Of a stretch of DNA of 64,000 bases, positions 1-64,000 are shown one piece after another. The notes beneath the pieces were generated by a model, which saw nothing but the letters and a program-made list of their open reading frames with translations, had not been told where the DNA came from and did not search any database. How positions within the stretch are numbered: the first letter of the stretch is position 1; each line of letters begins with the position of its first letter. Position numbers and translations under genes: made by a program. This stretch comes from Herbaspirillum sp. WKF16 (GTDB taxonomy: Bacteria > Pseudomonadota > Gammaproteobacteria > Burkholderiales > Burkholderiaceae_D), in NCBI RefSeq assembly GCF_028993615.1, contig NZ_CP118632.1:1798001-1862000 (forward strand). The letters run 5' to 3'.

Positions 1-1
1 G

Positions 2-655
2 CCCGACCACATGATGCCTTCGGTGCCCGACAGCTCGAAGCTGGCGTTGAACAACGTCTACGAGAGCAACCCCGGCGTGCGCGCCGCGCGGCGCGATGTC
101 GAGGCGGCCGGCCAGGAACTGAAGTCGGCGCGCGCCAAGTTCTCGCCGACCCTGGCCCTCGAATGGACGCAGCAGAAGACGCGCGGCGCCGGCGGCGCCA
201 TCGACACCAGCACCAACAGCCTGCAGCTGGCGACCGACCGCCGCCTGATGCTGGTGATGACCATGAACCTGCTCAACGGCGGCAGCGACATGTATTACAC
301 CAAGCAGATCGACGCCAAGTACGTCGAGAAAAGCAATACCGCGCTGGACCTGGAACGCAAGTTGCGTGAGCAGATCGAGATCAACTACCGCACGCTGGGC
401 GCGGTCAGGAAACGCATGGACATTTCGCGCCAGGCCTACCTGACCAACGCCAATGTCGCCGACGTGTTCCTGGAACAGTTGTCGACCGGCAGCAAGCAGT
501 TGCTGGACGTGCTGGATGCCTATCAACAGGCTTACCAGGCGCGCATGGACTTCGCGGCCCTGCTGTTCCAGCAGGCCGATATCAGTTACCAGATCCTGCG
601 CAATACCGGCCGGGCGTCGTCGCTGACGACGCCGCCGGCGCAGGCATCCAAATAG
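2..655 (+). CDS. TolC-family outer membrane efflux protein, C-terminal part
   Basis: The reading frame is open to the window edge, so the N-terminal half and signal peptide are missing. The 218 visible residues look like the second helical/strand repeat of the outer membrane efflux protein family: an amphipathic helix rich in Ala, Gln and Arg, the strand-like stretch MTMNLLNGG, then helices ending in YQILRNTG. TolC proteins form the outer-membrane channel of type I secretion systems. The next genes encode the adaptor, exporter and cargo, so this is the likely SiiC/TolC-equivalent of the locus. It ends 14 bp before the next gene and is probably co-transcribed with it. The family call is firm; the exact partner is inferred from position. 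Confidence 0.88.
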   Translation, partial: PDHMMPSVPDSSKLALNNVYESNPGVRAARRDVEAAGQELKSARAKFSPTLALEWTQQKTRGAGGAIDTSTNSLQLATDRRLMLVMTMNLLNGGSDMYYTKQIDAKYVEKSNTALDLERKLREQIEINYRTLGAVRKRMDISRQAYLTNANVADVFLEQLSTGSKQLLDVLDAYQQAYQARMDFAALLFQQADISYQILRNTGRASSLTTPPAQASK

Positions 656-669
656 TTCGGGGGAAGGGC

Positions 670-1446
670 ATGGAGGGAGGAAAGGAACAGAATTTCTGGC
701 CAGGCTTCGTGGACGCGCTGTCCAACGTGGTGCTGGTCATGATCTTCGTGGTCGTGGTGTTCGTCGTCACGCTGTTCTACTACTCGCAGAAGCTGGCCCA
801 GATGAAGGTCAGCAAGCTGGTGTCGCAAAGCCAGACGCAGGCGGTGCAGGGCGTGGCCAAGAGCAAGCAGAACGATCTCATCAAGACGCCCGACGGCGCC
901 GACGTCAACGTCTCCGACAGCAAGGCCGAGCGCGACCGCGCCGAGGAAGTGGTGCAGTTGAAGCGTGAAGTGGCCGACCTGAAAGCCAAGCTGGCCGCGG
1001 CGCCGCTGCAGTCGGACGCCGGCAGCATGCGCAGCGCGGCGGCGCCGTCCAGCCCGAACGCGATCCAGGTCAAGACCGATCCGACCAAGAGCGAAATCGC
1101 GCCGGGCGTGAAGATCGACGCCAACGACAAGGCCGTGGTGCTCAACTTCGACGCCGATTCCACGCAGTTGTCGGGCGACGGCACCAAGGCGCTGGATCGC
1201 AGCATCGGCGACTGGGTCAAGCGCGTCAAATCCAGCCAGGGCAAGATCGTGGTGACCGGCGTCATCAGCAGCGGCGGCTACAGCGACAGTCGCCGTCGCG
1301 CCTACTACCGGACCGTGGCCGTGCGCAATTACCTGATCGACGCCGGCGTCGAAAAGGAACGCGTGGTGAGCCGCGTGGCCACCGCCGAGAACGGCGATGA
1401 AAACGCCTCGCGCGTGATCGTCCAATACCAGGCAGGTGCAAAGTGA
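670..1446 (+). CDS. MotB/SiiA-like inner-membrane, peptidoglycan-binding stator protein
   Basis: 258 residues with a purine-rich ribosome site (GGGGAAGGG) just upstream. Residues 9-38 give a short Trp/Phe motif, an Asp at 15 and then one very hydrophobic helix, which is the MotB layout in which the Asp carries the translocated ion. Residues ~90-115 are a charged coiled coil. Residues ~150-255 resemble an OmpA/MotB peptidoglycan-binding fold, with the R-x-x-AVRNYL element near 222-230. In Salmonella SPI-4, SiiA is a single-span, cell-wall-binding protein of this kind that works with MotA-like SiiB beside a giant-adhesin exporter. The neighbours here make the same role likely. TolR/ExbD-type or generic MotB are alternatives, but the long periplasmic domain and context favour SiiA. 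Confidence 0.75.
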   Translation: MEGGKEQNFWPGFVDALSNVVLVMIFVVVVFVVTLFYYSQKLAQMKVSKLVSQSQTQAVQGVAKSKQNDLIKTPDGADVNVSDSKAERDRAEEVVQLKREVADLKAKLAAAPLQSDAGSMRSAAAPSSPNAIQVKTDPTKSEIAPGVKIDANDKAVVLNFDADSTQLSGDGTKALDRSIGDWVKRVKSSQGKIVVTGVISSGGYSDSRRRAYYRTVAVRNYLIDAGVEKERVVSRVATAENGDENASRVIVQYQAGAK

Positions 1447-1448
1447 CC

Positions 1449-2807
1449 ATGTCCATCAAGCCCGGCGCCGCCCACGGGATCGCATCCCCGGGCAAGGGCT
1501 TCATGCGCCGGCTGGCGCCGCGGCTGGACCGCCGCCTGGGCGAATTGCGCACCATGCCGCGCCCGCGCCTGGCGGTGCTGGCCTGCGCCGCGCTGCTGCT
1601 GTTGCTGCTGGTGTGGTCGGTGTTCGCGCCGATCGACATGGTGGTGCGCGGCGCCGGGCGCATCGTTTCCTCCGAACACAACCAGGTGATCCAGCATCTG
1701 GAAGGCGGCATCGTCTCTTCCATCCTGGTGCGCGAAGGCGCGGCGGTGAAGAAGGGCCAGACGCTGATCTCGATTTCCGACGTGCGCGCCAACGCCGACC
1801 TGGGCGAGGGCCGCGTCAAGATCCTCGGCCTGCGCGCCAAGATCGCCCGTCTCGCGGCCGAGGCATCGGGTTCACCTGGGTTGCAGATGCCGGCCGATCT
1901 CGACCGCGCCGACCCGGCGGTGCAAAGCGAGCAGGCGGCCTTCGCCGCGCGCAGCGCCAAGGTGACGCAGGAACTGTCGGTGCTGCGCGAGCAATCGGCG
2001 CAGCGCCAGGCCGAGCTGGGCGAGGCGGTCAGCCGCCAGAAAAGCCTGGCCAGCGAACTCGACCTGGCGCAGCGCCAGTACAAGCTGATCCACGGCATGC
2101 TGGAGCGCAACGCCGCCTCCCAGCTGGAAGACATCCAGGCCCAGGCGCGCACCCAGGACGCGCAGAGCAAGCTGTCGGCCACCAATGCCATGATCCCGCG
2201 CCTGAACGCGGCCATCGCCGAGTCGCAGGCCAAGATGGGCGAGGCCTCCTCGCGCTTCCGTTCCGACGCCCGCACCGAGCTGACCGCGGCTGAAACCGAA
2301 CTGGCGCGCCTGCAGGAAGAAATCAAGTCGCGCAACGACCGCGTCTCGCGCTCGGAAGTGAAGGCGCCGATGGACGGCGTGGTCAACCGCGTGATGATCA
2401 ATACCATCGGCGGCGTGGTCAAGCCGGGCGACCCCATCATCGAGATGACGCCCAGCGATGACAAGCTGGTGATCGAAGCGAAGATTTCGCCGTCCGACCG
2501 CGCCCAGCTGATGACCGGCGCGCGCGCCCGGGTCAAGGTCTCGGCCTACGACTACGGCGTCTACGGCGCCATGGAAGGCGTGGTCACCGAGGTGTCGGCC
2601 GACACCGTGCCCGAAGAGCGCGGCGAACGCTTCTACCGCGTCAAGATCGAGGTCACCCGCGGCGCCGGCGAGCTCCAGCGCAACCTGGCGCTGATGCCCG
2701 GCATGACCGCCACGGCCGACGTGATCGTCGGCCGGCGCACCGTCTGGCAGTACCTGATGTCGCCGTTGTCGCGCTTCTCGCAAAGCGCCATGCGGGAGCC
2801 GCGATGA
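1449..2807 (+). CDS. HlyD-family type I secretion periplasmic adaptor
   Basis: 452 residues from ATG at 1449. A GTG at 1443 overlapping the previous stop is also possible. An N-terminal cytoplasmic segment (1-~35) precedes one transmembrane helix (~38-58). Next come the first half of a lipoyl/barrel-sandwich domain (QHLEGGIVSSILVREGAAV), long alpha-hairpin coiled coils (~100-290), the second lipoyl half (SEVKAPMDGVVNRV) and a beta-barrel ending near 440. HlyD-type adaptors bridge the inner-membrane ABC exporter and the TolC channel. Position between the TolC, stator and ABC genes supports the SiiD-equivalent role. The stop is followed by a 121-bp gap before the next gene, the largest break inside the locus up to that point. 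Confidence 0.92.
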   Translation: MSIKPGAAHGIASPGKGFMRRLAPRLDRRLGELRTMPRPRLAVLACAALLLLLLVWSVFAPIDMVVRGAGRIVSSEHNQVIQHLEGGIVSSILVREGAAVKKGQTLISISDVRANADLGEGRVKILGLRAKIARLAAEASGSPGLQMPADLDRADPAVQSEQAAFAARSAKVTQELSVLREQSAQRQAELGEAVSRQKSLASELDLAQRQYKLIHGMLERNAASQLEDIQAQARTQDAQSKLSATNAMIPRLNAAIAESQAKMGEASSRFRSDARTELTAAETELARLQEEIKSRNDRVSRSEVKAPMDGVVNRVMINTIGGVVKPGDPIIEMTPSDDKLVIEAKISPSDRAQLMTGARARVKVSAYDYGVYGAMEGVVTEVSADTVPEERGERFYRVKIEVTRGAGELQRNLALMPGMTATADVIVGRRTVWQYLMSPLSRFSQSAMREPR

Positions 2808-2928
2808 GCGCCGCCCGCGCCGCCGTTTCCCATGCCCGCCCGGCCGCTGACGCGGCGCGGGCGAAGCCCGTTTCAGTTTCACGTTTTGCCAGCATCCATC
2901 GCGTTCATTTCTCCGGAACTTCGCACGT

Positions 2929-4596
2929 ATGAAAAACCTTCGTCAATTCTATGCACTTGCAGCCATCCCGACGCTACTGCTGCTGTTGGGTGGATTCCTG
3001 TTCCGGGACTTCGTCCTGCACGCGATTCACATCAACCCGTTCCTGAACCTGTTCATCATTTCGGTGGCGCTGTTCGGCGTGGCGCTGATCGGCTACAACC
3101 TGTGGCGCGTGAACTGGGAGCATGACAAGCTGATGCAGTTCTATGCGCGCACCAAGGCCGGCGAGTCGATGGACGACCTGGTCAAGGCGCCCGAGTTCGC
3201 CGGCACCGAGATCGGCCAGGTCCTGGTCAGCGTGGCCAGCACCAAGGGCCGCCTGACCTCGCGTATCGAACAGGAGACCATTGAAAGCTCGCTGAGCGAC
3301 CTGCGCGCCCACCTCGAGGCCAAGACCGAGTTCCCGCAGTTCCTGACCGGCTTCATGATCGCGCTGGGTCTCCTGGGCACCTTTATCGGCCTGCTGGAAA
3401 CCCTGGTCGGCACCGCCGCGCTGATCGACGGTTTCGGCAAGGCAGCCGGCGGCGGCGACATGGACGCCTCCTTCATGCGCCTGGTGGCCGACCTGCAAAA
3501 GCCGTTGGCCTCGATGGGCACCGCCTTCTCGGCCTCGATGTTCGGCCTGATCGGTTCGCTCGCCCTGGGCCTGACGCTGACCCCGCTGCGCGGCGCCGGC
3601 AAGAAGCTGGTGGCGCGCGCGCGCGAGTGCATCAGCGACATGGTGCAGCACGTGGTGCACGACATGTCCGGCCCGGCGGCGACGCAACGCCAGGGCGTGT
3701 CGGAAACCTTCCTGGCCGAGTTCCTGCAGGATCTGATGGTGCTGCAGCGCGAGTCCATCATGGCCGCGCGCAACAGTTCGGAAGCCTCGCTGCAGGCCGG
3801 CATCAAGCTGGAAGGCCTGAACGAGCGCTTGAACAATATCGTCCAGCTGTTTACGGACAGCATGGAAGAATCGCGCAACCTGCGCCAGCTGGTCGCCTTC
3901 GGCCCGCGCATGCATGAGACCGCGCAGCTGACGCTGGAAGAGATCCGCAACGTCGGCCAGATCATCAACACCAAGATCACCTCGGCGCGCGACCTGTCCG
4001 ACAGCCTGTCGTCGCTGGAAGAGCGCCTCTCCATCAACGGCGACATCGCCAACCGCACCTTCGAAGTGCTGCCGCAGATCGTCTCCAACATCCAGGCCGG
4101 CCAGTCGGCGCTGTCGGTGTCGCTGACCTCGCTGCAGGCGCAGCAGACCGAAATCTCCAACATGAACGAGAAGAATGCGCAGAACATCGCGCAGCTGCCG
4201 GCCCTGTTGAACCAGATCTCGATCCGCCTGGCCGACGAGATGGGCGCCATCCAGTACCAGGGCGAAATCCAGTCCACCGTGGCGGCCCGCCTGAACGAGC
4301 TGGGCAGCACCATCGGCGAGAACTCCAGCAACATGGCGCGCGACGCCTTGTCGGCGCGCCAGCTGCAGATCGACCTGGCCAAGCACATGGCGATGCAGAA
4401 CGACCGCGTCAAGAACCTGGGCGCGATCCCGCAATCGCTGACCTCGATCACCGAGGCGCTGATGCGCCAGAACATCAACTGGCAGACCGTCATCGAAGAA
4501 ATGCGCACCGGCCGCCAGACCATGGTCAAGGACCTGCGCCTGGAACTGCGCGAAGCCATCCGCGAGATGTCCGCCAACCGCGGGGTGCAGCCCTGA
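2929..4596 (+). CDS. MotA/TolQ/ExbB-like (SiiB-like) channel protein with long cytoplasmic tail
   Basis: 555 residues. Hydrophobic helices lie near 7-28, 41-60, 138-160 and 200-225. The last two, with GFMIALGLLGTFIGLLETL and the MGTAFSASMFGLIGSLAL element, are the core signature of MotA/TolQ/ExbB proton-channel proteins. From ~245 to the end there is no membrane segment, only a predicted all-helical, heptad-rich tail of about 310 residues. That tail is far longer than in TolQ or ExbB and recalls SiiB and the Zorya protein ZorA. Together with the MotB-like gene upstream it should form an inner-membrane ion-driven complex. No clear Shine-Dalgarno precedes the ATG. Channel family is clear; function in secretion or adhesin release is inferred from SPI-4. 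Confidence 0.8.
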   Translation: MKNLRQFYALAAIPTLLLLLGGFLFRDFVLHAIHINPFLNLFIISVALFGVALIGYNLWRVNWEHDKLMQFYARTKAGESMDDLVKAPEFAGTEIGQVLVSVASTKGRLTSRIEQETIESSLSDLRAHLEAKTEFPQFLTGFMIALGLLGTFIGLLETLVGTAALIDGFGKAAGGGDMDASFMRLVADLQKPLASMGTAFSASMFGLIGSLALGLTLTPLRGAGKKLVARARECISDMVQHVVHDMSGPAATQRQGVSETFLAEFLQDLMVLQRESIMAARNSSEASLQAGIKLEGLNERLNNIVQLFTDSMEESRNLRQLVAFGPRMHETAQLTLEEIRNVGQIINTKITSARDLSDSLSSLEERLSINGDIANRTFEVLPQIVSNIQAGQSALSVSLTSLQAQQTEISNMNEKNAQNIAQLPALLNQISIRLADEMGAIQYQGEIQSTVAARLNELGSTIGENSSNMARDALSARQLQIDLAKHMAMQNDRVKNLGAIPQSLTSITEALMRQNINWQTVIEEMRTGRQTMVKDLRLELREAIREMSANRGVQP

Positions 4597-4637
4597 GCGC
4601 CGCCTGAGGCGGCGCGGCGCAACCGGAGCATCCGACC

Positions 4638-6341
4638 ATGAACGAAAGCGAACAGGTCCACATCGATCAGCCGCAAGTCCTCCAGGACCTGCGCAAGGAT
4701 CCAACTTACCTGTCGCTGCTGCGCGCCTACGGCAGCCGCTTCGTCGAGATCGTCGTCGCAGGCGTCCTGGTCAACTTCCTGGGCCTGCTCATGCCGCTGT
4801 ATTCGCGGCTGGTCTACGACAAGGTGATCGGCAACCATATTCCCGAGACCCTGTGGGCGCTGACCCTGGGCATGCTGCTGTTCATTGCGCTGGAGCTGGT
4901 GCTGCGCATCATCCGCGTGTACTACACGGAGCAGTTGGCGGGGCGCCTGGACACCGAGTTCGACGAGGTGTCGGCGCGACGCCTGCTGTCTTCCCGCGTC
5001 AACGCGCCGGTCGGCGTGGTGCTGGCGCGCTATCGCGACCTCTCCGCCGCGCGCGACCTGATGTCGTCCAATTACATGCTGCTGCTGGTGGACCTGCCGT
5101 TCCTGTTGCTGTATCTGGTGGTGCTGGGCCTGGTCGCCGGCCATCTGGTCTGGGTGCTGCTGGTGGGCGGCGCCATGCTGGTGGGCGCGCAGTTGCTGTT
5201 CAAGGTGCCGTCGCAGGACTATGCCAATGCCGCCATGAAAGCCGGCACCGGCAAGGTCGACAAGCTGGCCAGCATCGTCTACGGCATGGAAACGCTGAAG
5301 ACCACGCCGCTGCAGCACCGCCTGATGCGCGCCTTCCTGTCGGACGCGACGGACAACGCCGTGGCGCAGGCCAAGAGCCGTTTCTGGACCAACGCAGGCT
5401 ACGCGGTTTCCTCGGTCGGCTATACCTTCATCTCGGTGGCCACGCTGGTGGTCGGCGTCTATCTGGTGGAAGACAACGCACTGACGGTGGGCGCGCTGAT
5501 CGCCGGTTCGCTGCTGATCAGCCGGGCCACCACCGTGCTGTCGTCGCTGGCGGCGCTGCTGGGCCGCATCGAAATGTTCCGCCGCGCGCGCGCCGAGTTC
5601 GACCAGTTGTTCGGCGAGGACGAGCAGCAGGTCACGGCCGATGTGCTGCGCCAGGAAATGCGCGGCCTGATCCAGGTCGGCAACCTGATGCTGCACTTGG
5701 ACAAGAAGGAAACCCCCACGCTCAAGCACGTCTCGCTGACCATCCAGCCGGGCGAGAAGGTCGGCATCGTCGGCCGTTCCGGTTCCGGCAAGTCGACCCT
5801 GCTGCGCGCGCTGGCCGGCCTGCACAAGCCGGAAGAAGGGCATGTCCTGGTCGACGGCGTGGCCGTGAGCGCCTATGCCGCGGAGGTGCGCATGCGCAAC
5901 ATCGGCTTCAAGCCGCAGGAGCCGTTTGTCTTCGACGGCACGCTGGCCGCCAACATCTTCATCGGCGACCGCGTGCCCGGGCAGGTGTACGAGGCGGCGC
6001 TGGGCGTGTCCGGGCTGGACGAGCTGATCGCGCGCGGCGAGCTGCGCCTGGACCAGATGCTCAAGGCGCCCGGCAACCTTTCCGGCGGCCAGCGCCAGAT
6101 GGTGGCGCTGGCGCGCGTGGTGGCGTCGGTGCCGCGCATCCTGCTGCTCGATGAGCCGACGACGGGCATCGACCAGCAGACCGAGGCGCGCATCATCGAA
6201 CGCATGATCGCCTTCTCGGCGGGACGCACGCTGGTGGTAGCCACGCACAGCCCGGCGCTGCTGCGCCACGTGGACCGCATCATCGTCATCGACGGCGGCA
6301 GCATCGTGGCCGACGGGCCGCGCGAGCAGATCCTGCAATGA
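4638..6341 (+). CDS. Type I secretion ABC exporter (permease-ATPase fusion)
   Basis: 567 residues. About five to six membrane helices fill residues 30-310, and a nucleotide-binding domain follows from ~345. It has Walker A GRSGSGKS (~378), the Q-loop GFKPQEP, the signature LSGGQRQM (~480), Walker B ILLLDEPT (~500) and the H-loop ATHS (~534). It is short because there is no N-terminal peptidase C39 or C39-like domain: the membrane region starts after only ~35 residues. Leader cleavage by this protein is therefore excluded, as expected for cargo with a C-terminal signal. A GGAG ribosome site lies about 10 nt before the ATG. It is the SiiF-equivalent of this locus and is followed at 89 bp by the cargo gene. 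Confidence 0.93.
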   Translation: MNESEQVHIDQPQVLQDLRKDPTYLSLLRAYGSRFVEIVVAGVLVNFLGLLMPLYSRLVYDKVIGNHIPETLWALTLGMLLFIALELVLRIIRVYYTEQLAGRLDTEFDEVSARRLLSSRVNAPVGVVLARYRDLSAARDLMSSNYMLLLVDLPFLLLYLVVLGLVAGHLVWVLLVGGAMLVGAQLLFKVPSQDYANAAMKAGTGKVDKLASIVYGMETLKTTPLQHRLMRAFLSDATDNAVAQAKSRFWTNAGYAVSSVGYTFISVATLVVGVYLVEDNALTVGALIAGSLLISRATTVLSSLAALLGRIEMFRRARAEFDQLFGEDEQQVTADVLRQEMRGLIQVGNLMLHLDKKETPTLKHVSLTIQPGEKVGIVGRSGSGKSTLLRALAGLHKPEEGHVLVDGVAVSAYAAEVRMRNIGFKPQEPFVFDGTLAANIFIGDRVPGQVYEAALGVSGLDELIARGELRLDQMLKAPGNLSGGQRQMVALARVVASVPRILLLDEPTTGIDQQTEARIIERMIAFSAGRTLVVATHSPALLRHVDRIIVIDGGSIVADGPREQILQ

Positions 6342-6430
6342 TGCGCTAGTATTTTCTTGCTGACCGGCAAGCTCGTCATTGCGACTTGATGAAACAACAA
6401 TTTTGAACTGACCTTCGACTGCGAGAAAAC

Positions 6431-9400
6431 ATGGCAACCGCAAGCTCATCACAAGCGAACTCCGCGGAAAAAGTCACCGGCCCGGTACGGGTGGTGATGC
6501 CCGACCAGAACGGCAGCTTCCAGCTCAACGCGCCGCGCGGCGCCGTGCAGCGCGTCCAGGTGGTGGACGTGGACATGGTGCTGCACATGGCCGACGGCAC
6601 CAAGGTGGTGCTGGCCGGCGGCGCCATGGAAGCGATGGACGACAAGTCCAAGGTCAAGTTCTCCGACACCAGCGCCGACACCGGCAAGCTGCTCGACAGC
6701 GTGGGCAAGATCGCGCTGGCGCCCAACGACCAGTCGCGCATACTCAATTCCGATCCCATCGCCTCGCCCGACCGCGTGGCCACCGACGCCTCGGTGCAGA
6801 GCCCGCAGCACGTCAGCACCGACCGCAACGCCGCCAGCGTGGGCAGCGACGGCATCAGCCAGCTGGCCAAGATCATCAGCGAAAACTCGGGCTCGCTGAC
6901 CACCAACGGCGTGCAGACCCTGTCGGTGCCGACCCAACCCACCGCCGATGCCTCGACCACCAGCGCGGCCTCCGCGCTGGTCGCCTCGCAAAGCACCAGC
7001 AGCAATGACGCGCCGGTGCGGCCGGTGGAAGTGCAAGCGCCGCCGGAACGCCCGGGCGTCATCCCGCCCACCGTGGTGATCGATCCTTCGGCGCCGACGC
7101 AGGCCGTCAAGCTGGTCAACCTGGCCACCGTCACCCAGGTCGGCACCACGCTCTACGGCAGCGCCGGCATCCCGACTTCCTCCACCGACGCGTCGCTGCC
7201 GCAGCAGTTCAGCACCCAGGTGATCAACGCCGGCAACGACGTCACCACGATCTACGCCGCCGGCAACAATAACGGCACCTTCGTGAAGGTGTTCAACGTC
7301 AACATCACCGGCACAGGCAATGTGCTGTCGGTGGTGATCTCGGGCGTGCCTTCCAACATGACCGTGCTCAACGGCACCGACCTGGGCGGCGGGAAATACT
7401 CGATCACCGTGGCCTCAGGCCAGAAGGACTTCAACATCCAGTTGCAGTACCAGACGGTGGAAGCGGATTCATCCTCCCCGGTGCACCAGGCCTTCGACCT
7501 GACGTTCACCACCGTCGTGGCGACCTCCAACGGCCAGCTCACCCTCAACGATTCGCGCCACGTGGCCGTCAAGGACGCCGGCGCCTACGGCGACCTGAAC
7601 TACCTCGACCCCGCCACCGGCGACGCGGTGCTGGTGCTGCCGGCGCAAGGCGCGCCCCATGAGGTGCATGCCGACAACAACGCCGGCACCACCATCTACG
7701 GCAGCAACGCCAACGACCTGCTGTATGGCGGCACCGGTAACGACACCCTTTACGGCGGCACCGGCAATACCTTCTTCGAAGGCGGCGCCGGCGCCGACCG
7801 CCTGATCGGCGGCGTCAACAGCACCGGCACCAACGTCAACACCGCCAGCTATGCCAACTCCGGCGCGGGCGTGACCGTCGACCTGGTCAACGGCACCGGC
7901 GTGGGCGGCGACGCCCAGGGCGATACGCTGCTCAACATCCAGAACCTGAAGGGCAGCGCCTACAGCGACACCTTCATCGCCAATTCGGCGGTCAACCGCC
8001 TGGACGGCGGCTCGGGCGGCTCGGACACGGTGTCCTACCAGTATTCCGGCGCCGCCGTCACCGTCAACCTGATCACCGGCACCGGCACCGGCGGCGATGC
8101 CCAGGGCGACACCTATACCCATATCCAGAACGCCATCGGCTCGGCTTACGACGATGTCTTCATCGCCAGCACCGACGCCAATCGCTTCGAAGGCGGCGGC
8201 GGCTCCAATACGGTGTCCTACGCCAGCTCCGGCGCCGGCGTGAGCGTCAACCTGCAGACCGGCGTCGGCAGCGGCGGCTCGGCCGCCGGCGACACCTACG
8301 CGAACATCCAGAACGTGGTCGGTTCGGCCTATGACGATACCTTTGTCGGCAGCCTCGCGGCCAACAGCTTCGACGGCGGCAGCGGCGGCAACGACACCGT
8401 GAGCTATGCCGGATCGACTTCCGGCGTCTCGATCAACTTCGTGTCCGGCCGCGGCACCGGCGGCTACGCCGAAGGCGACACCTACAACCACATCCAGAAC
8501 GCCATCGGCTCGGCCTACGACGACGTCTTCATCGCCGGCGTCGACAGCAAGAACTTCAACGGCGGCAGCGGCGGTTCCGATACCGTCAACTACGGCGCAT
8601 CGACCGGCGCGGTCACGGTGAACATGATCACCATGAGCGGCAGCGGCGGCTATGCCCAGAACAACACCTACACCAACATCCAGAACATCGTCGGCAGCTC
8701 GTACTCCGACACCTTCATCGCCAGCGCCGCAGCCAATAATTTCAACGGCGGCCTGGGCGGCTCGGACACCGTCAGCTACGCCTTCTCGAACGCGGCGGTA
8801 ACGGTCGACCTGTTCCACGGCACCGGCAGCGGCGGCTATGCCCAGGGCGACGTGCTGGCGCATATCCAGAACGCCATCGGCAGCGACTACGACGACATCT
8901 TCATCGCCAGCGCCGACGTCAATAATTTCAGCGGCGGCCTGGGTTCCAACACGGTCAGCTATTTCTATTCGACCGGCGGCGTCACCGTCGACCTGACCAA
9001 CACCATCGGCACCGGCACCGGCGGCTTCTATGCCGCAGGCGATTCGTTCACCAACATCCAGAACCTCATCGGCAGCGTCTACGACGACACCTTCGTGGCC
9101 AGCGCCGACGCCAACAGCCTCGACGGCGGCGGCGGTTCGCTGCACAACCGCGTGAGCTACGCGGCCTCGACTGCCGGCGTGACGGTGGACCTGAACTACA
9201 CCAACGGCACCGGCACCTTCGGCGGCTACGCCCAGGGCGACAAGCTCGCCAATATTCAGGACCTGACCGGCGGCGCCGGCGACGACACCTTCGTCGCCAG
9301 CCTGGCGGAAAACAATTTCGAGGGCGGGGCGGGCTCCAACCGCGTGAGCTATGCCGCCTCCAATGCGGCGGTGACGGTCGACCTGGTGCTGGGCGTGGGC

Positions 9401-12400
9401 ACCGGCGGCTACGCCAACAACGACACCTACGCCAACATCCAGAACGTCACCGGATCCAATTTCGACGACCTGTTCATCGCCAGCCTGGCAGCCAACAAGT
9501 TCGACGGCGGCCTGGGCAACAACACCGTCAGCTACGCCAAGGCCGGCGACGGCAACGGCGTGACCGTCGACCTGTTCAACGGCGTGGGCAGCAACGGCTT
9601 CGCCGCAGGCGACACCTACGCGAATATCCAGAACGTGATCGGCACCGCCTATGACGATACGTTCATTGCCGACGCGAATCACAACACCTTCACCGGCGCA
9701 CAAGGTTCGGACACGGTCAGCTACCGGTATTCGACCGCAGGCGTCACGGTCAATCTCGTGACCGGCCTGGGCACCGGCGGCTTTGCCGACGGCGACGTCT
9801 ATTCCGGCATCGAAAACGTGGTCGGATCCGCTTCCGACGACCTGATCGTGGCCAGCAGCGACGCCAACGTCATCGATGGCGGCGTCAGCACCGCAAGTTC
9901 CCACAATCGCGTCAGCTACGCCAGTTCCGACGCCGCCGTCACGGTCGACCTGACCTATACCGACGGCACCGGAACCTCGGGCGGATATGCTGCCGGCGAC
10001 AAGTTGTCCAATATCCAGGATCTGACGGGCAGCATCTACGACGACACCTTCGTGGCCAGCCAGGCCGCGAACAATTTCGACGGCGGCGGCGGCTCTCTGC
10101 ACAATCGCGTCAGCTACGCGCATTCCACGGTCGGCGAAACCGTCGACCTGGTCAACGGCGTCGGCAGCGGCGGCGCCGGCAGCTTCGCCGCGGGCGACAC
10201 CTACGTCAACATCCAGGACGTGACCGGCGGTTCCGGGGACGACCTGTTCATCGCCAACAGCGCAGCCAACAGGTTGGACGGCGGCGCCAGCACCGCAAGC
10301 TCGCACAACCGCGTGAGCTACCAGTATTCGACGGTCGATGAAACCATCGACCTGGTCACCGGGCAGGGCAGCGGCGGCGCGGGCAGCCTGGCCAACGGCG
10401 ACACCTACGCCAACATCCAGGACGTCACCGGCGGCGCCGGCAACGACACCTTCGTCGCCAGTACGGCGGCCAACAACTTCGAAGGCGGAGGCGGCACGCA
10501 TAACCGCGTGAGCTATGCCAATTCGTCGGTTGCCGAGACGGTGGACCTGATCGCCGGCACCGGCAGCGGCACTTATGCCGCCGGCGACACCTATGCCAAC
10601 ATCCAGGACGTGACCGGGGGCGGCGGCGACGACACCTTCATCGCCAGCGCCGCAGCCAACAACTTCGAAGGCGGAGGCGGCGCGCACAACCGCGTGAGCT
10701 ACGCCAGCTCGACCGTGGCCGAAACGGTCAACCTGTTCACCGGCCAGGGCAGCGGCGGCGCGGGCAGCCTGGCCAACGGCGACACCTACGCCAATATCCA
10801 GGACGTCACCGGCGGCCTGGCCGACGACCTGTTCATCGCCAACGCGGCGGCGAACCGGTTCGACGGCGGCATCAGCACCGCGACTTCGCACAACCGCGTG
10901 AGCTACCTCAACTCGAACGTCGATGAAACCGTCAACCTGGTCACCGGCCAGGGCAGCGGCGGCACCGGCAGCCTGGCCAACGGCGACACCTACGTCAACA
11001 TCCAGGACGTGACCGGAGGCGGGGGCAACGACACCTTCTACGGCAATACGGCGGCCAACAATTTCGAGGGCGGAGGCGGCACGCACAACCGGGTGAACTA
11101 CAGCACGTCGACCGTGGCCGAGACGATCAACCTGTTCACCGGGCAGGGCAGCGGCGGCGTGGGCAGCCTGGCCAACGGCGACACCTACGCCAACATCCAG
11201 GATGCCACCGGCGGCCTGGCCGACGACCTGTTCGTGGCCAGCGCCGCGGCCAACTTCTTCGACGGCGGCGCCAGCACGGCGGCTTCGCACAATCGCGTGA
11301 GCTACCTCAACTCGACCGTCGATGAAACCATCGACCTGGTCACCGGCCAGGGCAGCGGCGGCGCGGGCAGCCTGGCCAACGGCGACACCTACGCCAACAT
11401 CCAGGACGTCACCGGCGGCGCCGGCAACGACACCTTCGTCGCCAGCACGGCGGCCAACAACTTCGAAGGCGGAGGCGGCACGCATAACCGCGTGAGCTAT
11501 GCCAATTCGTCGGTTGCCGAGACGGTGGACCTGATCGCCGGCACCGGCAGCGGCACTTATGCCGCCGGCGACACCTATGCCAACATCCAGGACGTGACCG
11601 GGGGCGGCGGCGACGACACCTTCATCGCCAGCGCCGCAGCCAACAACTTCGAAGGCGGCGGCGGCGCGCACAACCGCGTGAGCTACGCCAGCTCGACCGT
11701 GGCCGAAACGGTCAACCTGTTCACCGGCCAGGGCAGCGGCGGCGCGGGCAGCCTGGCCAACGGCGACACCTACGCCAATATCCAGGACGTCACCGGCGGC
11801 CTGGCCGACGACCTGTTCATCGCCAACGCGGCGGCGAACCGGTTCGACGGCGGCGTCAGCACCGCGGCTTCGCACAACCGCGTGAGCTACCTCAACTCGA
11901 ACGTCGATGAAACCGTCAACCTGGTCACCGGCCAGGGCAGCGGCGGCACCGGCAGCCTGGCCAACGGCGACACCTACGTCAACATCCAGGACGTGACCGG
12001 AGGCGGGGGCAACGACACCTTCTACGGCAATACGGCGGCCAACAATTTCGAGGGCGGAGGCGGCACGCACAACCGGGTGAACTACAGCACGTCGACCGTG
12101 GCCGAGACGATCAACCTGTTCACCGGGCAGGGCAGCGGCGGCGTGGGCAGCCTGGCCAACGGCGACACCTACGCCAACATCCAGGATGCCACCGGCGGCT
12201 TGGCCGACGACCTGTTCGTGGCCAGCGCCGCGGCCAACTTCTTCGACGGCGGCGCCAGCACCGCAAGCTCGCACAACCGCGTGAGCTACATCAACTCGAC
12301 CGTCGATGAAACCATCAACCTGCTGAATGGCACCGGCAGCGGCGGCGCGGGCAGCCTGGCCAACGGCGACACCTACGCCAACATCCAGGACGTGACCGGC

Positions 12401-14470
12401 GGCAGCGGCAACGACACCATCGTCGCCAACGCCGCCGCCAACAGCCTCGATGGCGGCCTGGGGTCGAATACGGTCAGCTACGCCGGCTCAAGCAGCAGCA
12501 ACAACTCCACCGGCGTCACGGTCAACCTGTCCACCGGCGTGGGCAGCGGCAACTACGCCCAGGGCGATACCTACGCCAACATCCAGAACGTGATCGGCAG
12601 CGCCTTCGCCGACACCCTGACCGGCGCCAACTACGATGCCGTCAACAACGTCGGCGTGGTCTCGGTGCTGACCGGCGGCGCCGGCGCCGACCTGCTGACG
12701 GCGATTGCCGCCAACCGCGCCTCTACCTATGCCAGCTACGCGGGTTCGGGCTCGGTGACGATCAACCTGCAGGCGGGAACCGGCAGCGGCAACGATGCCC
12801 AGGGCGACGTGCTGGTCAACATCGACAACGTGATCGGCGGCGGCGGCGACGATGTGTTCTATGCCAGCAGCTTCGCCAACAAGCTCGATGGCGGAGCCGG
12901 TTCGGATACCGTCAACTATTCGTTGTCCACCAGCAGCAACGGCACCACCGGCGTGACGGTCAACCTGTCCACCGGCGTGGGCAGCGGCAACTACGCCCAA
13001 GGCGATACCTACGCCAACATCGAGAACGCGGTCGGCAGCGCCTACAACGACACGCTGACCGGCTTTGCCACGGTGGGAACCCAATCGGTACTGGAGGGCG
13101 GCGCCGGCGCGGACACCATCACGGCCATCGCGGCCAACCGCGCCAGCACCTATGCGTCCTATGCCGGCTCGGCGCTCGGCGTGACGATCGACCTGAAGAA
13201 CGGCAGCGGCACGGGCGGCGACGCGCAGGGCGATATTCTGGTCAACATCGACAATGTCATCGGCAGTACGCACGACGACCTCTTCAAGGCCAGTACGCAA
13301 GCCAACATCTTCACCGGAAACGGCGGCACCGATACGGTGAGCTACGAGTACGACACCGGCGGGGTGACGGTCGACCTCACCAACACGCTGGCCGCCAGCG
13401 GAACCTATGCCCTGGGCGACAAGTTCAACGGCATCTCGAACCTCATCGGCGGATCCGGCAACGATACCTTCTACGCCAGCAACGTGGCCAACAGCTTCGA
13501 GGGCGGCGCCGGCTCCAACACCGTCAACTACGCGCGTTCCGGCACCGCCGCGGTGACCGTCGACCTGTACAACCACAACGGCAGCGGCGGCTATGCCGCC
13601 AACGACCACTACGCCAACATCCAGAACGTGGTGGGTAGCGCCGGCAACGACACCTTCTATGCAGACGGCAACGCCAACACCTTCACCGGCGGCGGCAACA
13701 TAGGCGGCGGCACCGGCGCCGGCACCGGCGACACCGTCAGCTACTACTACGCCAACAGCGGCTCATCCAGCGCGGCCATCGTCGCCAACCTGGCCACCGG
13801 CCAGGGCAGCGGCGTGGGCAGCGACGCCAATGGCGACAAGTACATCGGCATTTCCAACCTGGAAGGCAGCGCCTACGTCGACAATACCCTCACCGGCGAC
13901 GCCAACGGCAACATCCTGACGGTGCGCGGCACCGGCACCACCAATACCCTCAGCGGCGGCGGGGCGGGCGCCGGCCAGACCGACGTGTTCAACGTGCTGG
14001 AAGGCGCGCACAACACCGTCACGGTCGGTGCGGGGACCAACATCATCAACGTCAGCGCCGGTTCCCACAGCACGGCGGGCGCGCAGAGCGATATCGTCAA
14101 CAAGGATACCGGCACCACCAACATCGTCTCCATCAACGGCGTGGCGGGCACCACCACCTTGCACTTCGACGATCTCGGCAACTCGCTCTCGCTGAGCAAT
14201 TTCTCCAGCAAGGTCAGCGGCATCACGACGCTGGACGTGACCACGGGCGCGTCAACCAACATCGTGATCACCGCCGACGACGTGATCAAGATGGGCATCG
14301 CCAGCGGCGCCACGTCGCACCTGCTGACGGTCAAGATGAACGCCTCGGAGAGCTTGCAGATCATGGCCAACGGTTCGGACCATTACGTCTACTTCCCCGG
14401 CACGACCGACTACGCCTTCTACAACGCCAGCAACCAGGAAATCGCGCGCATCCACCTCGTGACCGCCTGA
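6431..14470 (+). CDS. Giant secreted repeat protein (RTX-derived, SiiE/BapA-like cargo)
   Basis: 2,679 residues, no signal peptide. Residues 1-~110 form a small N-terminal domain with a DVDMVLHMADGTKVVL beta-hairpin resembling the retention region of large type I secreted adhesins. A Ser/Thr/Ala-rich linker follows, then a beta-rich domain (~230-400) and three or four genuine RTX nonapeptides at ~416-458 (GGTGNDTLY type). About 31 imperfect repeats of 59-84 residues then run to ~2,490. Each contains VSYA-x-S, V-T-V-D-L, GDTYANIQN and a GSAYDDTF calcium-binding-like turn, and ends in N-x-F-D-G-G. The last ~190 residues are non-repetitive and end in a short hydrophobic stretch, as in type I signals. 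Probable surface adhesin or matrix protein exported by the upstream genes. No enzymatic domain is visible. Confidence 0.85.
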   Translation: MATASSSQANSAEKVTGPVRVVMPDQNGSFQLNAPRGAVQRVQVVDVDMVLHMADGTKVVLAGGAMEAMDDKSKVKFSDTSADTGKLLDSVGKIALAPNDQSRILNSDPIASPDRVATDASVQSPQHVSTDRNAASVGSDGISQLAKIISENSGSLTTNGVQTLSVPTQPTADASTTSAASALVASQSTSSNDAPVRPVEVQAPPERPGVIPPTVVIDPSAPTQAVKLVNLATVTQVGTTLYGSAGIPTSSTDASLPQQFSTQVINAGNDVTTIYAAGNNNGTFVKVFNVNITGTGNVLSVVISGVPSNMTVLNGTDLGGGKYSITVASGQKDFNIQLQYQTVEADSSSPVHQAFDLTFTTVVATSNGQLTLNDSRHVAVKDAGAYGDLNYLDPATGDAVLVLPAQGAPHEVHADNNAGTTIYGSNANDLLYGGTGNDTLYGGTGNTFFEGGAGADRLIGGVNSTGTNVNTASYANSGAGVTVDLVNGTGVGGDAQGDTLLNIQNLKGSAYSDTFIANSAVNRLDGGSGGSDTVSYQYSGAAVTVNLITGTGTGGDAQGDTYTHIQNAIGSAYDDVFIASTDANRFEGGGGSNTVSYASSGAGVSVNLQTGVGSGGSAAGDTYANIQNVVGSAYDDTFVGSLAANSFDGGSGGNDTVSYAGSTSGVSINFVSGRGTGGYAEGDTYNHIQNAIGSAYDDVFIAGVDSKNFNGGSGGSDTVNYGASTGAVTVNMITMSGSGGYAQNNTYTNIQNIVGSSYSDTFIASAAANNFNGGLGGSDTVSYAFSNAAVTVDLFHGTGSGGYAQGDVLAHIQNAIGSDYDDIFIASADVNNFSGGLGSNTVSYFYSTGGVTVDLTNTIGTGTGGFYAAGDSFTNIQNLIGSVYDDTFVASADANSLDGGGGSLHNRVSYAASTAGVTVDLNYTNGTGTFGGYAQGDKLANIQDLTGGAGDDTFVASLAENNFEGGAGSNRVSYAASNAAVTVDLVLGVGTGGYANNDTYANIQNVTGSNFDDLFIASLAANKFDGGLGNNTVSYAKAGDGNGVTVDLFNGVGSNGFAAGDTYANIQNVIGTAYDDTFIADANHNTFTGAQGSDTVSYRYSTAGVTVNLVTGLGTGGFADGDVYSGIENVVGSASDDLIVASSDANVIDGGVSTASSHNRVSYASSDAAVTVDLTYTDGTGTSGGYAAGDKLSNIQDLTGSIYDDTFVASQAANNFDGGGGSLHNRVSYAHSTVGETVDLVNGVGSGGAGSFAAGDTYVNIQDVTGGSGDDLFIANSAANRLDGGASTASSHNRVSYQYSTVDETIDLVTGQGSGGAGSLANGDTYANIQDVTGGAGNDTFVASTAANNFEGGGGTHNRVSYANSSVAETVDLIAGTGSGTYAAGDTYANIQDVTGGGGDDTFIASAAANNFEGGGGAHNRVSYASSTVAETVNLFTGQGSGGAGSLANGDTYANIQDVTGGLADDLFIANAAANRFDGGISTATSHNRVSYLNSNVDETVNLVTGQGSGGTGSLANGDTYVNIQDVTGGGGNDTFYGNTAANNFEGGGGTHNRVNYSTSTVAETINLFTGQGSGGVGSLANGDTYANIQDATGGLADDLFVASAAANFFDGGASTAASHNRVSYLNSTVDETIDLVTGQGSGGAGSLANGDTYANIQDVTGGAGNDTFVASTAANNFEGGGGTHNRVSYANSSVAETVDLIAGTGSGTYAAGDTYANIQDVTGGGGDDTFIASAAANNFEGGGGAHNRVSYASSTVAETVNLFTGQGSGGAGSLANGDTYANIQDVTGGLADDLFIANAAANRFDGGVSTAASHNRVSYLNSNVDETVNLVTGQGSGGTGSLANGDTYVNIQDVTGGGGNDTFYGNTAANNFEGGGGTHNRVNYSTSTVAETINLFTGQGSGGVGSLANGDTYANIQDATGGLADDLFVASAAANFFDGGASTASSHNRVSYINSTVDETINLLNGTGSGGAGSLANGDTYANIQDVTGGSGNDTIVANAAANSLDGGLGSNTVSYAGSSSSNNSTGVTVNLSTGVGSGNYAQGDTYANIQNVIGSAFADTLTGANYDAVNNVGVVSVLTGGAGADLLTAIAANRASTYASYAGSGSVTINLQAGTGSGNDAQGDVLVNIDNVIGGGGDDVFYASSFANKLDGGAGSDTVNYSLSTSSNGTTGVTVNLSTGVGSGNYAQGDTYANIENAVGSAYNDTLTGFATVGTQSVLEGGAGADTITAIAANRASTYASYAGSALGVTIDLKNGSGTGGDAQGDILVNIDNVIGSTHDDLFKASTQANIFTGNGGTDTVSYEYDTGGVTVDLTNTLAASGTYALGDKFNGISNLIGGSGNDTFYASNVANSFEGGAGSNTVNYARSGTAAVTVDLYNHNGSGGYAANDHYANIQNVVGSAGNDTFYADGNANTFTGGGNIGGGTGAGTGDTVSYYYANSGSSSAAIVANLATGQGSGVGSDANGDKYIGISNLEGSAYVDNTLTGDANGNILTVRGTGTTNTLSGGGAGAGQTDVFNVLEGAHNTVTVGAGTNIINVSAGSHSTAGAQSDIVNKDTGTTNIVSINGVAGTTTLHFDDLGNSLSLSNFSSKVSGITTLDVTTGASTNIVITADDVIKMGIASGATSHLLTVKMNASESLQIMANGSDHYVYFPGTTDYAFYNASNQEIARIHLVTA
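7820..13900 (+). repeat. Array of about 31 tandem protein repeats (~62-68 aa each)
   Basis: The repeated unit runs from one VSY motif to the next. Units 1-12 are diverged. Units 13-24 share a variant with VDETV/VAETV in place of GVTV and a GGAGSLANGDTY insertion. Units 25 and 27 carry longer insertions ending TAIAANRAST. Each unit keeps a single GG-x-G-x-DT half-turn, so the array looks like an amplified RTX spacer module rather than a classical nonapeptide run. Confidence 0.9.
10313..12280 (+). repeat. 984-bp intragenic tandem duplication (five repeat units)
   Basis: Copy 1 is 10313-11296 and copy 2 is 11297-12280, each covering units of 65, 62, 68, 65 and 68 residues. Away from the two junctions I count six mismatches over about 940 bp, so identity exceeds 99%. 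This is much closer than any other pair of units in the gene and marks a recent duplication or gene-conversion event. The period is a whole number of codons, so the frame is kept. Confidence 0.93.
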
Positions 14471-14484
14471 CGAGGAGGGCGGGT

Positions 14485-14506
14485 CGCCATCCGCAAGCGG
14501 ATGGCG
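14485..14506. terminator. Stem-loop between convergent genes (possible bidirectional terminator)
   Basis: The arms CGCCATCCGC and GCGGATGGCG are perfectly complementary around AA. They lie between the end of the giant gene and the end of the convergent MocR gene. There is no T-run on either side, so intrinsic termination would be weak. Confidence 0.4.
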
Positions 14507-14512
14507 GCCGCT

Positions 14513-16033
14513 TCAGCGCCCCAGCTCCTTCTCCAGGAAGCGCCAGATCCCCGGATCGGCCATGCTGGCGACGTTGATGCGCATGCGCGTGGAAGGCAGC
14601 TGGGAAGGCGAGAACAGGCTGCCCGGCGCCAGCAGAAAGCCGTGCTCCATGGCCTTTTCGGTCAGCACGTTGGTGTCGCAGCGCGCATCCACCCACAGGA
14701 ACATGCCGCAGGGCGGCAGGTCGCCGACCTCCACGCCCAGCTTCTCGAGTTGCCGCGCCACCTTGTCGCGCGCGCCGTTCAAGCGCGTGCGCAGGCGTTC
14801 GGTGTGCTTGCGGTAATGTCCCTCCGAGAGCACCTTGTAGGCCACCCGTTCGCCGATCTCGCCGGTGGTCAGGGTCGAGAGCATCTTGCGGTCGGCCAGC
14901 TGGCGCGCCAGCTCGGCCGAGGTGGCGATGAAGCCCACGCGCAGGTTGGCCGACAAGGTCTTTGAAAATCCCCCCAGGTAGATCACCCGGTGCAGCTGGT
15001 CCAGCGCCGCCACGCGGGTGGCGGCCTGCACCGGCGAACCCGGGTGCATGTCGCAATAGATGTCGTCCTCCACGATGATGAAGTCGTGTTCCTCGGCGAT
15101 GCGCAGCACCTGGAACGCCTTGGCGGCGGTCATCGAGGCCGAGGTGGGGTTGTGCAGCACCGAGTTGGTGACGAACAGCTTGGGCTTGTGCAGCGCCGCC
15201 AGCTCGGCCAGGCGCACGATGTCGGGGCCGTCGGCCAGGCGCGGGATGCCGACCACCTTGGCGCCCAGCGCGGCGAACGAGCCGAACATCAGGAACCAGG
15301 CCGGATCGTCGACGAAGATCACGTCGCCGGGGCGCAGGAAGTGGCGCGCCACGGTGTCCAGCGCCTGGGTCACGCCGGTGGTCAGCACGATCTGCTCGGG
15401 CGCGGCGGCGATCTCCAGTTCGGCCAGCTTGAGCTGCAGCTGGTGCCGCAGCGGCAGGAAGCCCTGCGGCGTGCCGTAGCCCAGCAGCAGCGAGGGATTG
15501 TCGCGGCTGATCGCGCGCAGCGCATTGGCGATCAGTTCGCCATCCAGCCAGTCGGACGGCAGCAGGCCGCCGCCGGGCATCTTCGAGGCCGGCATCTGGC
15601 GGAACATGTTGCGCACCAGCCAGACCACATCCAGCCCGCCCTCGGCCGCTTCATGCGCGGTCGCGGCGCGCGCCGGGTCGGCGCCGTAGCCGCCGGCCAT
15701 GGGCGAGCGTTCCCGCACATAGAAACCCGAGCCGCGGCGCGACTCCAGGAAGCCTTGCGCCACCAGCCGGTCGTAGGCCTCTACTACCGTGAAGCGCGAG
15801 ACCGCATGGGTGTCGGCGAACTGCCGGATCGAGGGCATGCGCGCGCCGGTGCGCAGGAGCTTGTCGTCGATGCGCGAACGGATGCCGCGCACGATCTGTT
15901 CCACCAGCGAGTCGCCACTCTCGCGCGAGAGCAGCGGCCAGCCGGGCAGGGCGGCGTCGCTGCTGGCGGCATTGGCGGCGGCCGGGGCGGAGAGGCGCGG
16001 GGCGGGGCGGGAATGCTTGGCTGTATTGGTCAT
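14513..16033 (-). CDS. MocR/GntR-type PLP-dependent transcriptional regulator
   Basis: 506 residues. Residues ~38-105 form a GntR winged helix (RMPSIRQFADTHAVSRFTV). A class-I aminotransferase-like domain follows from ~150, with the PLP lysine in GGFSKTLSANLRVGF. MocR proteins use this domain as a PLP or aldimine sensor and usually control a divergent gene. Here the divergent gene encodes a PLP-dependent dehydratase whose start is 115 bp away, with a direct-repeat operator candidate between them. The target is therefore probably the dehydratase/LysE/EamA genes. Its effector is unknown. Confidence 0.88.
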   Translation of the reverse strand: MTNTAKHSRPAPRLSAPAAANAASSDAALPGWPLLSRESGDSLVEQIVRGIRSRIDDKLLRTGARMPSIRQFADTHAVSRFTVVEAYDRLVAQGFLESRRGSGFYVRERSPMAGGYGADPARAATAHEAAEGGLDVVWLVRNMFRQMPASKMPGGGLLPSDWLDGELIANALRAISRDNPSLLLGYGTPQGFLPLRHQLQLKLAELEIAAAPEQIVLTTGVTQALDTVARHFLRPGDVIFVDDPAWFLMFGSFAALGAKVVGIPRLADGPDIVRLAELAALHKPKLFVTNSVLHNPTSASMTAAKAFQVLRIAEEHDFIIVEDDIYCDMHPGSPVQAATRVAALDQLHRVIYLGGFSKTLSANLRVGFIATSAELARQLADRKMLSTLTTGEIGERVAYKVLSEGHYRKHTERLRTRLNGARDKVARQLEKLGVEVGDLPPCGMFLWVDARCDTNVLTEKAMEHGFLLAPGSLFSPSQLPSTRMRINVASMADPGIWRFLEKELGR

Positions 16034-16067
16034 TTTACCGTGACAATGTTTGGAATTATTTCAAAAA

Positions 16068-16088
16068 CTGTATAGGTTCTGTACAGGT
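16068..16088. promoter_or_regulatory. Direct-repeat operator candidate for the MocR regulator
   Basis: CTGTATAGGT (16068-16077) and CTGTACAGGT (16079-16088) are two 10-bp direct repeats differing at one base, with an 11-bp period. They sit in the divergent intergenic region. MocR regulators generally bind direct repeats in such positions. The second repeat also contains the palindrome CTGTACAG. Confidence 0.55.
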
Positions 16089-16147
16089 ATTGTCCGTTAC
16101 GATGGCTTCCATTGCAAGACCGAACACATCGTCACCCAGGAGACCCC

Positions 16148-17197
16148 ATGACCCAAGCCGCCCGCGAATTGCTGCCCAACCGCGCCGAGATCGAACAGGC
16201 CGCGCAAGTGGTCTACGGCGCCATGGCGCCGACGCCGCAGCTGTCCTGGCCGCTCCTGAACCGCGCGTTGGGCGCCCAGGTCTGGGTCAAGCATGAGAAC
16301 CACGCCCCCACCGGCGCCTTCAAGGTGCGCGGCGGCATGGTCTACATGGACAAGCTGGCCCGCGAGCAGCCGCAACTGGCCGGCGTGATTTCCGCCACAC
16401 GCGGCAACCATGGGCAATCCATCGGGCTGGCCGCCGCGCGCTTCGGCATCGCCGCCACCATCGTCGTCCCCGAAGGCAACAGCCGCGAGAAGAACGCCGC
16501 CATGCGCGCGCTGGGCGTGTCGCTGGTGGAGCACGGCAGCGAGTTCCAGGAGAGCCGCGAGCATGCCCAGCAGCTGGCCCGGGAGCGCGGGCTGCACATG
16601 ATTCCCTCCTACCACCGCGACCTGGTGGCGGGCGTGTCCACTTACTGGATGGAGCTGTTCGCCGCCCAGCCCGACCTCGACCTGGTGCTGGTGCCGGTCG
16701 GCCAGGGTTCCGGCATGTGCGGGGCGGTGGCCGCGCGCAACGCGCTGGGCCTGAAGACCCGGGTGATCGGCGTGGTGTCGGCGCATGCGCTGGCCTACAA
16801 GCTGTCCTTCGAGCAGGGCGCGGCGGTGGAGTCGCCGGTGTCCACGCGCATCGCCGACGGCGTCGCCTGCCGGGTGCCGGACGAGGCTTCGCTGGCGGTG
16901 CTGCGCGCCGAGGTGGATGAGGTCGTCGCCGTCACCGACGACGAGGTGATGGACGCCATGAAGCTGTATTTCATCGCCACCCACAACGTCGCCGAAGGCG
17001 CCGGCGCCTGTGCGCTGGCGGCGGCGCGCCAGCTGGGCGCGCGCCTGCATGGCCGCAAGGTCGGCCTGACGCTGTCCGGCGGCAACGTCGATCATGACGT
17101 GTTCGCCCGCGTGCTGGCGCGCGAGTCGGCGGTCGCCGGGGTGCTGGACGCCGACGCTTCGCCGCCGTCCCCGGCGCGCGGCGGGGAAGGGCGCTGA
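16148..17197 (+). CDS. Threonine/serine dehydratase-like PLP enzyme
   Basis: 349 residues. The ATG at 16148 is chosen because an AGGAG site lies about 6 nt upstream. Fold-type II PLP enzyme with lysine 59 in GAFKVRGG, an SATRGNHGQS substrate/phosphate loop and a Gly-rich GQGSGMCGA loop near 190. Such enzymes deaminate L-threonine or L-serine to 2-oxo acids; hydroxyaspartate or EutB-type ectoine-degradation dehydratases are close relatives and cannot be excluded. There is no C-terminal ACT regulatory domain, so this is the catabolic rather than the biosynthetic form. It overlaps closely with an amino-acid exporter gene and is divergent from a MocR regulator, which suggests amino-acid overflow or catabolism. 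Confidence 0.82.
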   Translation: MTQAARELLPNRAEIEQAAQVVYGAMAPTPQLSWPLLNRALGAQVWVKHENHAPTGAFKVRGGMVYMDKLAREQPQLAGVISATRGNHGQSIGLAAARFGIAATIVVPEGNSREKNAAMRALGVSLVEHGSEFQESREHAQQLARERGLHMIPSYHRDLVAGVSTYWMELFAAQPDLDLVLVPVGQGSGMCGAVAARNALGLKTRVIGVVSAHALAYKLSFEQGAAVESPVSTRIADGVACRVPDEASLAVLRAEVDEVVAVTDDEVMDAMKLYFIATHNVAEGAGACALAAARQLGARLHGRKVGLTLSGGNVDHDVFARVLARESAVAGVLDADASPPSPARGGEGR

Positions 17198-17198
17198 C

Positions 17199-17795
17199 AT
17201 GGAAGCCTTGCTGCCGCTGATCTCGTTCGCCTTCGTCTCTTCCATCACGCCGGGGCCGAACAACATCATGCTGACCTCGTCGGGCATCTGGTTCGGCTTC
17301 CAGCGCTCGGTGCCGCACATGCTGGGCATCACTTTCGGCTTCGGCGTGCTGCTGGCCTTATGCGCATTCGGTATAGGCGCGGCGGTGATCGCGGTGCCGG
17401 AACTGGTGCTGCTGCTCAAGGCGCTGGGCTCGGCCTATCTGCTGTACCTGGCCTGGCAACTGCGCGGCATGCGCATGGCCGGCGCGGTGGAGGGGGCGGC
17501 GCGGCCGATGTCGTTCCGGGCCGCGGCGGTGTTCCAGTTCGCCAATCCCAAGGCCTGGGTGATGGCCGTCACCGGCGCCTCTGCCTTCATGCCGATGCTG
17601 CATAACCATCCCGTGTGGCTGGCGATTTTGCTCTACTGCCTGGTGTTTTGCGCCATCAACCTGCCATGCGTGTCGGTCTGGGCCGGCGCCGGCGCGATGC
17701 TGCGGCGCTACCTGGAGCGGCCGCTGTGGCGCGGCGTCTTCGCCGCCACGATGATCTTGCTGACCTTGTATTCGGCGCTGGCGATCTGGTTCTGA
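17199..17795 (+). CDS. LysE/RhtB-family amino-acid exporter
   Basis: 198 residues with six hydrophobic segments and the family hallmark SSITPGPNNIMLTSSG near the N-terminus. Length matches the RhtB branch (about 200 residues). The ATG is 1 nt past the stop of the dehydratase gene, so the two are translationally coupled. Members export homoserine, threonine, lysine or related amino acids. Linkage to a threonine-type dehydratase suggests a hydroxy amino acid, but the substrate cannot be read from sequence. Confidence 0.9.
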   Translation: MEALLPLISFAFVSSITPGPNNIMLTSSGIWFGFQRSVPHMLGITFGFGVLLALCAFGIGAAVIAVPELVLLLKALGSAYLLYLAWQLRGMRMAGAVEGAARPMSFRAAAVFQFANPKAWVMAVTGASAFMPMLHNHPVWLAILLYCLVFCAINLPCVSVWAGAGAMLRRYLERPLWRGVFAATMILLTLYSALAIWF

Positions 17796-17839
17796 CGGCA
17801 CGGCAAATCCATCACACTATTCTCCGAGGAGCGACAACC

Positions 17840-18760
17840 ATGCAGGCGCAATCCAAACCAGCCGGCGCGCAAGCCGTCCAGGGCACGGCGACAGGCAGTG
17901 AATCCAGGGGCATGTGGCTGGGACTGGTCGGCGTAGCGGTGTTCAGCCTCACGCTGCCGTTCACCCGCATCGCGGTGGCCGAACTCAATCCGGCCTTCGT
18001 CGCCTTCGGGCGCGCCGTGGTGGCCGGCCTGTGCTCGCTGGCGCTGCTGGCGTGGATGCGGGCGCCGCGTCCGAACGCGCGGCAATTGCGCGGGTTGGTG
18101 ATCACGGCGCTGGGCGTGGTGGTGGGTTTCCCGCTGTTCTCTTCGATCGCCATGCGCTACGTGCCGGCCGCGCACGGCGCGGTGGTGGTCGGGCTGCTGC
18201 CGCTGGCCACTGCGCTGTTCGGCGCGCTGCGCTTCGGCGAGCGGCCGTCGGCGGGCTTCTGGCTGGCGGCGCTGGCGGGCTCGGCCATCGTCATCGGCTT
18301 CGCCCTGCGCGAGGGCGGCGGCAGTTTCCACGCGGCGGATTTCGCGCTGTTCGCGGCGGTGGTGACGGCCGCCATGGGCTACGCCGAGGGCGGCCGCCTG
18401 TCGCAGACCATGGGTGGCCAGCAGGTGATCGCCTGGGCGCTGGTGGTGTCGCTGCCGGTGACCGTGCCGGTCTCGGCCTGGCTGGTCTGGACCTACGGCG
18501 CCACGGCCTCGCCGGCGTCGTGGCTGGCCTTCGGCTATGTCTCGCTGTTCTCGATGTTCATCGGCTTCTTCTTCTGGTACAAGGGCCTGGCGCTGGGCGG
18601 CATCGCCCGCGTCGGACAGGTGCAATTGTTGCAACCTTTCATGACCCTGCTGGGGGCGGCGGTGATCGTCGGTGAAACCCTGGATGCGAGCAACCTGCTG
18701 TTCGCGCTGGCGGTGATCGTGGTGGTGGCGATCGGGCGCCGCATGGCGGTGCGGCGCTGA
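17840..18760 (+). CDS. EamA/DMT-family transporter
   Basis: 306 residues with ten hydrophobic segments in two homologous EamA halves (about 25-150 and 170-300). The second half contains WYKGLALGGIARVGQVQLLQPF, typical of RhaT/YdcZ-like drug and metabolite exporters. ATG at 17840 follows a GAGGAG ribosome site. It lies 44 bp behind the LysE gene and is probably in the same transcript. It likely exports an amino acid or metabolite; the substrate is unknown. Confidence 0.88.
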   Translation: MQAQSKPAGAQAVQGTATGSESRGMWLGLVGVAVFSLTLPFTRIAVAELNPAFVAFGRAVVAGLCSLALLAWMRAPRPNARQLRGLVITALGVVVGFPLFSSIAMRYVPAAHGAVVVGLLPLATALFGALRFGERPSAGFWLAALAGSAIVIGFALREGGGSFHAADFALFAAVVTAAMGYAEGGRLSQTMGGQQVIAWALVVSLPVTVPVSAWLVWTYGATASPASWLAFGYVSLFSMFIGFFFWYKGLALGGIARVGQVQLLQPFMTLLGAAVIVGETLDASNLLFALAVIVVVAIGRRMAVRR

Positions 18761-18960
18761 GGGTGCGCGCGGCAGGGCTGTCGAGCGCATGAGCGGCCGC
18801 TTCTTGCTCGGCGGGAAGCCTCGCCGGCTAGCCCATTGCGAGCCCGATTGTGCGGCTAAACGCGTCGATATTTGAGATAATCGAACACTTATTTTTCTTA
18901 ACGAGCAACGCCCGCCTGGCCAACCCGGGACGCGGGGCGATGCACCACAAGGAGCACTGC

Positions 18961-19419
18961 ATGTCCGTCTACGAAAAGCTGAAAGCACTCAACATCGAAC
19001 TGCCCGCCGTGGCAACCCCGGCGGCGGCGTATGTGATGTATGCGCAATCCGGCAACACCGTCTTCCTCTCCGGCCACCTGGCCAAGAAGGACGGCAAGGT
19101 GTGGGTCGGCCAGCTTGGACGCGACATCGGCACCGACGATGCAAAGCAGGCTGCGCGCGCAGTGGCGATCGACCTGATCGCCACCCTCCAGGCGGCTTGC
19201 GGCGGCGACCTCACCCGCGTCAAGCGCATCGTCAAGCTGATGAGCCTGGTCAACTCGACCGGCGAATTCACCGAGCACCACCTGGTGACCAACGGCGCCT
19301 CCGAACTGATCGGCGAAGTCTTCGGCGAGACCGGCAAGCATGCCCGTTCTGCCTTCGGCGTGGCGCAGCTGCCCATGGGCGCCTGCGTCGAGATCGAAAT
19401 GATCGCCGAGATCGCGTAA
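18961..19419 (+). CDS. RidA-family (YjgF/YER057c) enamine/imine deaminase-like protein
   Basis: 152 residues starting after an AAGGAG site. The YjgF/RidA trimer fold is indicated by the LSGHLAKKDG strand, the central AVAIDLIATLQAACGGDLTRV helix/turn and the C-terminal MGACVEIEMIAEI strand. It belongs to the longer subgroup (~150 residues) and lacks the usual RVP arginine environment of true RidA, so deaminase activity is uncertain. RidA proteins remove reactive 2-aminoacrylate made by PLP serine/threonine dehydratases. Such an enzyme is encoded 1.8 kb upstream and another PLP enzyme follows. Confidence 0.85.
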   Translation: MSVYEKLKALNIELPAVATPAAAYVMYAQSGNTVFLSGHLAKKDGKVWVGQLGRDIGTDDAKQAARAVAIDLIATLQAACGGDLTRVKRIVKLMSLVNSTGEFTEHHLVTNGASELIGEVFGETGKHARSAFGVAQLPMGACVEIEMIAEIA

Positions 19420-19576
19420 GCGTTCTTCCGCAGTTCGCAGCAAACCGCTCCGGCCGCCAGAAGCCGGACGGCGCCCGGCCCATCCGTGGCGATACAGACA
19501 GAACAAGCGACCGGGACTTTTTTGCCGCAGGCCCTCTTGCCGCGGCCGGTCGCCACCACCTCATAGCAGAAACACC

Positions 19577-20773
19577 ATGAAACTCGACAACCCCGCTCCG
19601 CTTCAATGGCAGTTTTCGCATCGCGCCGAAGCGATGAAAAGCTCGGCGATCCGTGAAATCCTCAAGGTGACGATGCGTCCCGACATCACCTCGTTCGCCG
19701 GCGGCCTGCCTTCGCCGCTGACCTTCCCGGTGGAGCACATGAAGGCCGCGTTCGACCGCGTGCTGACGCAGCAGGGCAAGACCGCCCTGCAATACGGCCC
19801 GACCGACGGCTACCTGCCGCTGCGCGAATGGATCGCCGGCTCGCTGTCGGCCGACGGCGCCCCGATCCTGCCGGAGCAGGTGCTGATGGTGTCGGGTTCG
19901 CAACAGGGCCTGGACCTGCTGGGCAAGGTGCTCATCGACGAGGGCAGCAAGGTGCTGGTCGAGACCCCCAGCTACCTGGGCGCGCTGCAGGCCTTCGCGC
20001 TGTATGGCGCCAAGTTCGAGTCCGTCCCCAGCGATGAAAACGGCCTCAAGCCGGAAGCCATCGACGCCATTGCCGACGGCGCGCGCATGCTGTACTCGCT
20101 GCCCAACTTCCAGAACCCGACCGGCCGCACGCTGCCCACCGAACGCCGCCACCAGCTGGTCGAGACCTGCGCCCGCCTGGGCCTGCCGCTGATCGAGGAC
20201 GATCCCTACGGCGCCCTGAGCTACCGCAAGGATCCGCTGCCCAAGATGCTGTCGATGAACCCGTCGGGCGTGATCTACATGGGCTCCTTCTCCAAGGTGC
20301 TGACTCCCGGCATCCGCCTGGGCTACGTGGTCGCGCCGCGTCCGCTGATCCTGAAGATGGAGCAGGCCAAGCAGGCCACCGACCTGCACACCGCCCAGCT
20401 GACCCAGATGGTGGTCTACGAGGCGATCAAGGATGGCTTCCTGGACCAGCACGTGCCGACCATCCGCAAGCTCTACGGCGACCAGTGCCAGGCCATGCTG
20501 GACGCGCTGCAGCAGTATTTCCCGGCCGGCTGCTCGTGGAGCAAGCCGGAAGGCGGCATGTTCGTCTGGGTCACGCTGCCCGGGCATATCGACGCCGGCG
20601 CGCTGCTCAACGAAGCGGTCGAGCAGGAGAAGGTGGCCTTCGTGCCCGGCGCGCCGTTCTTCGCCAACACGGCCGAGCACAACACGCTGCGTCTGTCCTT
20701 CGTCACCGTGCCGCCGGAGCAGATCCGCGCCGGCATGGAGCGCCTGGGCAAGCTGATCGCCTCCAAGCTGTGA
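19577..20773 (+). CDS. PLP-dependent class I/II aminotransferase (2-aminoadipate/LysN-like)
   Basis: 398 residues, fold-type I. SGSQQGLDLLGKVLIDEG (~107-124), the NFQNPTG loop (~177) and EDDPYG precede the PLP lysine K240 in MGSFSKVLTPG. The C-terminal domain binds the substrate carboxylate. It has the catalytic body of MocR proteins without the DNA-binding domain, as in LysN and multi-substrate aromatic/branched-chain aminotransferases. It is followed by a small cupin gene 13 bp downstream. Substrate is likely a lysine, aromatic or branched amino acid, but this is inference. Confidence 0.88.
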   Translation: MKLDNPAPLQWQFSHRAEAMKSSAIREILKVTMRPDITSFAGGLPSPLTFPVEHMKAAFDRVLTQQGKTALQYGPTDGYLPLREWIAGSLSADGAPILPEQVLMVSGSQQGLDLLGKVLIDEGSKVLVETPSYLGALQAFALYGAKFESVPSDENGLKPEAIDAIADGARMLYSLPNFQNPTGRTLPTERRHQLVETCARLGLPLIEDDPYGALSYRKDPLPKMLSMNPSGVIYMGSFSKVLTPGIRLGYVVAPRPLILKMEQAKQATDLHTAQLTQMVVYEAIKDGFLDQHVPTIRKLYGDQCQAMLDALQQYFPAGCSWSKPEGGMFVWVTLPGHIDAGALLNEAVEQEKVAFVPGAPFFANTAEHNTLRLSFVTVPPEQIRAGMERLGKLIASKL

Positions 20774-20786
20774 TCGGGGATCGTTC

Positions 20787-21116
20787 GTGAAGATCGACAA
20801 CCTGCCCTTCGGCACCACCGACTGGAACGCGGTCGAGGCGACCGAGCACCCCGGCGTGACCGGCCGCGCCTTCTGGCGCACCCGCAAGTTCGGCGACGTG
20901 CGCGTGCGCATGGTGGAGTACACGCCGGGCTACCTGGCCGACCACTGGTGCGTGAAGGGGCACTTCTTGCTGTGCCTGGAGGGCGAGCTGCACACCGAGC
21001 TGGAAGACGGCCGCAGCTTCGTCCTCAAGCCCGGCATGAGCTACCAGGTGGCCGACAACGCCGAGCCGCACCGCTCGTCGACAGCGAATGGGGCGAAGCT
21101 GTTCATCGTCGACTGA
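20787..21116 (+). CDS. Small cupin-fold protein (DHCW-motif type)
   Basis: 109 residues from a GTG start with GGGGA upstream. A single cupin barrel is visible: GYLADHWCVKGHFLLCLEG supplies histidines and the downstream MSYQVADNAEPHRSS supplies the second cupin motif. The Asp-His-Trp-Cys cluster is characteristic of a small conserved family of unknown function. It probably binds a metal. It forms a likely two-gene unit with the aminotransferase and ends just before a strong terminator. Confidence 0.75.
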   Translation: MKIDNLPFGTTDWNAVEATEHPGVTGRAFWRTRKFGDVRVRMVEYTPGYLADHWCVKGHFLLCLEGELHTELEDGRSFVLKPGMSYQVADNAEPHRSSTANGAKLFIVD

Positions 21117-21142
21117 TTCCCGATTGTCCCGACCGAAAAAAA

Positions 21143-21170
21143 GCCCGCATCGACTGATGCGGGCTTTTTT
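21143..21170 (+). terminator. Rho-independent terminator (bidirectional)
   Basis: The stem GCCCGCAT / ATGCGGGC around a six-base loop is followed by TTTTTT. A run of seven A precedes the stem, so it also works on the minus strand for the convergent lipoprotein gene. Confidence 0.92.
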
Positions 21171-21184
21171 GTGCGCGGACGGTA

Positions 21185-22318
21185 TCACTCATCCAGCTTC
21201 AAGGTCTCGCCGTGCCTGAGGGTGATGAACTGGTCCGGCGGCAGCCTGGCCTCCTTCAGCGCTTCGGCCAGCTTCTGCGGCGGCTCGTCCAGCGGCTCGT
21301 CGGCCAGCTCGAAGGTGCCCCAGTGGATGCCGATGGAGCGCTTGGCGCGCACGTCCTCGTGGATCTGCACCGCCTGCGCCGGATCCACGTGCTGGTTCTG
21401 CATGAACCAGCGCGGCGCGTAGGCGCCGATGGGGATCAGCGCCAGGTCGAAGCGGCCGAAGCGTTCGCCGATGTCGCGGAAGTCCTTGGAGTAGCCGGTG
21501 TCGCCGGCGAAGTAGATCGAATAGGCGTCGCTCTGTTCGGATTCCGGCGTCTCGGTGGTGGCAGGCATCTTGAGGTTGCGCAGCACCCAGCCGCCCCACA
21601 GCGTCTCGGAGCGGTCGAACAGGCCGCGCGCCGACCAGTGCGCAGCGGGCACGAAGTAGATATCCAGGCTGCCCAGCGAGAGGCGGTCCCACCAGTCCAT
21701 CTCGCGCACGTTGGTGATGCCGATGTCATTGAACCATGCGAGCAGGCCCAGCGGCACAAGGAACAGCGGCGGGCCGCCCGGCTGCAGGTTCAGCTGCTCG
21801 ACGCTGGCGCGGTCGAGGTGGTCGTAGTGGTTGTGCGAGATCACCACCACGTCCACGTGGGGCAGCTCGGAAACCTGCACCGGCAGCGGCACCTTGCGCT
21901 CGGGGCCGATGAAGGAGAAGGGCGAGGCGCGTTGCGAGAACATCGGATCGGTCAGCACGTTCTTGCCGCCGATCTGGATGAAGGCGGTAGCGTGGCCGAT
22001 CCAGGTCACGCTGGGCGCGATGCGGTTGGCCTTGAGCCAGGCCAGGTCGGGCTTTTGCACCGGGAACCGGTAATCGTTGGCGGGCGGCTTGGGCAGGCCT
22101 TGCGTGAGGCGCTCCCATTGCCACTTCCAGAAGGAAGCGCGCTCGGTTTGCGGGTAATTGTTGCGGAAACCGTTTTCGGTGCGATTGGATTTGGCCGGGT
22201 CGTAGTACTTGCCGGAGGATGAGCAGCCGGCGAGCGCTAGCGCAAGGACGAGGAGCAGGCCCAGGGCCTGGGCAAGAACTCGGGGGCGATGGTGCTGTGT
22301 GGGCAGGTCGGTCGGCAT
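21185..22318 (-). CDS. Metallo-beta-lactamase-fold lipoprotein hydrolase (NAPE-PLD/RomA-like)
   Basis: 377 residues from the ATG at 22318; an in-frame TTG at 22354 would add 12. Neither has a clear ribosome site. A hydrophobic segment ends in the lipobox LALAGC, so it should be a lipid-anchored envelope protein. The beta-lactamase-like metal site is present as SHNHYDH, with a later Asp in FAGDTGYSKD and a His in GIHWGTF. RomA/UlaG/NAPE-PLD relatives hydrolyse phosphodiester or lactone substrates. No partner gene points to a substrate. Confidence 0.85.
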   Translation of the reverse strand: MPTDLPTQHHRPRVLAQALGLLLVLALALAGCSSSGKYYDPAKSNRTENGFRNNYPQTERASFWKWQWERLTQGLPKPPANDYRFPVQKPDLAWLKANRIAPSVTWIGHATAFIQIGGKNVLTDPMFSQRASPFSFIGPERKVPLPVQVSELPHVDVVVISHNHYDHLDRASVEQLNLQPGGPPLFLVPLGLLAWFNDIGITNVREMDWWDRLSLGSLDIYFVPAAHWSARGLFDRSETLWGGWVLRNLKMPATTETPESEQSDAYSIYFAGDTGYSKDFRDIGERFGRFDLALIPIGAYAPRWFMQNQHVDPAQAVQIHEDVRAKRSIGIHWGTFELADEPLDEPPQKLAEALKEARLPPDQFITLRHGETLKLDE

Positions 22319-22442
22319 GGGTGGCGGCAGCGGCACTGCGGCAGGCGATGTCAATGGACGACATCGTAACAGCAGAGCCGCGCCGGCGCAGCGGCGCGGC
22401 GGCCGGGCGCGGGATTTCTCCCTTCATGTCGACTGCGCCGCG

Positions 22443-22826
22443 CTAGGCCACGTATTGCGCGATGCCGTGACCGAAGGACCAGTTGCCCTTGTCGCCCTCG
22501 ACCAGGCTGATCATCACGTCTTCCGGCCGCACCCCGGGATCGTCGCCCAGGCGCTCGACGATGCGCTTGAAGAGGGCGTTCTTCTGCGCCTGGTCGCGGG
22601 TGTTGCTGACCGTCAGCTGGATCAGCACGAAGCCGTCGGAGCGCTCGATGTTCATGTAGCTGCGGTTGAACACCAGTTCCTCCGGATCGTGCTCGGTGAG
22701 CACCATGAACTGGTCGTCCCTGGGGACGTTGAAGCTCTCGATCATGGCCTGGTAGATGTTCTCCAGGATGGCGGCGCGGTAGGCGCGCGGCTTGCCGCGC
22801 AGCAGGGATACTCGGACGAGGGGCAT
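22443..22826 (-). CDS. Tautomerase-family protein (4-oxalocrotonate tautomerase-like)
   Basis: 127 residues, starting MPLVRVSLLRG after an AAGGAG site at ideal spacing. The catalytic Pro would be Pro2, exposed after Met removal, as in the tautomerase superfamily. At about twice the length of classical 4-OT it resembles the fused cis-CaaD/MSAD-like forms. Lys12 and Arg14 lie where the active-site base cluster is expected. It is divergent from a LysR gene 175 bp away with a strong palindrome between, so it is the probable target of that regulator. Confidence 0.82.
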   Translation of the reverse strand: MPLVRVSLLRGKPRAYRAAILENIYQAMIESFNVPRDDQFMVLTEHDPEELVFNRSYMNIERSDGFVLIQLTVSNTRDQAQKNALFKRIVERLGDDPGVRPEDVMISLVEGDKGNWSFGHGIAQYVA

Positions 22827-22947
22827 GGCGATCTCCTTGGGGGATGACAGGTTGGCAAGTCGGCGAGCCGCGTGAGATTGCCCGCTGCGACCCGTTGAGA
22901 AGCATGCTACGCTCGCCTGGTCATTAAAAAAATAACTCGATGAATAT

Positions 22948-22976
22948 TTCAATGATTTGATTTTCGAATCATTGAA
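22948..22976. promoter_or_regulatory. LysR-type operator: 10-bp perfect inverted repeat
   Basis: TTCAATGATT and AATCATTGAA are perfect reverse complements separated by 9 bp. They contain the T-N11-A spacing typical of LysR sites. The site is 24 bp before the LysR gene and 121 bp before the divergent tautomerase gene, in a locally AT-rich stretch. Confidence 0.72.
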
Positions 22977-23000
22977 AGCCAAGGCAGGGAAGGGAACACC

Positions 23001-23846
23001 ATGGAAAGACCGCTCGATCTCGACGCCGTCCAGGCCTTCGTGCTGGTGGCCGACATGCAAAGCTTCACGCGCGCCGCCGAGGCGCTCGACAGCACGCAGT
23101 CGGCCATCAGCCTCAAGCTGAAGAAGCTGGAGCAACGGCTGGCGCGCCGGTTGCTGGAACGCACGCCGCGGCTGGTGCGGCTGTCGGCCGACGGCCAGCA
23201 CTTCCTGCCGGCCGCGCGCGAGCTGCTGGCCGCGCATGAGCGGGCGCTGGGCAAGTTGAACCTGGGCGCGACGCGCTTCTCGGTGGGTATCAGCGACCAC
23301 GTCACGGGCAGCGGTTTCGCCCAGGTGCTGGCGCAGGTCAACGGCTACGATCCGGGCGTGGTGATCGAGGTCAGGATCGCCTCCTCGCGCGACATCATGC
23401 AGCAATACGAACGCGGGGAACTGGACGCGGCCATCGTGCGGCGCGAGCCGCACGACGTCGGCGGCGAGTTGCTCATGGAGGAGCGCCTGGGTTGGTTCGC
23501 CGCGCCGCAGAGCAATTGCTGGACGGGCGACACCTTGCGCGTGGCGACCTTCTCGTCGACCTGTCGCATCCGCGAACTCTCGCTGGCGCGGCTGGACGAT
23601 GCCGGCATCCGCTGGTCCGAGGTGTTCGTCGGCGGCGGCATCCAGGCGGTGGGCGCGGCGGTCACCGCCGGGCTGGCGGTGTCGGCGCTGCTGCATCGTA
23701 CGGCGCCGGCCGGCGCCATCGAGGTCGGCGCCCGGCTCGGGTTGCCGCCCTTGCCGCTGGCGCAGGTGATGCTGCATTCGCGCCTGAAGGAGGCGCGCAC
23801 GCGCGAGGCCTTGCGCACCCTGGCGGCCGCGCTGAAGGCGGCCTGA
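23001..23846 (+). CDS. LysR-family transcriptional regulator
   Basis: 281 residues. The N-terminal winged helix (5-65) has the standard SFTRAAEALDSTQSAISLKLKKLE pattern in two pieces, followed by the linker helix and a periplasmic-binding-like effector domain (~90-275). The effector domain is slightly short. It is divergent from the tautomerase gene and has a palindromic site upstream, so autoregulation and control of that gene are likely. The ligand is unknown. Confidence 0.9.
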   Translation: MERPLDLDAVQAFVLVADMQSFTRAAEALDSTQSAISLKLKKLEQRLARRLLERTPRLVRLSADGQHFLPAARELLAAHERALGKLNLGATRFSVGISDHVTGSGFAQVLAQVNGYDPGVVIEVRIASSRDIMQQYERGELDAAIVRREPHDVGGELLMEERLGWFAAPQSNCWTGDTLRVATFSSTCRIRELSLARLDDAGIRWSEVFVGGGIQAVGAAVTAGLAVSALLHRTAPAGAIEVGARLGLPPLPLAQVMLHSRLKEARTREALRTLAAALKAA

Positions 23847-23865
23847 AGGCGCGTGGCGGCAGGCT

Positions 23866-24318
23866 TCAGTGCTTGGCCGCCTGCGGCGCCATGCGGCCGG
23901 GGATGGCCAGGCGGTTCATGGCGTTCATCAGCGCGATGGCGATGGTCAGCTCCGAATACTCCTTCTCGTTGAAGTGCGCAGTGACGGCGGCGTAGTCGGC
24001 ATCGGGCGCGGCGGTCTCGCCGATGTCGGTGACCACTTCGGCCCAGGCCAGCGCGGCCTGCTCGCGCTCGGAGAACAGCTTGCCGGCTTCATGCCAGACC
24101 GGCACCAGCACCAGCTTGTCGATCGTCATGCCGCTCTTGAGCAGGTCGCGCGAGTGCTTGTCGATGCAGTAGGCGCAGCCGTTGATCAGCGACACGCGCA
24201 GGAACACCAGCTCGACCAGGTCGGCCGGCAGGCTGCAGTTCTTCAGATAGGTGTTGATGGCCAGGAAGCCGTTGTAGGGTTCGGTGGCGTTCTTGTACAT
24301 GTCGATGCGCTTGCTCAT
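23866..24318 (-). CDS. Carboxymuconolactone decarboxylase-family protein (AhpD-like)
   Basis: 150 residues, all-helical. The redox pair and proton relay of AhpD-type alkylhydroperoxidases are present as NGCAYCIDKHS (CxxC with a His three residues after the second Cys). Genes with this motif usually encode peroxidase-coupled disulfide proteins. The gene converges on the LysR gene and has its own promoter region upstream. A peroxide-stress role is plausible but not shown. Confidence 0.86.
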   Translation of the reverse strand: MSKRIDMYKNATEPYNGFLAINTYLKNCSLPADLVELVFLRVSLINGCAYCIDKHSRDLLKSGMTIDKLVLVPVWHEAGKLFSEREQAALAWAEVVTDIGETAAPDADYAAVTAHFNEKEYSELTIAIALMNAMNRLAIPGRMAPQAAKH

Positions 24319-24437
24319 GGCGTGGCCTTTTCAGATGGTTGCGGGGTTGGAAGAGCCTCCATCATGGGCGCGCATGGCCTAGCCGGGAAGTGCCAAGAAT
24401 GGCTATCCGGAGTGGGCCATGACAATGGGCCGCGCCG

Positions 24438-25886
24438 CTACAGCAAGGCCAGGATGCGCCGCGCCAGTTCCTGCGCCTTGCGGCGCGAGTCGATGTTGGT
24501 GAAGCTCAGCATCAGCATGGGCGGCAGCCCCTCGCGCGGCGCCAGCAGGCATTCCGACAGGGCGCGCCCGAACATGCCGTCCTGGCGCATCTTCTCGGCC
24601 AGCGCACGGTCGGAACGGCGGCCCTTCAGGCGCATCAGCAGGTGCATGCCGCCGGGCCGCGCTTCCATCTGCATCTGCTTGCCCAGCACCGCGTCCAGCC
24701 CGGCCGCGGCCAGTTCGCGCCGCTCGCCGTAGAGCCGGCGCATGCGCTGGATGTGGCGGGCGAAATGTCCCTCGGCCATGAAATCGGCGACGATGCCCTG
24801 CGTCAGTGCCGGGCTGCCGCCGGAGAAATGGCGCGCGGTCTCCTCGAAGCGCGCCACCTGCGACAGCGGCACCACCAGGTAGGCCAGCCGGATGGCCGGG
24901 AACAGCACCTTGCTGAAGGTGCCCGCGTACAGCACGCGGTCGTCGCGGTCCAGGCTTTTCAGCGCCGGCAGCGGACGGCTGACGTAGCGGTATTCGCCGT
25001 CGTAGTCGTCCTCGATGATCCAGGCCTTGCTGCGCGTGGCCCAGTCGAGCAGCTCGATGCGCCGCTGCAGCGAGAGCGCCACGCACAACGGGCTCTGGTG
25101 CGCCGGTGTGACCACCGCGGCGCGGGCGCGCGGCGCCAGGCGCAGGCCTTCGGCCACCTGCAGGCCGTCATCGTCCACCGGCACGCCCACCAGCGTCATG
25201 CCGGCCGCGCGCAGCAGCGCGCCGGTGGGCGGATAGCCGGGATCCTCCACCCATACCTTGTCGCCCGGTTCGAGCAGGGCGCGCGCGGCCAGGTCGAGCG
25301 AGTCGCGGTAGCCGGCGGTGATGAAGACCTGCGCCGGCGCGCAGGACAGGCCGCGCGAGAGCTGCAGGTAGCGCGCGATCTCGGCCCGCAGGGCATCGGT
25401 TCCGGCCGGCGGCGGATACAGCATGTCGGCCGCGCCGGTGGCGCGCGCCGCGCGCGCGGCCAGGCGCGCCCAGATCTTGCGGGGGAAGGCGTCCAGCGCC
25501 GGCACGCCCATCTGGAACGGGCGCGGCAGCGGCGCCGGCCGGCCGGCGGGGTTGTCGAAATCGTAAGGGGCGGGCGCGGCGGGCGCCGGCGCCGCCTTCG
25601 CCGCCGCGGTCGACGGCTTGGCCTGCAGGCCGGCGGCGATCACCGTGCCGGCCTGGCCGCGGGCCTCGATATAGCCCTCGGCGGCCAGCAGCGAATAAGC
25701 GCTCTCGACGGTCCCGCGCGCCAGCCCGAGTTCGGCCGCCAGCGCGCGCGCCGAGGGGATGCGGTCGCCCGGCTTGAGCAGGCCGTCGGCCGCCGCCGCG
25801 CGCAGGCGGGTATAGATCTGCCGATAGTAGGGCTCGCCGGCGGCGGGGTTGAGCTGCAGGAAGTCGTGCGCTGCGGCGGGTTTCAT
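24438..25886 (-). CDS. MocR/PdxR-type PLP-dependent transcriptional regulator
   Basis: 482 residues from the ATG at 25886, which has GGAG nearby; a TTG four codons upstream is less likely. A GntR winged helix lies at ~15-80 (DRIPSARALAAELGLARGTVESAYSLL in part), then an Ala/Pro-rich linker. The aminotransferase-like sensor domain has the PLP lysine in YAGTFSKVLFPAIRLAYL. It is divergent from a GNAT acetyltransferase and azoreductase pair, which are its probable targets. An inverted repeat GCCATC...GATGGC (25926-25947) lies between them. Confidence 0.88.
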   Translation of the reverse strand: MKPAAAHDFLQLNPAAGEPYYRQIYTRLRAAAADGLLKPGDRIPSARALAAELGLARGTVESAYSLLAAEGYIEARGQAGTVIAAGLQAKPSTAAAKAAPAPAAPAPYDFDNPAGRPAPLPRPFQMGVPALDAFPRKIWARLAARAARATGAADMLYPPPAGTDALRAEIARYLQLSRGLSCAPAQVFITAGYRDSLDLAARALLEPGDKVWVEDPGYPPTGALLRAAGMTLVGVPVDDDGLQVAEGLRLAPRARAAVVTPAHQSPLCVALSLQRRIELLDWATRSKAWIIEDDYDGEYRYVSRPLPALKSLDRDDRVLYAGTFSKVLFPAIRLAYLVVPLSQVARFEETARHFSGGSPALTQGIVADFMAEGHFARHIQRMRRLYGERRELAAAGLDAVLGKQMQMEARPGGMHLLMRLKGRRSDRALAEKMRQDGMFGRALSECLLAPREGLPPMLMLSFTNIDSRRKAQELARRILALL

Positions 25887-25985
25887 GGTCCACTCCAAAT
25901 GTCATTTCTTGGCTCTCCTGATTATGCCATCGGCGCACTAAGATGGCGCTTGTTCAAACTCGACCATCGACAGAAAAGGATTGCC

Positions 25986-26471
25986 ATGAGTCACCGCCTG
26001 CAAGAACTGGCCGCAAGGCAATGGCGCATCGACGACGATGCCCTGCGCCATGCCGACACCGACGCCGACAAACGGGCCTGCTACGCCGTCATGCGCGAGC
26101 TGCGCCCGCACCTGGCCAGCGAGGAGGAGTTCATGCAGCGCATCGGCCGCGCCGCCGACGAGAGCTACCGCATGCTGGCGGCCTGGGACGAGGGGCGCGT
26201 GGTGGCCATCGCCGGTTATCGCTTCCAGGAAAACCTGGTCTACGGGAAATTCCTCTACGTCGACGACCTGGTCTCGGCCGAGACCCAACGCGGCAAGCGC
26301 TGGGGCGAGCGCCTGCTCAAGGCGCTGGACGCGGTGGCGCTGGAGGCCGGCGTGGCGCGCCTGGTGCTCGATACCGGCATGGCCAACGCGCTGGCGCAGC
26401 GCTTCTATTTCCGTCAGGGCTTGCTGACCGGCGCGATGCGCTTCGGCAAGGCGATCGGAGGCGCGGCATGA
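25986..26471 (+). CDS. GNAT-family N-acetyltransferase
   Basis: 161 residues. The acetyl-CoA-binding core is visible in LYVDDLVSAETQRGKRWGERLL, where Gln-Arg-Gly-Lys-x-x-Gly takes the place of the usual Q/R-x-x-G-x-G/A loop. The C-terminal beta-bulge region RFYFRQGL is typical. Substrate is unknown. The gene's TGA overlaps the ATG of the azoreductase gene (ATGA), so the two are coupled, and both diverge from a MocR regulator. Confidence 0.86.
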   Translation: MSHRLQELAARQWRIDDDALRHADTDADKRACYAVMRELRPHLASEEEFMQRIGRAADESYRMLAAWDEGRVVAIAGYRFQENLVYGKFLYVDDLVSAETQRGKRWGERLLKALDAVALEAGVARLVLDTGMANALAQRFYFRQGLLTGAMRFGKAIGGAA

Positions 26472-27085
26472 AGCTCCTGCATATTTCCGCCAGTCCGCGC
26501 AAGGAGGCCTCGAACGCCTGGTGGCTGTCGCAGCAGATCGTCGAACGGGTGGCGCGCGGCTCTGGCGCGGCCGCCGTCACCGTGCGCGACCTGTACGCCG
26601 ACCCGATCGCCCACGTCGACAGCGAATACGCCGACGCGCTCGGCTCGCCCGTGTATGCCGGCGACGAAACCCGGGCCGGCGGCGCGCTGGCGCTGTCCGA
26701 GCAGTTGATCCGCGAACTGGAGGCGGCCGATGCGGTGGTGATCGGCACGCCGATGCACAACTACACCGTGCCTTCCACGCTCAAGGCCTGGATCGACCAC
26801 GTGGTGCGCGTGCGCCGCACCTTCGCCATCACGCCGGACGGCAAGGCGGGCTTGCTGCGCGACCGGCCGGTGCACGTCGGCGTGGTGTCGGGCGGACGCT
26901 TCTCCGGCCCCGGCGCGCGCCAGGCGGATTTCCTTACGCCCTACCTGAAGGTGGCGCTGGCCACCATCGGCCTGCACGACGTGCGCTTCTACAGCATGGA
27001 AGGCCTGGCCGCCGGCGCTGAGATGGTCAGGGCCGAGCGCGAGCGCGTGGCCATGGTGCTGGATGGCGCATTTTCAAGGGCGTGA
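26468..27085 (+). CDS. azoR: FMN-dependent NADH-azoreductase / flavodoxin-fold quinone reductase
   Basis: 205 residues, the usual AzoR length. The FMN phosphate loop is SASPRKEASNAWWLS at the N-terminus and the second FMN loop is PMHNYTVPSTLKAWIDHVVR (~95-115), followed by GGRFSGPG. AzoR enzymes reduce quinones and azo compounds with NADH. The gene overlaps the GNAT gene by 4 bp and is followed by a terminator. Confidence 0.9.
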   Translation: MKLLHISASPRKEASNAWWLSQQIVERVARGSGAAAVTVRDLYADPIAHVDSEYADALGSPVYAGDETRAGGALALSEQLIRELEAADAVVIGTPMHNYTVPSTLKAWIDHVVRVRRTFAITPDGKAGLLRDRPVHVGVVSGGRFSGPGARQADFLTPYLKVALATIGLHDVRFYSMEGLAAGAEMVRAERERVAMVLDGAFSRA

Positions 27086-27116
27086 CAGGCCGGAAGGATA
27101 GATAAGGAGGAGATTT

Positions 27117-27145
27117 CCGGCGGCTGAGGTCGCCGGATTTTTTTT
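27117..27145 (+). terminator. Rho-independent terminator after azoR
   Basis: Stem CCGGCG / CGCCGG with an eight-base loop, followed by ATTTTTTTT. Confidence 0.85.
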
Positions 27146-27157
27146 GCAAAAAAATCC

Positions 27158-27186
27158 CTTGAAAAGAAAAAAGCGCGTCCCTAGAT
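27158..27186 (+). promoter_or_regulatory. Sigma-32 heat-shock promoter of the Hsp20 gene
   Basis: CTTGAAA (27158-27164) matches the sigma-32 -35 element exactly. After a 14-bp spacer comes CCCTAGAT (27179-27186), close to the -10 consensus CCCCATnT. It lies about 70 bp before the Hsp20 start codon. Confidence 0.75.
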
Positions 27187-27192
27187 CAGTAC

Positions 27193-27253
27193 CAGCAGAT
27201 GCTCAAACGCGAGGTCTGCCAACAAATCATCGCTTACTTGAAAAGGATATTTT
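27193..27253 (+). promoter_or_regulatory. Hsp20 5' leader with ROSE-like RNA thermometer candidate
   Basis: The ~60-nt leader expected from the heat-shock promoter contains UCGCU (27230-27234), 8 nt before the AAGGA ribosome site. This resembles the U-Y-GCU / AGGA pairing that defines ROSE thermometers in small heat-shock genes. Pairing is inferred by eye only. Confidence 0.35.
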
Positions 27254-27709
27254 ATGCGTAGCTTCGACTTCTCCCCCCTGTACCGCACCGCAATCGGCTT
27301 TGATCGCCTGGCCCAGATGTTCGACAACGCCCAGCGCGCCGATCAGCCGAGCTACCCGCCGTACAACATCGAACTGGTGGCCGAAGACAAATACCGCATC
27401 ACGATGGCCGTCGCCGGCTTCGCCCGCGGCGAGATCGAGATCGAGACCGAGAATGAAACCCTCAAGATCACCGGCCGTAAGCAGAAGGAAGACCAGCAGG
27501 TCAACTTCCTGCACCGCGGCATCGCCGCCCGCGATTTCGAGCAGCGCTTCCAGCTGGCCAACCATATCAAGGTGACCGGCGCCAGCCTGGAAAACGGCCT
27601 GCTCAACATCGAGCTGGTGCGCGAAATCCCGGAAGCGCTCAAGCCGCGCAAGATCGACATCGGCGCGCCCGAGAGCAATGTGCAGCGCCTGGATCGCGCA
27701 GCTGCCTAA
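27254..27709 (+). CDS. ibpA: Small heat-shock protein, Hsp20/IbpA family
   Basis: 151 residues. The alpha-crystallin domain (~36-125) starts at PPYNIELVAEDKYRITMAVAGF and ends with GLLNIELVRE. The C-terminal I-x-I/V-type tail (KIDIGAP) matches IbpA/B chaperones that hold aggregated proteins. Heat-shock promoter and an AAGGA site lie upstream. The last 16 bp of the gene are included in a 224-bp downstream duplication. Confidence 0.93.
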   Translation: MRSFDFSPLYRTAIGFDRLAQMFDNAQRADQPSYPPYNIELVAEDKYRITMAVAGFARGEIEIETENETLKITGRKQKEDQQVNFLHRGIAARDFEQRFQLANHIKVTGASLENGLLNIELVREIPEALKPRKIDIGAPESNVQRLDRAAA

Positions 27710-27743
27710 GCTTCACCGCAACAATCCCGCCACGCGCGGCAAC

Positions 27744-27777
27744 GCCGTTCAGCTGAATGCTGAACGGCATTTTCTTT
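27744..27777 (+). terminator. Rho-independent terminator of the Hsp20 gene (copy 1)
   Basis: Stem GCCGTTCAGC / GCTGAACGGC with loop TGAAT, then ATTTTCTTT. An exact second copy lies 224 bp downstream at 27968-28001. Confidence 0.88.
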
Positions 27778-27812
27778 ATGCCTTTTCATCGGAGTCTGTT
27801 CGCTTAGAACGT

Positions 27813-27917
27813 CGCTGGGTTCCGGCCTTCGCCGGAACGACAAGCGAGGAGGAACTCGAACAGTCGAGGGCACAAGTTATCTCTTCCATGTCGTCCTGGC
27901 GAAGGCCAGGACCCAGC
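27813..27917. repeat. REPIN-like element (two inverted half-sites), copy 1
   Basis: Left half 27813-27842 has hairpin arms GTTCCGGC / GCCGGAAC. Right half 27889-27917, inverted, has GTCCTGGC / GCCAGGAC. Each half is flanked by the conserved CGCTGGG and CGACA blocks. A second copy is at 28037-28141. Confidence 0.8.
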
Positions 27918-27967
27918 TCGCGCAGCTGCCTAAGCTTCACCGCAACAATCCCGCCGCGCGCGGCAAC

Positions 27968-28001
27968 GCCGTTCAGCTGAATGCTGAACGGCATTTTCTT
28001 T
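27968..28001 (+). terminator. Duplicated terminator (copy 2)
   Basis: Same ten-base stem and T-rich tail as 27744-27777, produced by the 224-bp duplication. Confidence 0.85.
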
Positions 28002-28197
28002 ATGCCTTTTCACCGGAGTCTGTTCGCTTAGAACGTCGCTGGGTTCCGGCCTTCGCCGGAACGACAAGCGAGGAGGAACTCGAACAGTCGAGGGCACAAG
28101 TTATCTCTTCCATGTCGTCCTGGCGAAGGCCAGGACCCAGCGTCGTTCGTCGCGACACAAGAGCGGCAAGCCGATACACCTCATCGCCACAACGATA

Positions 28198-28226
28198 TGA
28201 ACACCCGCCGGCGATTTCTGTATAAT
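28198..28226 (+). promoter_or_regulatory. Sigma-70 promoter candidate with perfect -10
   Basis: TGAACA (28198-28203), a 17-bp spacer and TATAAT (28221-28226). The next gene starts 312 bp downstream at 28538. In between (28227-28537) I see no convincing gene, so this is a long leader or a small RNA. Confidence 0.5.
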
Positions 28227-28537
28227 CGCCGCAAATATTCCCGGGCCGTCGTTCGATCGAACCTGGAATACGTAAGCGTTCACGTCAACCAACGCGTCCA
28301 TCCGGCATCGCTTGCCAAGTGCGACTACGTTCGCATGCGATGCCACAGACGCCATGGTGAAAACTTGAAACGACTTTATCCGCCGGTGCATTCCCTTGCC
28401 CAGACTGGCCTTCGCTCCCACCCCGAACCGCAATCGTCGTCCTGCGCCCGGCGGCGCCAGGCGCGCGCTTGCATCCCTTCGTCCCGACCGTCCTCGCGCG
28501 CCGGCGCGCCGCGCGTCTGCGCACAGCGAGGCCGCGC

Positions 28538-29731
28538 ATGAGCATCGACATGAACCTCCAAGACAATACCCAGGAGCGCTCCGCCGCCCGCAACCTGCTG
28601 CCGCTGGTGGCCATCGTGTTTTCCGGCTTCCTCGCCATCGGCATCCCGCTGCCGGCCTTGCCGCTGCACGTCAACGGCACGCTGGGCTACAGCGCCGCCG
28701 TGGTCGGCTGGATCGTCGGTATCCAATCCTTCGCCACCATCCTCACGCGCAAGTTCGCCGGCTCCTGGTGCGACCGCCACGGGCCCAAGCAGTCGGTCTC
28801 GCTGGGCTTGCCGCTGGCGTCGGCTGCCGGCCTGCTGTACCTGGCCTCGACGCTGGTGGCCGACCCGCTCGGCAGCATCGCCGTGCTGACGCTGGGACGC
28901 CTGTTGATGGGGCCTGCCGAAAGCCTGTTCCTGACCGGCACCATGACCTGGGGCATCGGACGCGTGGGCATCGCCAAGACCGGCAAGGTGATGGCCTGGC
29001 AGGGCATCGCCATGTTCGCCGCTCTCGGCCTGGGCGGACCGCTCGGGGTGGCGATCCAGCAGCGCTTCGGTTTCGCCGGCATCGCCTGGACCACCATCCT
29101 GCTGCCGCTGGTGGGGTTCGCCGTGGCGCGCAGCCTGTCGGCGCTGGCAGTCACGCGCGGCAACGCGCAGGGCTTGTCCTTCAGCGGCGCGCTGGCGCTG
29201 ATCTGGCGCTTCGGCCTGGCACTGGCGCTGGCGGCGATGCCATTCGCCATCCTCACCAGCTTCCTGGTGCTGCTGTACGGCAGCCACGGCTGGCAGGGCG
29301 CGGGCTACGCCATCCTCGGCTTCTCCGCCGGCTACATCGGCGTGCGCCTGTTCTTCGCCCATTTGCCGGATCGCATCGGCGGCGCCCGGGTCGGCGCGGT
29401 GTCGGTGGCGATCGAACTGTGCGGCCAGCTGCTGCTGTGGCAGGCGCACGATCCGCTGGCGGCGCTGGCCGGCGCGGTATTGACCGGTATCGGTTTCTCG
29501 CTGGTGTTCCCCTCCATGGGCGTGCAGGCCATGGCGCGGGTGCCGGCCCATTCGCGCGGCATCGCGGTGGCTTGCTTCATGGCCTTCATCGATGTCGCCT
29601 CGGGGTTGACCGGCCCCATCGTCGGCGTGGTGATCGGCTGGTACGGCTATCCCGCCGCCTTCCTGGCCGGCGCGCTGGCCTGCGTGGCGGCGCTGGCGGT
29701 AATGGCGGCAGGCGCCTCGAAAAGACGCTGA
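28538..29731 (+). CDS. MFS transporter, YhhS-like
   Basis: 397 residues from the ATG at 28538. In-frame codons upstream exist but have unlikely Arg-rich composition. Twelve hydrophobic segments are present. The motif-A region between helices 2 and 3 reads FAGSWCDRHGPKQSVSLG. LLMGPAESLFLTGTMTWGIGRVG and GIGFSLVFPSMGVQAM resemble E. coli YhhS, implicated in glyphosate and drug export. Substrate here is unknown. The gene stands alone behind a long leader. Confidence 0.87.
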   Translation: MSIDMNLQDNTQERSAARNLLPLVAIVFSGFLAIGIPLPALPLHVNGTLGYSAAVVGWIVGIQSFATILTRKFAGSWCDRHGPKQSVSLGLPLASAAGLLYLASTLVADPLGSIAVLTLGRLLMGPAESLFLTGTMTWGIGRVGIAKTGKVMAWQGIAMFAALGLGGPLGVAIQQRFGFAGIAWTTILLPLVGFAVARSLSALAVTRGNAQGLSFSGALALIWRFGLALALAAMPFAILTSFLVLLYGSHGWQGAGYAILGFSAGYIGVRLFFAHLPDRIGGARVGAVSVAIELCGQLLLWQAHDPLAALAGAVLTGIGFSLVFPSMGVQAMARVPAHSRGIAVACFMAFIDVASGLTGPIVGVVIGWYGYPAAFLAGALACVAALAVMAAGASKRR

Positions 29732-29931
29732 GCTGTGGCGCGCCGATGACTATTTCCCAGTGGAACGTGACTTTTGGTTGACGCCGGTTACGTGCTTGGT
29801 TACGTTAATGGAAAAGCCGCGCCACCCGCCAACGGTGCAAGCGGCGAACCCCCGCGCCGCCAGATGGTCAAAGAAACATTGAAAGAATTGCAATGCATGC
29901 GTACATTGCGCGGGGCCACAGGGAGAAACGC

Positions 29932-30300
29932 ATGACTGAACATCCGTATCACCACATCAATCCGGAACCTCTGCTGGAGGCCATGGGCGGCGATGGCGCC
30001 GCCTGCCGCCACATGTTCGGCACCTTCGCCAAGAGCGCCCCGGCCACGTTCGCGCGGCTGGAGCAGGCCATCGCGGCCGACGACGCCCCGCAGGTCAAGC
30101 GCGAGGCGCACAGCCTGAAGAGCATGACGGCGCTGGTCGGCGCCGGCCCGCTGACCGATCAGCTCAAGGCGATCGAACAACTGTCCAGGGCCGAGCCGCC
30201 GCAAAGCGCCCGGCCGTTGCTGGCTGAGCTCAAGGCGCTGTTCAACGCCGTGGCGGCCGAAGTGAACCATTACGTGGAGCAGGTCGGCGTGCCGCACTGA
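29932..30300 (+). CDS. Stand-alone HPt (histidine phosphotransfer) domain protein
   Basis: 122 residues from the ATG at 29932 (GGGAGA upstream). A four-helix HPt bundle is indicated, with phospho-acceptor His60 in REAHSLKSMTALVGA, preceded by FAKSAPATFARLEQAIAADD. HPt proteins relay phosphate between hybrid kinases and response regulators. No kinase or receiver gene is in the window, so it is an orphan here. A 44-bp perfect palindrome follows 25 bp after the stop. Confidence 0.85.
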   Translation: MTEHPYHHINPEPLLEAMGGDGAACRHMFGTFAKSAPATFARLEQAIAADDAPQVKREAHSLKSMTALVGAGPLTDQLKAIEQLSRAEPPQSARPLLAELKALFNAVAAEVNHYVEQVGVPH

Positions 30301-30324
30301 TTTGCCGGCACGCCTCAAACCGTC

Positions 30325-30368
30325 ATGCAGAAGGGGCTGCAAGCCATGGCTTGCAGCCCCTTCTGCAT
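30325..30368. repeat. 44-bp perfect palindrome
   Basis: The left half begins ATGCAGAAGGGGCTGC and the right half ends GCAGCCCCTTCTGCAT; all 22 bases on each side are complementary with no loop offset. It could be the HPt transcription stop, although no T-run follows, or an operator for the HTH gene that begins immediately after. Confidence 0.9.
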
Positions 30369-30393
30369 GCTCGCCCTGACGACGGCATTCGGC

Positions 30394-30624
30394 ATGGACA
30401 CGCATACAGCGCGAAGCCAGCGCCTGCAGCTGATTTTTCAACTGACCCGCGCCGAAGCTGAACTGGCGATTCTCATCTCCTATCGCGACATCTCCCCGCA
30501 GGAGTGCGCGCAGGGCCGGGGTGTCTCGATCACCACGGTGCGCGCCCAGATCCAGGCCCTGTTTGTGACGGTCGGCATCTCCCGGCTTCCCCAACTGATC
30601 ACCACCATCCTGCAATTGGGATGA
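30394..30624 (+). CDS. Orphan LuxR/FixJ-type helix-turn-helix protein (small)
   Basis: 76 residues from the ATG at 30394; ATG at 30367 or 30325 are in-frame alternatives that would run through the palindrome. Almost the whole protein is a LuxR C-terminal HTH: LTRAEAELAILISYRDISPQE, then GVSITTVRAQIQALFVTVG as recognition helix and dimer helix. The N-terminal sensor domain found in full-length relatives (~370 residues) is absent. This may be a stand-alone regulator or the surviving 3' end of a larger gene. No strong ribosome site is visible. Confidence 0.6.
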   Translation: MDTHTARSQRLQLIFQLTRAEAELAILISYRDISPQECAQGRGVSITTVRAQIQALFVTVGISRLPQLITTILQLG

Positions 30625-30702
30625 GGCGGGCACCCCCTGGGCGGCCTCATGCCGGGCCATGGAATAATCACGCTTGTGGTCCAATCAGGCAAGGCGTGTT
30701 CA

Positions 30703-31431
30703 ATGACAGATGCGGTACATGATGAGGAGAGCGGCTCGCTCCGGTTCCACCCGCTGGGGCAATCCTTCTTCGATCAGGACAGCCCGGCACTGGCCCGCGC
30801 CCTGATCGGCAAGGTGCTGCGCCGCCGCTGGAAGGGCCAGTGGCTGTCCGCGCGCATCATCGAGACCGAAGCGTACCGGCTGGACGACAAGGGCAGCCAT
30901 GCGTCGCTGGGATACACGCACAAGCGGCGCGCGCTGTTCATGGACGCCGGCACCATCTACATGTATTACTCCCGCGGCGGCGATTCATTCAATATCAGCG
31001 CCGCCGGGCCCGGCAACGCGGTACTGATCAAGTCGGCCTATCCCTGGACGGACGCCATCGCCGGACCGGAGGCATTGGCCGTGATGCAGGCGGAGAATCC
31101 CGCCGCCGGCGGTGCGATGCGGCCGCCGGAACGGCTTTGCGGCGGCCAGGTCCAGCTGTGCCGGGCGCTGGCGTTGCGGGTGACGGAGTGGGATGCGCGC
31201 CAGTTCGATCTTGAGGAGTTGTTCGTCGACGACGTCGGCGAGTCGCCGCCGCTGCTGATCCAGGCCACGCGACTGGGCATCACGGCAGGGCGGGACGAGC
31301 ACTTGCCGTATCGTTTCGTCGATCCTGCCTATGCGCGGTTTTGCACGCGCAATCCCCTGCGTCGCGGGCAGGCGGCGCCGGAGCACTACCACTGGATCGA
31401 TGCGGACGGGAATGCGGCCGCGGCGCCGTGA
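30703..31431 (+). CDS. mpg: DNA-3-methyladenine glycosylase (Mpg/AAG family)
   Basis: 242 residues. The AAG fold is recognised by RALIGKVLRRR, the catalytic Glu in ARIIETEAYRLDDKGSHAS, the YMYYSRGG strand with the flipping Tyr, and the NPLRRG end. It excises alkylated purines to start base-excision repair. Start ATG at 30703 is favoured because upstream codons lack family similarity. It stands alone between the HTH and thioesterase genes. Confidence 0.93.
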   Translation: MTDAVHDEESGSLRFHPLGQSFFDQDSPALARALIGKVLRRRWKGQWLSARIIETEAYRLDDKGSHASLGYTHKRRALFMDAGTIYMYYSRGGDSFNISAAGPGNAVLIKSAYPWTDAIAGPEALAVMQAENPAAGGAMRPPERLCGGQVQLCRALALRVTEWDARQFDLEELFVDDVGESPPLLIQATRLGITAGRDEHLPYRFVDPAYARFCTRNPLRRGQAAPEHYHWIDADGNAAAAP

Positions 31432-31579
31432 CGCGCGCGCTGCAGCGAGTAGGCCGCGGGCGTTCCGGGCGCACGCAAGTCCGTGCAACTTGTCCGGTAC
31501 ATAATGCTCTATGATCAGGGCCCGCCCGGGCCCAGGTTTTATTATTGTTGAAGCATCGTCACCGGATCAGGTTGAATCT

Positions 31580-31972
31580 ATGTTTGTAAAACACTTCGAA
31601 GTGGACCCCGCGCATATCGATTTCCAGGGTGTGGTCGATGGTCTCTATTACCCGTTCTACATGGAGTGGACGCGGCACGCGTTCATGAAGGAAGGCCTCG
31701 GCATCGACATCGAGGAAGAATTCAAGCAGGGCAAGATGTACATGGTGCTGGAATACTCCCTGCGCTTCCGCAAGAGCCTGAAGAAAGGCGACAAGCTGGA
31801 AGTGACCTGCGCGCTGCAGAAGAACGAGAAGCGCAACCGCGTCAATTTCTTCCAGCAGATCAATGTGGATGGCGTGCCCTGCGCGGATGCCACCTTCGTC
31901 GCCACCTGCTTCGTCAACGGCCGTCCTTCGGTGCCGGAAGCGGTGGCGCAGGCGCTGACCAAGCTGGACTGA
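31580..31972 (+). CDS. Hotdog-fold acyl-CoA thioesterase (YbgC/4-HBT family)
   Basis: 130 residues. The 4HBT pattern is VDPAHIDFQGVVDGLYYPFYMEWTRH, in which the Asp of the HIDFQG loop takes the catalytic position, followed by the central helix and the RFRKSLKKGDKLEV strand. Such enzymes hydrolyse short or aromatic acyl-CoAs. It stands alone and is followed by a strong terminator. The substrate cannot be inferred. Confidence 0.87.
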   Translation: MFVKHFEVDPAHIDFQGVVDGLYYPFYMEWTRHAFMKEGLGIDIEEEFKQGKMYMVLEYSLRFRKSLKKGDKLEVTCALQKNEKRNRVNFFQQINVDGVPCADATFVATCFVNGRPSVPEAVAQALTKLD

Positions 31973-32000
31973 GCCGCGCGGCGACCCTGGTGCACAAGCA

Positions 32001-32031
32001 CGGCCCCTGATTTGTATCAGGGGCCGTTTTC
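32001..32031 (+). terminator. Rho-independent terminator after the thioesterase gene
   Basis: Stem CGGCCCCTGA / TCAGGGGCCG with loop TTTGTA, then TTTTCTT. A copy differing by one loop base occurs exactly 800 bp downstream at 32801. The minus-strand gene 32017-32361 ends inside this hairpin. Confidence 0.92.
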
Positions 32032-32361
32032 TTCGTCCCGGCGCTCCGTGACAATGGCCTTGCGTTGCGCCCGGTTTGCCTTGGAAATCTGCACGTAGGC
32101 GTAGCACCCCAGCAATTTGCTTGAAGCGATGGCCAGGCGAAGAAGCGCACCCTTGTCGACCGCTGCAAGCAGCGGTGCATCGTCGAGCTCCTGCGATTCA
32201 TGAAATTCGAGCAACGCCAGGAGCGCCGCCAACCCGTTGCCGACGTCGTGGGTGTATTCGGCCAGGGCCTTTTGATGGGATGGCGGGACGTCGTGGCGAT
32301 GCCAGGAGCATGGGCGAAACAATGGGGCGGCGGGATCGGCGGAAGGCGAGGCATCGGGCAT
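32017..32361 (-). CDS. Small protein of unknown function, histidine-kinase-dimerisation-like helix
   Basis: 114 residues from ATG at 32361, with GGAGA upstream. I do not recognise the family. The centre (EYTHDVGNGLAALLALLEF) resembles the H-box helix of histidine kinases or ChpT-like phosphotransferases, followed by a second long helix (DKGALLRLAIASSKLLGCYAYV). No ATP-binding domain is present. Its stop codon lies in the terminator hairpin. It lies in the islet with an XRE gene in the opposite direction. Confidence 0.55.
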   Translation of the reverse strand: MPDASPSADPAAPLFRPCSWHRHDVPPSHQKALAEYTHDVGNGLAALLALLEFHESQELDDAPLLAAVDKGALLRLAIASSKLLGCYAYVQISKANRAQRKAIVTERRDEENGP

Positions 32362-32512
32362 GAAATCTCCGTGACGGACAGAACCACACAGCTGATACAA
32401 AGCGGAATGTCACCAAAAAAGGGTCGTAAAAGCCGTGGTCGTATAGGGATCATATCGCGATGATGGCTGTATGCCAACAATTTCCCCACCACTTGAAAGA
32501 AGCCCGCACTTG

Positions 32513-32716
32513 ATGAATATCGGGGCGGCCATTCGCGCCCGGCGAAAAAACGCTGGTATCTCACAGGAAGCGCTCGCGGATGCGGCAGGCCTGGATCGGT
32601 CTCACATGGGGAAGATTGAGCGGGGCGAGCGCAATGTCACCGTGTTGAACATGGTGCGTATTGCCGATGCGTTGGGATGCCAGCTATCGACTCTGCTGCT
32701 TGAAGCGGATTTATAG
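32513..32716 (+). CDS. XRE-family helix-turn-helix regulator (small)
   Basis: 67 residues from ATG at 32513; an ATG at 32471 would add 14. The Cro/C1-type HTH covers almost all of it: IRARRKNAGISQEALADAAG, then LDRSHMGKIERGERNVTV and a final helix ending STLLLEADL. This single-domain type is common near small accessory loci. It is divergent from the unknown 114-residue gene, which it may control. Confidence 0.8.
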   Translation: MNIGAAIRARRKNAGISQEALADAAGLDRSHMGKIERGERNVTVLNMVRIADALGCQLSTLLLEADL

Positions 32717-32800
32717 CGGTTATGAAACTGCTTGGACTCAAGGCGAATAACAAGCGTATGTGTTTGCCCGTGAGAGACGGTGTTTGGCGGAATGAAAAAA

Positions 32801-32831
32801 CGGCCCCTGATTTGCATCAGGGGCCGTTTTT
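32801..32831. terminator. Rho-independent terminator, second copy of the 32001 hairpin
   Basis: Same ten-base stem as 32001-32026 with loop TTTGCA, followed by TTTTTC. Six A precede it, so it also terminates parC from the other strand. Confidence 0.92.
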
Positions 32832-32851
32832 CTTTTACTCGCGCGCGGCGA

Positions 32852-35167
32852 TCAGGTCAACGCAGCCAATCCGGCCGGCTTGATCTTCGACTCCAGCGCC
32901 TTCCCCTTGCGCGCGCGCTTGCCGATGTGTGTTGCCAGCGCCGCCGCCGAGAGCGAGACTTCCTGCTCCTTGCCGCCGCGGCCGATGCCGTGGATCACGA
33001 CACCCTTCTGGCTGATGGCCTGCGCGCCCAGCAGCTTCTCGTTCTTTTCCAGCTCCATCAGGTTCACGCCGCGGCCGCCCGAGGACAGGGTCTTCATCTC
33101 GTCCAGGCCGAACACCAGCAGGCGGCCGTTGCCCGAGAGGCAGGCCACGGCGCCGGCATCGGGAGCGACCGGGCGCGGCGCCAGCGGCACTGCGCCTTCG
33201 TCCAGCGTGAAGAAGCTCTTGCCTCCCTTGACCCGGCCGAACATGTCGGACGCCTTGGCGACGAAGCCCACGCCGGCGTCGGAAGCCAGCAGCAGGGTGG
33301 TGTCGGCCGGGCCGGTGAAGTAGTGCAGGATGTTGCTGCCGCCGGCCAGTTCGACCAGCGTGGTCACGGGCACGCCGTCGCCGCGCGCGTTGGGCAGGGC
33401 GTTGACCGCGATGGTGTAGACCCGGCCGTTGGAGCCGAAGGCCAGCAGGTTGTCCACCGTGCGGCACTCGAAGGCGCCGTACAGGCCGTCGCCGGCCTTG
33501 AATGTGAACTGGGCGGCGTCGTGGCCGTGGCCGGTGCGCGCGCGCACCCAGCCCTTTTGCGAAATGATTACGGTGACCGGTTCGTCGATCACCTTCTGCT
33601 CGAAGGTGGCGCGCACGGCCTCTTCGATGATGGTGCGGCGTTCGTCGCCGTACAGCTTGGCGTCGCCTTCGATTTCCTTGATCACCAGTTTCTTCATCGA
33701 GGCCGGGTTGTCGAGCAGGTCCTGCAGCGAGGCCTTCTCGCCGCGCAGCTCGGCCAGCTCTTGCTGGATCTTGATTGCTTCCAGGCGCGCCAGCTGGCGC
33801 AGCCGGATTTCCAGGATGTCCTCGGCCTGGCGGTCCGACAGCTTGAAGGCCGCGATCAGCGCCGGCTTGGGCTCGTCCGACTCGCGGATGATCCTGATGA
33901 CCTTGTCGATGTTCAACAGCACCGCTTCCCGGCCTTCCAGGATGTGGATGCGGTCGTTCACCTTCTGCATGCGGAATTGCGTGCGGCGGGTGACGGTCTC
34001 GAAGCGGAAGCTGATCCACTCGCCGAGGATGTCGCCCAGGCTCTTCTGGCGCGGGCGGCCATCGCCGCCGATCATCACCAGGTTGAGCGAGGCGCTGGTT
34101 TCCAGGGAGGTCTGGGCCAGCAGGGTGTTCATGAACTCGGTCTGGTCCTGGTTCTTGGACTTGGGCTCGAACACCAGGCGCACCGGCGCCTCGCGGCCGG
34201 ATTCGTCGCGCACCGCGTCGAGCAGGCCGAGGATGGCGGCCTTCTGCGTCTGCTGTTCGGGCGTGAGCGACTTCTTGCCGAGCTTGACCTTGGGGTTGGT
34301 CAGCTCCTCGATCTCTTCCAGCACCTTCTGCGACGACACGCCCGGCGGCAGCTCGGTGATCACCGCCTGCCACTGGCCGCGCGCCAGGTCCTCGATCTTC
34401 CAGCGCGCGCGCACCTTCATGCTGCCGCGGCCGCTCTGGTACATCTCGGCGATGGTGGAGGTCGGGGTAATGATCTGGCCGCCGCCGGGGAAGTCGGGGC
34501 CGGGCACCAGTTCCATCAGTTCGGCATGGGTGATCTTGGGATTGCGGATCATGGCCACCGCCGCCCTGGCCACTTCCACCAGGTTGTGCGAAGGGATTTC
34601 GGTGGCCATGCCCACCGCGATGCCGGAGGCGCCGTTCAACAGCACGAAGGGCAGGCGCGCCGGCAGCAGGCGCGGCTCTTCCGAGGCGCCGTCGTAGTTG
34701 GGCTGGAATTCCACCGTGCCCATGTCGATTTCATCGAGCAGCAGCTTGCTGATGGGCGTCAGGCGCGCCTCGGTATAGCGCATCGCCGCCGCGCCGTCGC
34801 CGTCGCGCGAGCCGAAATTGCCCTGGCCGTCGATCAGCGGATAGCGCAGCGAGAAATCCTGCGCCATGCGCACCAGCGCGTCGTACACCGACTGGTCGCC
34901 GTGCGGGTGCAGCTTGCCCAGCACGTCGCCGACCACCGCGGCCGATTTGCGCGGCTTGGCGGTGGCGTTCAGGCCCAGCTCGTTCATCGCGTACAGGATG
35001 CGGCGCTGCACCGGCTTCTGGCCGTCGGCGACGTCCGGCAGGGCGCGGCCCTTGACCACCGAGATCGCGTAGTCGAGATAGGCGCGCTCGGCGAAGGTCG
35101 ACAGCGTCAGCGAGTCGCCGTCCGGCGGGGGCGGGGTCTGGTCAAACAGGTTGGCTTGTTCGGTCAT
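32852..35167 (-). CDS. parC: DNA topoisomerase IV subunit A
   Basis: 771 residues. The breakage-reunion domain carries the active-site Tyr131 in AAMRYTEAR, with the conserved arginine just before it. IGVGMAT-like PSHN and GRG elements follow, then coiled coil and a five- to six-bladed C-terminal beta-pinwheel (~490-750). The enzyme decatenates daughter chromosomes as a heterotetramer with ParE. In the quinolone-contact helix the residues aligned with E. coli Ser80 and Glu84 are Gln92 and Asp96 ([12 protein letters not shown]). Last gene of the minus-strand block, 21 bp behind the transglycosylase gene. Confidence 0.96.
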
Positions 35168-35188
35168 ATGTCTTGATGGCTGACTGGA

Positions 35189-36145
35189 TTAATCGTGTTG
35201 CTCGTGTTGATCGTTCAATGGCTCCCTGGCGGCGCCGGCGACGGCTTGCGGCGCGGGCGCCTCTGCCAGCGCCTGGCCGGGCGCGTGTGGCGGCAGCGTG
35301 ACCTTCAGGCGCGGTCCGCCGGCGTCGAGCGCAGCGCCGCGCCTGGCGGTGACGTCGATCGCGCCGCCAGGCGCAGCCGGACGGTACAGCTGGTAGAAGC
35401 GCGACACCAATCGCACGTAGCCCTGGGTTTCCGGATAGGGCGGAATCTTGTTGCCGTACTTCTGCACCGCGCCTTCGCCCGCATTGTAGGAGGCGATGGC
35501 CAGTTCGGCGTGCTGCGGGAACATCGTCATCAGGTCGCGCAGGTAGCGCGCCGCCAGGCGGATGTTGATCTTCGGGTCGGTCAGCTTCTGGTGCAGGGTC
35601 TTGCGGCGGTCGCCCTGCAGGCCGTAGCGCTCGGCCGTGGCCGGCAGCACCTGCATCAGGCCGACCGCGCCCTTGGTCGACACCGCGCGCGCATTGAAGC
35701 CCGATTCGGCCGTCATCACCGCCTTGAGCAGCGCGGCATCCAGACCGAACTCGTCGGCCGTCTTGCCCAGCAGCGCGTCGTACTTGCGCGCGTCCGGATG
35801 GGCCAGCATGGTCTTCACGAACGGCGGGTCGCGCTCGGCGAAGCCGTCCTTGCCGCGGGTGTGGTTGAGCGCGGCGGCGCTGTTGGCCAGCAGGCGCTCG
35901 CGATCGTCGACCCGCTCGGCATAGAAGTGCACCATGCCCTGGGCGTCGGTGTAGCGATAGACGATGCTGCGGCCGTCGTTGGTGCCGGCCGCCTCGGACT
36001 CGATGTGCGTGTGCACCACGCCGTCGGCGTCGGTGTAGTTGACGCTGCGCTGGGCCAGCGCGAACGGCGCGCACAGCACGCAGCCGGCGCCCGCCAGGGC
36101 GACAATGAGCGTACGCGGCAGGCAGCGCGGCGCCGGGGCTGGCAT
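35189..36145 (-). CDS. Lytic transglycosylase (SLT domain)
   Basis: 318 residues from ATG at 36145; an in-frame GTG at 36160 is possible. An N-terminal hydrophobic segment ending FALAQ is a probable signal peptide. Residues ~20-90 carry two YTDADGVVH / YTDAQGMVHFYAE repeats of a DUF4124-like type. The SLT domain (~115-245) has catalytic Glu in TAESGFN, then GAVGLMQVLPATAERYG and ASYNAGEGAVQKYG. It cleaves peptidoglycan to anhydromuropeptides in the periplasm. It lies immediately upstream of parC. Confidence 0.9.
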   Translation of the reverse strand: MPAPAPRCLPRTLIVALAGAGCVLCAPFALAQRSVNYTDADGVVHTHIESEAAGTNDGRSIVYRYTDAQGMVHFYAERVDDRERLLANSAAALNHTRGKDGFAERDPPFVKTMLAHPDARKYDALLGKTADEFGLDAALLKAVMTAESGFNARAVSTKGAVGLMQVLPATAERYGLQGDRRKTLHQKLTDPKINIRLAARYLRDLMTMFPQHAELAIASYNAGEGAVQKYGNKIPPYPETQGYVRLVSRFYQLYRPAAPGGAIDVTARRGAALDAGGPRLKVTLPPHAPGQALAEAPAPQAVAGAAREPLNDQHEQHD

Positions 36146-36146
36146 G

Positions 36147-36245
36147 TCAGATATGGCCACGCGGGACGCGGCCAGCCGTCCACGGGGCAGATGCGTCGCC
36201 CGGCACTGGCTGGATTGGATTGAACGGTTTGGCTTGTTCGGTCAT
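36147..36245 (-). other. Possible 32-residue leader ORF upstream of the transglycosylase gene
   Basis: An ATG at 36245 opens a 32-codon frame beginning Met-Thr-Glu-Gln-Ala and ending TGA one base before the transglycosylase ATG. Its first 17 bases are identical to the start of parC 1.1 kb away. No ribosome site is clear. It may be translated for coupling or be a fossil of a rearrangement. Confidence 0.3.
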
Positions 36246-36309
36246 GGCACTGGTTGGTGATTGCGTCATGCTTGAGAGTCGCTTCGTATGCGGCCGTTCA
36301 GCATCGCTG

Positions 36310-38037
36310 CTACAAAAATTTTCCTTTGCTGACTGTCATTGTCAGCATGTTGACAATGGTGAATCCCATGGCGGTAAGCAGCATGGTAGCCGGAATCAGC
36401 AAGCCCGCCATTTCACCCGCGACGAATACGGCGACAAACTTGCTGGCGGTAAAGTAAGTGAACACGCAAAGATACGGCAACGTACGCGACCCGCTATAGA
36501 TGTTGGACAGCAGCAATCCAGCCACGGCGAGGATCCAGCAGCATATGGTCCAGGTCACCGGGGCCTGGTACGAAAAGTTCGCGCTTCCCGCCAGCGTCAG
36601 TGCGCCGAGTGCCAGCCAGGTCACGCGCCATTTGAGCAAATGCTTGAATTCGGGATCCAGTTGCTGGTAAATACGGTCTCCGCCAGCGACCACCAGCAGT
36701 GCCCAAGGGAGGAACATTGGGCCAAAGCAGGCGGAGTCGCCGGAAAAGAGCAGCATCATGGCGATGAAGATACCCAGGGCCAGCATCATGTGCAGCCCCT
36801 CGAAGAAGGCGGCGCAGGCGAAGATGGCGTACAGGCCCAGCACCGACAAGGCCAGGCAAACCGGCAGCATCCATGCCGAGGGTTGTGGCGTAAGCAGGAT
36901 CGGCAAGCTCAGCAACGCCGCCAGGATGATCCATCCTAACTGTCCCTTGTGGGTTTCGCGCAGGGCGATCAGCCGTGGGGCGATTTGCGGTTTGCCGAAC
37001 ACCAGAAGCACCGCGACGCCCAGGCACAGCAGTTGACCCAGGATCCATATTCCCGGGTAGTAGCGGCCTTTGCCGACGGCGGCCAGTAGAGGCACGTCCG
37101 CGCCGGTATGACTGGCCGACGCCATCAGCATGAGGGAAAGCAGCACCCCGGCGAAGCACGACACCCCCAGATGGATCGTCTGCAGCCGGCGTGCGGCGAG
37201 TTTTTCTTCCCACCACGCGACGACGTCCTGATTGAGCTTGTAGGCGATGGTTTCCGGAACGTTCCAGCGCAGGTGCTGGATCAGTTGCCCCATCTCGTCG
37301 CTGAATTTTCGTTGGTGCAGCCGCAATGGAAACCGTGGATGGGTGGCCGCCAGCAGCGCCTGCGCGGCAGGCGTGCGCATGGCGAGCAGATGCTGGTACA
37401 TGCGCTCGGCCCGGATTCTGGAAATGATCTGGCCGGCCAGGCCAACGCGGGCGCGATGCAGATGGCTGGCATCCTCTTCCCAGCGATAGAACTGGGCCAG
37501 TCCTTCGCGCAGGTCGGTGTCGGCGTCGGCCTGGGCGCAGTAGTTGGCGGCCTCGATCTCGAAGGCGCCGGCGAAATCCAGGTTGTGAAAGTCTTCCGTG
37601 CCGGTGAAGGCCTCGATCACCTTCGGCAGGCTGTAGTGCAGGCTCTTGTTATGAGCGCGGACATAGGCGCCGAGAAAATCATGCCAGCTCTGTTCCGGTG
37701 TTCGCGAGGCGACGAAGGATGCCGTCGGCGCGGCTGGCTCGGCCACGGGGGCGATCGTCCGCGCCGCGACCGTCGGCTCGATTGCCGGCGCGACCAGGGT
37801 TTCGGGCGCGGCCGGCGTCGCTGTATCAGGGGTGTCGGCATCTTGCTGGGCGATGGCGTGTTGCACCAGGGCCAGCGCCGTGTCATAGGCTTGCCGCAAT
37901 TTCTGGAAGCCATCGGCATCGTCCTCGGGACGCGTTGCCTTCAGCCGGCTGGCATAGGCGCGCTTGACGGCGCGTGTGTCGTCGGTGGGAGCGATATCCA
38001 GCGTGTCCCAGACCCACTTGTTCCATTCGGCGTACAT
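36310..38037 (-). CDS. DjlB/DjlC-like membrane protein with degenerate J domain
   Basis: 575 residues from ATG at 38037, which overlaps the stop of the hscC-like gene by one base (TGATG). Residues ~5-60 have J-domain spacing (DTRAVKRAYASRLKATRPED then FQKLRQAYDTAL), but the invariant HPD tripeptide is replaced by Arg-Pro-Glu. An Ala/Pro linker and a soluble helical region (115-300) follow. The C-terminal half holds about nine hydrophobic segments. E. coli DjlB and DjlC are membrane J-like partners of HscC, and the gene pair is reproduced here. Partner assignment is inferred from adjacency and domain order. Confidence 0.75.
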   Translation of the reverse strand: MYAEWNKWVWDTLDIAPTDDTRAVKRAYASRLKATRPEDDADGFQKLRQAYDTALALVQHAIAQQDADTPDTATPAAPETLVAPAIEPTVAARTIAPVAEPAAPTASFVASRTPEQSWHDFLGAYVRAHNKSLHYSLPKVIEAFTGTEDFHNLDFAGAFEIEAANYCAQADADTDLREGLAQFYRWEEDASHLHRARVGLAGQIISRIRAERMYQHLLAMRTPAAQALLAATHPRFPLRLHQRKFSDEMGQLIQHLRWNVPETIAYKLNQDVVAWWEEKLAARRLQTIHLGVSCFAGVLLSLMLMASASHTGADVPLLAAVGKGRYYPGIWILGQLLCLGVAVLLVFGKPQIAPRLIALRETHKGQLGWIILAALLSLPILLTPQPSAWMLPVCLALSVLGLYAIFACAAFFEGLHMMLALGIFIAMMLLFSGDSACFGPMFLPWALLVVAGGDRIYQQLDPEFKHLLKWRVTWLALGALTLAGSANFSYQAPVTWTICCWILAVAGLLLSNIYSGSRTLPYLCVFTYFTASKFVAVFVAGEMAGLLIPATMLLTAMGFTIVNMLTMTVSKGKFL

Positions 38038-39746
38038 CAAAGCACGCTCTCCTGTTCGAACTGGTCCAGCAGCTCGCTGAGATGCACATGGGCCTTGCGG
38101 ATCTGGTGGCTGTCCTGGGTTTCCAGGGTGGCCTGGTACCCGCTCACCATGTGCGACAGGATCTGCCGGCGTTCGCCCAGCGACTGCTCGTAGATGCGAT
38201 CGGCGCGCGCCAGCAGCGTGCGCGTTTGCAACTGGTCGCGCGGATGTATCTTCAGCTCGGCCAGTTCGGCCAGGCGCCGCTGGACTTCCTGCTGCGACAT
38301 CACGCCCGGCGCTTCCAGGATAACCAGCTTGCGTACGTCATCGGTGCCGAGCACCTTGACTTCCACTTCAAGGATGCCGTTGACGTCGTAGGTGAAGCGG
38401 ATGTCGAGCGAAACCTCGCCGGCCTTGCGTTTGGGTACGGGAATGTTGATATGTCCCAGGCGGATGTTGTCGGCCGCCATGCGCGACTCGCCCTGGAAGA
38501 TATGGACGTCGACCTCCGCCTGGTTGTCGAGGATGGTGGAGACGTTGTTCACGCGCGAAGCCGGGATGACGGTATTGCGCTCGATGATGGGCAGGTAGTG
38601 CCCGTGGCTGTATTGGGTGGGGCCGATGCGCTGCGAGGTGGCGATGCCCAGCGAATAGGGGGCGACGTCGGTGAGCACGATCTCGTCGAGCGCTGCGTCG
38701 CGCATCTTCAGGCCGGCCTGCACCGCCGCGCCCAGCACCACTACTTCGTCAGGATTGACCGAGATGTCGGGGAAACGGCCGAACATGCGCGACACCAGCT
38801 TGCGCACCAGCGGCATGCGCGTGGAGCCGCCGGCCAGCACGACCTTGTCCAGCTCCTGAGCGCGGATGCGCGCATCGCGCATGGCGCGCTCGACCGGTTG
38901 GCGCAAGCGCGTCAACAACGATTCAGCTTGCCGCGCCAAGTGCTCTTCGTCCAGCTCGCAGGTGTATTCCTGTTCGCCGTACTGGATGCGCAGGATAGTG
39001 GAGGTCTGGTCCGACAGCGCGCGCTTGCCGCGTTCCATTTCATTACGTAGTTTGCGTGCCTGCTGCGCTCCCAGCGGTGCATCACCCAGCTTGGCGCCAA
39101 GGCCGCTGCGAGCCAGAAAGTCGACCGCCATGAGCTGCAGAAAATCCTCGCCTCCGAGGAAGTTGTCGCCAGCGGTTGCGCGCACTTCCATCACGCCGTC
39201 GAATAGTTCGAGGATGGAAACGTCAAAAGTGCCGCCGCCCAGGTCGAAGATCAGGAATTTGCTTTCAGGCAGGGCCTGGTGCATGCCGAACGCCAGCGCC
39301 GCCGCAGTGGGCTCGTTGAGCAAGCGATCGACCTTCATGCCCGCCAACTGGCCGGCGTGGCGGGTGGCCTTGCGTTGCGCGTCGCTGAAATAGGCAGGCA
39401 CCGTGATCACCGCTTCGGTCACAGCATGTCCCAGATGCGTCTCGGCATCGGCCTTGAGGGCACGCAGCACGATGGACGACAATTCTTCCGGACGAAAGCT
39501 TTGCTTGCCCATCGGAATGCGCTTGTCGCTACCCATATATCGCTTGAACAGCGAGGCCGTCATCTCCGGATGCGTTTGCAGCCGTTCTTGCGCGGCGCGG
39601 CCGACCAGGATCGTGCCGTCGTCATCGACGCCGACGCATGAGGGCGTCAGGTGTTCACCCAGTGCATTGGGAATAATTTCCGCCTTGCCGTCGCGCCACA
39701 CGGCGACAAGGCTGTTGGTGGTGCCCAAATCGATGGCGATGATCAT
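38037..39746 (-). CDS. hscC: HscC-type Hsp70 chaperone
   Basis: 569 residues, close to E. coli HscC (~556) and shorter than DnaK (~638). The Hsp70 ATPase signatures are [28 protein letters not shown] and [12 protein letters not shown] substrate-binding domain follows (~385-500), with a truncated lid. HscC is a specialised Hsp70 that works with membrane J-like proteins DjlB/DjlC rather than DnaJ. The next gene encodes such a protein with a one-base overlap. It starts 59 bp after parE. Confidence 0.88.
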
Positions 39747-39805
39747 GCTGCCGACCCCGGTATTGTTGTTTTAACGTGCAGTTGCAGGTAGTGCTGGCGA
39801 ACGGA

Positions 39806-41806
39806 TCAGATGTCCGCCTCGGCCTCGTTGCCGTGCTCTTCGATCCACGCGCGGCGCGAGGCGGCTTCGCCCTTGCCCATCAGCATGTTGAAGCGCTGTT
39901 CCGAGGTCTCGACGCCGGGTTCGCCGAAGCCGATCGGCAGCAGGCGGCGGGTGTCGGGATTCATGGTGGTTTCCCACAACTGCTCGGCGTTCATCTCGCC
40001 CAGGCCCTTGAAGCGGGAGATGCTCCAGGCGCCTTCCTTGAGGCCGTCCTTGCGCAGCTTGTCTTCGATGGCTTCGAGCTCGCCGTCGTCCAGCGCGTAC
40101 AGCTTCTGCACCGGCTTCTTGCCGCGCGCCGGGGCGTCCACGCGGTACAGCGGCGGGCGCGCCACGCAGATGTTGCCGCTCTCGATCAGCTTGGGGAAGT
40201 GCTTGAAGAACAGCGTCAGCAGCAGCACCTGGATGTGGGAGCCGTCCACGTCCGCATCCGAGAGGATGCAGATCTTGCCGTAGCGCAGGCCGGAGAGGTC
40301 CGGCGTGTCGTTCATGCCGTGCGGGTCGACGCCGATGGCCACCGCGATGTCGTGGATCTCGTTGTTGGCGAACAGGCGGTCGCGCTCGGTTTCCCAGGCG
40401 TTCAGGACCTTGCCGCGCAGCGGCAGGATGGCCTGGAACTCCTTGTCGCGGCCCATCTTGGCGGAGCCGCCGGCGGAGTCGCCCTCGACCAGGAAGAGTT
40501 CGTTGCGCGAGATGTCCGAGGATTCGCAATCGGTCAGCTTGCCCGGCAGCACGGCCACGCCGGAGGATTTTTTCTTCTCCACCTTCTGCGCCGAGCGCAG
40601 GCGGCTCTGGGCCTGCTTGATCACCAGCTCGGCCAGCTTCTTGCCGTAGTCGACGTGATGGTTCAGCCACAGTTCCAGCGCCGGGCGCGAGTAGCCGGCG
40701 ACCAGGCGCACGGCGTCGCGCGAGTTCAGGCGCTCCTTGATCTGGCCCTGGAATTGCGGATCGAGCACCTTGGCCGAGAGCACGAAGGAGACGCGCGCGA
40801 ACACGTCCTCGGCCAGCAGCTTGACGCCCTTGGGCAGCAGCGAGTGCATCTCGGCGAAGCTCTTCACGGCCGAGAACAAACCTTCGCGCAGGCCCGATTC
40901 ATGGGTGCCGCCGTTGGAGGTGGGGATCAGGTTGACGTAGGACTCGCGCACCACTGCGCCTTCCTCGGTCCAGGCCACCACCCAGGAGGCGCCTTCGCCT
41001 TCGGCGAAACCTTCGGCATCCTTGCCGGCGAACTGTTCGCCTTCGAACAGCGGGATCAGGGTCTCGCCGTTGCCGGTCTGGGCCAGCTGCTCCATCAGGT
41101 AGCCGCGCAGGCCCTGGTCGTATTGCCAGGTCTGGGTGTCGCCGGTCTTGGCATTGGTCAGCGTGACCTTCACGCCCGGCAGCAGCACCGCCTTGGAGCG
41201 CAGCAGGCGCTGCAGCTCGCCCAGCGGGATCGCCGGCGAGTCGAAATACTTGGAGTCCGGCCAGACGGTGACGCGGGTGCCCGACTTCTTGTCGTCGCGC
41301 GCCGCGGGGCGCGACTTCAGCTGCTCGATGACATCGCCGCCGGAGAAGGCCAGCGTATGCACGCCGTTGCCCTGTTCATCCTTGCGCCACACCATGATCT
41401 CCAGCCGCGTGGCCAGGGCGTTGGTGACCGAGACGCCGACGCCGTGCAGGCCGCCCGAGAAGGCATAGGCGCCGCCCGAGCCTTTGTCGAACTTGCCGCC
41501 GGCGTGCAGGCGGGTAAATACGATTTCGACGGTGGGCACTCCCTCTTCAGGGTGCAGGCCGACCGGGATGCCGCGGCCGTCGTCCTCGACCGCGATGCTG
41601 CCGTCCGCGTTCAGGGTGACGTTGATGCTCTTGCCATAACCGCCCAGCGCCTCGTCGGAGGCGTTGTCGATGACTTCCTGGATGATGTGCAGCGGGTTTT
41701 CCGTCCGGGTGTACATGCCCGGGCGCTGCTTGACCGGCTCCAGGCCCTTGAGGACGCGGATCGATGATTCACTGTAATCGGACAGGGATGTTTTCTTGGT
41801 TGCCAT
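39806..41806 (-). CDS. parE: DNA topoisomerase IV subunit B
   Basis: 666 residues. The GHKL ATPase is shown by EVIDNASDEAL, DDGRGIPVG and HGVGVSVTNAL. The transducer domain and TOPRIM domain follow, the latter with LVEGDSAGGSAK and the metal site DADVDGSHI. The end has the GLGEMNAEQLWETTMNP motif. It forms topoisomerase IV with ParC, whose gene lies 4.6 kb downstream on the same strand. It heads the minus-strand block. Confidence 0.96.
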   Translation of the reverse strand: MATKKTSLSDYSESSIRVLKGLEPVKQRPGMYTRTENPLHIIQEVIDNASDEALGGYGKSINVTLNADGSIAVEDDGRGIPVGLHPEEGVPTVEIVFTRLHAGGKFDKGSGGAYAFSGGLHGVGVSVTNALATRLEIMVWRKDEQGNGVHTLAFSGGDVIEQLKSRPAARDDKKSGTRVTVWPDSKYFDSPAIPLGELQRLLRSKAVLLPGVKVTLTNAKTGDTQTWQYDQGLRGYLMEQLAQTGNGETLIPLFEGEQFAGKDAEGFAEGEGASWVVAWTEEGAVVRESYVNLIPTSNGGTHESGLREGLFSAVKSFAEMHSLLPKGVKLLAEDVFARVSFVLSAKVLDPQFQGQIKERLNSRDAVRLVAGYSRPALELWLNHHVDYGKKLAELVIKQAQSRLRSAQKVEKKKSSGVAVLPGKLTDCESSDISRNELFLVEGDSAGGSAKMGRDKEFQAILPLRGKVLNAWETERDRLFANNEIHDIAVAIGVDPHGMNDTPDLSGLRYGKICILSDADVDGSHIQVLLLTLFFKHFPKLIESGNICVARPPLYRVDAPARGKKPVQKLYALDDGELEAIEDKLRKDGLKEGAWSISRFKGLGEMNAEQLWETTMNPDTRRLLPIGFGEPGVETSEQRFNMLMGKGEAASRRAWIEEHGNEAEADI

Positions 41807-41990
41807 GCAGTTGATTGGTCGTGGCGGATGCTTGCCGGATGAATTCTAGGGATTGCGCGGGCGCCGCGGGAGGCCGGGAGACCGGGCCGCCTTTGCGTCG
41901 ACAAAGCGCATTCTAATGAAAATTCCGCAGCGCAGGAGATTGCTGTCGCGGAATGTTGCCGCTGAATCAACTTTGGCGGAGGCCGCAAAT

Positions 41991-42018
41991 GAAAAAGGCT
42001 TGCCTTTCGGCAAGCCTT
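41991..42018 (-). terminator. Rho-independent terminator of the amidase gene (minus strand)
   Basis: On the minus strand: AGGCTTGCC, loop GAAA, GGCAAGCCT, then TTTTTC. It lies 35 bp after the amidase stop. Confidence 0.85.
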
Positions 42019-42052
42019 TCCTGTCCCGGGCGGGCGGTGCAGGCGCCGCGCG

Positions 42053-43405
42053 TCAGCCGGCCAGCAAGCCTTCCACCGCCAGCGCGATGGACAGCAGGCG
42101 GCGGTCGTTGCCGCCTGGCGCGGCCAGCGACAGGCCGACCGGTGCCTCGCCCGGCCGGTGGCAGGGCAGGGAGACCGCGCAGCCGTCCAGGAAGTTGATC
42201 AGGGTCGGGTTGCGCAGGATGGCGCCGTTGGCGCCGTAGTAGGCCTCGTCGCTGGCCAGCAGGTCGGCGATCTTCGGCGCCACTACCGGCACGGTCGGCA
42301 TCACCAGGGCGTCGAAGCCGTCCAGCTGGGCCTCGGTATTGGCGATCCAGGCGCGTCGCGCGTGGATCACGTCGAGCAGGTCGGCCGCGCCCATCTCCTT
42401 GCCGCGCAGGATGCGCGAGACCACGCGCTGGTCGTAGCCGTCCTTGTTCTCGGCGATCAGCTCGCGATGCCAGGCGTAGGCCTCGGCGGCGGTGAAGCCG
42501 CCCTTGGCGTTGATGGCCGCCAGTTCGCCGAAGGCCGGCACGGCCTTCTCGACGACCACCGCGCCGGCCGCCGACAGCTTGGCCAGCGCCGCGCGGTAGG
42601 CCGCGCCGACCTGCTCGTCCATGCCGTCCAGCACCACGTTGGTCGGCGCCAGCAGGCGCAGGCCGCGCAGCGTGTGGGGAATGGGCGCGGCGTAGTCGTC
42701 GCCGGACAGCACCGCGTCCATGATGGCGCAGCACTCGACCGAGGCGGCCAGCGGGCCGATCGAATCCAGGTATTCCGACAGCGGCAGCACGCCTTGCATC
42801 GATACGCGTGAGGCGGTCGGCTTGAAGCCGGTCAGGCCGTTGAAGGCCGAGGGGATGCGCACCGAGCCGCCGGTATCGGAGCCGACGGCGGCGAAGGCCA
42901 TGCCGTCGGTTACCGAGATCGCCGCGCCGGAGGACGAGCCGCCGGGGATACGGCCGCCGTCCGCCTCGCGCTGCCAGGCGTTCTTGGGCGTGCCGTAGTG
43001 CGGGTTGATGCCCAGGCCCGAGTAGGCGAACTCGGTCATGTTGGTCTTGCCGATCACCACCGCGCCGGCGTTGATCAGCTTTTGCACCGCAGCCGCGTTG
43101 GCGCGGGCCGCCGGCTTGCCGCGCAACACCACGGAACCGGCCGTGGTGGTCTCGCCGGCGACGTCGAACAGGTCCTTGACCGACACCGGCAGGCCGTCGA
43201 TGGGCGAGCGGCGCAGCCCGGCCGCGCGCAGCGCGTCGGAGGCCCGGGCGGCGGCGCGCGCCTGGTCGGCGTAGACGCTGGTGAAGACGCGCGCGCCTTC
43301 GCCGTTGGCATCGGCGATCCTGGCCAGCGCCTGTTCGGTCAGTTCAACGGAGGTGGTGCGGCCGGCGTCGAGGTCGGCGGCGAGTTGGGAGAGTTTGGGG
43401 AACAT
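42053..43405 (-). CDS. Amidase-signature family hydrolase
   Basis: 450 residues. The Ser-Ser-Lys triad of the amidase signature family is present: Lys in PVSVKDLFD (~77), then PGGSSSGAA (~153) and GSDTGGSVRIPSAFNGL (~172), the last containing the nucleophile Ser. Relatives hydrolyse aryl or aliphatic amides, allophanate or glutamyl-tRNA intermediates; there is no GatB or urea-carboxylase partner nearby. It is the last gene after an MFS permease and a DUF2848 gene on the same strand, separated from the latter by a REPIN-like element. A catabolic amidase for an imported amide is most likely. Confidence 0.88.
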   Translation of the reverse strand: MFPKLSQLAADLDAGRTTSVELTEQALARIADANGEGARVFTSVYADQARAAARASDALRAAGLRRSPIDGLPVSVKDLFDVAGETTTAGSVVLRGKPAARANAAAVQKLINAGAVVIGKTNMTEFAYSGLGINPHYGTPKNAWQREADGGRIPGGSSSGAAISVTDGMAFAAVGSDTGGSVRIPSAFNGLTGFKPTASRVSMQGVLPLSEYLDSIGPLAASVECCAIMDAVLSGDDYAAPIPHTLRGLRLLAPTNVVLDGMDEQVGAAYRAALAKLSAAGAVVVEKAVPAFGELAAINAKGGFTAAEAYAWHRELIAENKDGYDQRVVSRILRGKEMGAADLLDVIHARRAWIANTEAQLDGFDALVMPTVPVVAPKIADLLASDEAYYGANGAILRNPTLINFLDGCAVSLPCHRPGEAPVGLSLAAPGGNDRRLLSIALAVEGLLAG

Positions 43406-43500
43406 GGTCGGTTCTGTCTCTGGTGTTGCGTGGATGGATGCGCAGGGCGAGGGGAGAGTATCGCATCAAACGGCGCTGCGTTTGGGTGACGCTTCAACGC

Positions 43501-43607
43501 CGCTGGGTCCCGGCCTGCGCCGGGACGACAGGCAAGGAATGGGCTCGAAGGACAGAAGGTTCAAACCACCACTTCAGTGTCGTCCCGGCGCAGGCCGGGA
43601 CCCAGCG
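43501..43607. repeat. REPIN-like element: 30-bp perfect inverted repeat
   Basis: Left half 43501-43530 and right half 43578-43607 are exact reverse complements with a 47-bp spacer. Each half also folds alone, with arms GTCCCGGC / GCCGGGAC and a four-base loop. It lies in the 209-bp gap between the amidase and DUF2848 genes. Confidence 0.9.
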
Positions 43608-43614
43608 TCGTCCG

Positions 43615-44292
43615 TCATGCCATTTCGGGCAGCGATTCCGTCACATAGCTGTGACGCAGCGAACGATTGCGGCGTGGATCGAACAGTTCCATGGTGAACG
43701 ACGCCGCGGGACGGATGCCGCCGATGGCGCCGACCGTGCCGCAGGTCATGCCGCAGCCCTCGGGCAGGATGGCCTGGCCGTCGGTGAAGCGTGCGATCAG
43801 GTCGGACGGCGTGCGCAGCGAGGCCAGCGGACCTTCCTGGTACAGCACGGTGGAACCGTTTTCTTCGATCCAGGAGCGGATCACCAGCTCGTCCCAGTAG
43901 TCGGCGACATCGGCCAGCTTCCAGGCGGAGGCGGCCACCGGCTTGATGCAGGCCTGCTTGGAGAAGGCCACGCTGTGGGCTTCGAGCTTGCGGTCGGTGT
44001 GGTCGGAGGCGATCGAGACATACAGTTCGCCGCCGGCGTTGAAGACGAAGGTCTCGACCTCGCCGGAGGATTCGCCGCCCAGCACCTGCACGTCGCGATC
44101 CTGCGACAGCTGGTTGGCGGACACACGGTAGAACAGCGGCACGGCGCTGGGGCGCGAGATGCCCAGAGCTTCCAGCTCTTCGATGTGGTGCTCGATGGCG
44201 GCCATGTCGCGGCCGGCCCAGCCGGCGATGACCAGGTTCTTCAGGTCGGCGTCGACGACGGTGTTGTCGGGGAGGGAGAAAGAGAGCTTCAT
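43615..44292 (-). CDS. DUF2848-family protein
   Basis: 225 residues from ATG at 44292; a GTG three codons earlier is possible. It matches a conserved family of unknown function related in fold to fumarylacetoacetate hydrolase. Notable elements are NLVIAGWAGRD near the start, YVSIASDHTDRKLEAH in the middle and PEGCGMTCGTVGAIGG near the end. The Glu/Asp/His residues of the middle block are plausible metal ligands. It lies between the MFS permease and the amidase genes, so it likely acts on the same imported compound or its product. Confidence 0.78.
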   Translation of the reverse strand: MKLSFSLPDNTVVDADLKNLVIAGWAGRDMAAIEHHIEELEALGISRPSAVPLFYRVSANQLSQDRDVQVLGGESSGEVETFVFNAGGELYVSIASDHTDRKLEAHSVAFSKQACIKPVAASAWKLADVADYWDELVIRSWIEENGSTVLYQEGPLASLRTPSDLIARFTDGQAILPEGCGMTCGTVGAIGGIRPAASFTMELFDPRRNRSLRHSYVTESLPEMA

Positions 44293-44361
44293 GATGTTCA
44301 CTTCACAACGATTGCGGGGGCAGGATCGCCGGAGCCGCCGAGCGGATCCGGCGAAAAAGGG

Positions 44362-45675
44362 TTACTGCTTCTTGACGAACACCACCACCAGGAAGCTGGC
44401 GAGGAATTCGAGCGCGGCCACGAAGTACAGGCCGGAGGAGAGCGAGCCGGTGCTGGTCTTCAACGCGCCGATCATGTACGGCGCCACGAAACCGGCCAGG
44501 TTGCCGATCGAGTTGATCAGCGCGATGCCGCCGGCGGCCGCAGTGCCGGCCAGGAAGGCGGCGGGGATCGACCAGAACACCGGGAACGCGGCCAGGATGC
44601 CGATGGCGGCCAGCGTCAGCGAGCACAGCGCGACGGCGGCGTTGCCCAGCGACAGGCCGGTGGCGATCAGGCCGATACAGGCGATCAGGGTGGCGATGGC
44701 GCTGTGCATGCGGCGCTCGCCGGTCTTGTCGGAGTGGATGCCGTTCCAGATCATGGCCAGCGTGCCGGCGATGAAGGGGATGGCCGAGATCAGGCCGATC
44801 TGCAGGTTGCCCTTGACGCCGATCTCCTTGATGATCGACGGCGCCCAGAAGGCGATGGTGGCGTTGCCGCTGACCACGCAGAAGTACACCGCGGCGCAGA
44901 TCCACACGCGGTAGTTGGAACAGGCGTCCTTGAACGAGACATGCTTGCCCGGGGCGGTGTTCTCTGCGGCCAGCACGGCGGAGACGGCGTTCTTTTCCGC
45001 CTCCGAGAGCCACTTGGCGTTGGCCGGTTTTTCCGGCAGCCAGGCCAGCACGGCGAAGCCTGCCAGCAGCGACGGGATGCCTTCGATGATGAACAGCCAC
45101 TGCCAGTTGGCCAGGTGGCCGACGCCTTCCATGCTGCTCATGATGAGCCCGGCGATCGGGCCGCCGACGGCGCCGGCGATGGCGAACGAGGTCATGAACA
45201 GGCCGTTGACGCGGGCGCGGCGCTGGGCGGGGAACCAGTAGGTCAGGTACAGCACCACGCCGGGGAAGAAGCCCGCCTCGAAGATCCCCAGCAGGAAGCG
45301 CAGGATGTAGAAGCTGGTCGGCGAGGTGACGTAGGCCATGGCCATCGAGGCCAGGCCCCACAGGATGGTGATGCGGGCCAGCGTCTTGCGCGCGCCGATC
45401 TTTTCCAGCAGCAGGTTGCTGGGCACTTCGAACAGGAAGTAGCCGATGAAGAAGATGCCGGCGCCCAGGCCGTAGACCGCTTCGGAGAACTGCAGGTCCT
45501 GCAGCATCTGCAGCTTGGCGAAGCCGACGTTGACGCGGTCGATCCAGGCCAGCACGAACAAGAACACCAGGAAGGGGATCAGCCGCCAGGCGATCTTGCG
45601 ATAGGTGGCATCCATCTCGGATGCGCCGCCTGCCTTGGCGCCCGGATCGAGCGCGGCGGATGTGGAATAAGACAT
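44362..45675 (-). CDS. MFS transporter, anion:cation symporter (phthalate permease-like) family
   Basis: 437 residues with twelve hydrophobic segments. The ACS-family signature is clear: WIDRVNVGFAKLQM after helix 1, then YFLFEVPSNLLLEKIGAR, GIFEAGFFPGVVLYLTYWFP and GGPIAGLIM. These permeases import organic acids such as phthalate, hydroxybenzoate, tartrate or glucarate with protons. The gene starts a minus-strand cluster with DUF2848 and an amidase. A LysR gene lies upstream on the same strand. The 307-bp gap upstream (45676-45982) holds its promoter region; I see no gene there. Confidence 0.9.
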   Translation of the reverse strand: MSYSTSAALDPGAKAGGASEMDATYRKIAWRLIPFLVFLFVLAWIDRVNVGFAKLQMLQDLQFSEAVYGLGAGIFFIGYFLFEVPSNLLLEKIGARKTLARITILWGLASMAMAYVTSPTSFYILRFLLGIFEAGFFPGVVLYLTYWFPAQRRARVNGLFMTSFAIAGAVGGPIAGLIMSSMEGVGHLANWQWLFIIEGIPSLLAGFAVLAWLPEKPANAKWLSEAEKNAVSAVLAAENTAPGKHVSFKDACSNYRVWICAAVYFCVVSGNATIAFWAPSIIKEIGVKGNLQIGLISAIPFIAGTLAMIWNGIHSDKTGERRMHSAIATLIACIGLIATGLSLGNAAVALCSLTLAAIGILAAFPVFWSIPAAFLAGTAAAGGIALINSIGNLAGFVAPYMIGALKTSTGSLSSGLYFVAALEFLASFLVVVFVKKQ

Positions 45676-45982
45676 GAAACTACCTCCCTAAGTTGTTGAG
45701 CCCGGCCGGCTTGTCGCGGCGCGTGGGTGTCTGGATGTGTGGTTCGCTGGACGATGAGCGGATCCGGCTGTGCTCTTGTTGTTGCCCGGAGCTTGCCGTG
45801 AGGCATGCCGCGGGTGCCGGTCTTAAATTCAGTATGGGGATGGCGGAGGCGCGCTGTCCAACAAGAAAATATGAACAGGAACGATTGAAAAATCTTATGA
45901 GCAAAAGCGGGGCGCGCGATGCCGCATGATGGTGCCGCGCAGCATGGCGGCGGCGCCCGCGCGCGGGACGGAGATAAGGCCG

Positions 45983-46948
45983 TCAGGCCGGGCCGCTGTC
46001 GCCGGCGGCGGGTTTGCCCGCGGCCAGCGGCGAGGGCAGGCGGGCGATCTCGTGTCCCCAATTGAGTGCGAAATCCGAGGCGGTCTGCTGTGCGATGCGG
46101 GCCACGGTCTCGGTCAGCGGATTCTCATGGTCCGAGCGGAAGCAGGCGATCAGCGCCAGCGCGGGAAACTCGGTATCGACCCGCAGCACGTGCAAGGTCT
46201 CTTCGTTGAGCTCGCGCTGGATGATGGCCGGCGGCACCGCTGCGATGCCGAAGCCGTCGGTCGCCAGCCGGATCATGGTGGCCACCGAGGCGATGCAGTT
46301 GACGTGCAGGTTGCCGCGCTCGCTGCCCGAGAACAGCCGCTCGATCACCGCATGCGGCCCCGAGTTGCGCGCAAAGCTGATCACCGGGAAGGCGGCCAGG
46401 TCCGACATGGAGAGCGTCTCGCTGCCGATGTCGAGCTTGGGGCTGCCGACCCAGCGCATCGGGAATTCGCACAGCGCGATATTGCTCACCTGCGGGCCAA
46501 TCACCGGCTCGGCCTGCAGCACCAGGTCGAGGTTGCCCTTGCTGAATTGCTCGTGCAGGTGGATGGTGGTGTCGCTGGCGATCTCGATCTGCAGGCGCGG
46601 GAAGGTCTTGTGCAGGCGGCCCAGGAAATCCGGGAACCAGCTGTGGACGATGGACTCGATCACGCCGATGCGGATCACGCCGGCGTAGACCTGCTTGTCG
46701 GACATGTCGTCCTTCATCTCGCGCATCAGCTTGACCATGCGCTCGGCGTACACCAGCGCCTTGCTGCCGTCGGCGGTCAGCGCCACCTCGCGCGCGCTGC
46801 GGTCGAACAGGCGCACGCCGAAGTCCTGCTCAAGCGAGGCGATGCGGCTGGAGACCGCGGCCTGGGTGGTATGCAGGCGCTCGGCGGTGAGCCGGAAGTT
46901 GCGCAGCTTGGCCAGCCAGACGAAGGTTTCGAGGAAGCGGATGTTCAT
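45983..46948 (-). CDS. LysR-family transcriptional regulator
   Basis: 321 residues from ATG at 46948, chosen because the HTH begins directly (MNIRFLETFVWLAKL); upstream codons lack similarity. The winged helix includes TAERLHTTQAAVSSRIASLE, and the effector-binding domain spans ~90-300. It precedes the MFS/DUF2848/amidase genes in the same direction and is the probable activator of that cluster, with the imported compound as coinducer. The 354-bp region upstream (46949-47302) separates it from the divergent rpiR-like gene. It holds one predicted promoter and otherwise AT-rich DNA. Confidence 0.9.
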   Translation of the reverse strand: MNIRFLETFVWLAKLRNFRLTAERLHTTQAAVSSRIASLEQDFGVRLFDRSAREVALTADGSKALVYAERMVKLMREMKDDMSDKQVYAGVIRIGVIESIVHSWFPDFLGRLHKTFPRLQIEIASDTTIHLHEQFSKGNLDLVLQAEPVIGPQVSNIALCEFPMRWVGSPKLDIGSETLSMSDLAAFPVISFARNSGPHAVIERLFSGSERGNLHVNCIASVATMIRLATDGFGIAAVPPAIIQRELNEETLHVLRVDTEFPALALIACFRSDHENPLTETVARIAQQTASDFALNWGHEIARLPSPLAAGKPAAGDSGPA

Positions 46949-47189
46949 GGCGGATGGCGCGGGCGCAGGGCAAAGTAAGAAGCGAGGGACGAACGGATGC
47001 AACGATGTCGCGCGGTCCGATGGCGGGGCGGCGCGAAGGAGCGTATTTTAGCCGCAGAGCAGGCGCGCGAGAGCCTGTCATTTTTGGTGCGCTGCGATAA
47101 AAATGAATCCGATAACAGTGCATGCGCGGCGCTTTCGCGCGTGCTTCTGGTGCGTCATATCGATATTTGGATTTTGAAAGTATTTTTTC

Positions 47190-47218
47190 TTTACTCGAAA
47201 ATAAAATGAAAATATATT
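47190..47218 (+). promoter_or_regulatory. Sigma-70 promoter candidate of the rpiR-iaaA-gsi operon
   Basis: TTTACT (47190-47195), an exact 17-bp spacer and TATATT (47213-47218) lie within a strongly AT-rich stretch (about 47155-47235) that is unlike the rest of the window. The start codon is about 85 bp further on. Confidence 0.55.
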
Positions 47219-47302
47219 TACATTTTTTGAGATCGGCGCAGGCGTTTTTTTCCTGAAGCACGACGGCAAAAGCTGCCGCAAGGCAACGATATAAAACATT
47301 TC

Positions 47303-48274
47303 ATGGGGCAGGCAGACGGGATGCAACAGGCGAAGAACATATCGCTGCAAGGCGCGGGAGCGGTGGCGCATGCCGTGGGAAAGCTGTATCCGCAGCTCTC
47401 CAAGTCGCACCGCAAGACCGCCGACTACGTGCTGGGCAACCCTTTTCGCGCCGCCACGATGACCATCGACGAGCTCTCCGAGGCGGCCGGCATCTCGGTG
47501 GCCACGGCCAACCGTTTCGCGCATGCGCTGGGCTTCGACGGCTACGCCTCGTTCCGCGCGGCGCTGGTGTCGGACTTCGCCACCACGCTGGCGCCGGTGG
47601 AAAAGCTGCGCGACGAGGTGCAGCGCCCGGCCACCAGCGCCGAGACCATGGCCGCCGCCTTCGAGAACGACATCCGCAACATCGAGGCCACGCGCCGCAT
47701 GCTCACGCCCGAGCATTGCGACCAGGCGGTGGACCTGATCCTGTCGGCCGAACGCATCTTCATCACCGGCTTCGGCGCCTCGGCCTACCTGGCCGGGCTG
47801 ATGGCGCACGCGCTGGAGCCCTACGTGCGCACCGTGTCGTCGGTGGCGCTGGCGGGCGGCCCGTCGCAGGCCGGCCGCCAGTTCTTCAAGCTCGACAGCC
47901 GCGACCTCGTGATCCCGATGGTGTTTCCGCGCTATGCGGCCGACACCGTGTGGCTGACCCAGCGCGCGGTGGAGAAGGGGGCGAAGATCCTGGCCATCAC
48001 CGACACTCCCGGTTCGCCGCTGGTGCCGCTGGCCGACGTCACCATTTACGCCCAGACCGAGCGCGCGCTGTCGCCGACCTCGGACGCGGCCGCGCTGATC
48101 CTGATCCAGGCGCTGTGCGACGCCGTTGCGCACCGCGCCCGCCGCTCGGTGCAGGCCGCCTCGCAAATGGCCGAGTTCGTGCTGCCCTGGCTCTACCTGC
48201 CGCAGCAGCAACAGCGCCCGGCAACGAATCCGGCGGGCAAGCCCGCCAAGAACAAAGGAAAGATCAAAGCATGA
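47303..48274 (+). CDS. MurR/RpiR-family regulator (HTH + SIS domain)
   Basis: 323 residues; ATG at 47321 is an alternative start. The HTH_6 domain (~25-100) includes SKSHRKTADYVLGNP and IDELSEAAGISVATANRFAHALG. A SIS sugar-phosphate-binding domain (~140-270) has RIFITGFGASAYLAGLMAHAL. RpiR regulators sense phosphosugars, MurNAc-6-phosphate in the case of MurR. The stop overlaps the iaaA start (ATGA), so the regulator is cotranscribed and translationally coupled to the peptide operon. A cell-wall-derived effector would fit but is inference. Confidence 0.9.
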   Translation: MGQADGMQQAKNISLQGAGAVAHAVGKLYPQLSKSHRKTADYVLGNPFRAATMTIDELSEAAGISVATANRFAHALGFDGYASFRAALVSDFATTLAPVEKLRDEVQRPATSAETMAAAFENDIRNIEATRRMLTPEHCDQAVDLILSAERIFITGFGASAYLAGLMAHALEPYVRTVSSVALAGGPSQAGRQFFKLDSRDLVIPMVFPRYAADTVWLTQRAVEKGAKILAITDTPGSPLVPLADVTIYAQTERALSPTSDAAALILIQALCDAVAHRARRSVQAASQMAEFVLPWLYLPQQQQRPATNPAGKPAKNKGKIKA

Positions 48275-49260
48275 CGACTCCGGTAATCGCCATCCATGGC
48301 GGCGCGGGCACCATCTCGCGCAGTTCGCTGACAGCCGAGGAAGAGGCGCGCTACCACCAGGCGCTGTCGGCCATCGTGTCCGCCGGACAGGCCGTGCTCA
48401 ACGCCGGCGGCTCGGCGCTGGACGCCGTCACCGAGGCCGTGCGCCTGCTGGAGGACTGCCCGCTGTTCAATGCCGGCCACGGCGCGGTCTACACCAGCGA
48501 GGGCAAGCATGAGCTGGACGCCTGCGTGATGAACGGCGCCGACCTGGAGGCCGGATCGGTGGCCTGCGTCACCAACGTGCGCAACCCGGTGCTGGCCGCG
48601 CGCGCGGTGATGGAAAAGAGCGAGCATGTGCTGCTGGTCGGCCCGGCCGCCGAGGCCTTCGCCGCCGGCAACGGCGTGCAGACCGTCGGCCCCGACTACT
48701 TCCATACCGACGCCCGCCACCAGCAATGGCAGCGCGTGCGCGGGCAATCGAAGGCGATGCTGGACCATGACGCCGCTTCCTTCGCCTTCGCGCACAAGGA
48801 TGCGCCGGCGGAAAAGGCCCCCATCGACCCCGACAACAAGTTCGGCACCGTCGGCGCCGTGGCGCTGGACAAGTTCGGCAACCTGGCCGCCGCCACCTCG
48901 ACCGGCGGCATCACCAACAAGCAGCCCGGCCGCGTCGGCGATTCGCCGCTGGTGGGCGCCGGCTGCTATGCGGCCAACGCCACGGCCGCGGTGTCGGCCA
49001 CCGGCACCGGCGAATCCTTCATGCGCGCCGTGGCCTGCTACGACGTGGCCGCGCGCATGGCCTATGCCGGCCGGTCGCTGGAACAGGCGGCGCACGAGGT
49101 GGTCTTCCAGTTGCTGCCGACGGTTAATGGCCGCGGTGGATTGATCGCAGTGGATGCCCGGGGCAACCTGGCGCTGCCCTTCAACACCGAAGGCATGTAT
49201 CGTGCATATGGCCGCGGCGAGCTCGCGCCCGTGACCGAGATCTACGCGGACCCGGCCTGA
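48271..49260 (+). CDS. iaaA: Isoaspartyl peptidase / type III L-asparaginase
   Basis: 329 residues, Ntn-hydrolase. IAIHGGAGTI marks the N-terminus of the alpha chain. FNAGHGAVYT and ELDACVMNG follow. Autocleavage and catalysis use Thr193 in NKFGTVGAVALD, with STGGITNKQPGRVGDSPLVGAG in the substrate site. It removes isoaspartyl residues from peptides and has asparaginase activity. In E. coli iaaA is likewise the first gene of the gsiABCD operon. Overlaps the regulator gene by 4 bp and is 24 bp before gsiA. Confidence 0.93.
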   Translation: MTTPVIAIHGGAGTISRSSLTAEEEARYHQALSAIVSAGQAVLNAGGSALDAVTEAVRLLEDCPLFNAGHGAVYTSEGKHELDACVMNGADLEAGSVACVTNVRNPVLAARAVMEKSEHVLLVGPAAEAFAAGNGVQTVGPDYFHTDARHQQWQRVRGQSKAMLDHDAASFAFAHKDAPAEKAPIDPDNKFGTVGAVALDKFGNLAAATSTGGITNKQPGRVGDSPLVGAGCYAANATAAVSATGTGESFMRAVACYDVAARMAYAGRSLEQAAHEVVFQLLPTVNGRGGLIAVDARGNLALPFNTEGMYRAYGRGELAPVTEIYADPA

Positions 49261-49284
49261 GCGGCGCCGTCAGGAGAAACAGAG

Positions 49285-51156
<1,872 letters not shown>

Positions 51157-51245
51157 GCGGCGGAGAGGTTTTTTTGTTGTCAATGAAGTCCACCAAGCAT
51201 CTCAACAAGCAGCATCAACCACGCTTCACTGATCAGGAGAGACAG

Positions 51246-52817
51246 ATGTCCGCAATCGCAAAGAGCAAAGCCATGACCGCCGCCAAATGGCTGGCCATGG
51301 GCACCCTGGGCGCCGCCCTGCAATTCGGCGCCGCGAACGCCTTCGCCGCCAAGACGGCGACCGTGGCGGTGGCCTCCACCTTCACCACGATGGATCCGTA
51401 CGACGCCAACGACACCCTGTCGCTGTCGGTGATGAAGTCGTTCTACCAGGGCCTGTACGGCTTCGACAAGGACATGAAGCTGATCCCGGTGCTGGCCGAA
51501 GGCTACCTGGTCAGCAAGGACGGCCTGGAGTACACCATCCGCCTCAAGCAGGGCGTGAAGTTCCACGATGGCACCGTGTTCAAGGCCGATGCCGTGAAGG
51601 CCGTGTTCGACCGCGTCACCAACCCGGACAACAAGTTGAAGCGCTACAACCTCTTCAACCGCATCGCCAAGACCGAAGCGCTCAACGACTACACCGTCAA
51701 GGTCACCCTGAAGGAGCCGTTCTCGGCCTTCATCAACGTGCTGGCCCACCCCTCGGCGGCGATGATTTCGCCGGCTGCGCTGAAGCAGTACGGCAACAAG
51801 GACATCGCCTTCCATCCGGTCGGCACCGGCCCGTTCAAGTTCGTCGAGTGGAAGCAGACCGACTACCTGAAGGTCGCCAAGTTCGACGGCTATTGGAAGC
51901 AGGGTTACCCGAAGGTCGACGAGATCCTGTGGAAGCCGGTGGTCGACAACAACTCGCGCTCGGCCATGATGCAGACCGGCGAGGCGCAGTTCACCTATCC
52001 GCTGCCGTATGAACAGGCCGACCTGCTCAAGGCCAAGAGCAACCTGGACGTGGTGGCCGGCCCCTCCATCATCCAGCGCTACATGTCGATGAACGTGCAG
52101 CAGAAGCCGTTCGACAACCTCAAGGTGCGCCAGGCGATCAACTACGCCATTAACAAGGAAGCGCTGGCCAAGGTCGCGTTCAACGGCTATGCCGTGCCGC
52201 AGGACGGCGTGCTGCCCCAGGGCGTGGACTACGCCTACAAGAGCGGCGCCTGGCCGTATGACGTGAAGAAGGCCAAGGCGTTGCTGGCCGAAGCCGGCTA
52301 CCCGAACGGCTTCGAGACCGAGCTGTGGTCGGCCTACACCCACACCACCGCCATGAAGGTGATCCAGTTCCTGCAGCAGCAGCTGGCCCAGGTGGGCATC
52401 AAGGTCAAGATCCAGGCCCTGGAAGCCGGCCAGCGCGTGGAGCGCGTGGAAAGCTGGCAGGATCCGGCCACCGCGCCGATCCGCCTGTTCTATGTCGGCT
52501 GGTCGTCCTCGACCGGCGAAGCCGACTGGGGCCTGCGTCCGCTGCTGGCCTCGGAGTCCTTCCCGCCGCGCCTGTTCAACACTGCCTACTACAAGAGCGA
52601 CAAGGTCGACGGCGATATCGCCAAGGCCCTGACCGTGTCCGACCGCAAGGAGAAGGAAGCGCTGTACAAGAGCGCCCAGCAGGAAATCTGGAAGGACGCC
52701 CCGTGGGCCTTCCTGGTGACCGAGAAGCTGCTGTACGCGCGCGCCAAGAGCCTCAAGGGCATCTACATCATGCCCGACCAGGCCTATGAGTTCGAGAACA
52801 TCGAATTCGCCAAGTAA
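51246..52817 (+). CDS. gsiB: Periplasmic peptide/glutathione-binding protein
   Basis: 523 residues from ATG at 51246 (CAGGAGAG upstream). A Sec signal peptide ends near [11 protein letters not shown] family 5 features are [27 protein letters not shown] and [14 protein letters not shown]. It captures short peptides for the GsiCD permease. Length and operon position match GsiB. A perfect stem-loop follows the stop, probably raising its mRNA level relative to the permease genes. Confidence 0.92.
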
Positions 52818-52832
52818 TGCAGTGACGTGAGG

Positions 52833-52860
52833 CGGCGGCGCGCGATATGGCGCGCCGCCG
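52833..52860 (+). promoter_or_regulatory. Intercistronic stem-loop between gsiB and gsiC
   Basis: CGGCGGCGCGC and GCGCGCCGCCG form a perfect 11-bp stem around GATATG with no T-run. This position is typical of mRNA-stabilising hairpins that set binding protein above permease levels. Confidence 0.6.
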
Positions 52861-52948
52861 TCGAGCGACGATTTCAATGGCGGGCAGGGCGAGCCCTTCC
52901 CGCCGGCAAGCGGCAACATCCAAGGTTTGGATACACCGGCGGAGCTTC

Positions 52949-53869
52949 ATGTTTTCCTATGTCATCAAACGCCTGTTAGGGCTGATTCCAACGCTGCTGC
53001 TGGTGGCGGTCCTGGTATTCCTGTTCATCCACCTGCTGCCGGGCGATCCGGCGCGGCTTGCGGCCGGCCCCGAGGCCGACGAGAAGACGGTGGCGCTGGT
53101 GCGCGCCGACCTCGGCCTGGACAAGCCGCTGCCCGAGCAGTTCGTGAACTTCTTCATCAACGCCGCCCAGGGCGACTTCGGCCGCTCGATCCGCACCAAG
53201 CGCCCGGTGGCCGAGGAGATCGGCGCGCGCTTCTGGCCCACGTTGTGGCTGACCCTGGTGGCGATGGTGTGGGCCGTATTGTTCGGCCTGGTCATTGGCA
53301 TCTCCTCGGCGGTCTGGCGCAACCAATGGCCGGACCGGCTGGGCATGACGCTGGCGGTCTCGGGCATCTCGCTGCCGCCGTTCGCGCTGGGCATCCTGCT
53401 GATGCAGGTGTTCTCGGTGCAACTGGGCTGGCTGCCCACGGTGGGCGACGACACCTGGCGTCACTACATCCTGCCTTCGCTCACGTTGGGCGCGGCGGTG
53501 GCGGCGGTGATGGCGCGCTTCACCCGCGCTTCCTTCATCGAGATCCTGCAGGAGGACTACGTGCGCACCGCGCGCGCCAAGGGCCTGACCGAGACCGTGG
53601 TGGTCATCAAGCACTGCCTGCGCAACGCGCTCATTCCGGTGGTCACCATGATGGGTTTGCAGTTCGGCTTCCTGCTGGGCGGTTCGATCCTGGTCGAGGT
53701 GGTGTTCAACTGGCCCGGCATGGGGCGCCTGCTGGTGGACGCGGTCGAGATGCGCGACTACCCCGTGATCCAGGCCGAGATCCTGCTGTTCTCGCTGGAA
53801 TTCATTTTCATCAACCTGGTGGTGGACGTGCTGTATGCCGTGATCAACCCCAGCATCCGTTTCAAGTGA
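52949..53869 (+). CDS. gsiC: Peptide/glutathione ABC transporter permease
   Basis: 306 residues, the same length as E. coli GsiC. Six membrane helices; the DppB-type start [20 protein letters not shown] and PGDPAR loop are present. The ATPase-coupling EAA motif is [22 protein letters not shown] at 52949. It pairs with GsiD encoded 8 bp downstream. Confidence 0.93.
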
Positions 53870-53877
53870 GGGGCACC

Positions 53878-54825
53878 GTGTCGCTTTCCAACGCACCCAT
53901 CTCCCAATCCGACGCCGGCGGCGCGCCGCTGCCGCCGCCCGATCCGTCCGCTGTCGCTGCCGCCGGCGGCCAGCGCATCCGCACCCCGTGGCGCGAGTTC
54001 TGGCGGAAGTTCAAGAAGCAGCACCTGGCGATGTATGCCGGCGGCTTCGTCATCTTCCTGGTGCTGCTGGCGATCTTCGCGCCGCTGGTGGTGCCGTTCG
54101 ACCCGGAGAATTTCTTCGACTACGACGCCCTCAATTCGCCGCCGACCTGGGTGCACTGGTTCGGCGTGGATTCGCTGGGCCGCGACATCTTCAGCCGCAT
54201 CCTGGCCGGCACCCGCATCTCGCTGGCCTCGGGCTTCCTGTCGGTAGCCATCGGCGCGGTGATCGGCACCGTGTTCGGCTTGCTGGCCGGCTACTATGAA
54301 GGCTGGTGGGACCGCATCACCATGCGCGTGTGCGACGTGCTGTTCGCCTTCCCCGGCATTTTGCTGGCCATCGGCATCGTGGCCATCCTCGGCGGCGGCA
54401 TGTTCAACGTGATCATCTCGGTCTCGGTCTTCAGCATCCCGGCCTTCGCCCGCCTGGTGCGCGGCAATACGCTGCAGTTGAAGAACCTGACCTACATCGA
54501 GGCCACGCGCAGCATCGGCGCCTCCGATATGACCATCATGTGGCGCCACATCTTCCCCGGCACGGTGTCGGCCATCGTGGTGTATTTCACGATGCGCATC
54601 GGCACCTCGATCATTACCGCCGCCGGCCTGTCCTTCCTCGGCCTGGGCGCGCAGTCGCCTACGCCCGAGTGGGGCCTGATGCTCAACGAGTCGCGCGCCG
54701 ACATGATGACCTCGCCGCACATCGCGCTGTTCCCCAGCATCGCCATCTTCCTGACCGTGCTGGCCTTCAACCTGCTGGGCGACGGCCTGCGCGACGCGCT
54801 CGATCCCAAGATCGACCAGCGCTGA
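53878..54825 (+). CDS. gsiD: Peptide/glutathione ABC transporter permease
   Basis: 315 residues from a GTG start with GAGGGG upstream. DppC-type permease with an N-terminal soluble tail of ~50 residues, [22 protein letters not shown], and the EAA motif [20 protein letters not shown]. Five or six membrane helices. Its TGA overlaps the next ATG by one base, coupling it to the P1 peptidase gene. Confidence 0.93.
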
Positions 54826-55859
54826 TGGACCTGCCGCATATCGGCCGGCTGGCCGCCGGCCCGCGCAACAGCATTGCCGACGTGGCCGGCGTGACGGTGG
54901 GGCATTGCACGCTGGACGATGGGCCGGTGCAGACCGGGGTGACGGTGGTGGTGCCGCATGGCGGCAACCTGTTCTCCCACAAGCTGCCGGCCGCCGCGGC
55001 CGTGATCAACGGCTTCGGCAAGAGCGCCGGGCTGGTGCAGATCGAGGAACTCGGCACGCTGGAGACGCCCATCGCGCTGACCAACACCTTTTCGGTCGGC
55101 ACGCTCGTCACCGCGCAGATCCGCCAGGCGTTGCAGGCGACGCCCGGGATCGGCCGCAACCTCCCGACCGTCAACCCGGTGGTGATGGAATGCAATGACG
55201 GCTACCTCAACGACCTGCATGCCTTCGCCGTGCGGGAAGAGCATTTCCGGCAAGCGCTGGCCGCCGCCTCGGCCGAGGTCGGGCAGGGCGCGCTCGGGGC
55301 CGGGCGCGGCATGTCCAGTTTCGGCCTGAAGGGCGGCATCGGCAGCGCCTCGCGCAAAGCCGCGGTGGGCGCCGCCGGCGATGAATACATGGTCGGCGCG
55401 CTGGTGCTGTCGAATTTCGGCAAGCTGCCCGATCTGATCCTGGACGGCCGCCCGCTGGGCCGAGAACTGGCCGCCGGCGAAGGGCCCGATGCGGTGCCCG
55501 AGAAGGGCTCCATCATCATGTTGCTGGCCACCGACGCGCCGCTCGACGCGCGCCAGTTGAAGCGCCTGGCCACGCGCGCCGGCGCAGGGCTGGCGCGCAC
55601 CGGCTCGGCCTACGGCCACGGCAGCGGCGACATCGCGCTGGCTTTTTCCACTGCCCAACAGATCGAGTCCGACAGCGACTGCGTGCATGCGGCGCTCTTG
55701 GCCGACCATCTGCTGGATCCCTTGTTCCATGCCGCCGCCGACAGCGTCGAGCAGGCCATCGTCAATGCGCTGTTCGCCGCGCAGACCGTGCGCGGACGCG
55801 ACGGCCATGTGCGCACCTGCCTGCGCGAGCGGCTGGCTTCTTTCGAGACACCTCCATGA
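54825..55859 (+). CDS. P1-family peptidase (DmpA/BapA-type aminopeptidase)
   Basis: 344 residues, no signal peptide, so cytoplasmic. DmpA-type N-terminal nucleophile hydrolase: self-cleavage is expected between Gly228 and Ser229 in EKGSIIMLLATDAPL, giving Ser229 as the nucleophile. NSIADVAGVTVGH, NGFGKSAG and ARTGSAYGHGSGDIALAF are further family blocks. Relatives hydrolyse D- and L-aminoacyl amides or beta-peptides. It is coupled at both ends (gsiD upstream, D-aminopeptidase downstream), pointing to degradation of unusual imported peptides. Confidence 0.9.
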   Translation: MDLPHIGRLAAGPRNSIADVAGVTVGHCTLDDGPVQTGVTVVVPHGGNLFSHKLPAAAAVINGFGKSAGLVQIEELGTLETPIALTNTFSVGTLVTAQIRQALQATPGIGRNLPTVNPVVMECNDGYLNDLHAFAVREEHFRQALAAASAEVGQGALGAGRGMSSFGLKGGIGSASRKAAVGAAGDEYMVGALVLSNFGKLPDLILDGRPLGRELAAGEGPDAVPEKGSIIMLLATDAPLDARQLKRLATRAGAGLARTGSAYGHGSGDIALAFSTAQQIESDSDCVHAALLADHLLDPLFHAAADSVEQAIVNALFAAQTVRGRDGHVRTCLRERLASFETPP

Positions 55860-56704
55860 GCAATTCCACGCGCGCCAATATCCTGGTATCGGTCGACATC
55901 GAAGGCGTCGCCGGCGTCTTCCACCCGGAGCAGACCCGCGCCGGCAATGGCGAATACGAGCGCGCGCGGCGCTGGATGACGGAGGAGGCCAACGCCGTCA
56001 TCCGCGGCGCGCTGGCCGCCGGCGCCGGCGCCATCAAGGTCAACGATTCCCACGGCGGTTTTCGCAACCTGCTGCCCGACCTGCTGCATCCGCAGGCCCG
56101 CATGGTGCTGGGCAAGCCGCGCGTGCTGGGCATGATGGGCGGGGTGGAGCACGACATCGACGCGGTCATGCTGGTCGGCTACCATTCGCGCGCCCAAGGC
56201 CGCGGCATCCTGGCGCACACCACCAACAGCTTCGCTTTTGCGCGCGTCTGGCTGGCAGGGATGGAGCTGGGCGAGGCGGGCCTGTATGGCGCGCTGGCCG
56301 GGGAGTATGGCGTGCCGGTGATCTTCGGCAGCGGCGACGACGCCTTCATCGAAGAGAACCAGCCCTTGTTCCCGCACGCGCTGTTCGCCGAGACCAAGAA
56401 GGCCTACGGCGCCAACAGCGGCGACTCGCTCACGCCGCAACATTCCTGCGCCTTGCTGGAAGCGCGCGCGCGGGAGGCGGTCTCGGCGTTCATCGCGCAA
56501 GCGCAGGCGACGCCCGCGCTGCGCTTCGACCATCCGCTGCGCTGCCGCCTGCAGGCGCAGACGGTGGCGCTGGCCGACCTGTTCAGCCAGCTGCCCATCC
56601 TGGAGCGCATCGACAACGTGACGGTGCAGTTCGACGCGCCCTCGGCCGAGTATGCCGTGCGGGTGTTGAACAGCCTGTCGGCGATGTCGTCCATGCTGCG
56701 CTGA
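55856..56704 (+). CDS. dppA: D-aminopeptidase, M55 family
   Basis: 282 residues, matching DppA of Bacillus subtilis in length. Zinc ligands are evident: Asp14 and Glu16 in VSVDIEGVAGV, His in NDSHGGF, His in VGYHSR and His in ILAHTTN. DppA removes N-terminal D-amino acids such as D-Ala from short peptides and forms a decamer. ATG overlaps the P1 peptidase stop (ATGA). It is the last gene of the plus-strand operon; a REP cluster follows. Confidence 0.93.
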   Translation: MSNSTRANILVSVDIEGVAGVFHPEQTRAGNGEYERARRWMTEEANAVIRGALAAGAGAIKVNDSHGGFRNLLPDLLHPQARMVLGKPRVLGMMGGVEHDIDAVMLVGYHSRAQGRGILAHTTNSFAFARVWLAGMELGEAGLYGALAGEYGVPVIFGSGDDAFIEENQPLFPHALFAETKKAYGANSGDSLTPQHSCALLEARAREAVSAFIAQAQATPALRFDHPLRCRLQAQTVALADLFSQLPILERIDNVTVQFDAPSAEYAVRVLNSLSAMSSMLR

Positions 56705-56722
56705 GCGGCGCGCGACGGACGC

Positions 56723-57031
56723 CGCCGGGTTCCTGCTTTCGCAGGAGCGACAGCGAGGTGGTGATTTGCACCTTCGTGCGTTCGAGTTATTTCACGACTT
56801 GTCATCCCTGCGAAAGCAGGGATCCAGTGACGTTTTCTGCGCATCGACGGCCGCCGCACGACGCTGGGTTCCTGCTTTCGCAGGAACGACAGGGATGGGG
56901 TGGTTTGCACCTTCGTGCGTTCGAGTTATTTCACGACTTGTCGTCCCTGCGAAAGCAGGGACCCAGTGACGTTTTCTACGCATCGACGTGCAGTTGCACG
57001 ACGCTGGGTTCCTGCTTTCGCAGGAACGACA
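56723..57031. repeat. REP cluster: five half-sites in a ~140-bp repeated unit
   Basis: Half-sites lie at 56723-56752, 56800-56829 (inverted), 56862-56891, 56939-56968 (inverted) and 57002-57031. The linker containing TTTGCACCTTCGTGCGTTCG recurs at ~56765, ~56904 and, more diverged, ~57044, spaced 139-140 bp. Stems are GTTCCTGC / GCAGGAAC, GTCCCTGC / GCAGGGAC and ATCCCTGC / GCAGGGAT. The elements fill the 379-bp gene-free stretch 56705-57083. Confidence 0.88.
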
Positions 57032-57083
57032 GGACAGAGGCGGCTTGCACCTCCGTGCGTTCGGGTTACTTCACGGCGCTGTC

Positions 57084-57983
57084 TTATTGTTCTGCCTGCC
57101 TGGCCTCCACCAGCCTGACCAGCGTATGCATGGTCAGGTTGACCGGCGTGGGAACGCCCAGCGCCTGGCCGCGCCGGACGATGAAACCGTTCAGGTGGTC
57201 GATCTCGCTGGGCTTGCGGCGCGCCAGGTCCTGGGCGGTCGACGAGTATTGGGTGGGCATGGTCTCGGCGATGCGGCGCACCGCCGCATCGACGTCGCCC
57301 GCCAGCGTCACGCCCTCGGCCGCGGCGACGGCGCGGCATTCGGCGACCAGGTGGGCGATCACGGCGGGCACGCCCGGGTTTTGCACGATCTTGCCGTAGG
57401 GGAGCTGGGTCACCGCCGACAGCGCGTTGTAGGCGCAGTTGAGGATCAGCTTCAACCACAGCGCCCCGCGCACGTTGTCGGAAATCTCGGTGGGCACGCC
57501 TGCGGCGATCAATGCATCGGCGGCTTCGCGGCTGCGCGTCGCCGGTTCGATCACCAGTTCGCCGCGGCCGTGATGCCTGACGTGGCCGGGGCCGGCCATC
57601 TCGGTGGCCACGTAGACCACGGCGGCGGCCACCTCCTGCGCGATCACGCCGCGCAGGCGCTCGGCATTGTCGGTGCCGTTCTGCAGCGTCAGCACCAGGG
57701 TGTCGGCGCGCAGGTGCTCGCGCAACTGGGCGCCGGCGGTTTCGGTATCGGTGGATTTGACGCAGAAGAGGACGAGGTCGGCGCCCCCGGCGATGGCGGC
57801 GTTGGTATCGGCCCTGACCGGGATGGTGTCGTCGAAGCTTTGCGCCTGCAGTCGCAAGCCGGTCCGGTTGAAAGCCGCCACATGCTGCGGGCGGCCGATC
57901 AGCACCACCTCATGTCCGGCGCGCGCCAGCATGCCGCCGTAATAGCAGCCCACCGCGCCCGCGCCCATCACCGCGACTTTCAT
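57084..57983 (-). CDS. panE: 2-dehydropantoate 2-reductase family oxidoreductase
   Basis: 299 residues from ATG at 57983 with AAGGAGGG upstream. The NAD(P)-binding loop GAGAVGCYYGGMLARAGH starts the Rossmann fold. The ketopantoate-reductase C-terminal domain has the Lys of KLILNCAYNALSA and later SSTAQDLARRKPSEIDHLNG. PanE makes pantoate for CoA, but many paralogues reduce other 2-oxo acids. Being last in a peptide-catabolic operon, this copy may act on a 2-oxo acid from amino-acid breakdown, so the symbol is provisional. Confidence 0.82.
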   Translation of the reverse strand: MKVAVMGAGAVGCYYGGMLARAGHEVVLIGRPQHVAAFNRTGLRLQAQSFDDTIPVRADTNAAIAGGADLVLFCVKSTDTETAGAQLREHLRADTLVLTLQNGTDNAERLRGVIAQEVAAAVVYVATEMAGPGHVRHHGRGELVIEPATRSREAADALIAAGVPTEISDNVRGALWLKLILNCAYNALSAVTQLPYGKIVQNPGVPAVIAHLVAECRAVAAAEGVTLAGDVDAAVRRIAETMPTQYSSTAQDLARRKPSEIDHLNGFIVRRGQALGVPTPVNLTMHTLVRLVEARQAEQ

Positions 57984-58048
57984 TGCCGTCCCTCCTTGTC
58001 CGTATGAAAGCGGACAGCCTAACACAGCGATGCCGCGCCGGCAGGCCC

Positions 58049-58837
58049 TCAGAACTGCCGGCGCACGCGCACCGACACATACGGCGGCGGCTTGGTGGTG
58101 GACGTGGCGCGGGCGCTGTGCAGGCGGTGCAGGGTGATCTGGTTGACTTCCGCGTGGCTGCCGTCGATGTGCTCGCCCATGCGCCGCATGGCTTGCTCGG
58201 CATCGCCGGCGACGATGCAGTCGAGGATGGCGGCGTGCTCCTCGTAGGTCGGGTTGAGGCAGTCGCCGTAGAGGAAATCGAGCCGGCGCACGATGCGGAT
58301 GCGGTCGGTCAGGCGGTCGAAGGTCTCGGCCATCTCCTGGTTGCCGGCGGCATGCACCAGGGTCTGGTGGAACACTTCGTCGAGCAGCGCCGCCTTGGGA
58401 CCGTCCTGCTCGCGCTCGGCGGCGCCGACGCACCAGTCGCGCCGCAAGGCCTCGATCACCGACAGGTCCGGCGCATGCCCGGCCTCGCGCGCGCACAGCC
58501 GGCGCACCACGTGGGTCTCGATCAGCTTGCGCATCTCGTAGAGGTCGGCGAAGCGCTTGAAGTCGATAGGCACCACTTCCCAGCCGCCGCGCACGTAGCC
58601 CTGCATCAGGCCGTCGCCCTGCAGCCGCTGCAAGGCCTGGCGCACGGGCGTGCGCGAGACCTTGAAGAAGGCCGCGATCTCGGTCTCGGTGATCTGGTCC
58701 CCGGGCAGGAGGCGCATGTCGAAGATGTCCTGGCGCAGGCGCGCATAGACGTACTCCGGCAGCGAACCGCTGCGGGTCTCGCCCTCGGCGGGCTCGGGCA
58801 GCAGTTCGGCGGGCAGGGGAGCGACGATGCTTTTCAC
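58049..58837 (-). CDS. GntR-family (FadR-type) transcriptional regulator
   Basis: 262 residues from a GTG at 58837 with AAGGA upstream. ATG starts further upstream would run into the ggt gene and lack similarity. The winged helix (~30-95) has LLPGDQITETEIAAFFKVSRTPVR in two parts. The FCD all-helical effector domain follows (~105-235), with Asp/His metal-ligand positions near HQTLVHAAGN. FadR-type regulators bind carboxylic acids. It lies 13 bp after ggt within the minus-strand operon and probably regulates it. Confidence 0.87.
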   Translation of the reverse strand: MKSIVAPLPAELLPEPAEGETRSGSLPEYVYARLRQDIFDMRLLPGDQITETEIAAFFKVSRTPVRQALQRLQGDGLMQGYVRGGWEVVPIDFKRFADLYEMRKLIETHVVRRLCAREAGHAPDLSVIEALRRDWCVGAAEREQDGPKAALLDEVFHQTLVHAAGNQEMAETFDRLTDRIRIVRRLDFLYGDCLNPTYEEHAAILDCIVAGDAEQAMRRMGEHIDGSHAEVNQITLHRLHSARATSTTKPPPYVSVRVRRQF

Positions 58838-58850
58838 GGTGGCGGCGTCC

Positions 58851-60470
58851 TTACCAGGCAGCCACGCAGCCGTCGGTGCGCGGCTCGGTGCCGCCGCACA
58901 GCACGCCGGCGTCGTTGCGCCAGATGATCTGGCCGCGGCCGAAGCCCAGCTGGTTGCCCGACCACGATACCTCATGGCCCAGGCCGGCCAGACCGCGGAA
59001 CAGGTGCTCGGAGGTGGTGTGCTCGATGGCGACCTTGTTGCCTTTCTCCCATTCCCAGCGCGGCGCGTCCAGCGAAGCCTGCGGGTTCAGGCCGAAGTCC
59101 ACCGTGTTCATCACCATCTGCACGTGGCCCTGCGGCTGCATGAAGCCGCCCATCACGCCGAAGGGGCCGACCGCCTGGCCGTCCCTGGTCATGAAGCCGG
59201 GGATGATGGTGTGGTAGGGGCGCTTGCCCGGGGCCAGCACGTTCGGGTGGCCGGCTTCCAGCGTGAAGTTGTTGCCGCGGTTGTGCAGCGAGATGCCGGT
59301 GCCGGGCACCACCAGGCCGGAACCGAAGCCCATGTAGTTGCTCTGGATGAAGGACACCATGTTGCCCTCGGCGTCGGCGGTGCACAGGTAGACCGTGCCG
59401 CCGCGCGAAGGATCGCCCGCCACCGGCAGCGTGGCGCGCTCGCCGATCAGCTTGCGGCGCTCGTCGGCGTAGGACTGCGAGAGCAGCTGCTCGACCGTGA
59501 CCTTCATGTGCGCCGGATCGGCGATATGGGCCAGGCCGTCGGCGTAGGCCAGCTTGATGGCCTCGATCTGGCGATGGTAGGTGGCCAGCGTGTCGCGCTC
59601 GGAGAAGTCGTAGGCCTTGAGCAGGTTCAGCGCCATCAGCGCCACCATGCCGTGGCCATTGGGCGGAATCTCCCAGACGTCGTAGCCGCGATAGTTCACG
59701 CCGATGGGATCGACCCATTCCGGCTGGTACTCGGCCAGGTCGGAGACATCCATGTAGCCGCCGGCGGCGCGGATGAAGGCGGCGGTCTGCTCCGCCAGGG
59801 CGCCGCGGTAGAAGCTCTCGGCGTTGTCGGCGGCGATCGCCGCCAGCGTGGCTGCATGGCCGGGCGAGCGCCACAGGTCGCCGGCCTCGGGGGCGCGGCC
59901 GTCGATGGAGAAGGTGTCGAACCAGGATTGGAAGTGAGCCTCCTTGAACTCGCGCCTGAAGTTCTTGTGCGCCACCTGCCAGGCATGCGCCACCACCGGC
60001 GACACCGGGAAACCGTCCTGCGCCAGCGCGACGGCGCCGGCCATCGATTGCGTCAGCGGCAGCTTGCCGAAGCGCTTGGCCATGGCGGCCCAGGCGCTCG
60101 GCGTGCCGGGCACGGTCACCGGCAGGGCGCCGTATTTCGGCACTTCCTTGTGGCCGGCGGCGGCCAGCTTCTCGGCCGTGATGGACCTGGGCGCCGGGCC
60201 GCTGGCGTTCAACCCATGCAGCTTGCCGCCATGCCACACCAGCGCGAAGGCGTCGCCGCCGATGCCGTTGGCTGTCGGCTCCACCACCGTCAGAGCGGCG
60301 GCCGCGGCGATCGCCGCGTCGATGGCGTTGCCGCCTTTCTGCAGCACTTCGAGACCGGCTTGCGCGGCCAGCGGCTGCGAGGTGGCGACCATGCCGCGGC
60401 GAGCGTAGACGGCGCTGCGGCGGGACATATAGGGATAGTGGTTGCAGCTGAAATCGGGGAAGTTGGGCAT
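58851..60470 (-). CDS. ggt: Gamma-glutamyltransferase family hydrolase, cytoplasmic type
   Basis: 539 residues. GGNAIDAAIAAAAALTVVEP, GIGGDAF and the processing/nucleophile site with Thr359 in DPSRGGTVYL identify the Ntn-hydrolase GGT family. GTGISLHNRGNNF and GVMGGFMQPQ follow. The N-terminus (MPNFPDF...) lacks a signal peptide, unlike periplasmic GGT of E. coli, so hydrolysis should occur in the cytoplasm after uptake. It lies directly behind a DppBCDF transporter. Substrates may be glutathione or gamma-glutamyl peptides; cephalosporin-acylase-like activities occur in relatives. Confidence 0.92.
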   Translation of the reverse strand: MPNFPDFSCNHYPYMSRRSAVYARRGMVATSQPLAAQAGLEVLQKGGNAIDAAIAAAAALTVVEPTANGIGGDAFALVWHGGKLHGLNASGPAPRSITAEKLAAAGHKEVPKYGALPVTVPGTPSAWAAMAKRFGKLPLTQSMAGAVALAQDGFPVSPVVAHAWQVAHKNFRREFKEAHFQSWFDTFSIDGRAPEAGDLWRSPGHAATLAAIAADNAESFYRGALAEQTAAFIRAAGGYMDVSDLAEYQPEWVDPIGVNYRGYDVWEIPPNGHGMVALMALNLLKAYDFSERDTLATYHRQIEAIKLAYADGLAHIADPAHMKVTVEQLLSQSYADERRKLIGERATLPVAGDPSRGGTVYLCTADAEGNMVSFIQSNYMGFGSGLVVPGTGISLHNRGNNFTLEAGHPNVLAPGKRPYHTIIPGFMTRDGQAVGPFGVMGGFMQPQGHVQMVMNTVDFGLNPQASLDAPRWEWEKGNKVAIEHTTSEHLFRGLAGLGHEVSWSGNQLGFGRGQIIWRNDAGVLCGGTEPRTDGCVAAW

Positions 60471-60499
60471 GGGGAGTCTCTGGTTGTGTTGGCGATATT

Positions 60500-61450
60500 C
60501 TATCGGTACAGGTGGCAGGCCACGGTCTGGCCGGCGTCGAGCCTGATAGCAGGCGGCGCTTCGGTCTTGCAGACTTCCATGCAGGACGGGCAGCGCGGAT
60601 GGAAGTGGCAGCCCGCCGGCGGGGCAGCTGGGTTGGGGATGCTTCCCAGCAGCACGATGCGTTCGCGCCGCTCGTTGGGATGCTCGCGCGGGATCGCCGA
60701 GAGCAGCGCGCGCGTGTAGGGGTGGAGCGGGTTGGCGTAGATCTGCTCGCGCGTGCCCAGCTCCACCATGCGGCCCAGGTACATGACGCCGATGGTGTCG
60801 CTGACATGGCGGATCACCGCCAGGTCGTGCGAGACGAAGAGGTAGGTCAGTCCCAGCTCCTGCTGCAGCTCCTTGAGCAGGTTCAGGATCTGCGCCTGGA
60901 TCGAGACGTCCAGCGCGGACACGGCTTCGTCGGCCACTACCAGCTTGGGACGCGTGATGATGGCGCGCGCGATGCCCACGCGCTGGCGCTGGCCGCCGGA
61001 GAACTCATGCGGATGGCGCGCCGCGTAGGACGGGTTCAGTCCCACCATGTCCAGCGCCTCGGCCACCTTGCGGCGGCGCGTGGCGCGGTCGTGCAGCTTG
61101 TGCACGATCAGCGGCTCTTCCAGCACCTCGCCGATGGTCATGCGCGGATTGAGCGAGGCGTATGGGTCCTGGAACACCATCTGCATGTGGCGCCGCATGG
61201 CGCGCAGCTGGCCGTCGGGCAGGATGGTGAGTTCGCGGCCCATGAAGCGCACGCTGCCGGCGCTGGGTTCGATCAGGCGCAGCACGCTGCGCCCGGTGGT
61301 CGACTTGCCGCAACCGGACTCGCCGACCAGGCCCAGGGTGCGGCCCTCGGCGATGGAAAAGGAGACGTCGTCGACCGCTTTCACCGCGGCGCCGCCGGGC
61401 GCGCCGAAATGTTTTTTCAGGCCGGAAACTTCAAGCAGGGGCATGTTCAT
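60500..61450 (-). CDS. dppF: Oligopeptide ABC transporter ATP-binding protein
   Basis: 316 residues. Walker [12 protein letters not shown], signature [10 protein letters not shown], Walker B VVADEAVSALD, where Asp-Glu-Ala replaces the common Asp-Glu-Pro. The C-terminal oligopeptide extension contains the cysteine cluster CHFHPRCPSCMEVCK, typical of DppF/OppF iron-sulfur-type motifs. It is 10 bp from dppD and 29 bp before ggt. Confidence 0.92.
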   Translation of the reverse strand: MNMPLLEVSGLKKHFGAPGGAAVKAVDDVSFSIAEGRTLGLVGESGCGKSTTGRSVLRLIEPSAGSVRFMGRELTILPDGQLRAMRRHMQMVFQDPYASLNPRMTIGEVLEEPLIVHKLHDRATRRRKVAEALDMVGLNPSYAARHPHEFSGGQRQRVGIARAIITRPKLVVADEAVSALDVSIQAQILNLLKELQQELGLTYLFVSHDLAVIRHVSDTIGVMYLGRMVELGTREQIYANPLHPYTRALLSAIPREHPNERRERIVLLGSIPNPAAPPAGCHFHPRCPSCMEVCKTEAPPAIRLDAGQTVACHLYR

Positions 61451-61460
61451 GGTTGGCCTT

Positions 61461-62420
<960 letters not shown>

Positions 62421-62430
62421 GGCGGCGTCC

Positions 62431-63324
62431 TCAGCGGCTCAGTTTTGGATCGAACACTTCGCGGATGCCATCGCCCAGCAGGTTGAAGCCCAGCACCACC
62501 AGGAAGATCGCCAGCCCCGGCCACATGGCCAGCATCGGCGCGGTGTTGAGATAACCCTGGGCGATGTGCAGCATCGAGCCCCAGCTCGGGTCTTCCGGAC
62601 GCGCGCCCAGGCCGAGATAGGACAGCCCGGCCTCGGCGATGATGGCCGTGCCCATGGCGAAGGTAGCCTGGATCACCAACGGCGCCAGCGCGTTGGGCAG
62701 CACGTAGCGCCACATGATGCGCAGGTTGCCGGCGCCGATGGAGCGCGCCGCCATCACGTAGTCGAGGTTGCGGATGGTCATGGCCTGGCCGCGCGCCAGG
62801 CGCACGAAGGACGAGGTGAAGCCGATCCCCACCGCCACCATGGCGTTGTAGAAGCCGCCGCCCAGCGCGGCCGCCAGCGCCAGCGCCAGGATCAGCGAGG
62901 GGAAGGCCTGCAGCGCATCCACCACGCGCATCACCACCGCATCGACGGCGCCGCGATAGTAGCCGCTGACGATGCCGATGGGCACGCCCAGCGAAAAGGC
63001 CAGGCCGACCGAGATCAGCGCAGCCTGCAACGAGATGCGCGAGCCGTACAGCATGCGGGTGTAGATGTCGCGCCCGAGGTCGTCGGTGCCCAGCCAGTGG
63101 GCCGCGCCGGGGCCGGCGAGGATGTTGGCGTAGTCCTGGTCGAAGATGGGGTCGTAGCGCGCCAGCAGCGGCGCGGCCAGCGCCAGCAGCACCAGCAGCG
63201 CGATGATGGCCGCGCCGAGCACGGCCAGGCGGTTGCCGGCGAAGCGGCGCAGCATGCGCCAGCGCGGCGCCGGCGGCAGGGCTGGCTGCGTTGCCGCGCT
63301 ATGGGAAGGGGAGGTGGTGGTCAT
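62431..63324 (-). CDS. dppC: Oligopeptide ABC transporter permease
   Basis: 297 residues. Six membrane helices, with LGTDDLGRDIYTRMLYGSRISL as the DppC hallmark and YVMAARSIGAGNLRIMWRYV as the EAA loop. ATG at 63324. It lies 16 bp behind dppB. Confidence 0.93.
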   Translation of the reverse strand: MTTTSPSHSAATQPALPPAPRWRMLRRFAGNRLAVLGAAIIALLVLLALAAPLLARYDPIFDQDYANILAGPGAAHWLGTDDLGRDIYTRMLYGSRISLQAALISVGLAFSLGVPIGIVSGYYRGAVDAVVMRVVDALQAFPSLILALALAAALGGGFYNAMVAVGIGFTSSFVRLARGQAMTIRNLDYVMAARSIGAGNLRIMWRYVLPNALAPLVIQATFAMGTAIIAEAGLSYLGLGARPEDPSWGSMLHIAQGYLNTAPMLAMWPGLAIFLVVLGFNLLGDGIREVFDPKLSR

Positions 63325-63340
63325 GGCGGGAGCTTGTTGG

Positions 63341-64000
63341 TCAGCGCGCGATGCGCGGGTCGATCACGCTGTAGAGCAGGTCGACGCACAGGTTGACGAT
63401 CACCACCATCACGGTGGCGGCCAGCACGCCGGCCTGCACGGTGACGTAGTCGCGCTGGAAGATGGCGTCCACGATCATCTTGCCCATGCCGGGAATGCCG
63501 AAGATGCTTTCGGTGATGACCAGCCCGCCCAGCATGCCGGACACCATCAGGCCGCTGGCCGTGACCACCGGGATCATGGCGTTGCGCAGCGCGTGGCCCA
63601 GCACCACCTGCCAGTCGCGCAGGCCCTTGGAGAAGGCGGTGCGGATGTAGTCCTCGTTGAGCACCTCCAGCAGGCTGCTGCGCACCATGCGCATCAGGAT
63701 CGCCGCCTCGCGCAGGCCGGTGACCACCATCGGCATGATCATCGCCAGCAGGTTGGCCTGCCAGTCCTCCGACAGCGGCACGAAACCCGAGGCCGGCAGC
63801 CAGCCCAGCTTCACCGCGAACAGGATGATGAACATCATGCCCAGCCAGAAATGCGGCACCGACATGCCGAACAGGGCGATGAAGGTGCCCACCGCGTTGG
63901 CCATGCCGCGCGGGCGGGCGGCCGAGAGGATGCCCGCCGGCACCGCGATGATCACGGCCACGATGAAGCTGCCCGCGGCCAGCTCGATGGTCACCGGCAG
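63341..64000 (-). CDS. dppB: Oligopeptide ABC transporter permease, 5' part outside the window
   Basis: 220 residues of the C-terminal two-thirds are visible and the frame is open to the window edge. DppB/OppB features include YIRTAFSKGLRDWQVVLGHALRNAMIPV (EAA loop, two parts) and FGIPGMGKMIVDAI. A separate binding-protein gene (dppA-type SBP) is expected upstream, beyond the window. Confidence 0.92.
   Translation of the reverse strand: MPVTIELAAGSFIVAVIIAVPAGILSAARPRGMANAVGTFIALFGMSVPHFWLGMMFIILFAVKLGWLPASGFVPLSEDWQANLLAMIMPMVVTGLREAAILMRMVRSSLLEVLNEDYIRTAFSKGLRDWQVVLGHALRNAMIPVVTASGLMVSGMLGGLVITESIFGIPGMGKMIVDAIFQRDYVTVQAGVLAATVMVVIVNLCVDLLYSVIDPRIAR

Follow-up and report, generated by a model that had tools for sequence, protein, structure and literature searches.

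Among described type I secretion systems, SiiABCDEF of Salmonella SPI-4 is the closest to the locus reported here. SiiAB is listed as the motor for type I secretion in the available text of a recent paper (PMC12204202), and its mechanism is described as unclear in the accessible part of a 2025 review (PMC12607715). According to the same partial sources, secretion persists upon loss of siiA/siiB while invasion is lowered, SiiF binds SiiB, and CCCP lowers the retention of SiiE (PMC12607715, PMC6272769). Deletions near the SiiE amino terminus likewise alter retention (PMC6272769, available part), and SiiA binds peptidoglycan via R162 and R167 (PMC12607715, available part). Among the papers listed in our searches of open-licence literature, none describes the gene block presented below or treats the relatives of SiiAB as a broad class, and SiiA does not occur in the available text of two overviews, a survey of MotAB homologues from 2025 and a review of 5:2 motors from 2022.

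The window, i.e. the whole stretch of 64,000 nucleotides from the soil-type bacterium Herbaspirillum sp. WKF16 that was analysed, begins with one gene run on the plus strand (positions 2–14470) in the order TolC, MotB/SiiA-like, HlyD, MotA/SiiB-like, ABC exporter and RTX cargo (Table 1). The intergenic gaps, taken from the gene coordinates, are 14, −4, 121, 41 and 89 bases in that order. The six plus-strand frames of exporter, stator and cargo recognized in the initial annotation are present and domain scans name each of them, with one correction: the TolC gene starts upstream of the window, which for this reason holds just the last 217 residues of a frame of 560 amino acids (L002:13973–15655). 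The domain matches of the two stator proteins are weak, 24.3 bits to OmpA for the MotB-like protein (cut-off 27.2) and 17.0 bits to MotA_ExbB (PF01618) for the MotA-like protein (cut-off 22.9). Upstream of the TolC gene, the opposite strand carries a gene that by eye looks like htpG. Elsewhere in the window (36310–39746), a small Hsp70-like gene and a gene with a J-domain-like start are found between parC- and parE-like genes, as judged from first residues only.

Table 1. Features of the motor-linked type I secretion locus (positions refer to the window).
Feature	Position	Strand	Basis or remark
TolC-family outer membrane channel, 3' part (last 217 aa)	2–655	+	OEP/TolC Pfam, 3e-15
MotB/SiiA-like subunit, 258 aa: one TM helix with Asp15, linker, domain of peptidoglycan-binding type	670–1446	+	
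Asp15 codon, putative ion site	712–714	+	Counterpart of the Asp in SiiA WPxFVD by alignment; ion role deduced from the family
MotB-like periplasmic domain, residues 148–254	1111–1431	+	SiiA 6QVP-like
R209 and R214 codons	1294–1296 and 1309–1311	+	Align with SiiA R162 and R167
HlyD-type periplasmic adaptor, 454 aa	1443–2807	+	TIGR01843, 2e-109
MotA/SiiB-like subunit, 555 aa: TM core ~7–217, long helical C-terminal tail ~259–551	2929–4596	+	Tail is a low-confidence prediction
Type I secretion ABC exporter, 567 aa, without N-terminal C39-like domain	4638–6341	+	TIGR03375, 7e-138
Giant RTX-repeat cargo, 2,679 aa	6431–14470	+	RTX repeats by Pfam
Cargo N-terminal domain	6431–6730	+	Common to the system's relatives and, by profile, to the SPI-4 cargo N-terminus
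Cargo repeat region, 31 anchors, spacing 61–80 aa	7934–13858	+	
Tandem array inside the repeat region	10039–12456	+	
Cargo C-terminal region, likely secretion signal	14078–14467	+	Similar ends in relatives by eye; role inferred from type I secretion generally

The locus shares with SPI-4 a SiiA-type subunit of the same fold that carries both arginines, a SiiB-type partner, dedicated TolC, HlyD and ABC genes, and a giant cargo with a related amino-terminal domain. The stator genes are interleaved with the exporter genes, as the initial annotation had noted, in an order unlike the siiA-B-C-D-E-F of SPI-4. The description given there, of a SiiAB-like motor within a type I secretion locus, is upheld by the profiles, by the functional residues in common, by structural similarity and by the neighbouring genes; the cargo, however, is RTX-like, whereas that of SPI-4 consists of Ig-like repeats. 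The ABC proteins differ as well. That of SPI-4 has an N-terminal C39-like domain according to the available part of the review (PMC12607715), whereas the Herbaspirillum protein lacks one and aligns to TIGR03375 only from profile position 139 onward.

Two scans for promoters and terminators gave no clear excess along the regions scanned (promoter-like sites 1 vs 0.5 and 3 vs 1.4 expected; terminators 0 vs 1.0 and 12 vs 11.8 expected). The SPI-4 operon is preceded by an ops/RfaH element. Such an element was rejected for the present operon, since 17.5 kb of L002 contained no exact match, and 62 sites with one or two mismatches compared with 54.7 expected.

The kinship of the two stator proteins was analysed by profile–profile comparison with hhalign. 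The MotA-like family matched SiiB at 98.7%, the MotA proteins of a third, enterobacterial type of locus at 99.8%, those of a second Herbaspirillum type at 99.7% and those of stand-alone MotA–MotB pairs at 100%; the MotB-like family matched SiiA at 97.6%, stand-alone MotB at 99.0% and the enterobacterial third type at 96.4%. Column-shuffle controls (20 each) did not exceed 3.0% for SiiB and 0.8% for SiiA. Lower values were obtained for the MotA-like family with ZorA (63.6%, one row), flagellar MotA (8.9%, two rows) and TolQ/ExbB (69.6% with six rows, 91.0% with a deeper profile of 35), and for the MotB-like family with Pal (62.6%, one row), flagellar MotB (0.8%, two rows) and TolR/ExbD (1.7% with two rows, 9.8% with 30). 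Four MotA rows without clear class (L180, L186, L188, L218) and near copies had been excluded from the MotA set. The SPI-4 reference genomes were assigned by gene order, by R162/R167 and by gene lengths, including those of SiiC and SiiD.

Trees were calculated from hand-picked sets of 75 rows, 48 rows (MotA AU test) and 43 rows (MotB). For the MotA core, whose deep branches are long, a clade with TolQ/ExbB is compatible with the AU test (p 0.16) and a clade with SiiB is mildly disfavoured (p 0.048); for MotB, the clade with SiiA has p 0.331. The expected clustering of the stators with SiiAB rather than TolQR/ExbBD is thus borne out by the profiles, in which SiiAB rank far above, and not by the AU tests of MotA. 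By sequence comparison, the motor subunits are kin to SiiA and SiiB; because of the long branches deep in the MotA tree and the AU tests, we claim kinship and not a single clade with SPI-4.

Identity with TolQR/ExbBD, flagellar MotAB or Zorya was considered and rejected. TolQR/ExbBD share the same superfamily core, but PF01618 stays below cut-off, the MotB side reaches just the values given above, and the genome has separate TolQ/ExbB-like genes; the MotA clade with TolQ/ExbB still has its p of 0.16. Identity with flagellar MotAB was discarded on the low hhalign values for both subunits, each relating to a control profile of just two rows. Zorya ZorAB shows weak PADLOC matches (E ~4e-5 for both subunits) and likewise combines a long tail in the cytoplasm with a partner that binds peptidoglycan, as described in the available part of PMC11890865. 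The ZorA and ZorB models nevertheless fall far below cut-off, the profile value to the single ZorA compared is 63.6%, and the neighbours here are exporter genes. Stand-alone MotA–MotB pairs (PRK09039-type; some Alphaproteobacteria have them next to an efp-like gene) agree in the MotA core and in the WPxFVD helix of MotB; they differ in that no exporter or cargo lies near them in the mapped loci and in an OmpA-like carboxy terminus without the S-D-S-x-R motif (0/20).

The residues by which SiiA acts could be traced in the MotB-like protein. R162 and R167 sit within SFSDSLRLGYERG in the two SiiA rows checked, and hhalign pairs this segment, SFSDSLRLGYERG, with YSDSRRRAYYRT of the window protein, R209 and R214 falling on the two arginines. 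Both are kept in 70 of 71 MotB rows (69 distinct sequences, 19 from Herbaspirillum), the remaining row having a gap. Asp15, to which attention had been drawn from the start, is real: it occurs in 71/71 rows after filtering with WPx[FYW][VT]D, a filter by which a single row was lost (L203, the C-terminal half of a gene broken into two frames), and in 7/7 rows of an unfiltered alignment. The pattern [ST][DE]x(1,2)Rxx[YF]xR was found in 64/71 exporter-linked MotB proteins and 5/7 SiiA proteins, in 0/20 stand-alone proteins and in 0/7 of the enterobacterial third type.

The AlphaFold model of the MotB-like protein has a mean pLDDT of 74.7, with ten-residue means of 77–96 from residue 151 on. In a PDB search with this model, chains of SiiA (6QVP) rank 2, 3, 6, 13 and 21 by E-value. 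Among the 50 matches listed, three of these chains have the top target-normalised TM-scores (0.81, 0.81 and 0.80), the two others reach 0.75 and 0.70, and no other match exceeds 0.68; the first by E-value, 6JFW, is another peptidoglycan-binding domain with a TM-score of 0.57. Profile, modelled structure and arginines together make the SiiA likeness of the protein firm, its binding to peptidoglycan being putative. In the MotA-like protein, G147, L148, G150–F152, G154–L156, P192, M196, F200–S203, G206 and S210 of TM3/TM4 are invariant in 38 rows. Its carboxy-terminal 300 residues are modelled with low confidence as long helices, a shape likewise reported for ZorA tails (PMC11890865, available part).

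The cargo contains no Cys and no Trp, and 33% of its residues are Asp, Asn or Gly. Pfam identified ten RTX stretches; the RTX nonapeptide was the only family found, and Ig-like (BIg) repeats were absent from the matches. A profile of the amino-terminal domain recognized 82 of 89 proteins adjoining MotA, a count that is partly circular because the profile was built from 16 of the same sequences; an earlier pattern had performed poorly (7/89). In profile–profile comparison the domain matched the amino terminus of the SPI-4 cargo at 92.3% over 85 columns (shuffles at most 0.9%) and that of the enterobacterial third-type cargo at 95.0%. A match below cut-off was obtained with the NCBIfam prefix domain of BapA as well (20 bits, cut-off 35), and since BapA is not known to use a motor for its export, the domain may not be motor-specific. 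No match to the LapG protease (PF06035) was detected in the genome, while one control genome did match; release by a LapA/LapG-type proteolytic route thus looks absent and was rejected.

Within the genus, all 24 other Herbaspirillum loci mapped have the identical order TolC–MotB–HlyD–MotA–ABC–cargo as far as the contigs reach (that of L093 stops within the ABC gene), which indicates that the arrangement is not a matter of chance. MotA, at 69% identity or more, is found in 26 of 34 genomes of the genus including that of the window, and HlyD in the same 26; the remaining eight have neither, and two of these genomes are 63% (G027) and 87% (G017) complete. Across the Herbaspirillum loci, MotA varies least among the six proteins (mean pairwise distance 0.166), followed by HlyD (0.202), ABC (0.231), TolC (0.312), MotB (0.338) and the first 900 residues of the cargo (0.343). 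In 15 close loci, the pairs of which are not independent, cargo distance correlates with that of ABC (r 0.94), MotA (0.79), HlyD (0.70), MotB (0.69) and TolC (0.62). The cargo diverges more in step with the ABC gene than with MotA, so it is possible that the motor does not itself read the cargo.

Four loci (L054, L055, L057, L059) have the same operon with a MotA 91–95% identical and a shorter cargo (2,253–2,299 aa) about 52% identical to that of the window, possibly reflecting cargo exchange with co-divergence of the ABC gene. A second motor-linked exporter type, ABC (~700–800 aa)–HlyD–MotA–giant cargo, was seen in other Herbaspirillum genomes (L076–L080); in one of these a MotB-like protein is encoded downstream of the cargo (L077:14017–15096).

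GTDB species genomes were scanned with our own MotA alignment, which yielded at least 373 relatives, of which the best 80 were kept. The order TolC–MotB–HlyD–MotA is present in 54 of them, 46 outside Herbaspirillum, a fraction that is not a prevalence because these 80 are the best of at least 373 and were picked with our own alignment. The conservation of the stator genes beside the exporter, foreseen in the initial annotation, therefore holds both in the genus and among these best relatives. The rest comprise ten loci with partial exporter genes, 13 MotA–MotB pairs alone (two on one contig, L240 and L241) and three MotA genes alone. Within the fetched stretch, an exporter-type ABC gene accompanies 32 of the 54 four-gene loci and an RTX-type frame 44. 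Loci with exporter genes include Methylobacillus, Methylovorus, Limnohabitans, Ideonella, Pseudomonas sp. IPO3778, Magnetospirillum fulvum, Rhodospirillales, Geobacter and Desulfuromonas. Outside Herbaspirillum the ABC gene, where seen, lies mostly 3' of the cargo; it precedes TolC or HlyD in L205, L207, L222 and L239. Five of the 80 loci have no MotB match beside HlyD (L177, L179, L204, L226, L239); L179 and L204 start where their contigs end, and L177 does have a MotB frame, overlapping TolC.

In Limnohabitans and its kin (L191, L193, L195, L206, L210, L227) a TolC–ABC–HlyD set without motor genes of its own directly precedes the motor-linked block. Beside two motor-linked exporters, genes with similar starts (HQNFPGQF; L138:2144–3388, L152:5040–6329) were read by eye as glycosyltransferases, so that glycosylation of these cargos is possible. 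Stand-alone MotA–MotB genes of the same MotA family, without exporter, lie near an efp-like gene (by eye) in other classes of the phylum (L142, L144, L145).

An even draw over classes gave a MotA-related match in 43 of 274 genomes, the own one included; the blast map showed the four-gene block in none of the regions from 22 of the other 42 (L081–L091, L096–L106). In an even draw over phyla (398 genomes including the own one), a near full-length MotB match was confined to G060, G587 and the own genome. Both draws point to a system that is widely spread but sparse. Among Enterobacteriaceae, 17 of 392 genomes matched, and all 16 regions fetched from 14 of these genomes have HlyD- and TolC-like genes, L290 being degraded. 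Two orders occur there, the SPI-4-type MotB–MotA–TolC–HlyD–cargo and the third order MotA–TolC–MotB–HlyD–cargo. The latter (L283–L289), followed by one or two large cargos of 1,352–1,936 aa where complete, resembles the Herbaspirillum locus in its motor pair, exporter and cargo with a related amino terminus, and differs in gene order and in a MotB without the S-D-S-x-R motif (0/7). Degraded SPI-4-type loci were seen in L292, where the SiiB-like gene is in two frames, and in L290, where HlyD and ABC remnants are left.

From the parts of the locus, and following the Salmonella model, we infer that it probably encodes a type I secretion system equipped with an ion-driven motor of SiiAB type, which would decide whether a giant RTX surface protein is held or released. 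TolC, HlyD and the ABC protein would export the cargo, carboxy terminus first, so that its amino-terminal domain would exit last and could remain in the conduit. MotA, probably in five copies, would surround MotB, probably in two, which would be anchored to peptidoglycan via R209 and R214. Ion flow at Asp15 would then set whether the cargo stays at the surface or is released, a control taken over from the Salmonella work, and the long MotA tail may reach the exporter or the cargo on the inner side.

It is unlikely that the motor instead powers export, ion flow joining ATP in driving a very long unfolded chain across the envelope. Most cargos are long, the longest complete one having 3,265 aa (L070), MotA shows the least divergence among the six proteins, and a 5:2 motor serves type 9 secretion (PMC11890865, available part); yet a complete Methylobacillus cargo has just 969 aa (L192), and secretion in Salmonella continues without SiiA and SiiB (PMC12607715, available part). 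An arrangement without rotation, in which the MotA–MotB pair is a peptidoglycan-bound scaffold or a gated ion leak serving to position or sense the exporter, appears distinctly improbable to us: the invariant ion-site Asp and TM3/TM4 motifs in the aligned rows are expected of a working motor, even though the peptidoglycan-type arginines are strongly conserved and sensing of the cell state is one option in the SiiAB model (PMC6272769, available part).

The available text on Flavobacterium describes a 5:2 motor, GldLM, that moves the surface adhesin SprB (PMC9389320), but nothing in our data points to movement, and a motor that moves or turns the surface fibre is very improbable here. We give almost no credence to the MotAB-like genes being unrelated passengers of the operon. 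The 13 stand-alone relatives without nearby exporter among the best 80 of at least 373 (two on one contig) would fit such an origin; against it speak the co-occurrence of MotA and HlyD without exception in 34 genomes (26 with both, eight with neither), the recurrence of the interleaved order in the 46 loci outside Herbaspirillum among the same best 80, and the separation of exporter-linked from stand-alone MotB proteins in the tree (support 93/90). Control of retention by an ion-driven motor remains the reading that we prefer.

As relatives with the same core gene order are found in several bacterial groups, the system of Salmonella would seem to be a single branch of a wider class that has been little described. 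A wider reading is doubtful: motor-coupled type I secretion would be a separate, ancient class of machines in free-living proteobacteria of beta, alpha, gamma and delta type, its 5:2 rotary motor pulling, holding or turning giant RTX fibres, with SPI-4 as a late branch with Ig-type cargo. The relatives, with their varied cargos, hosts and gene orders, provide a working definition of the system by the WPG-x-V-D helix, the S-D-S-x-R-x-x-Y-x-R motif and the cargo N-terminal domain, and they offer models other than Salmonella for studying how a rotary motor contributes to type I export.
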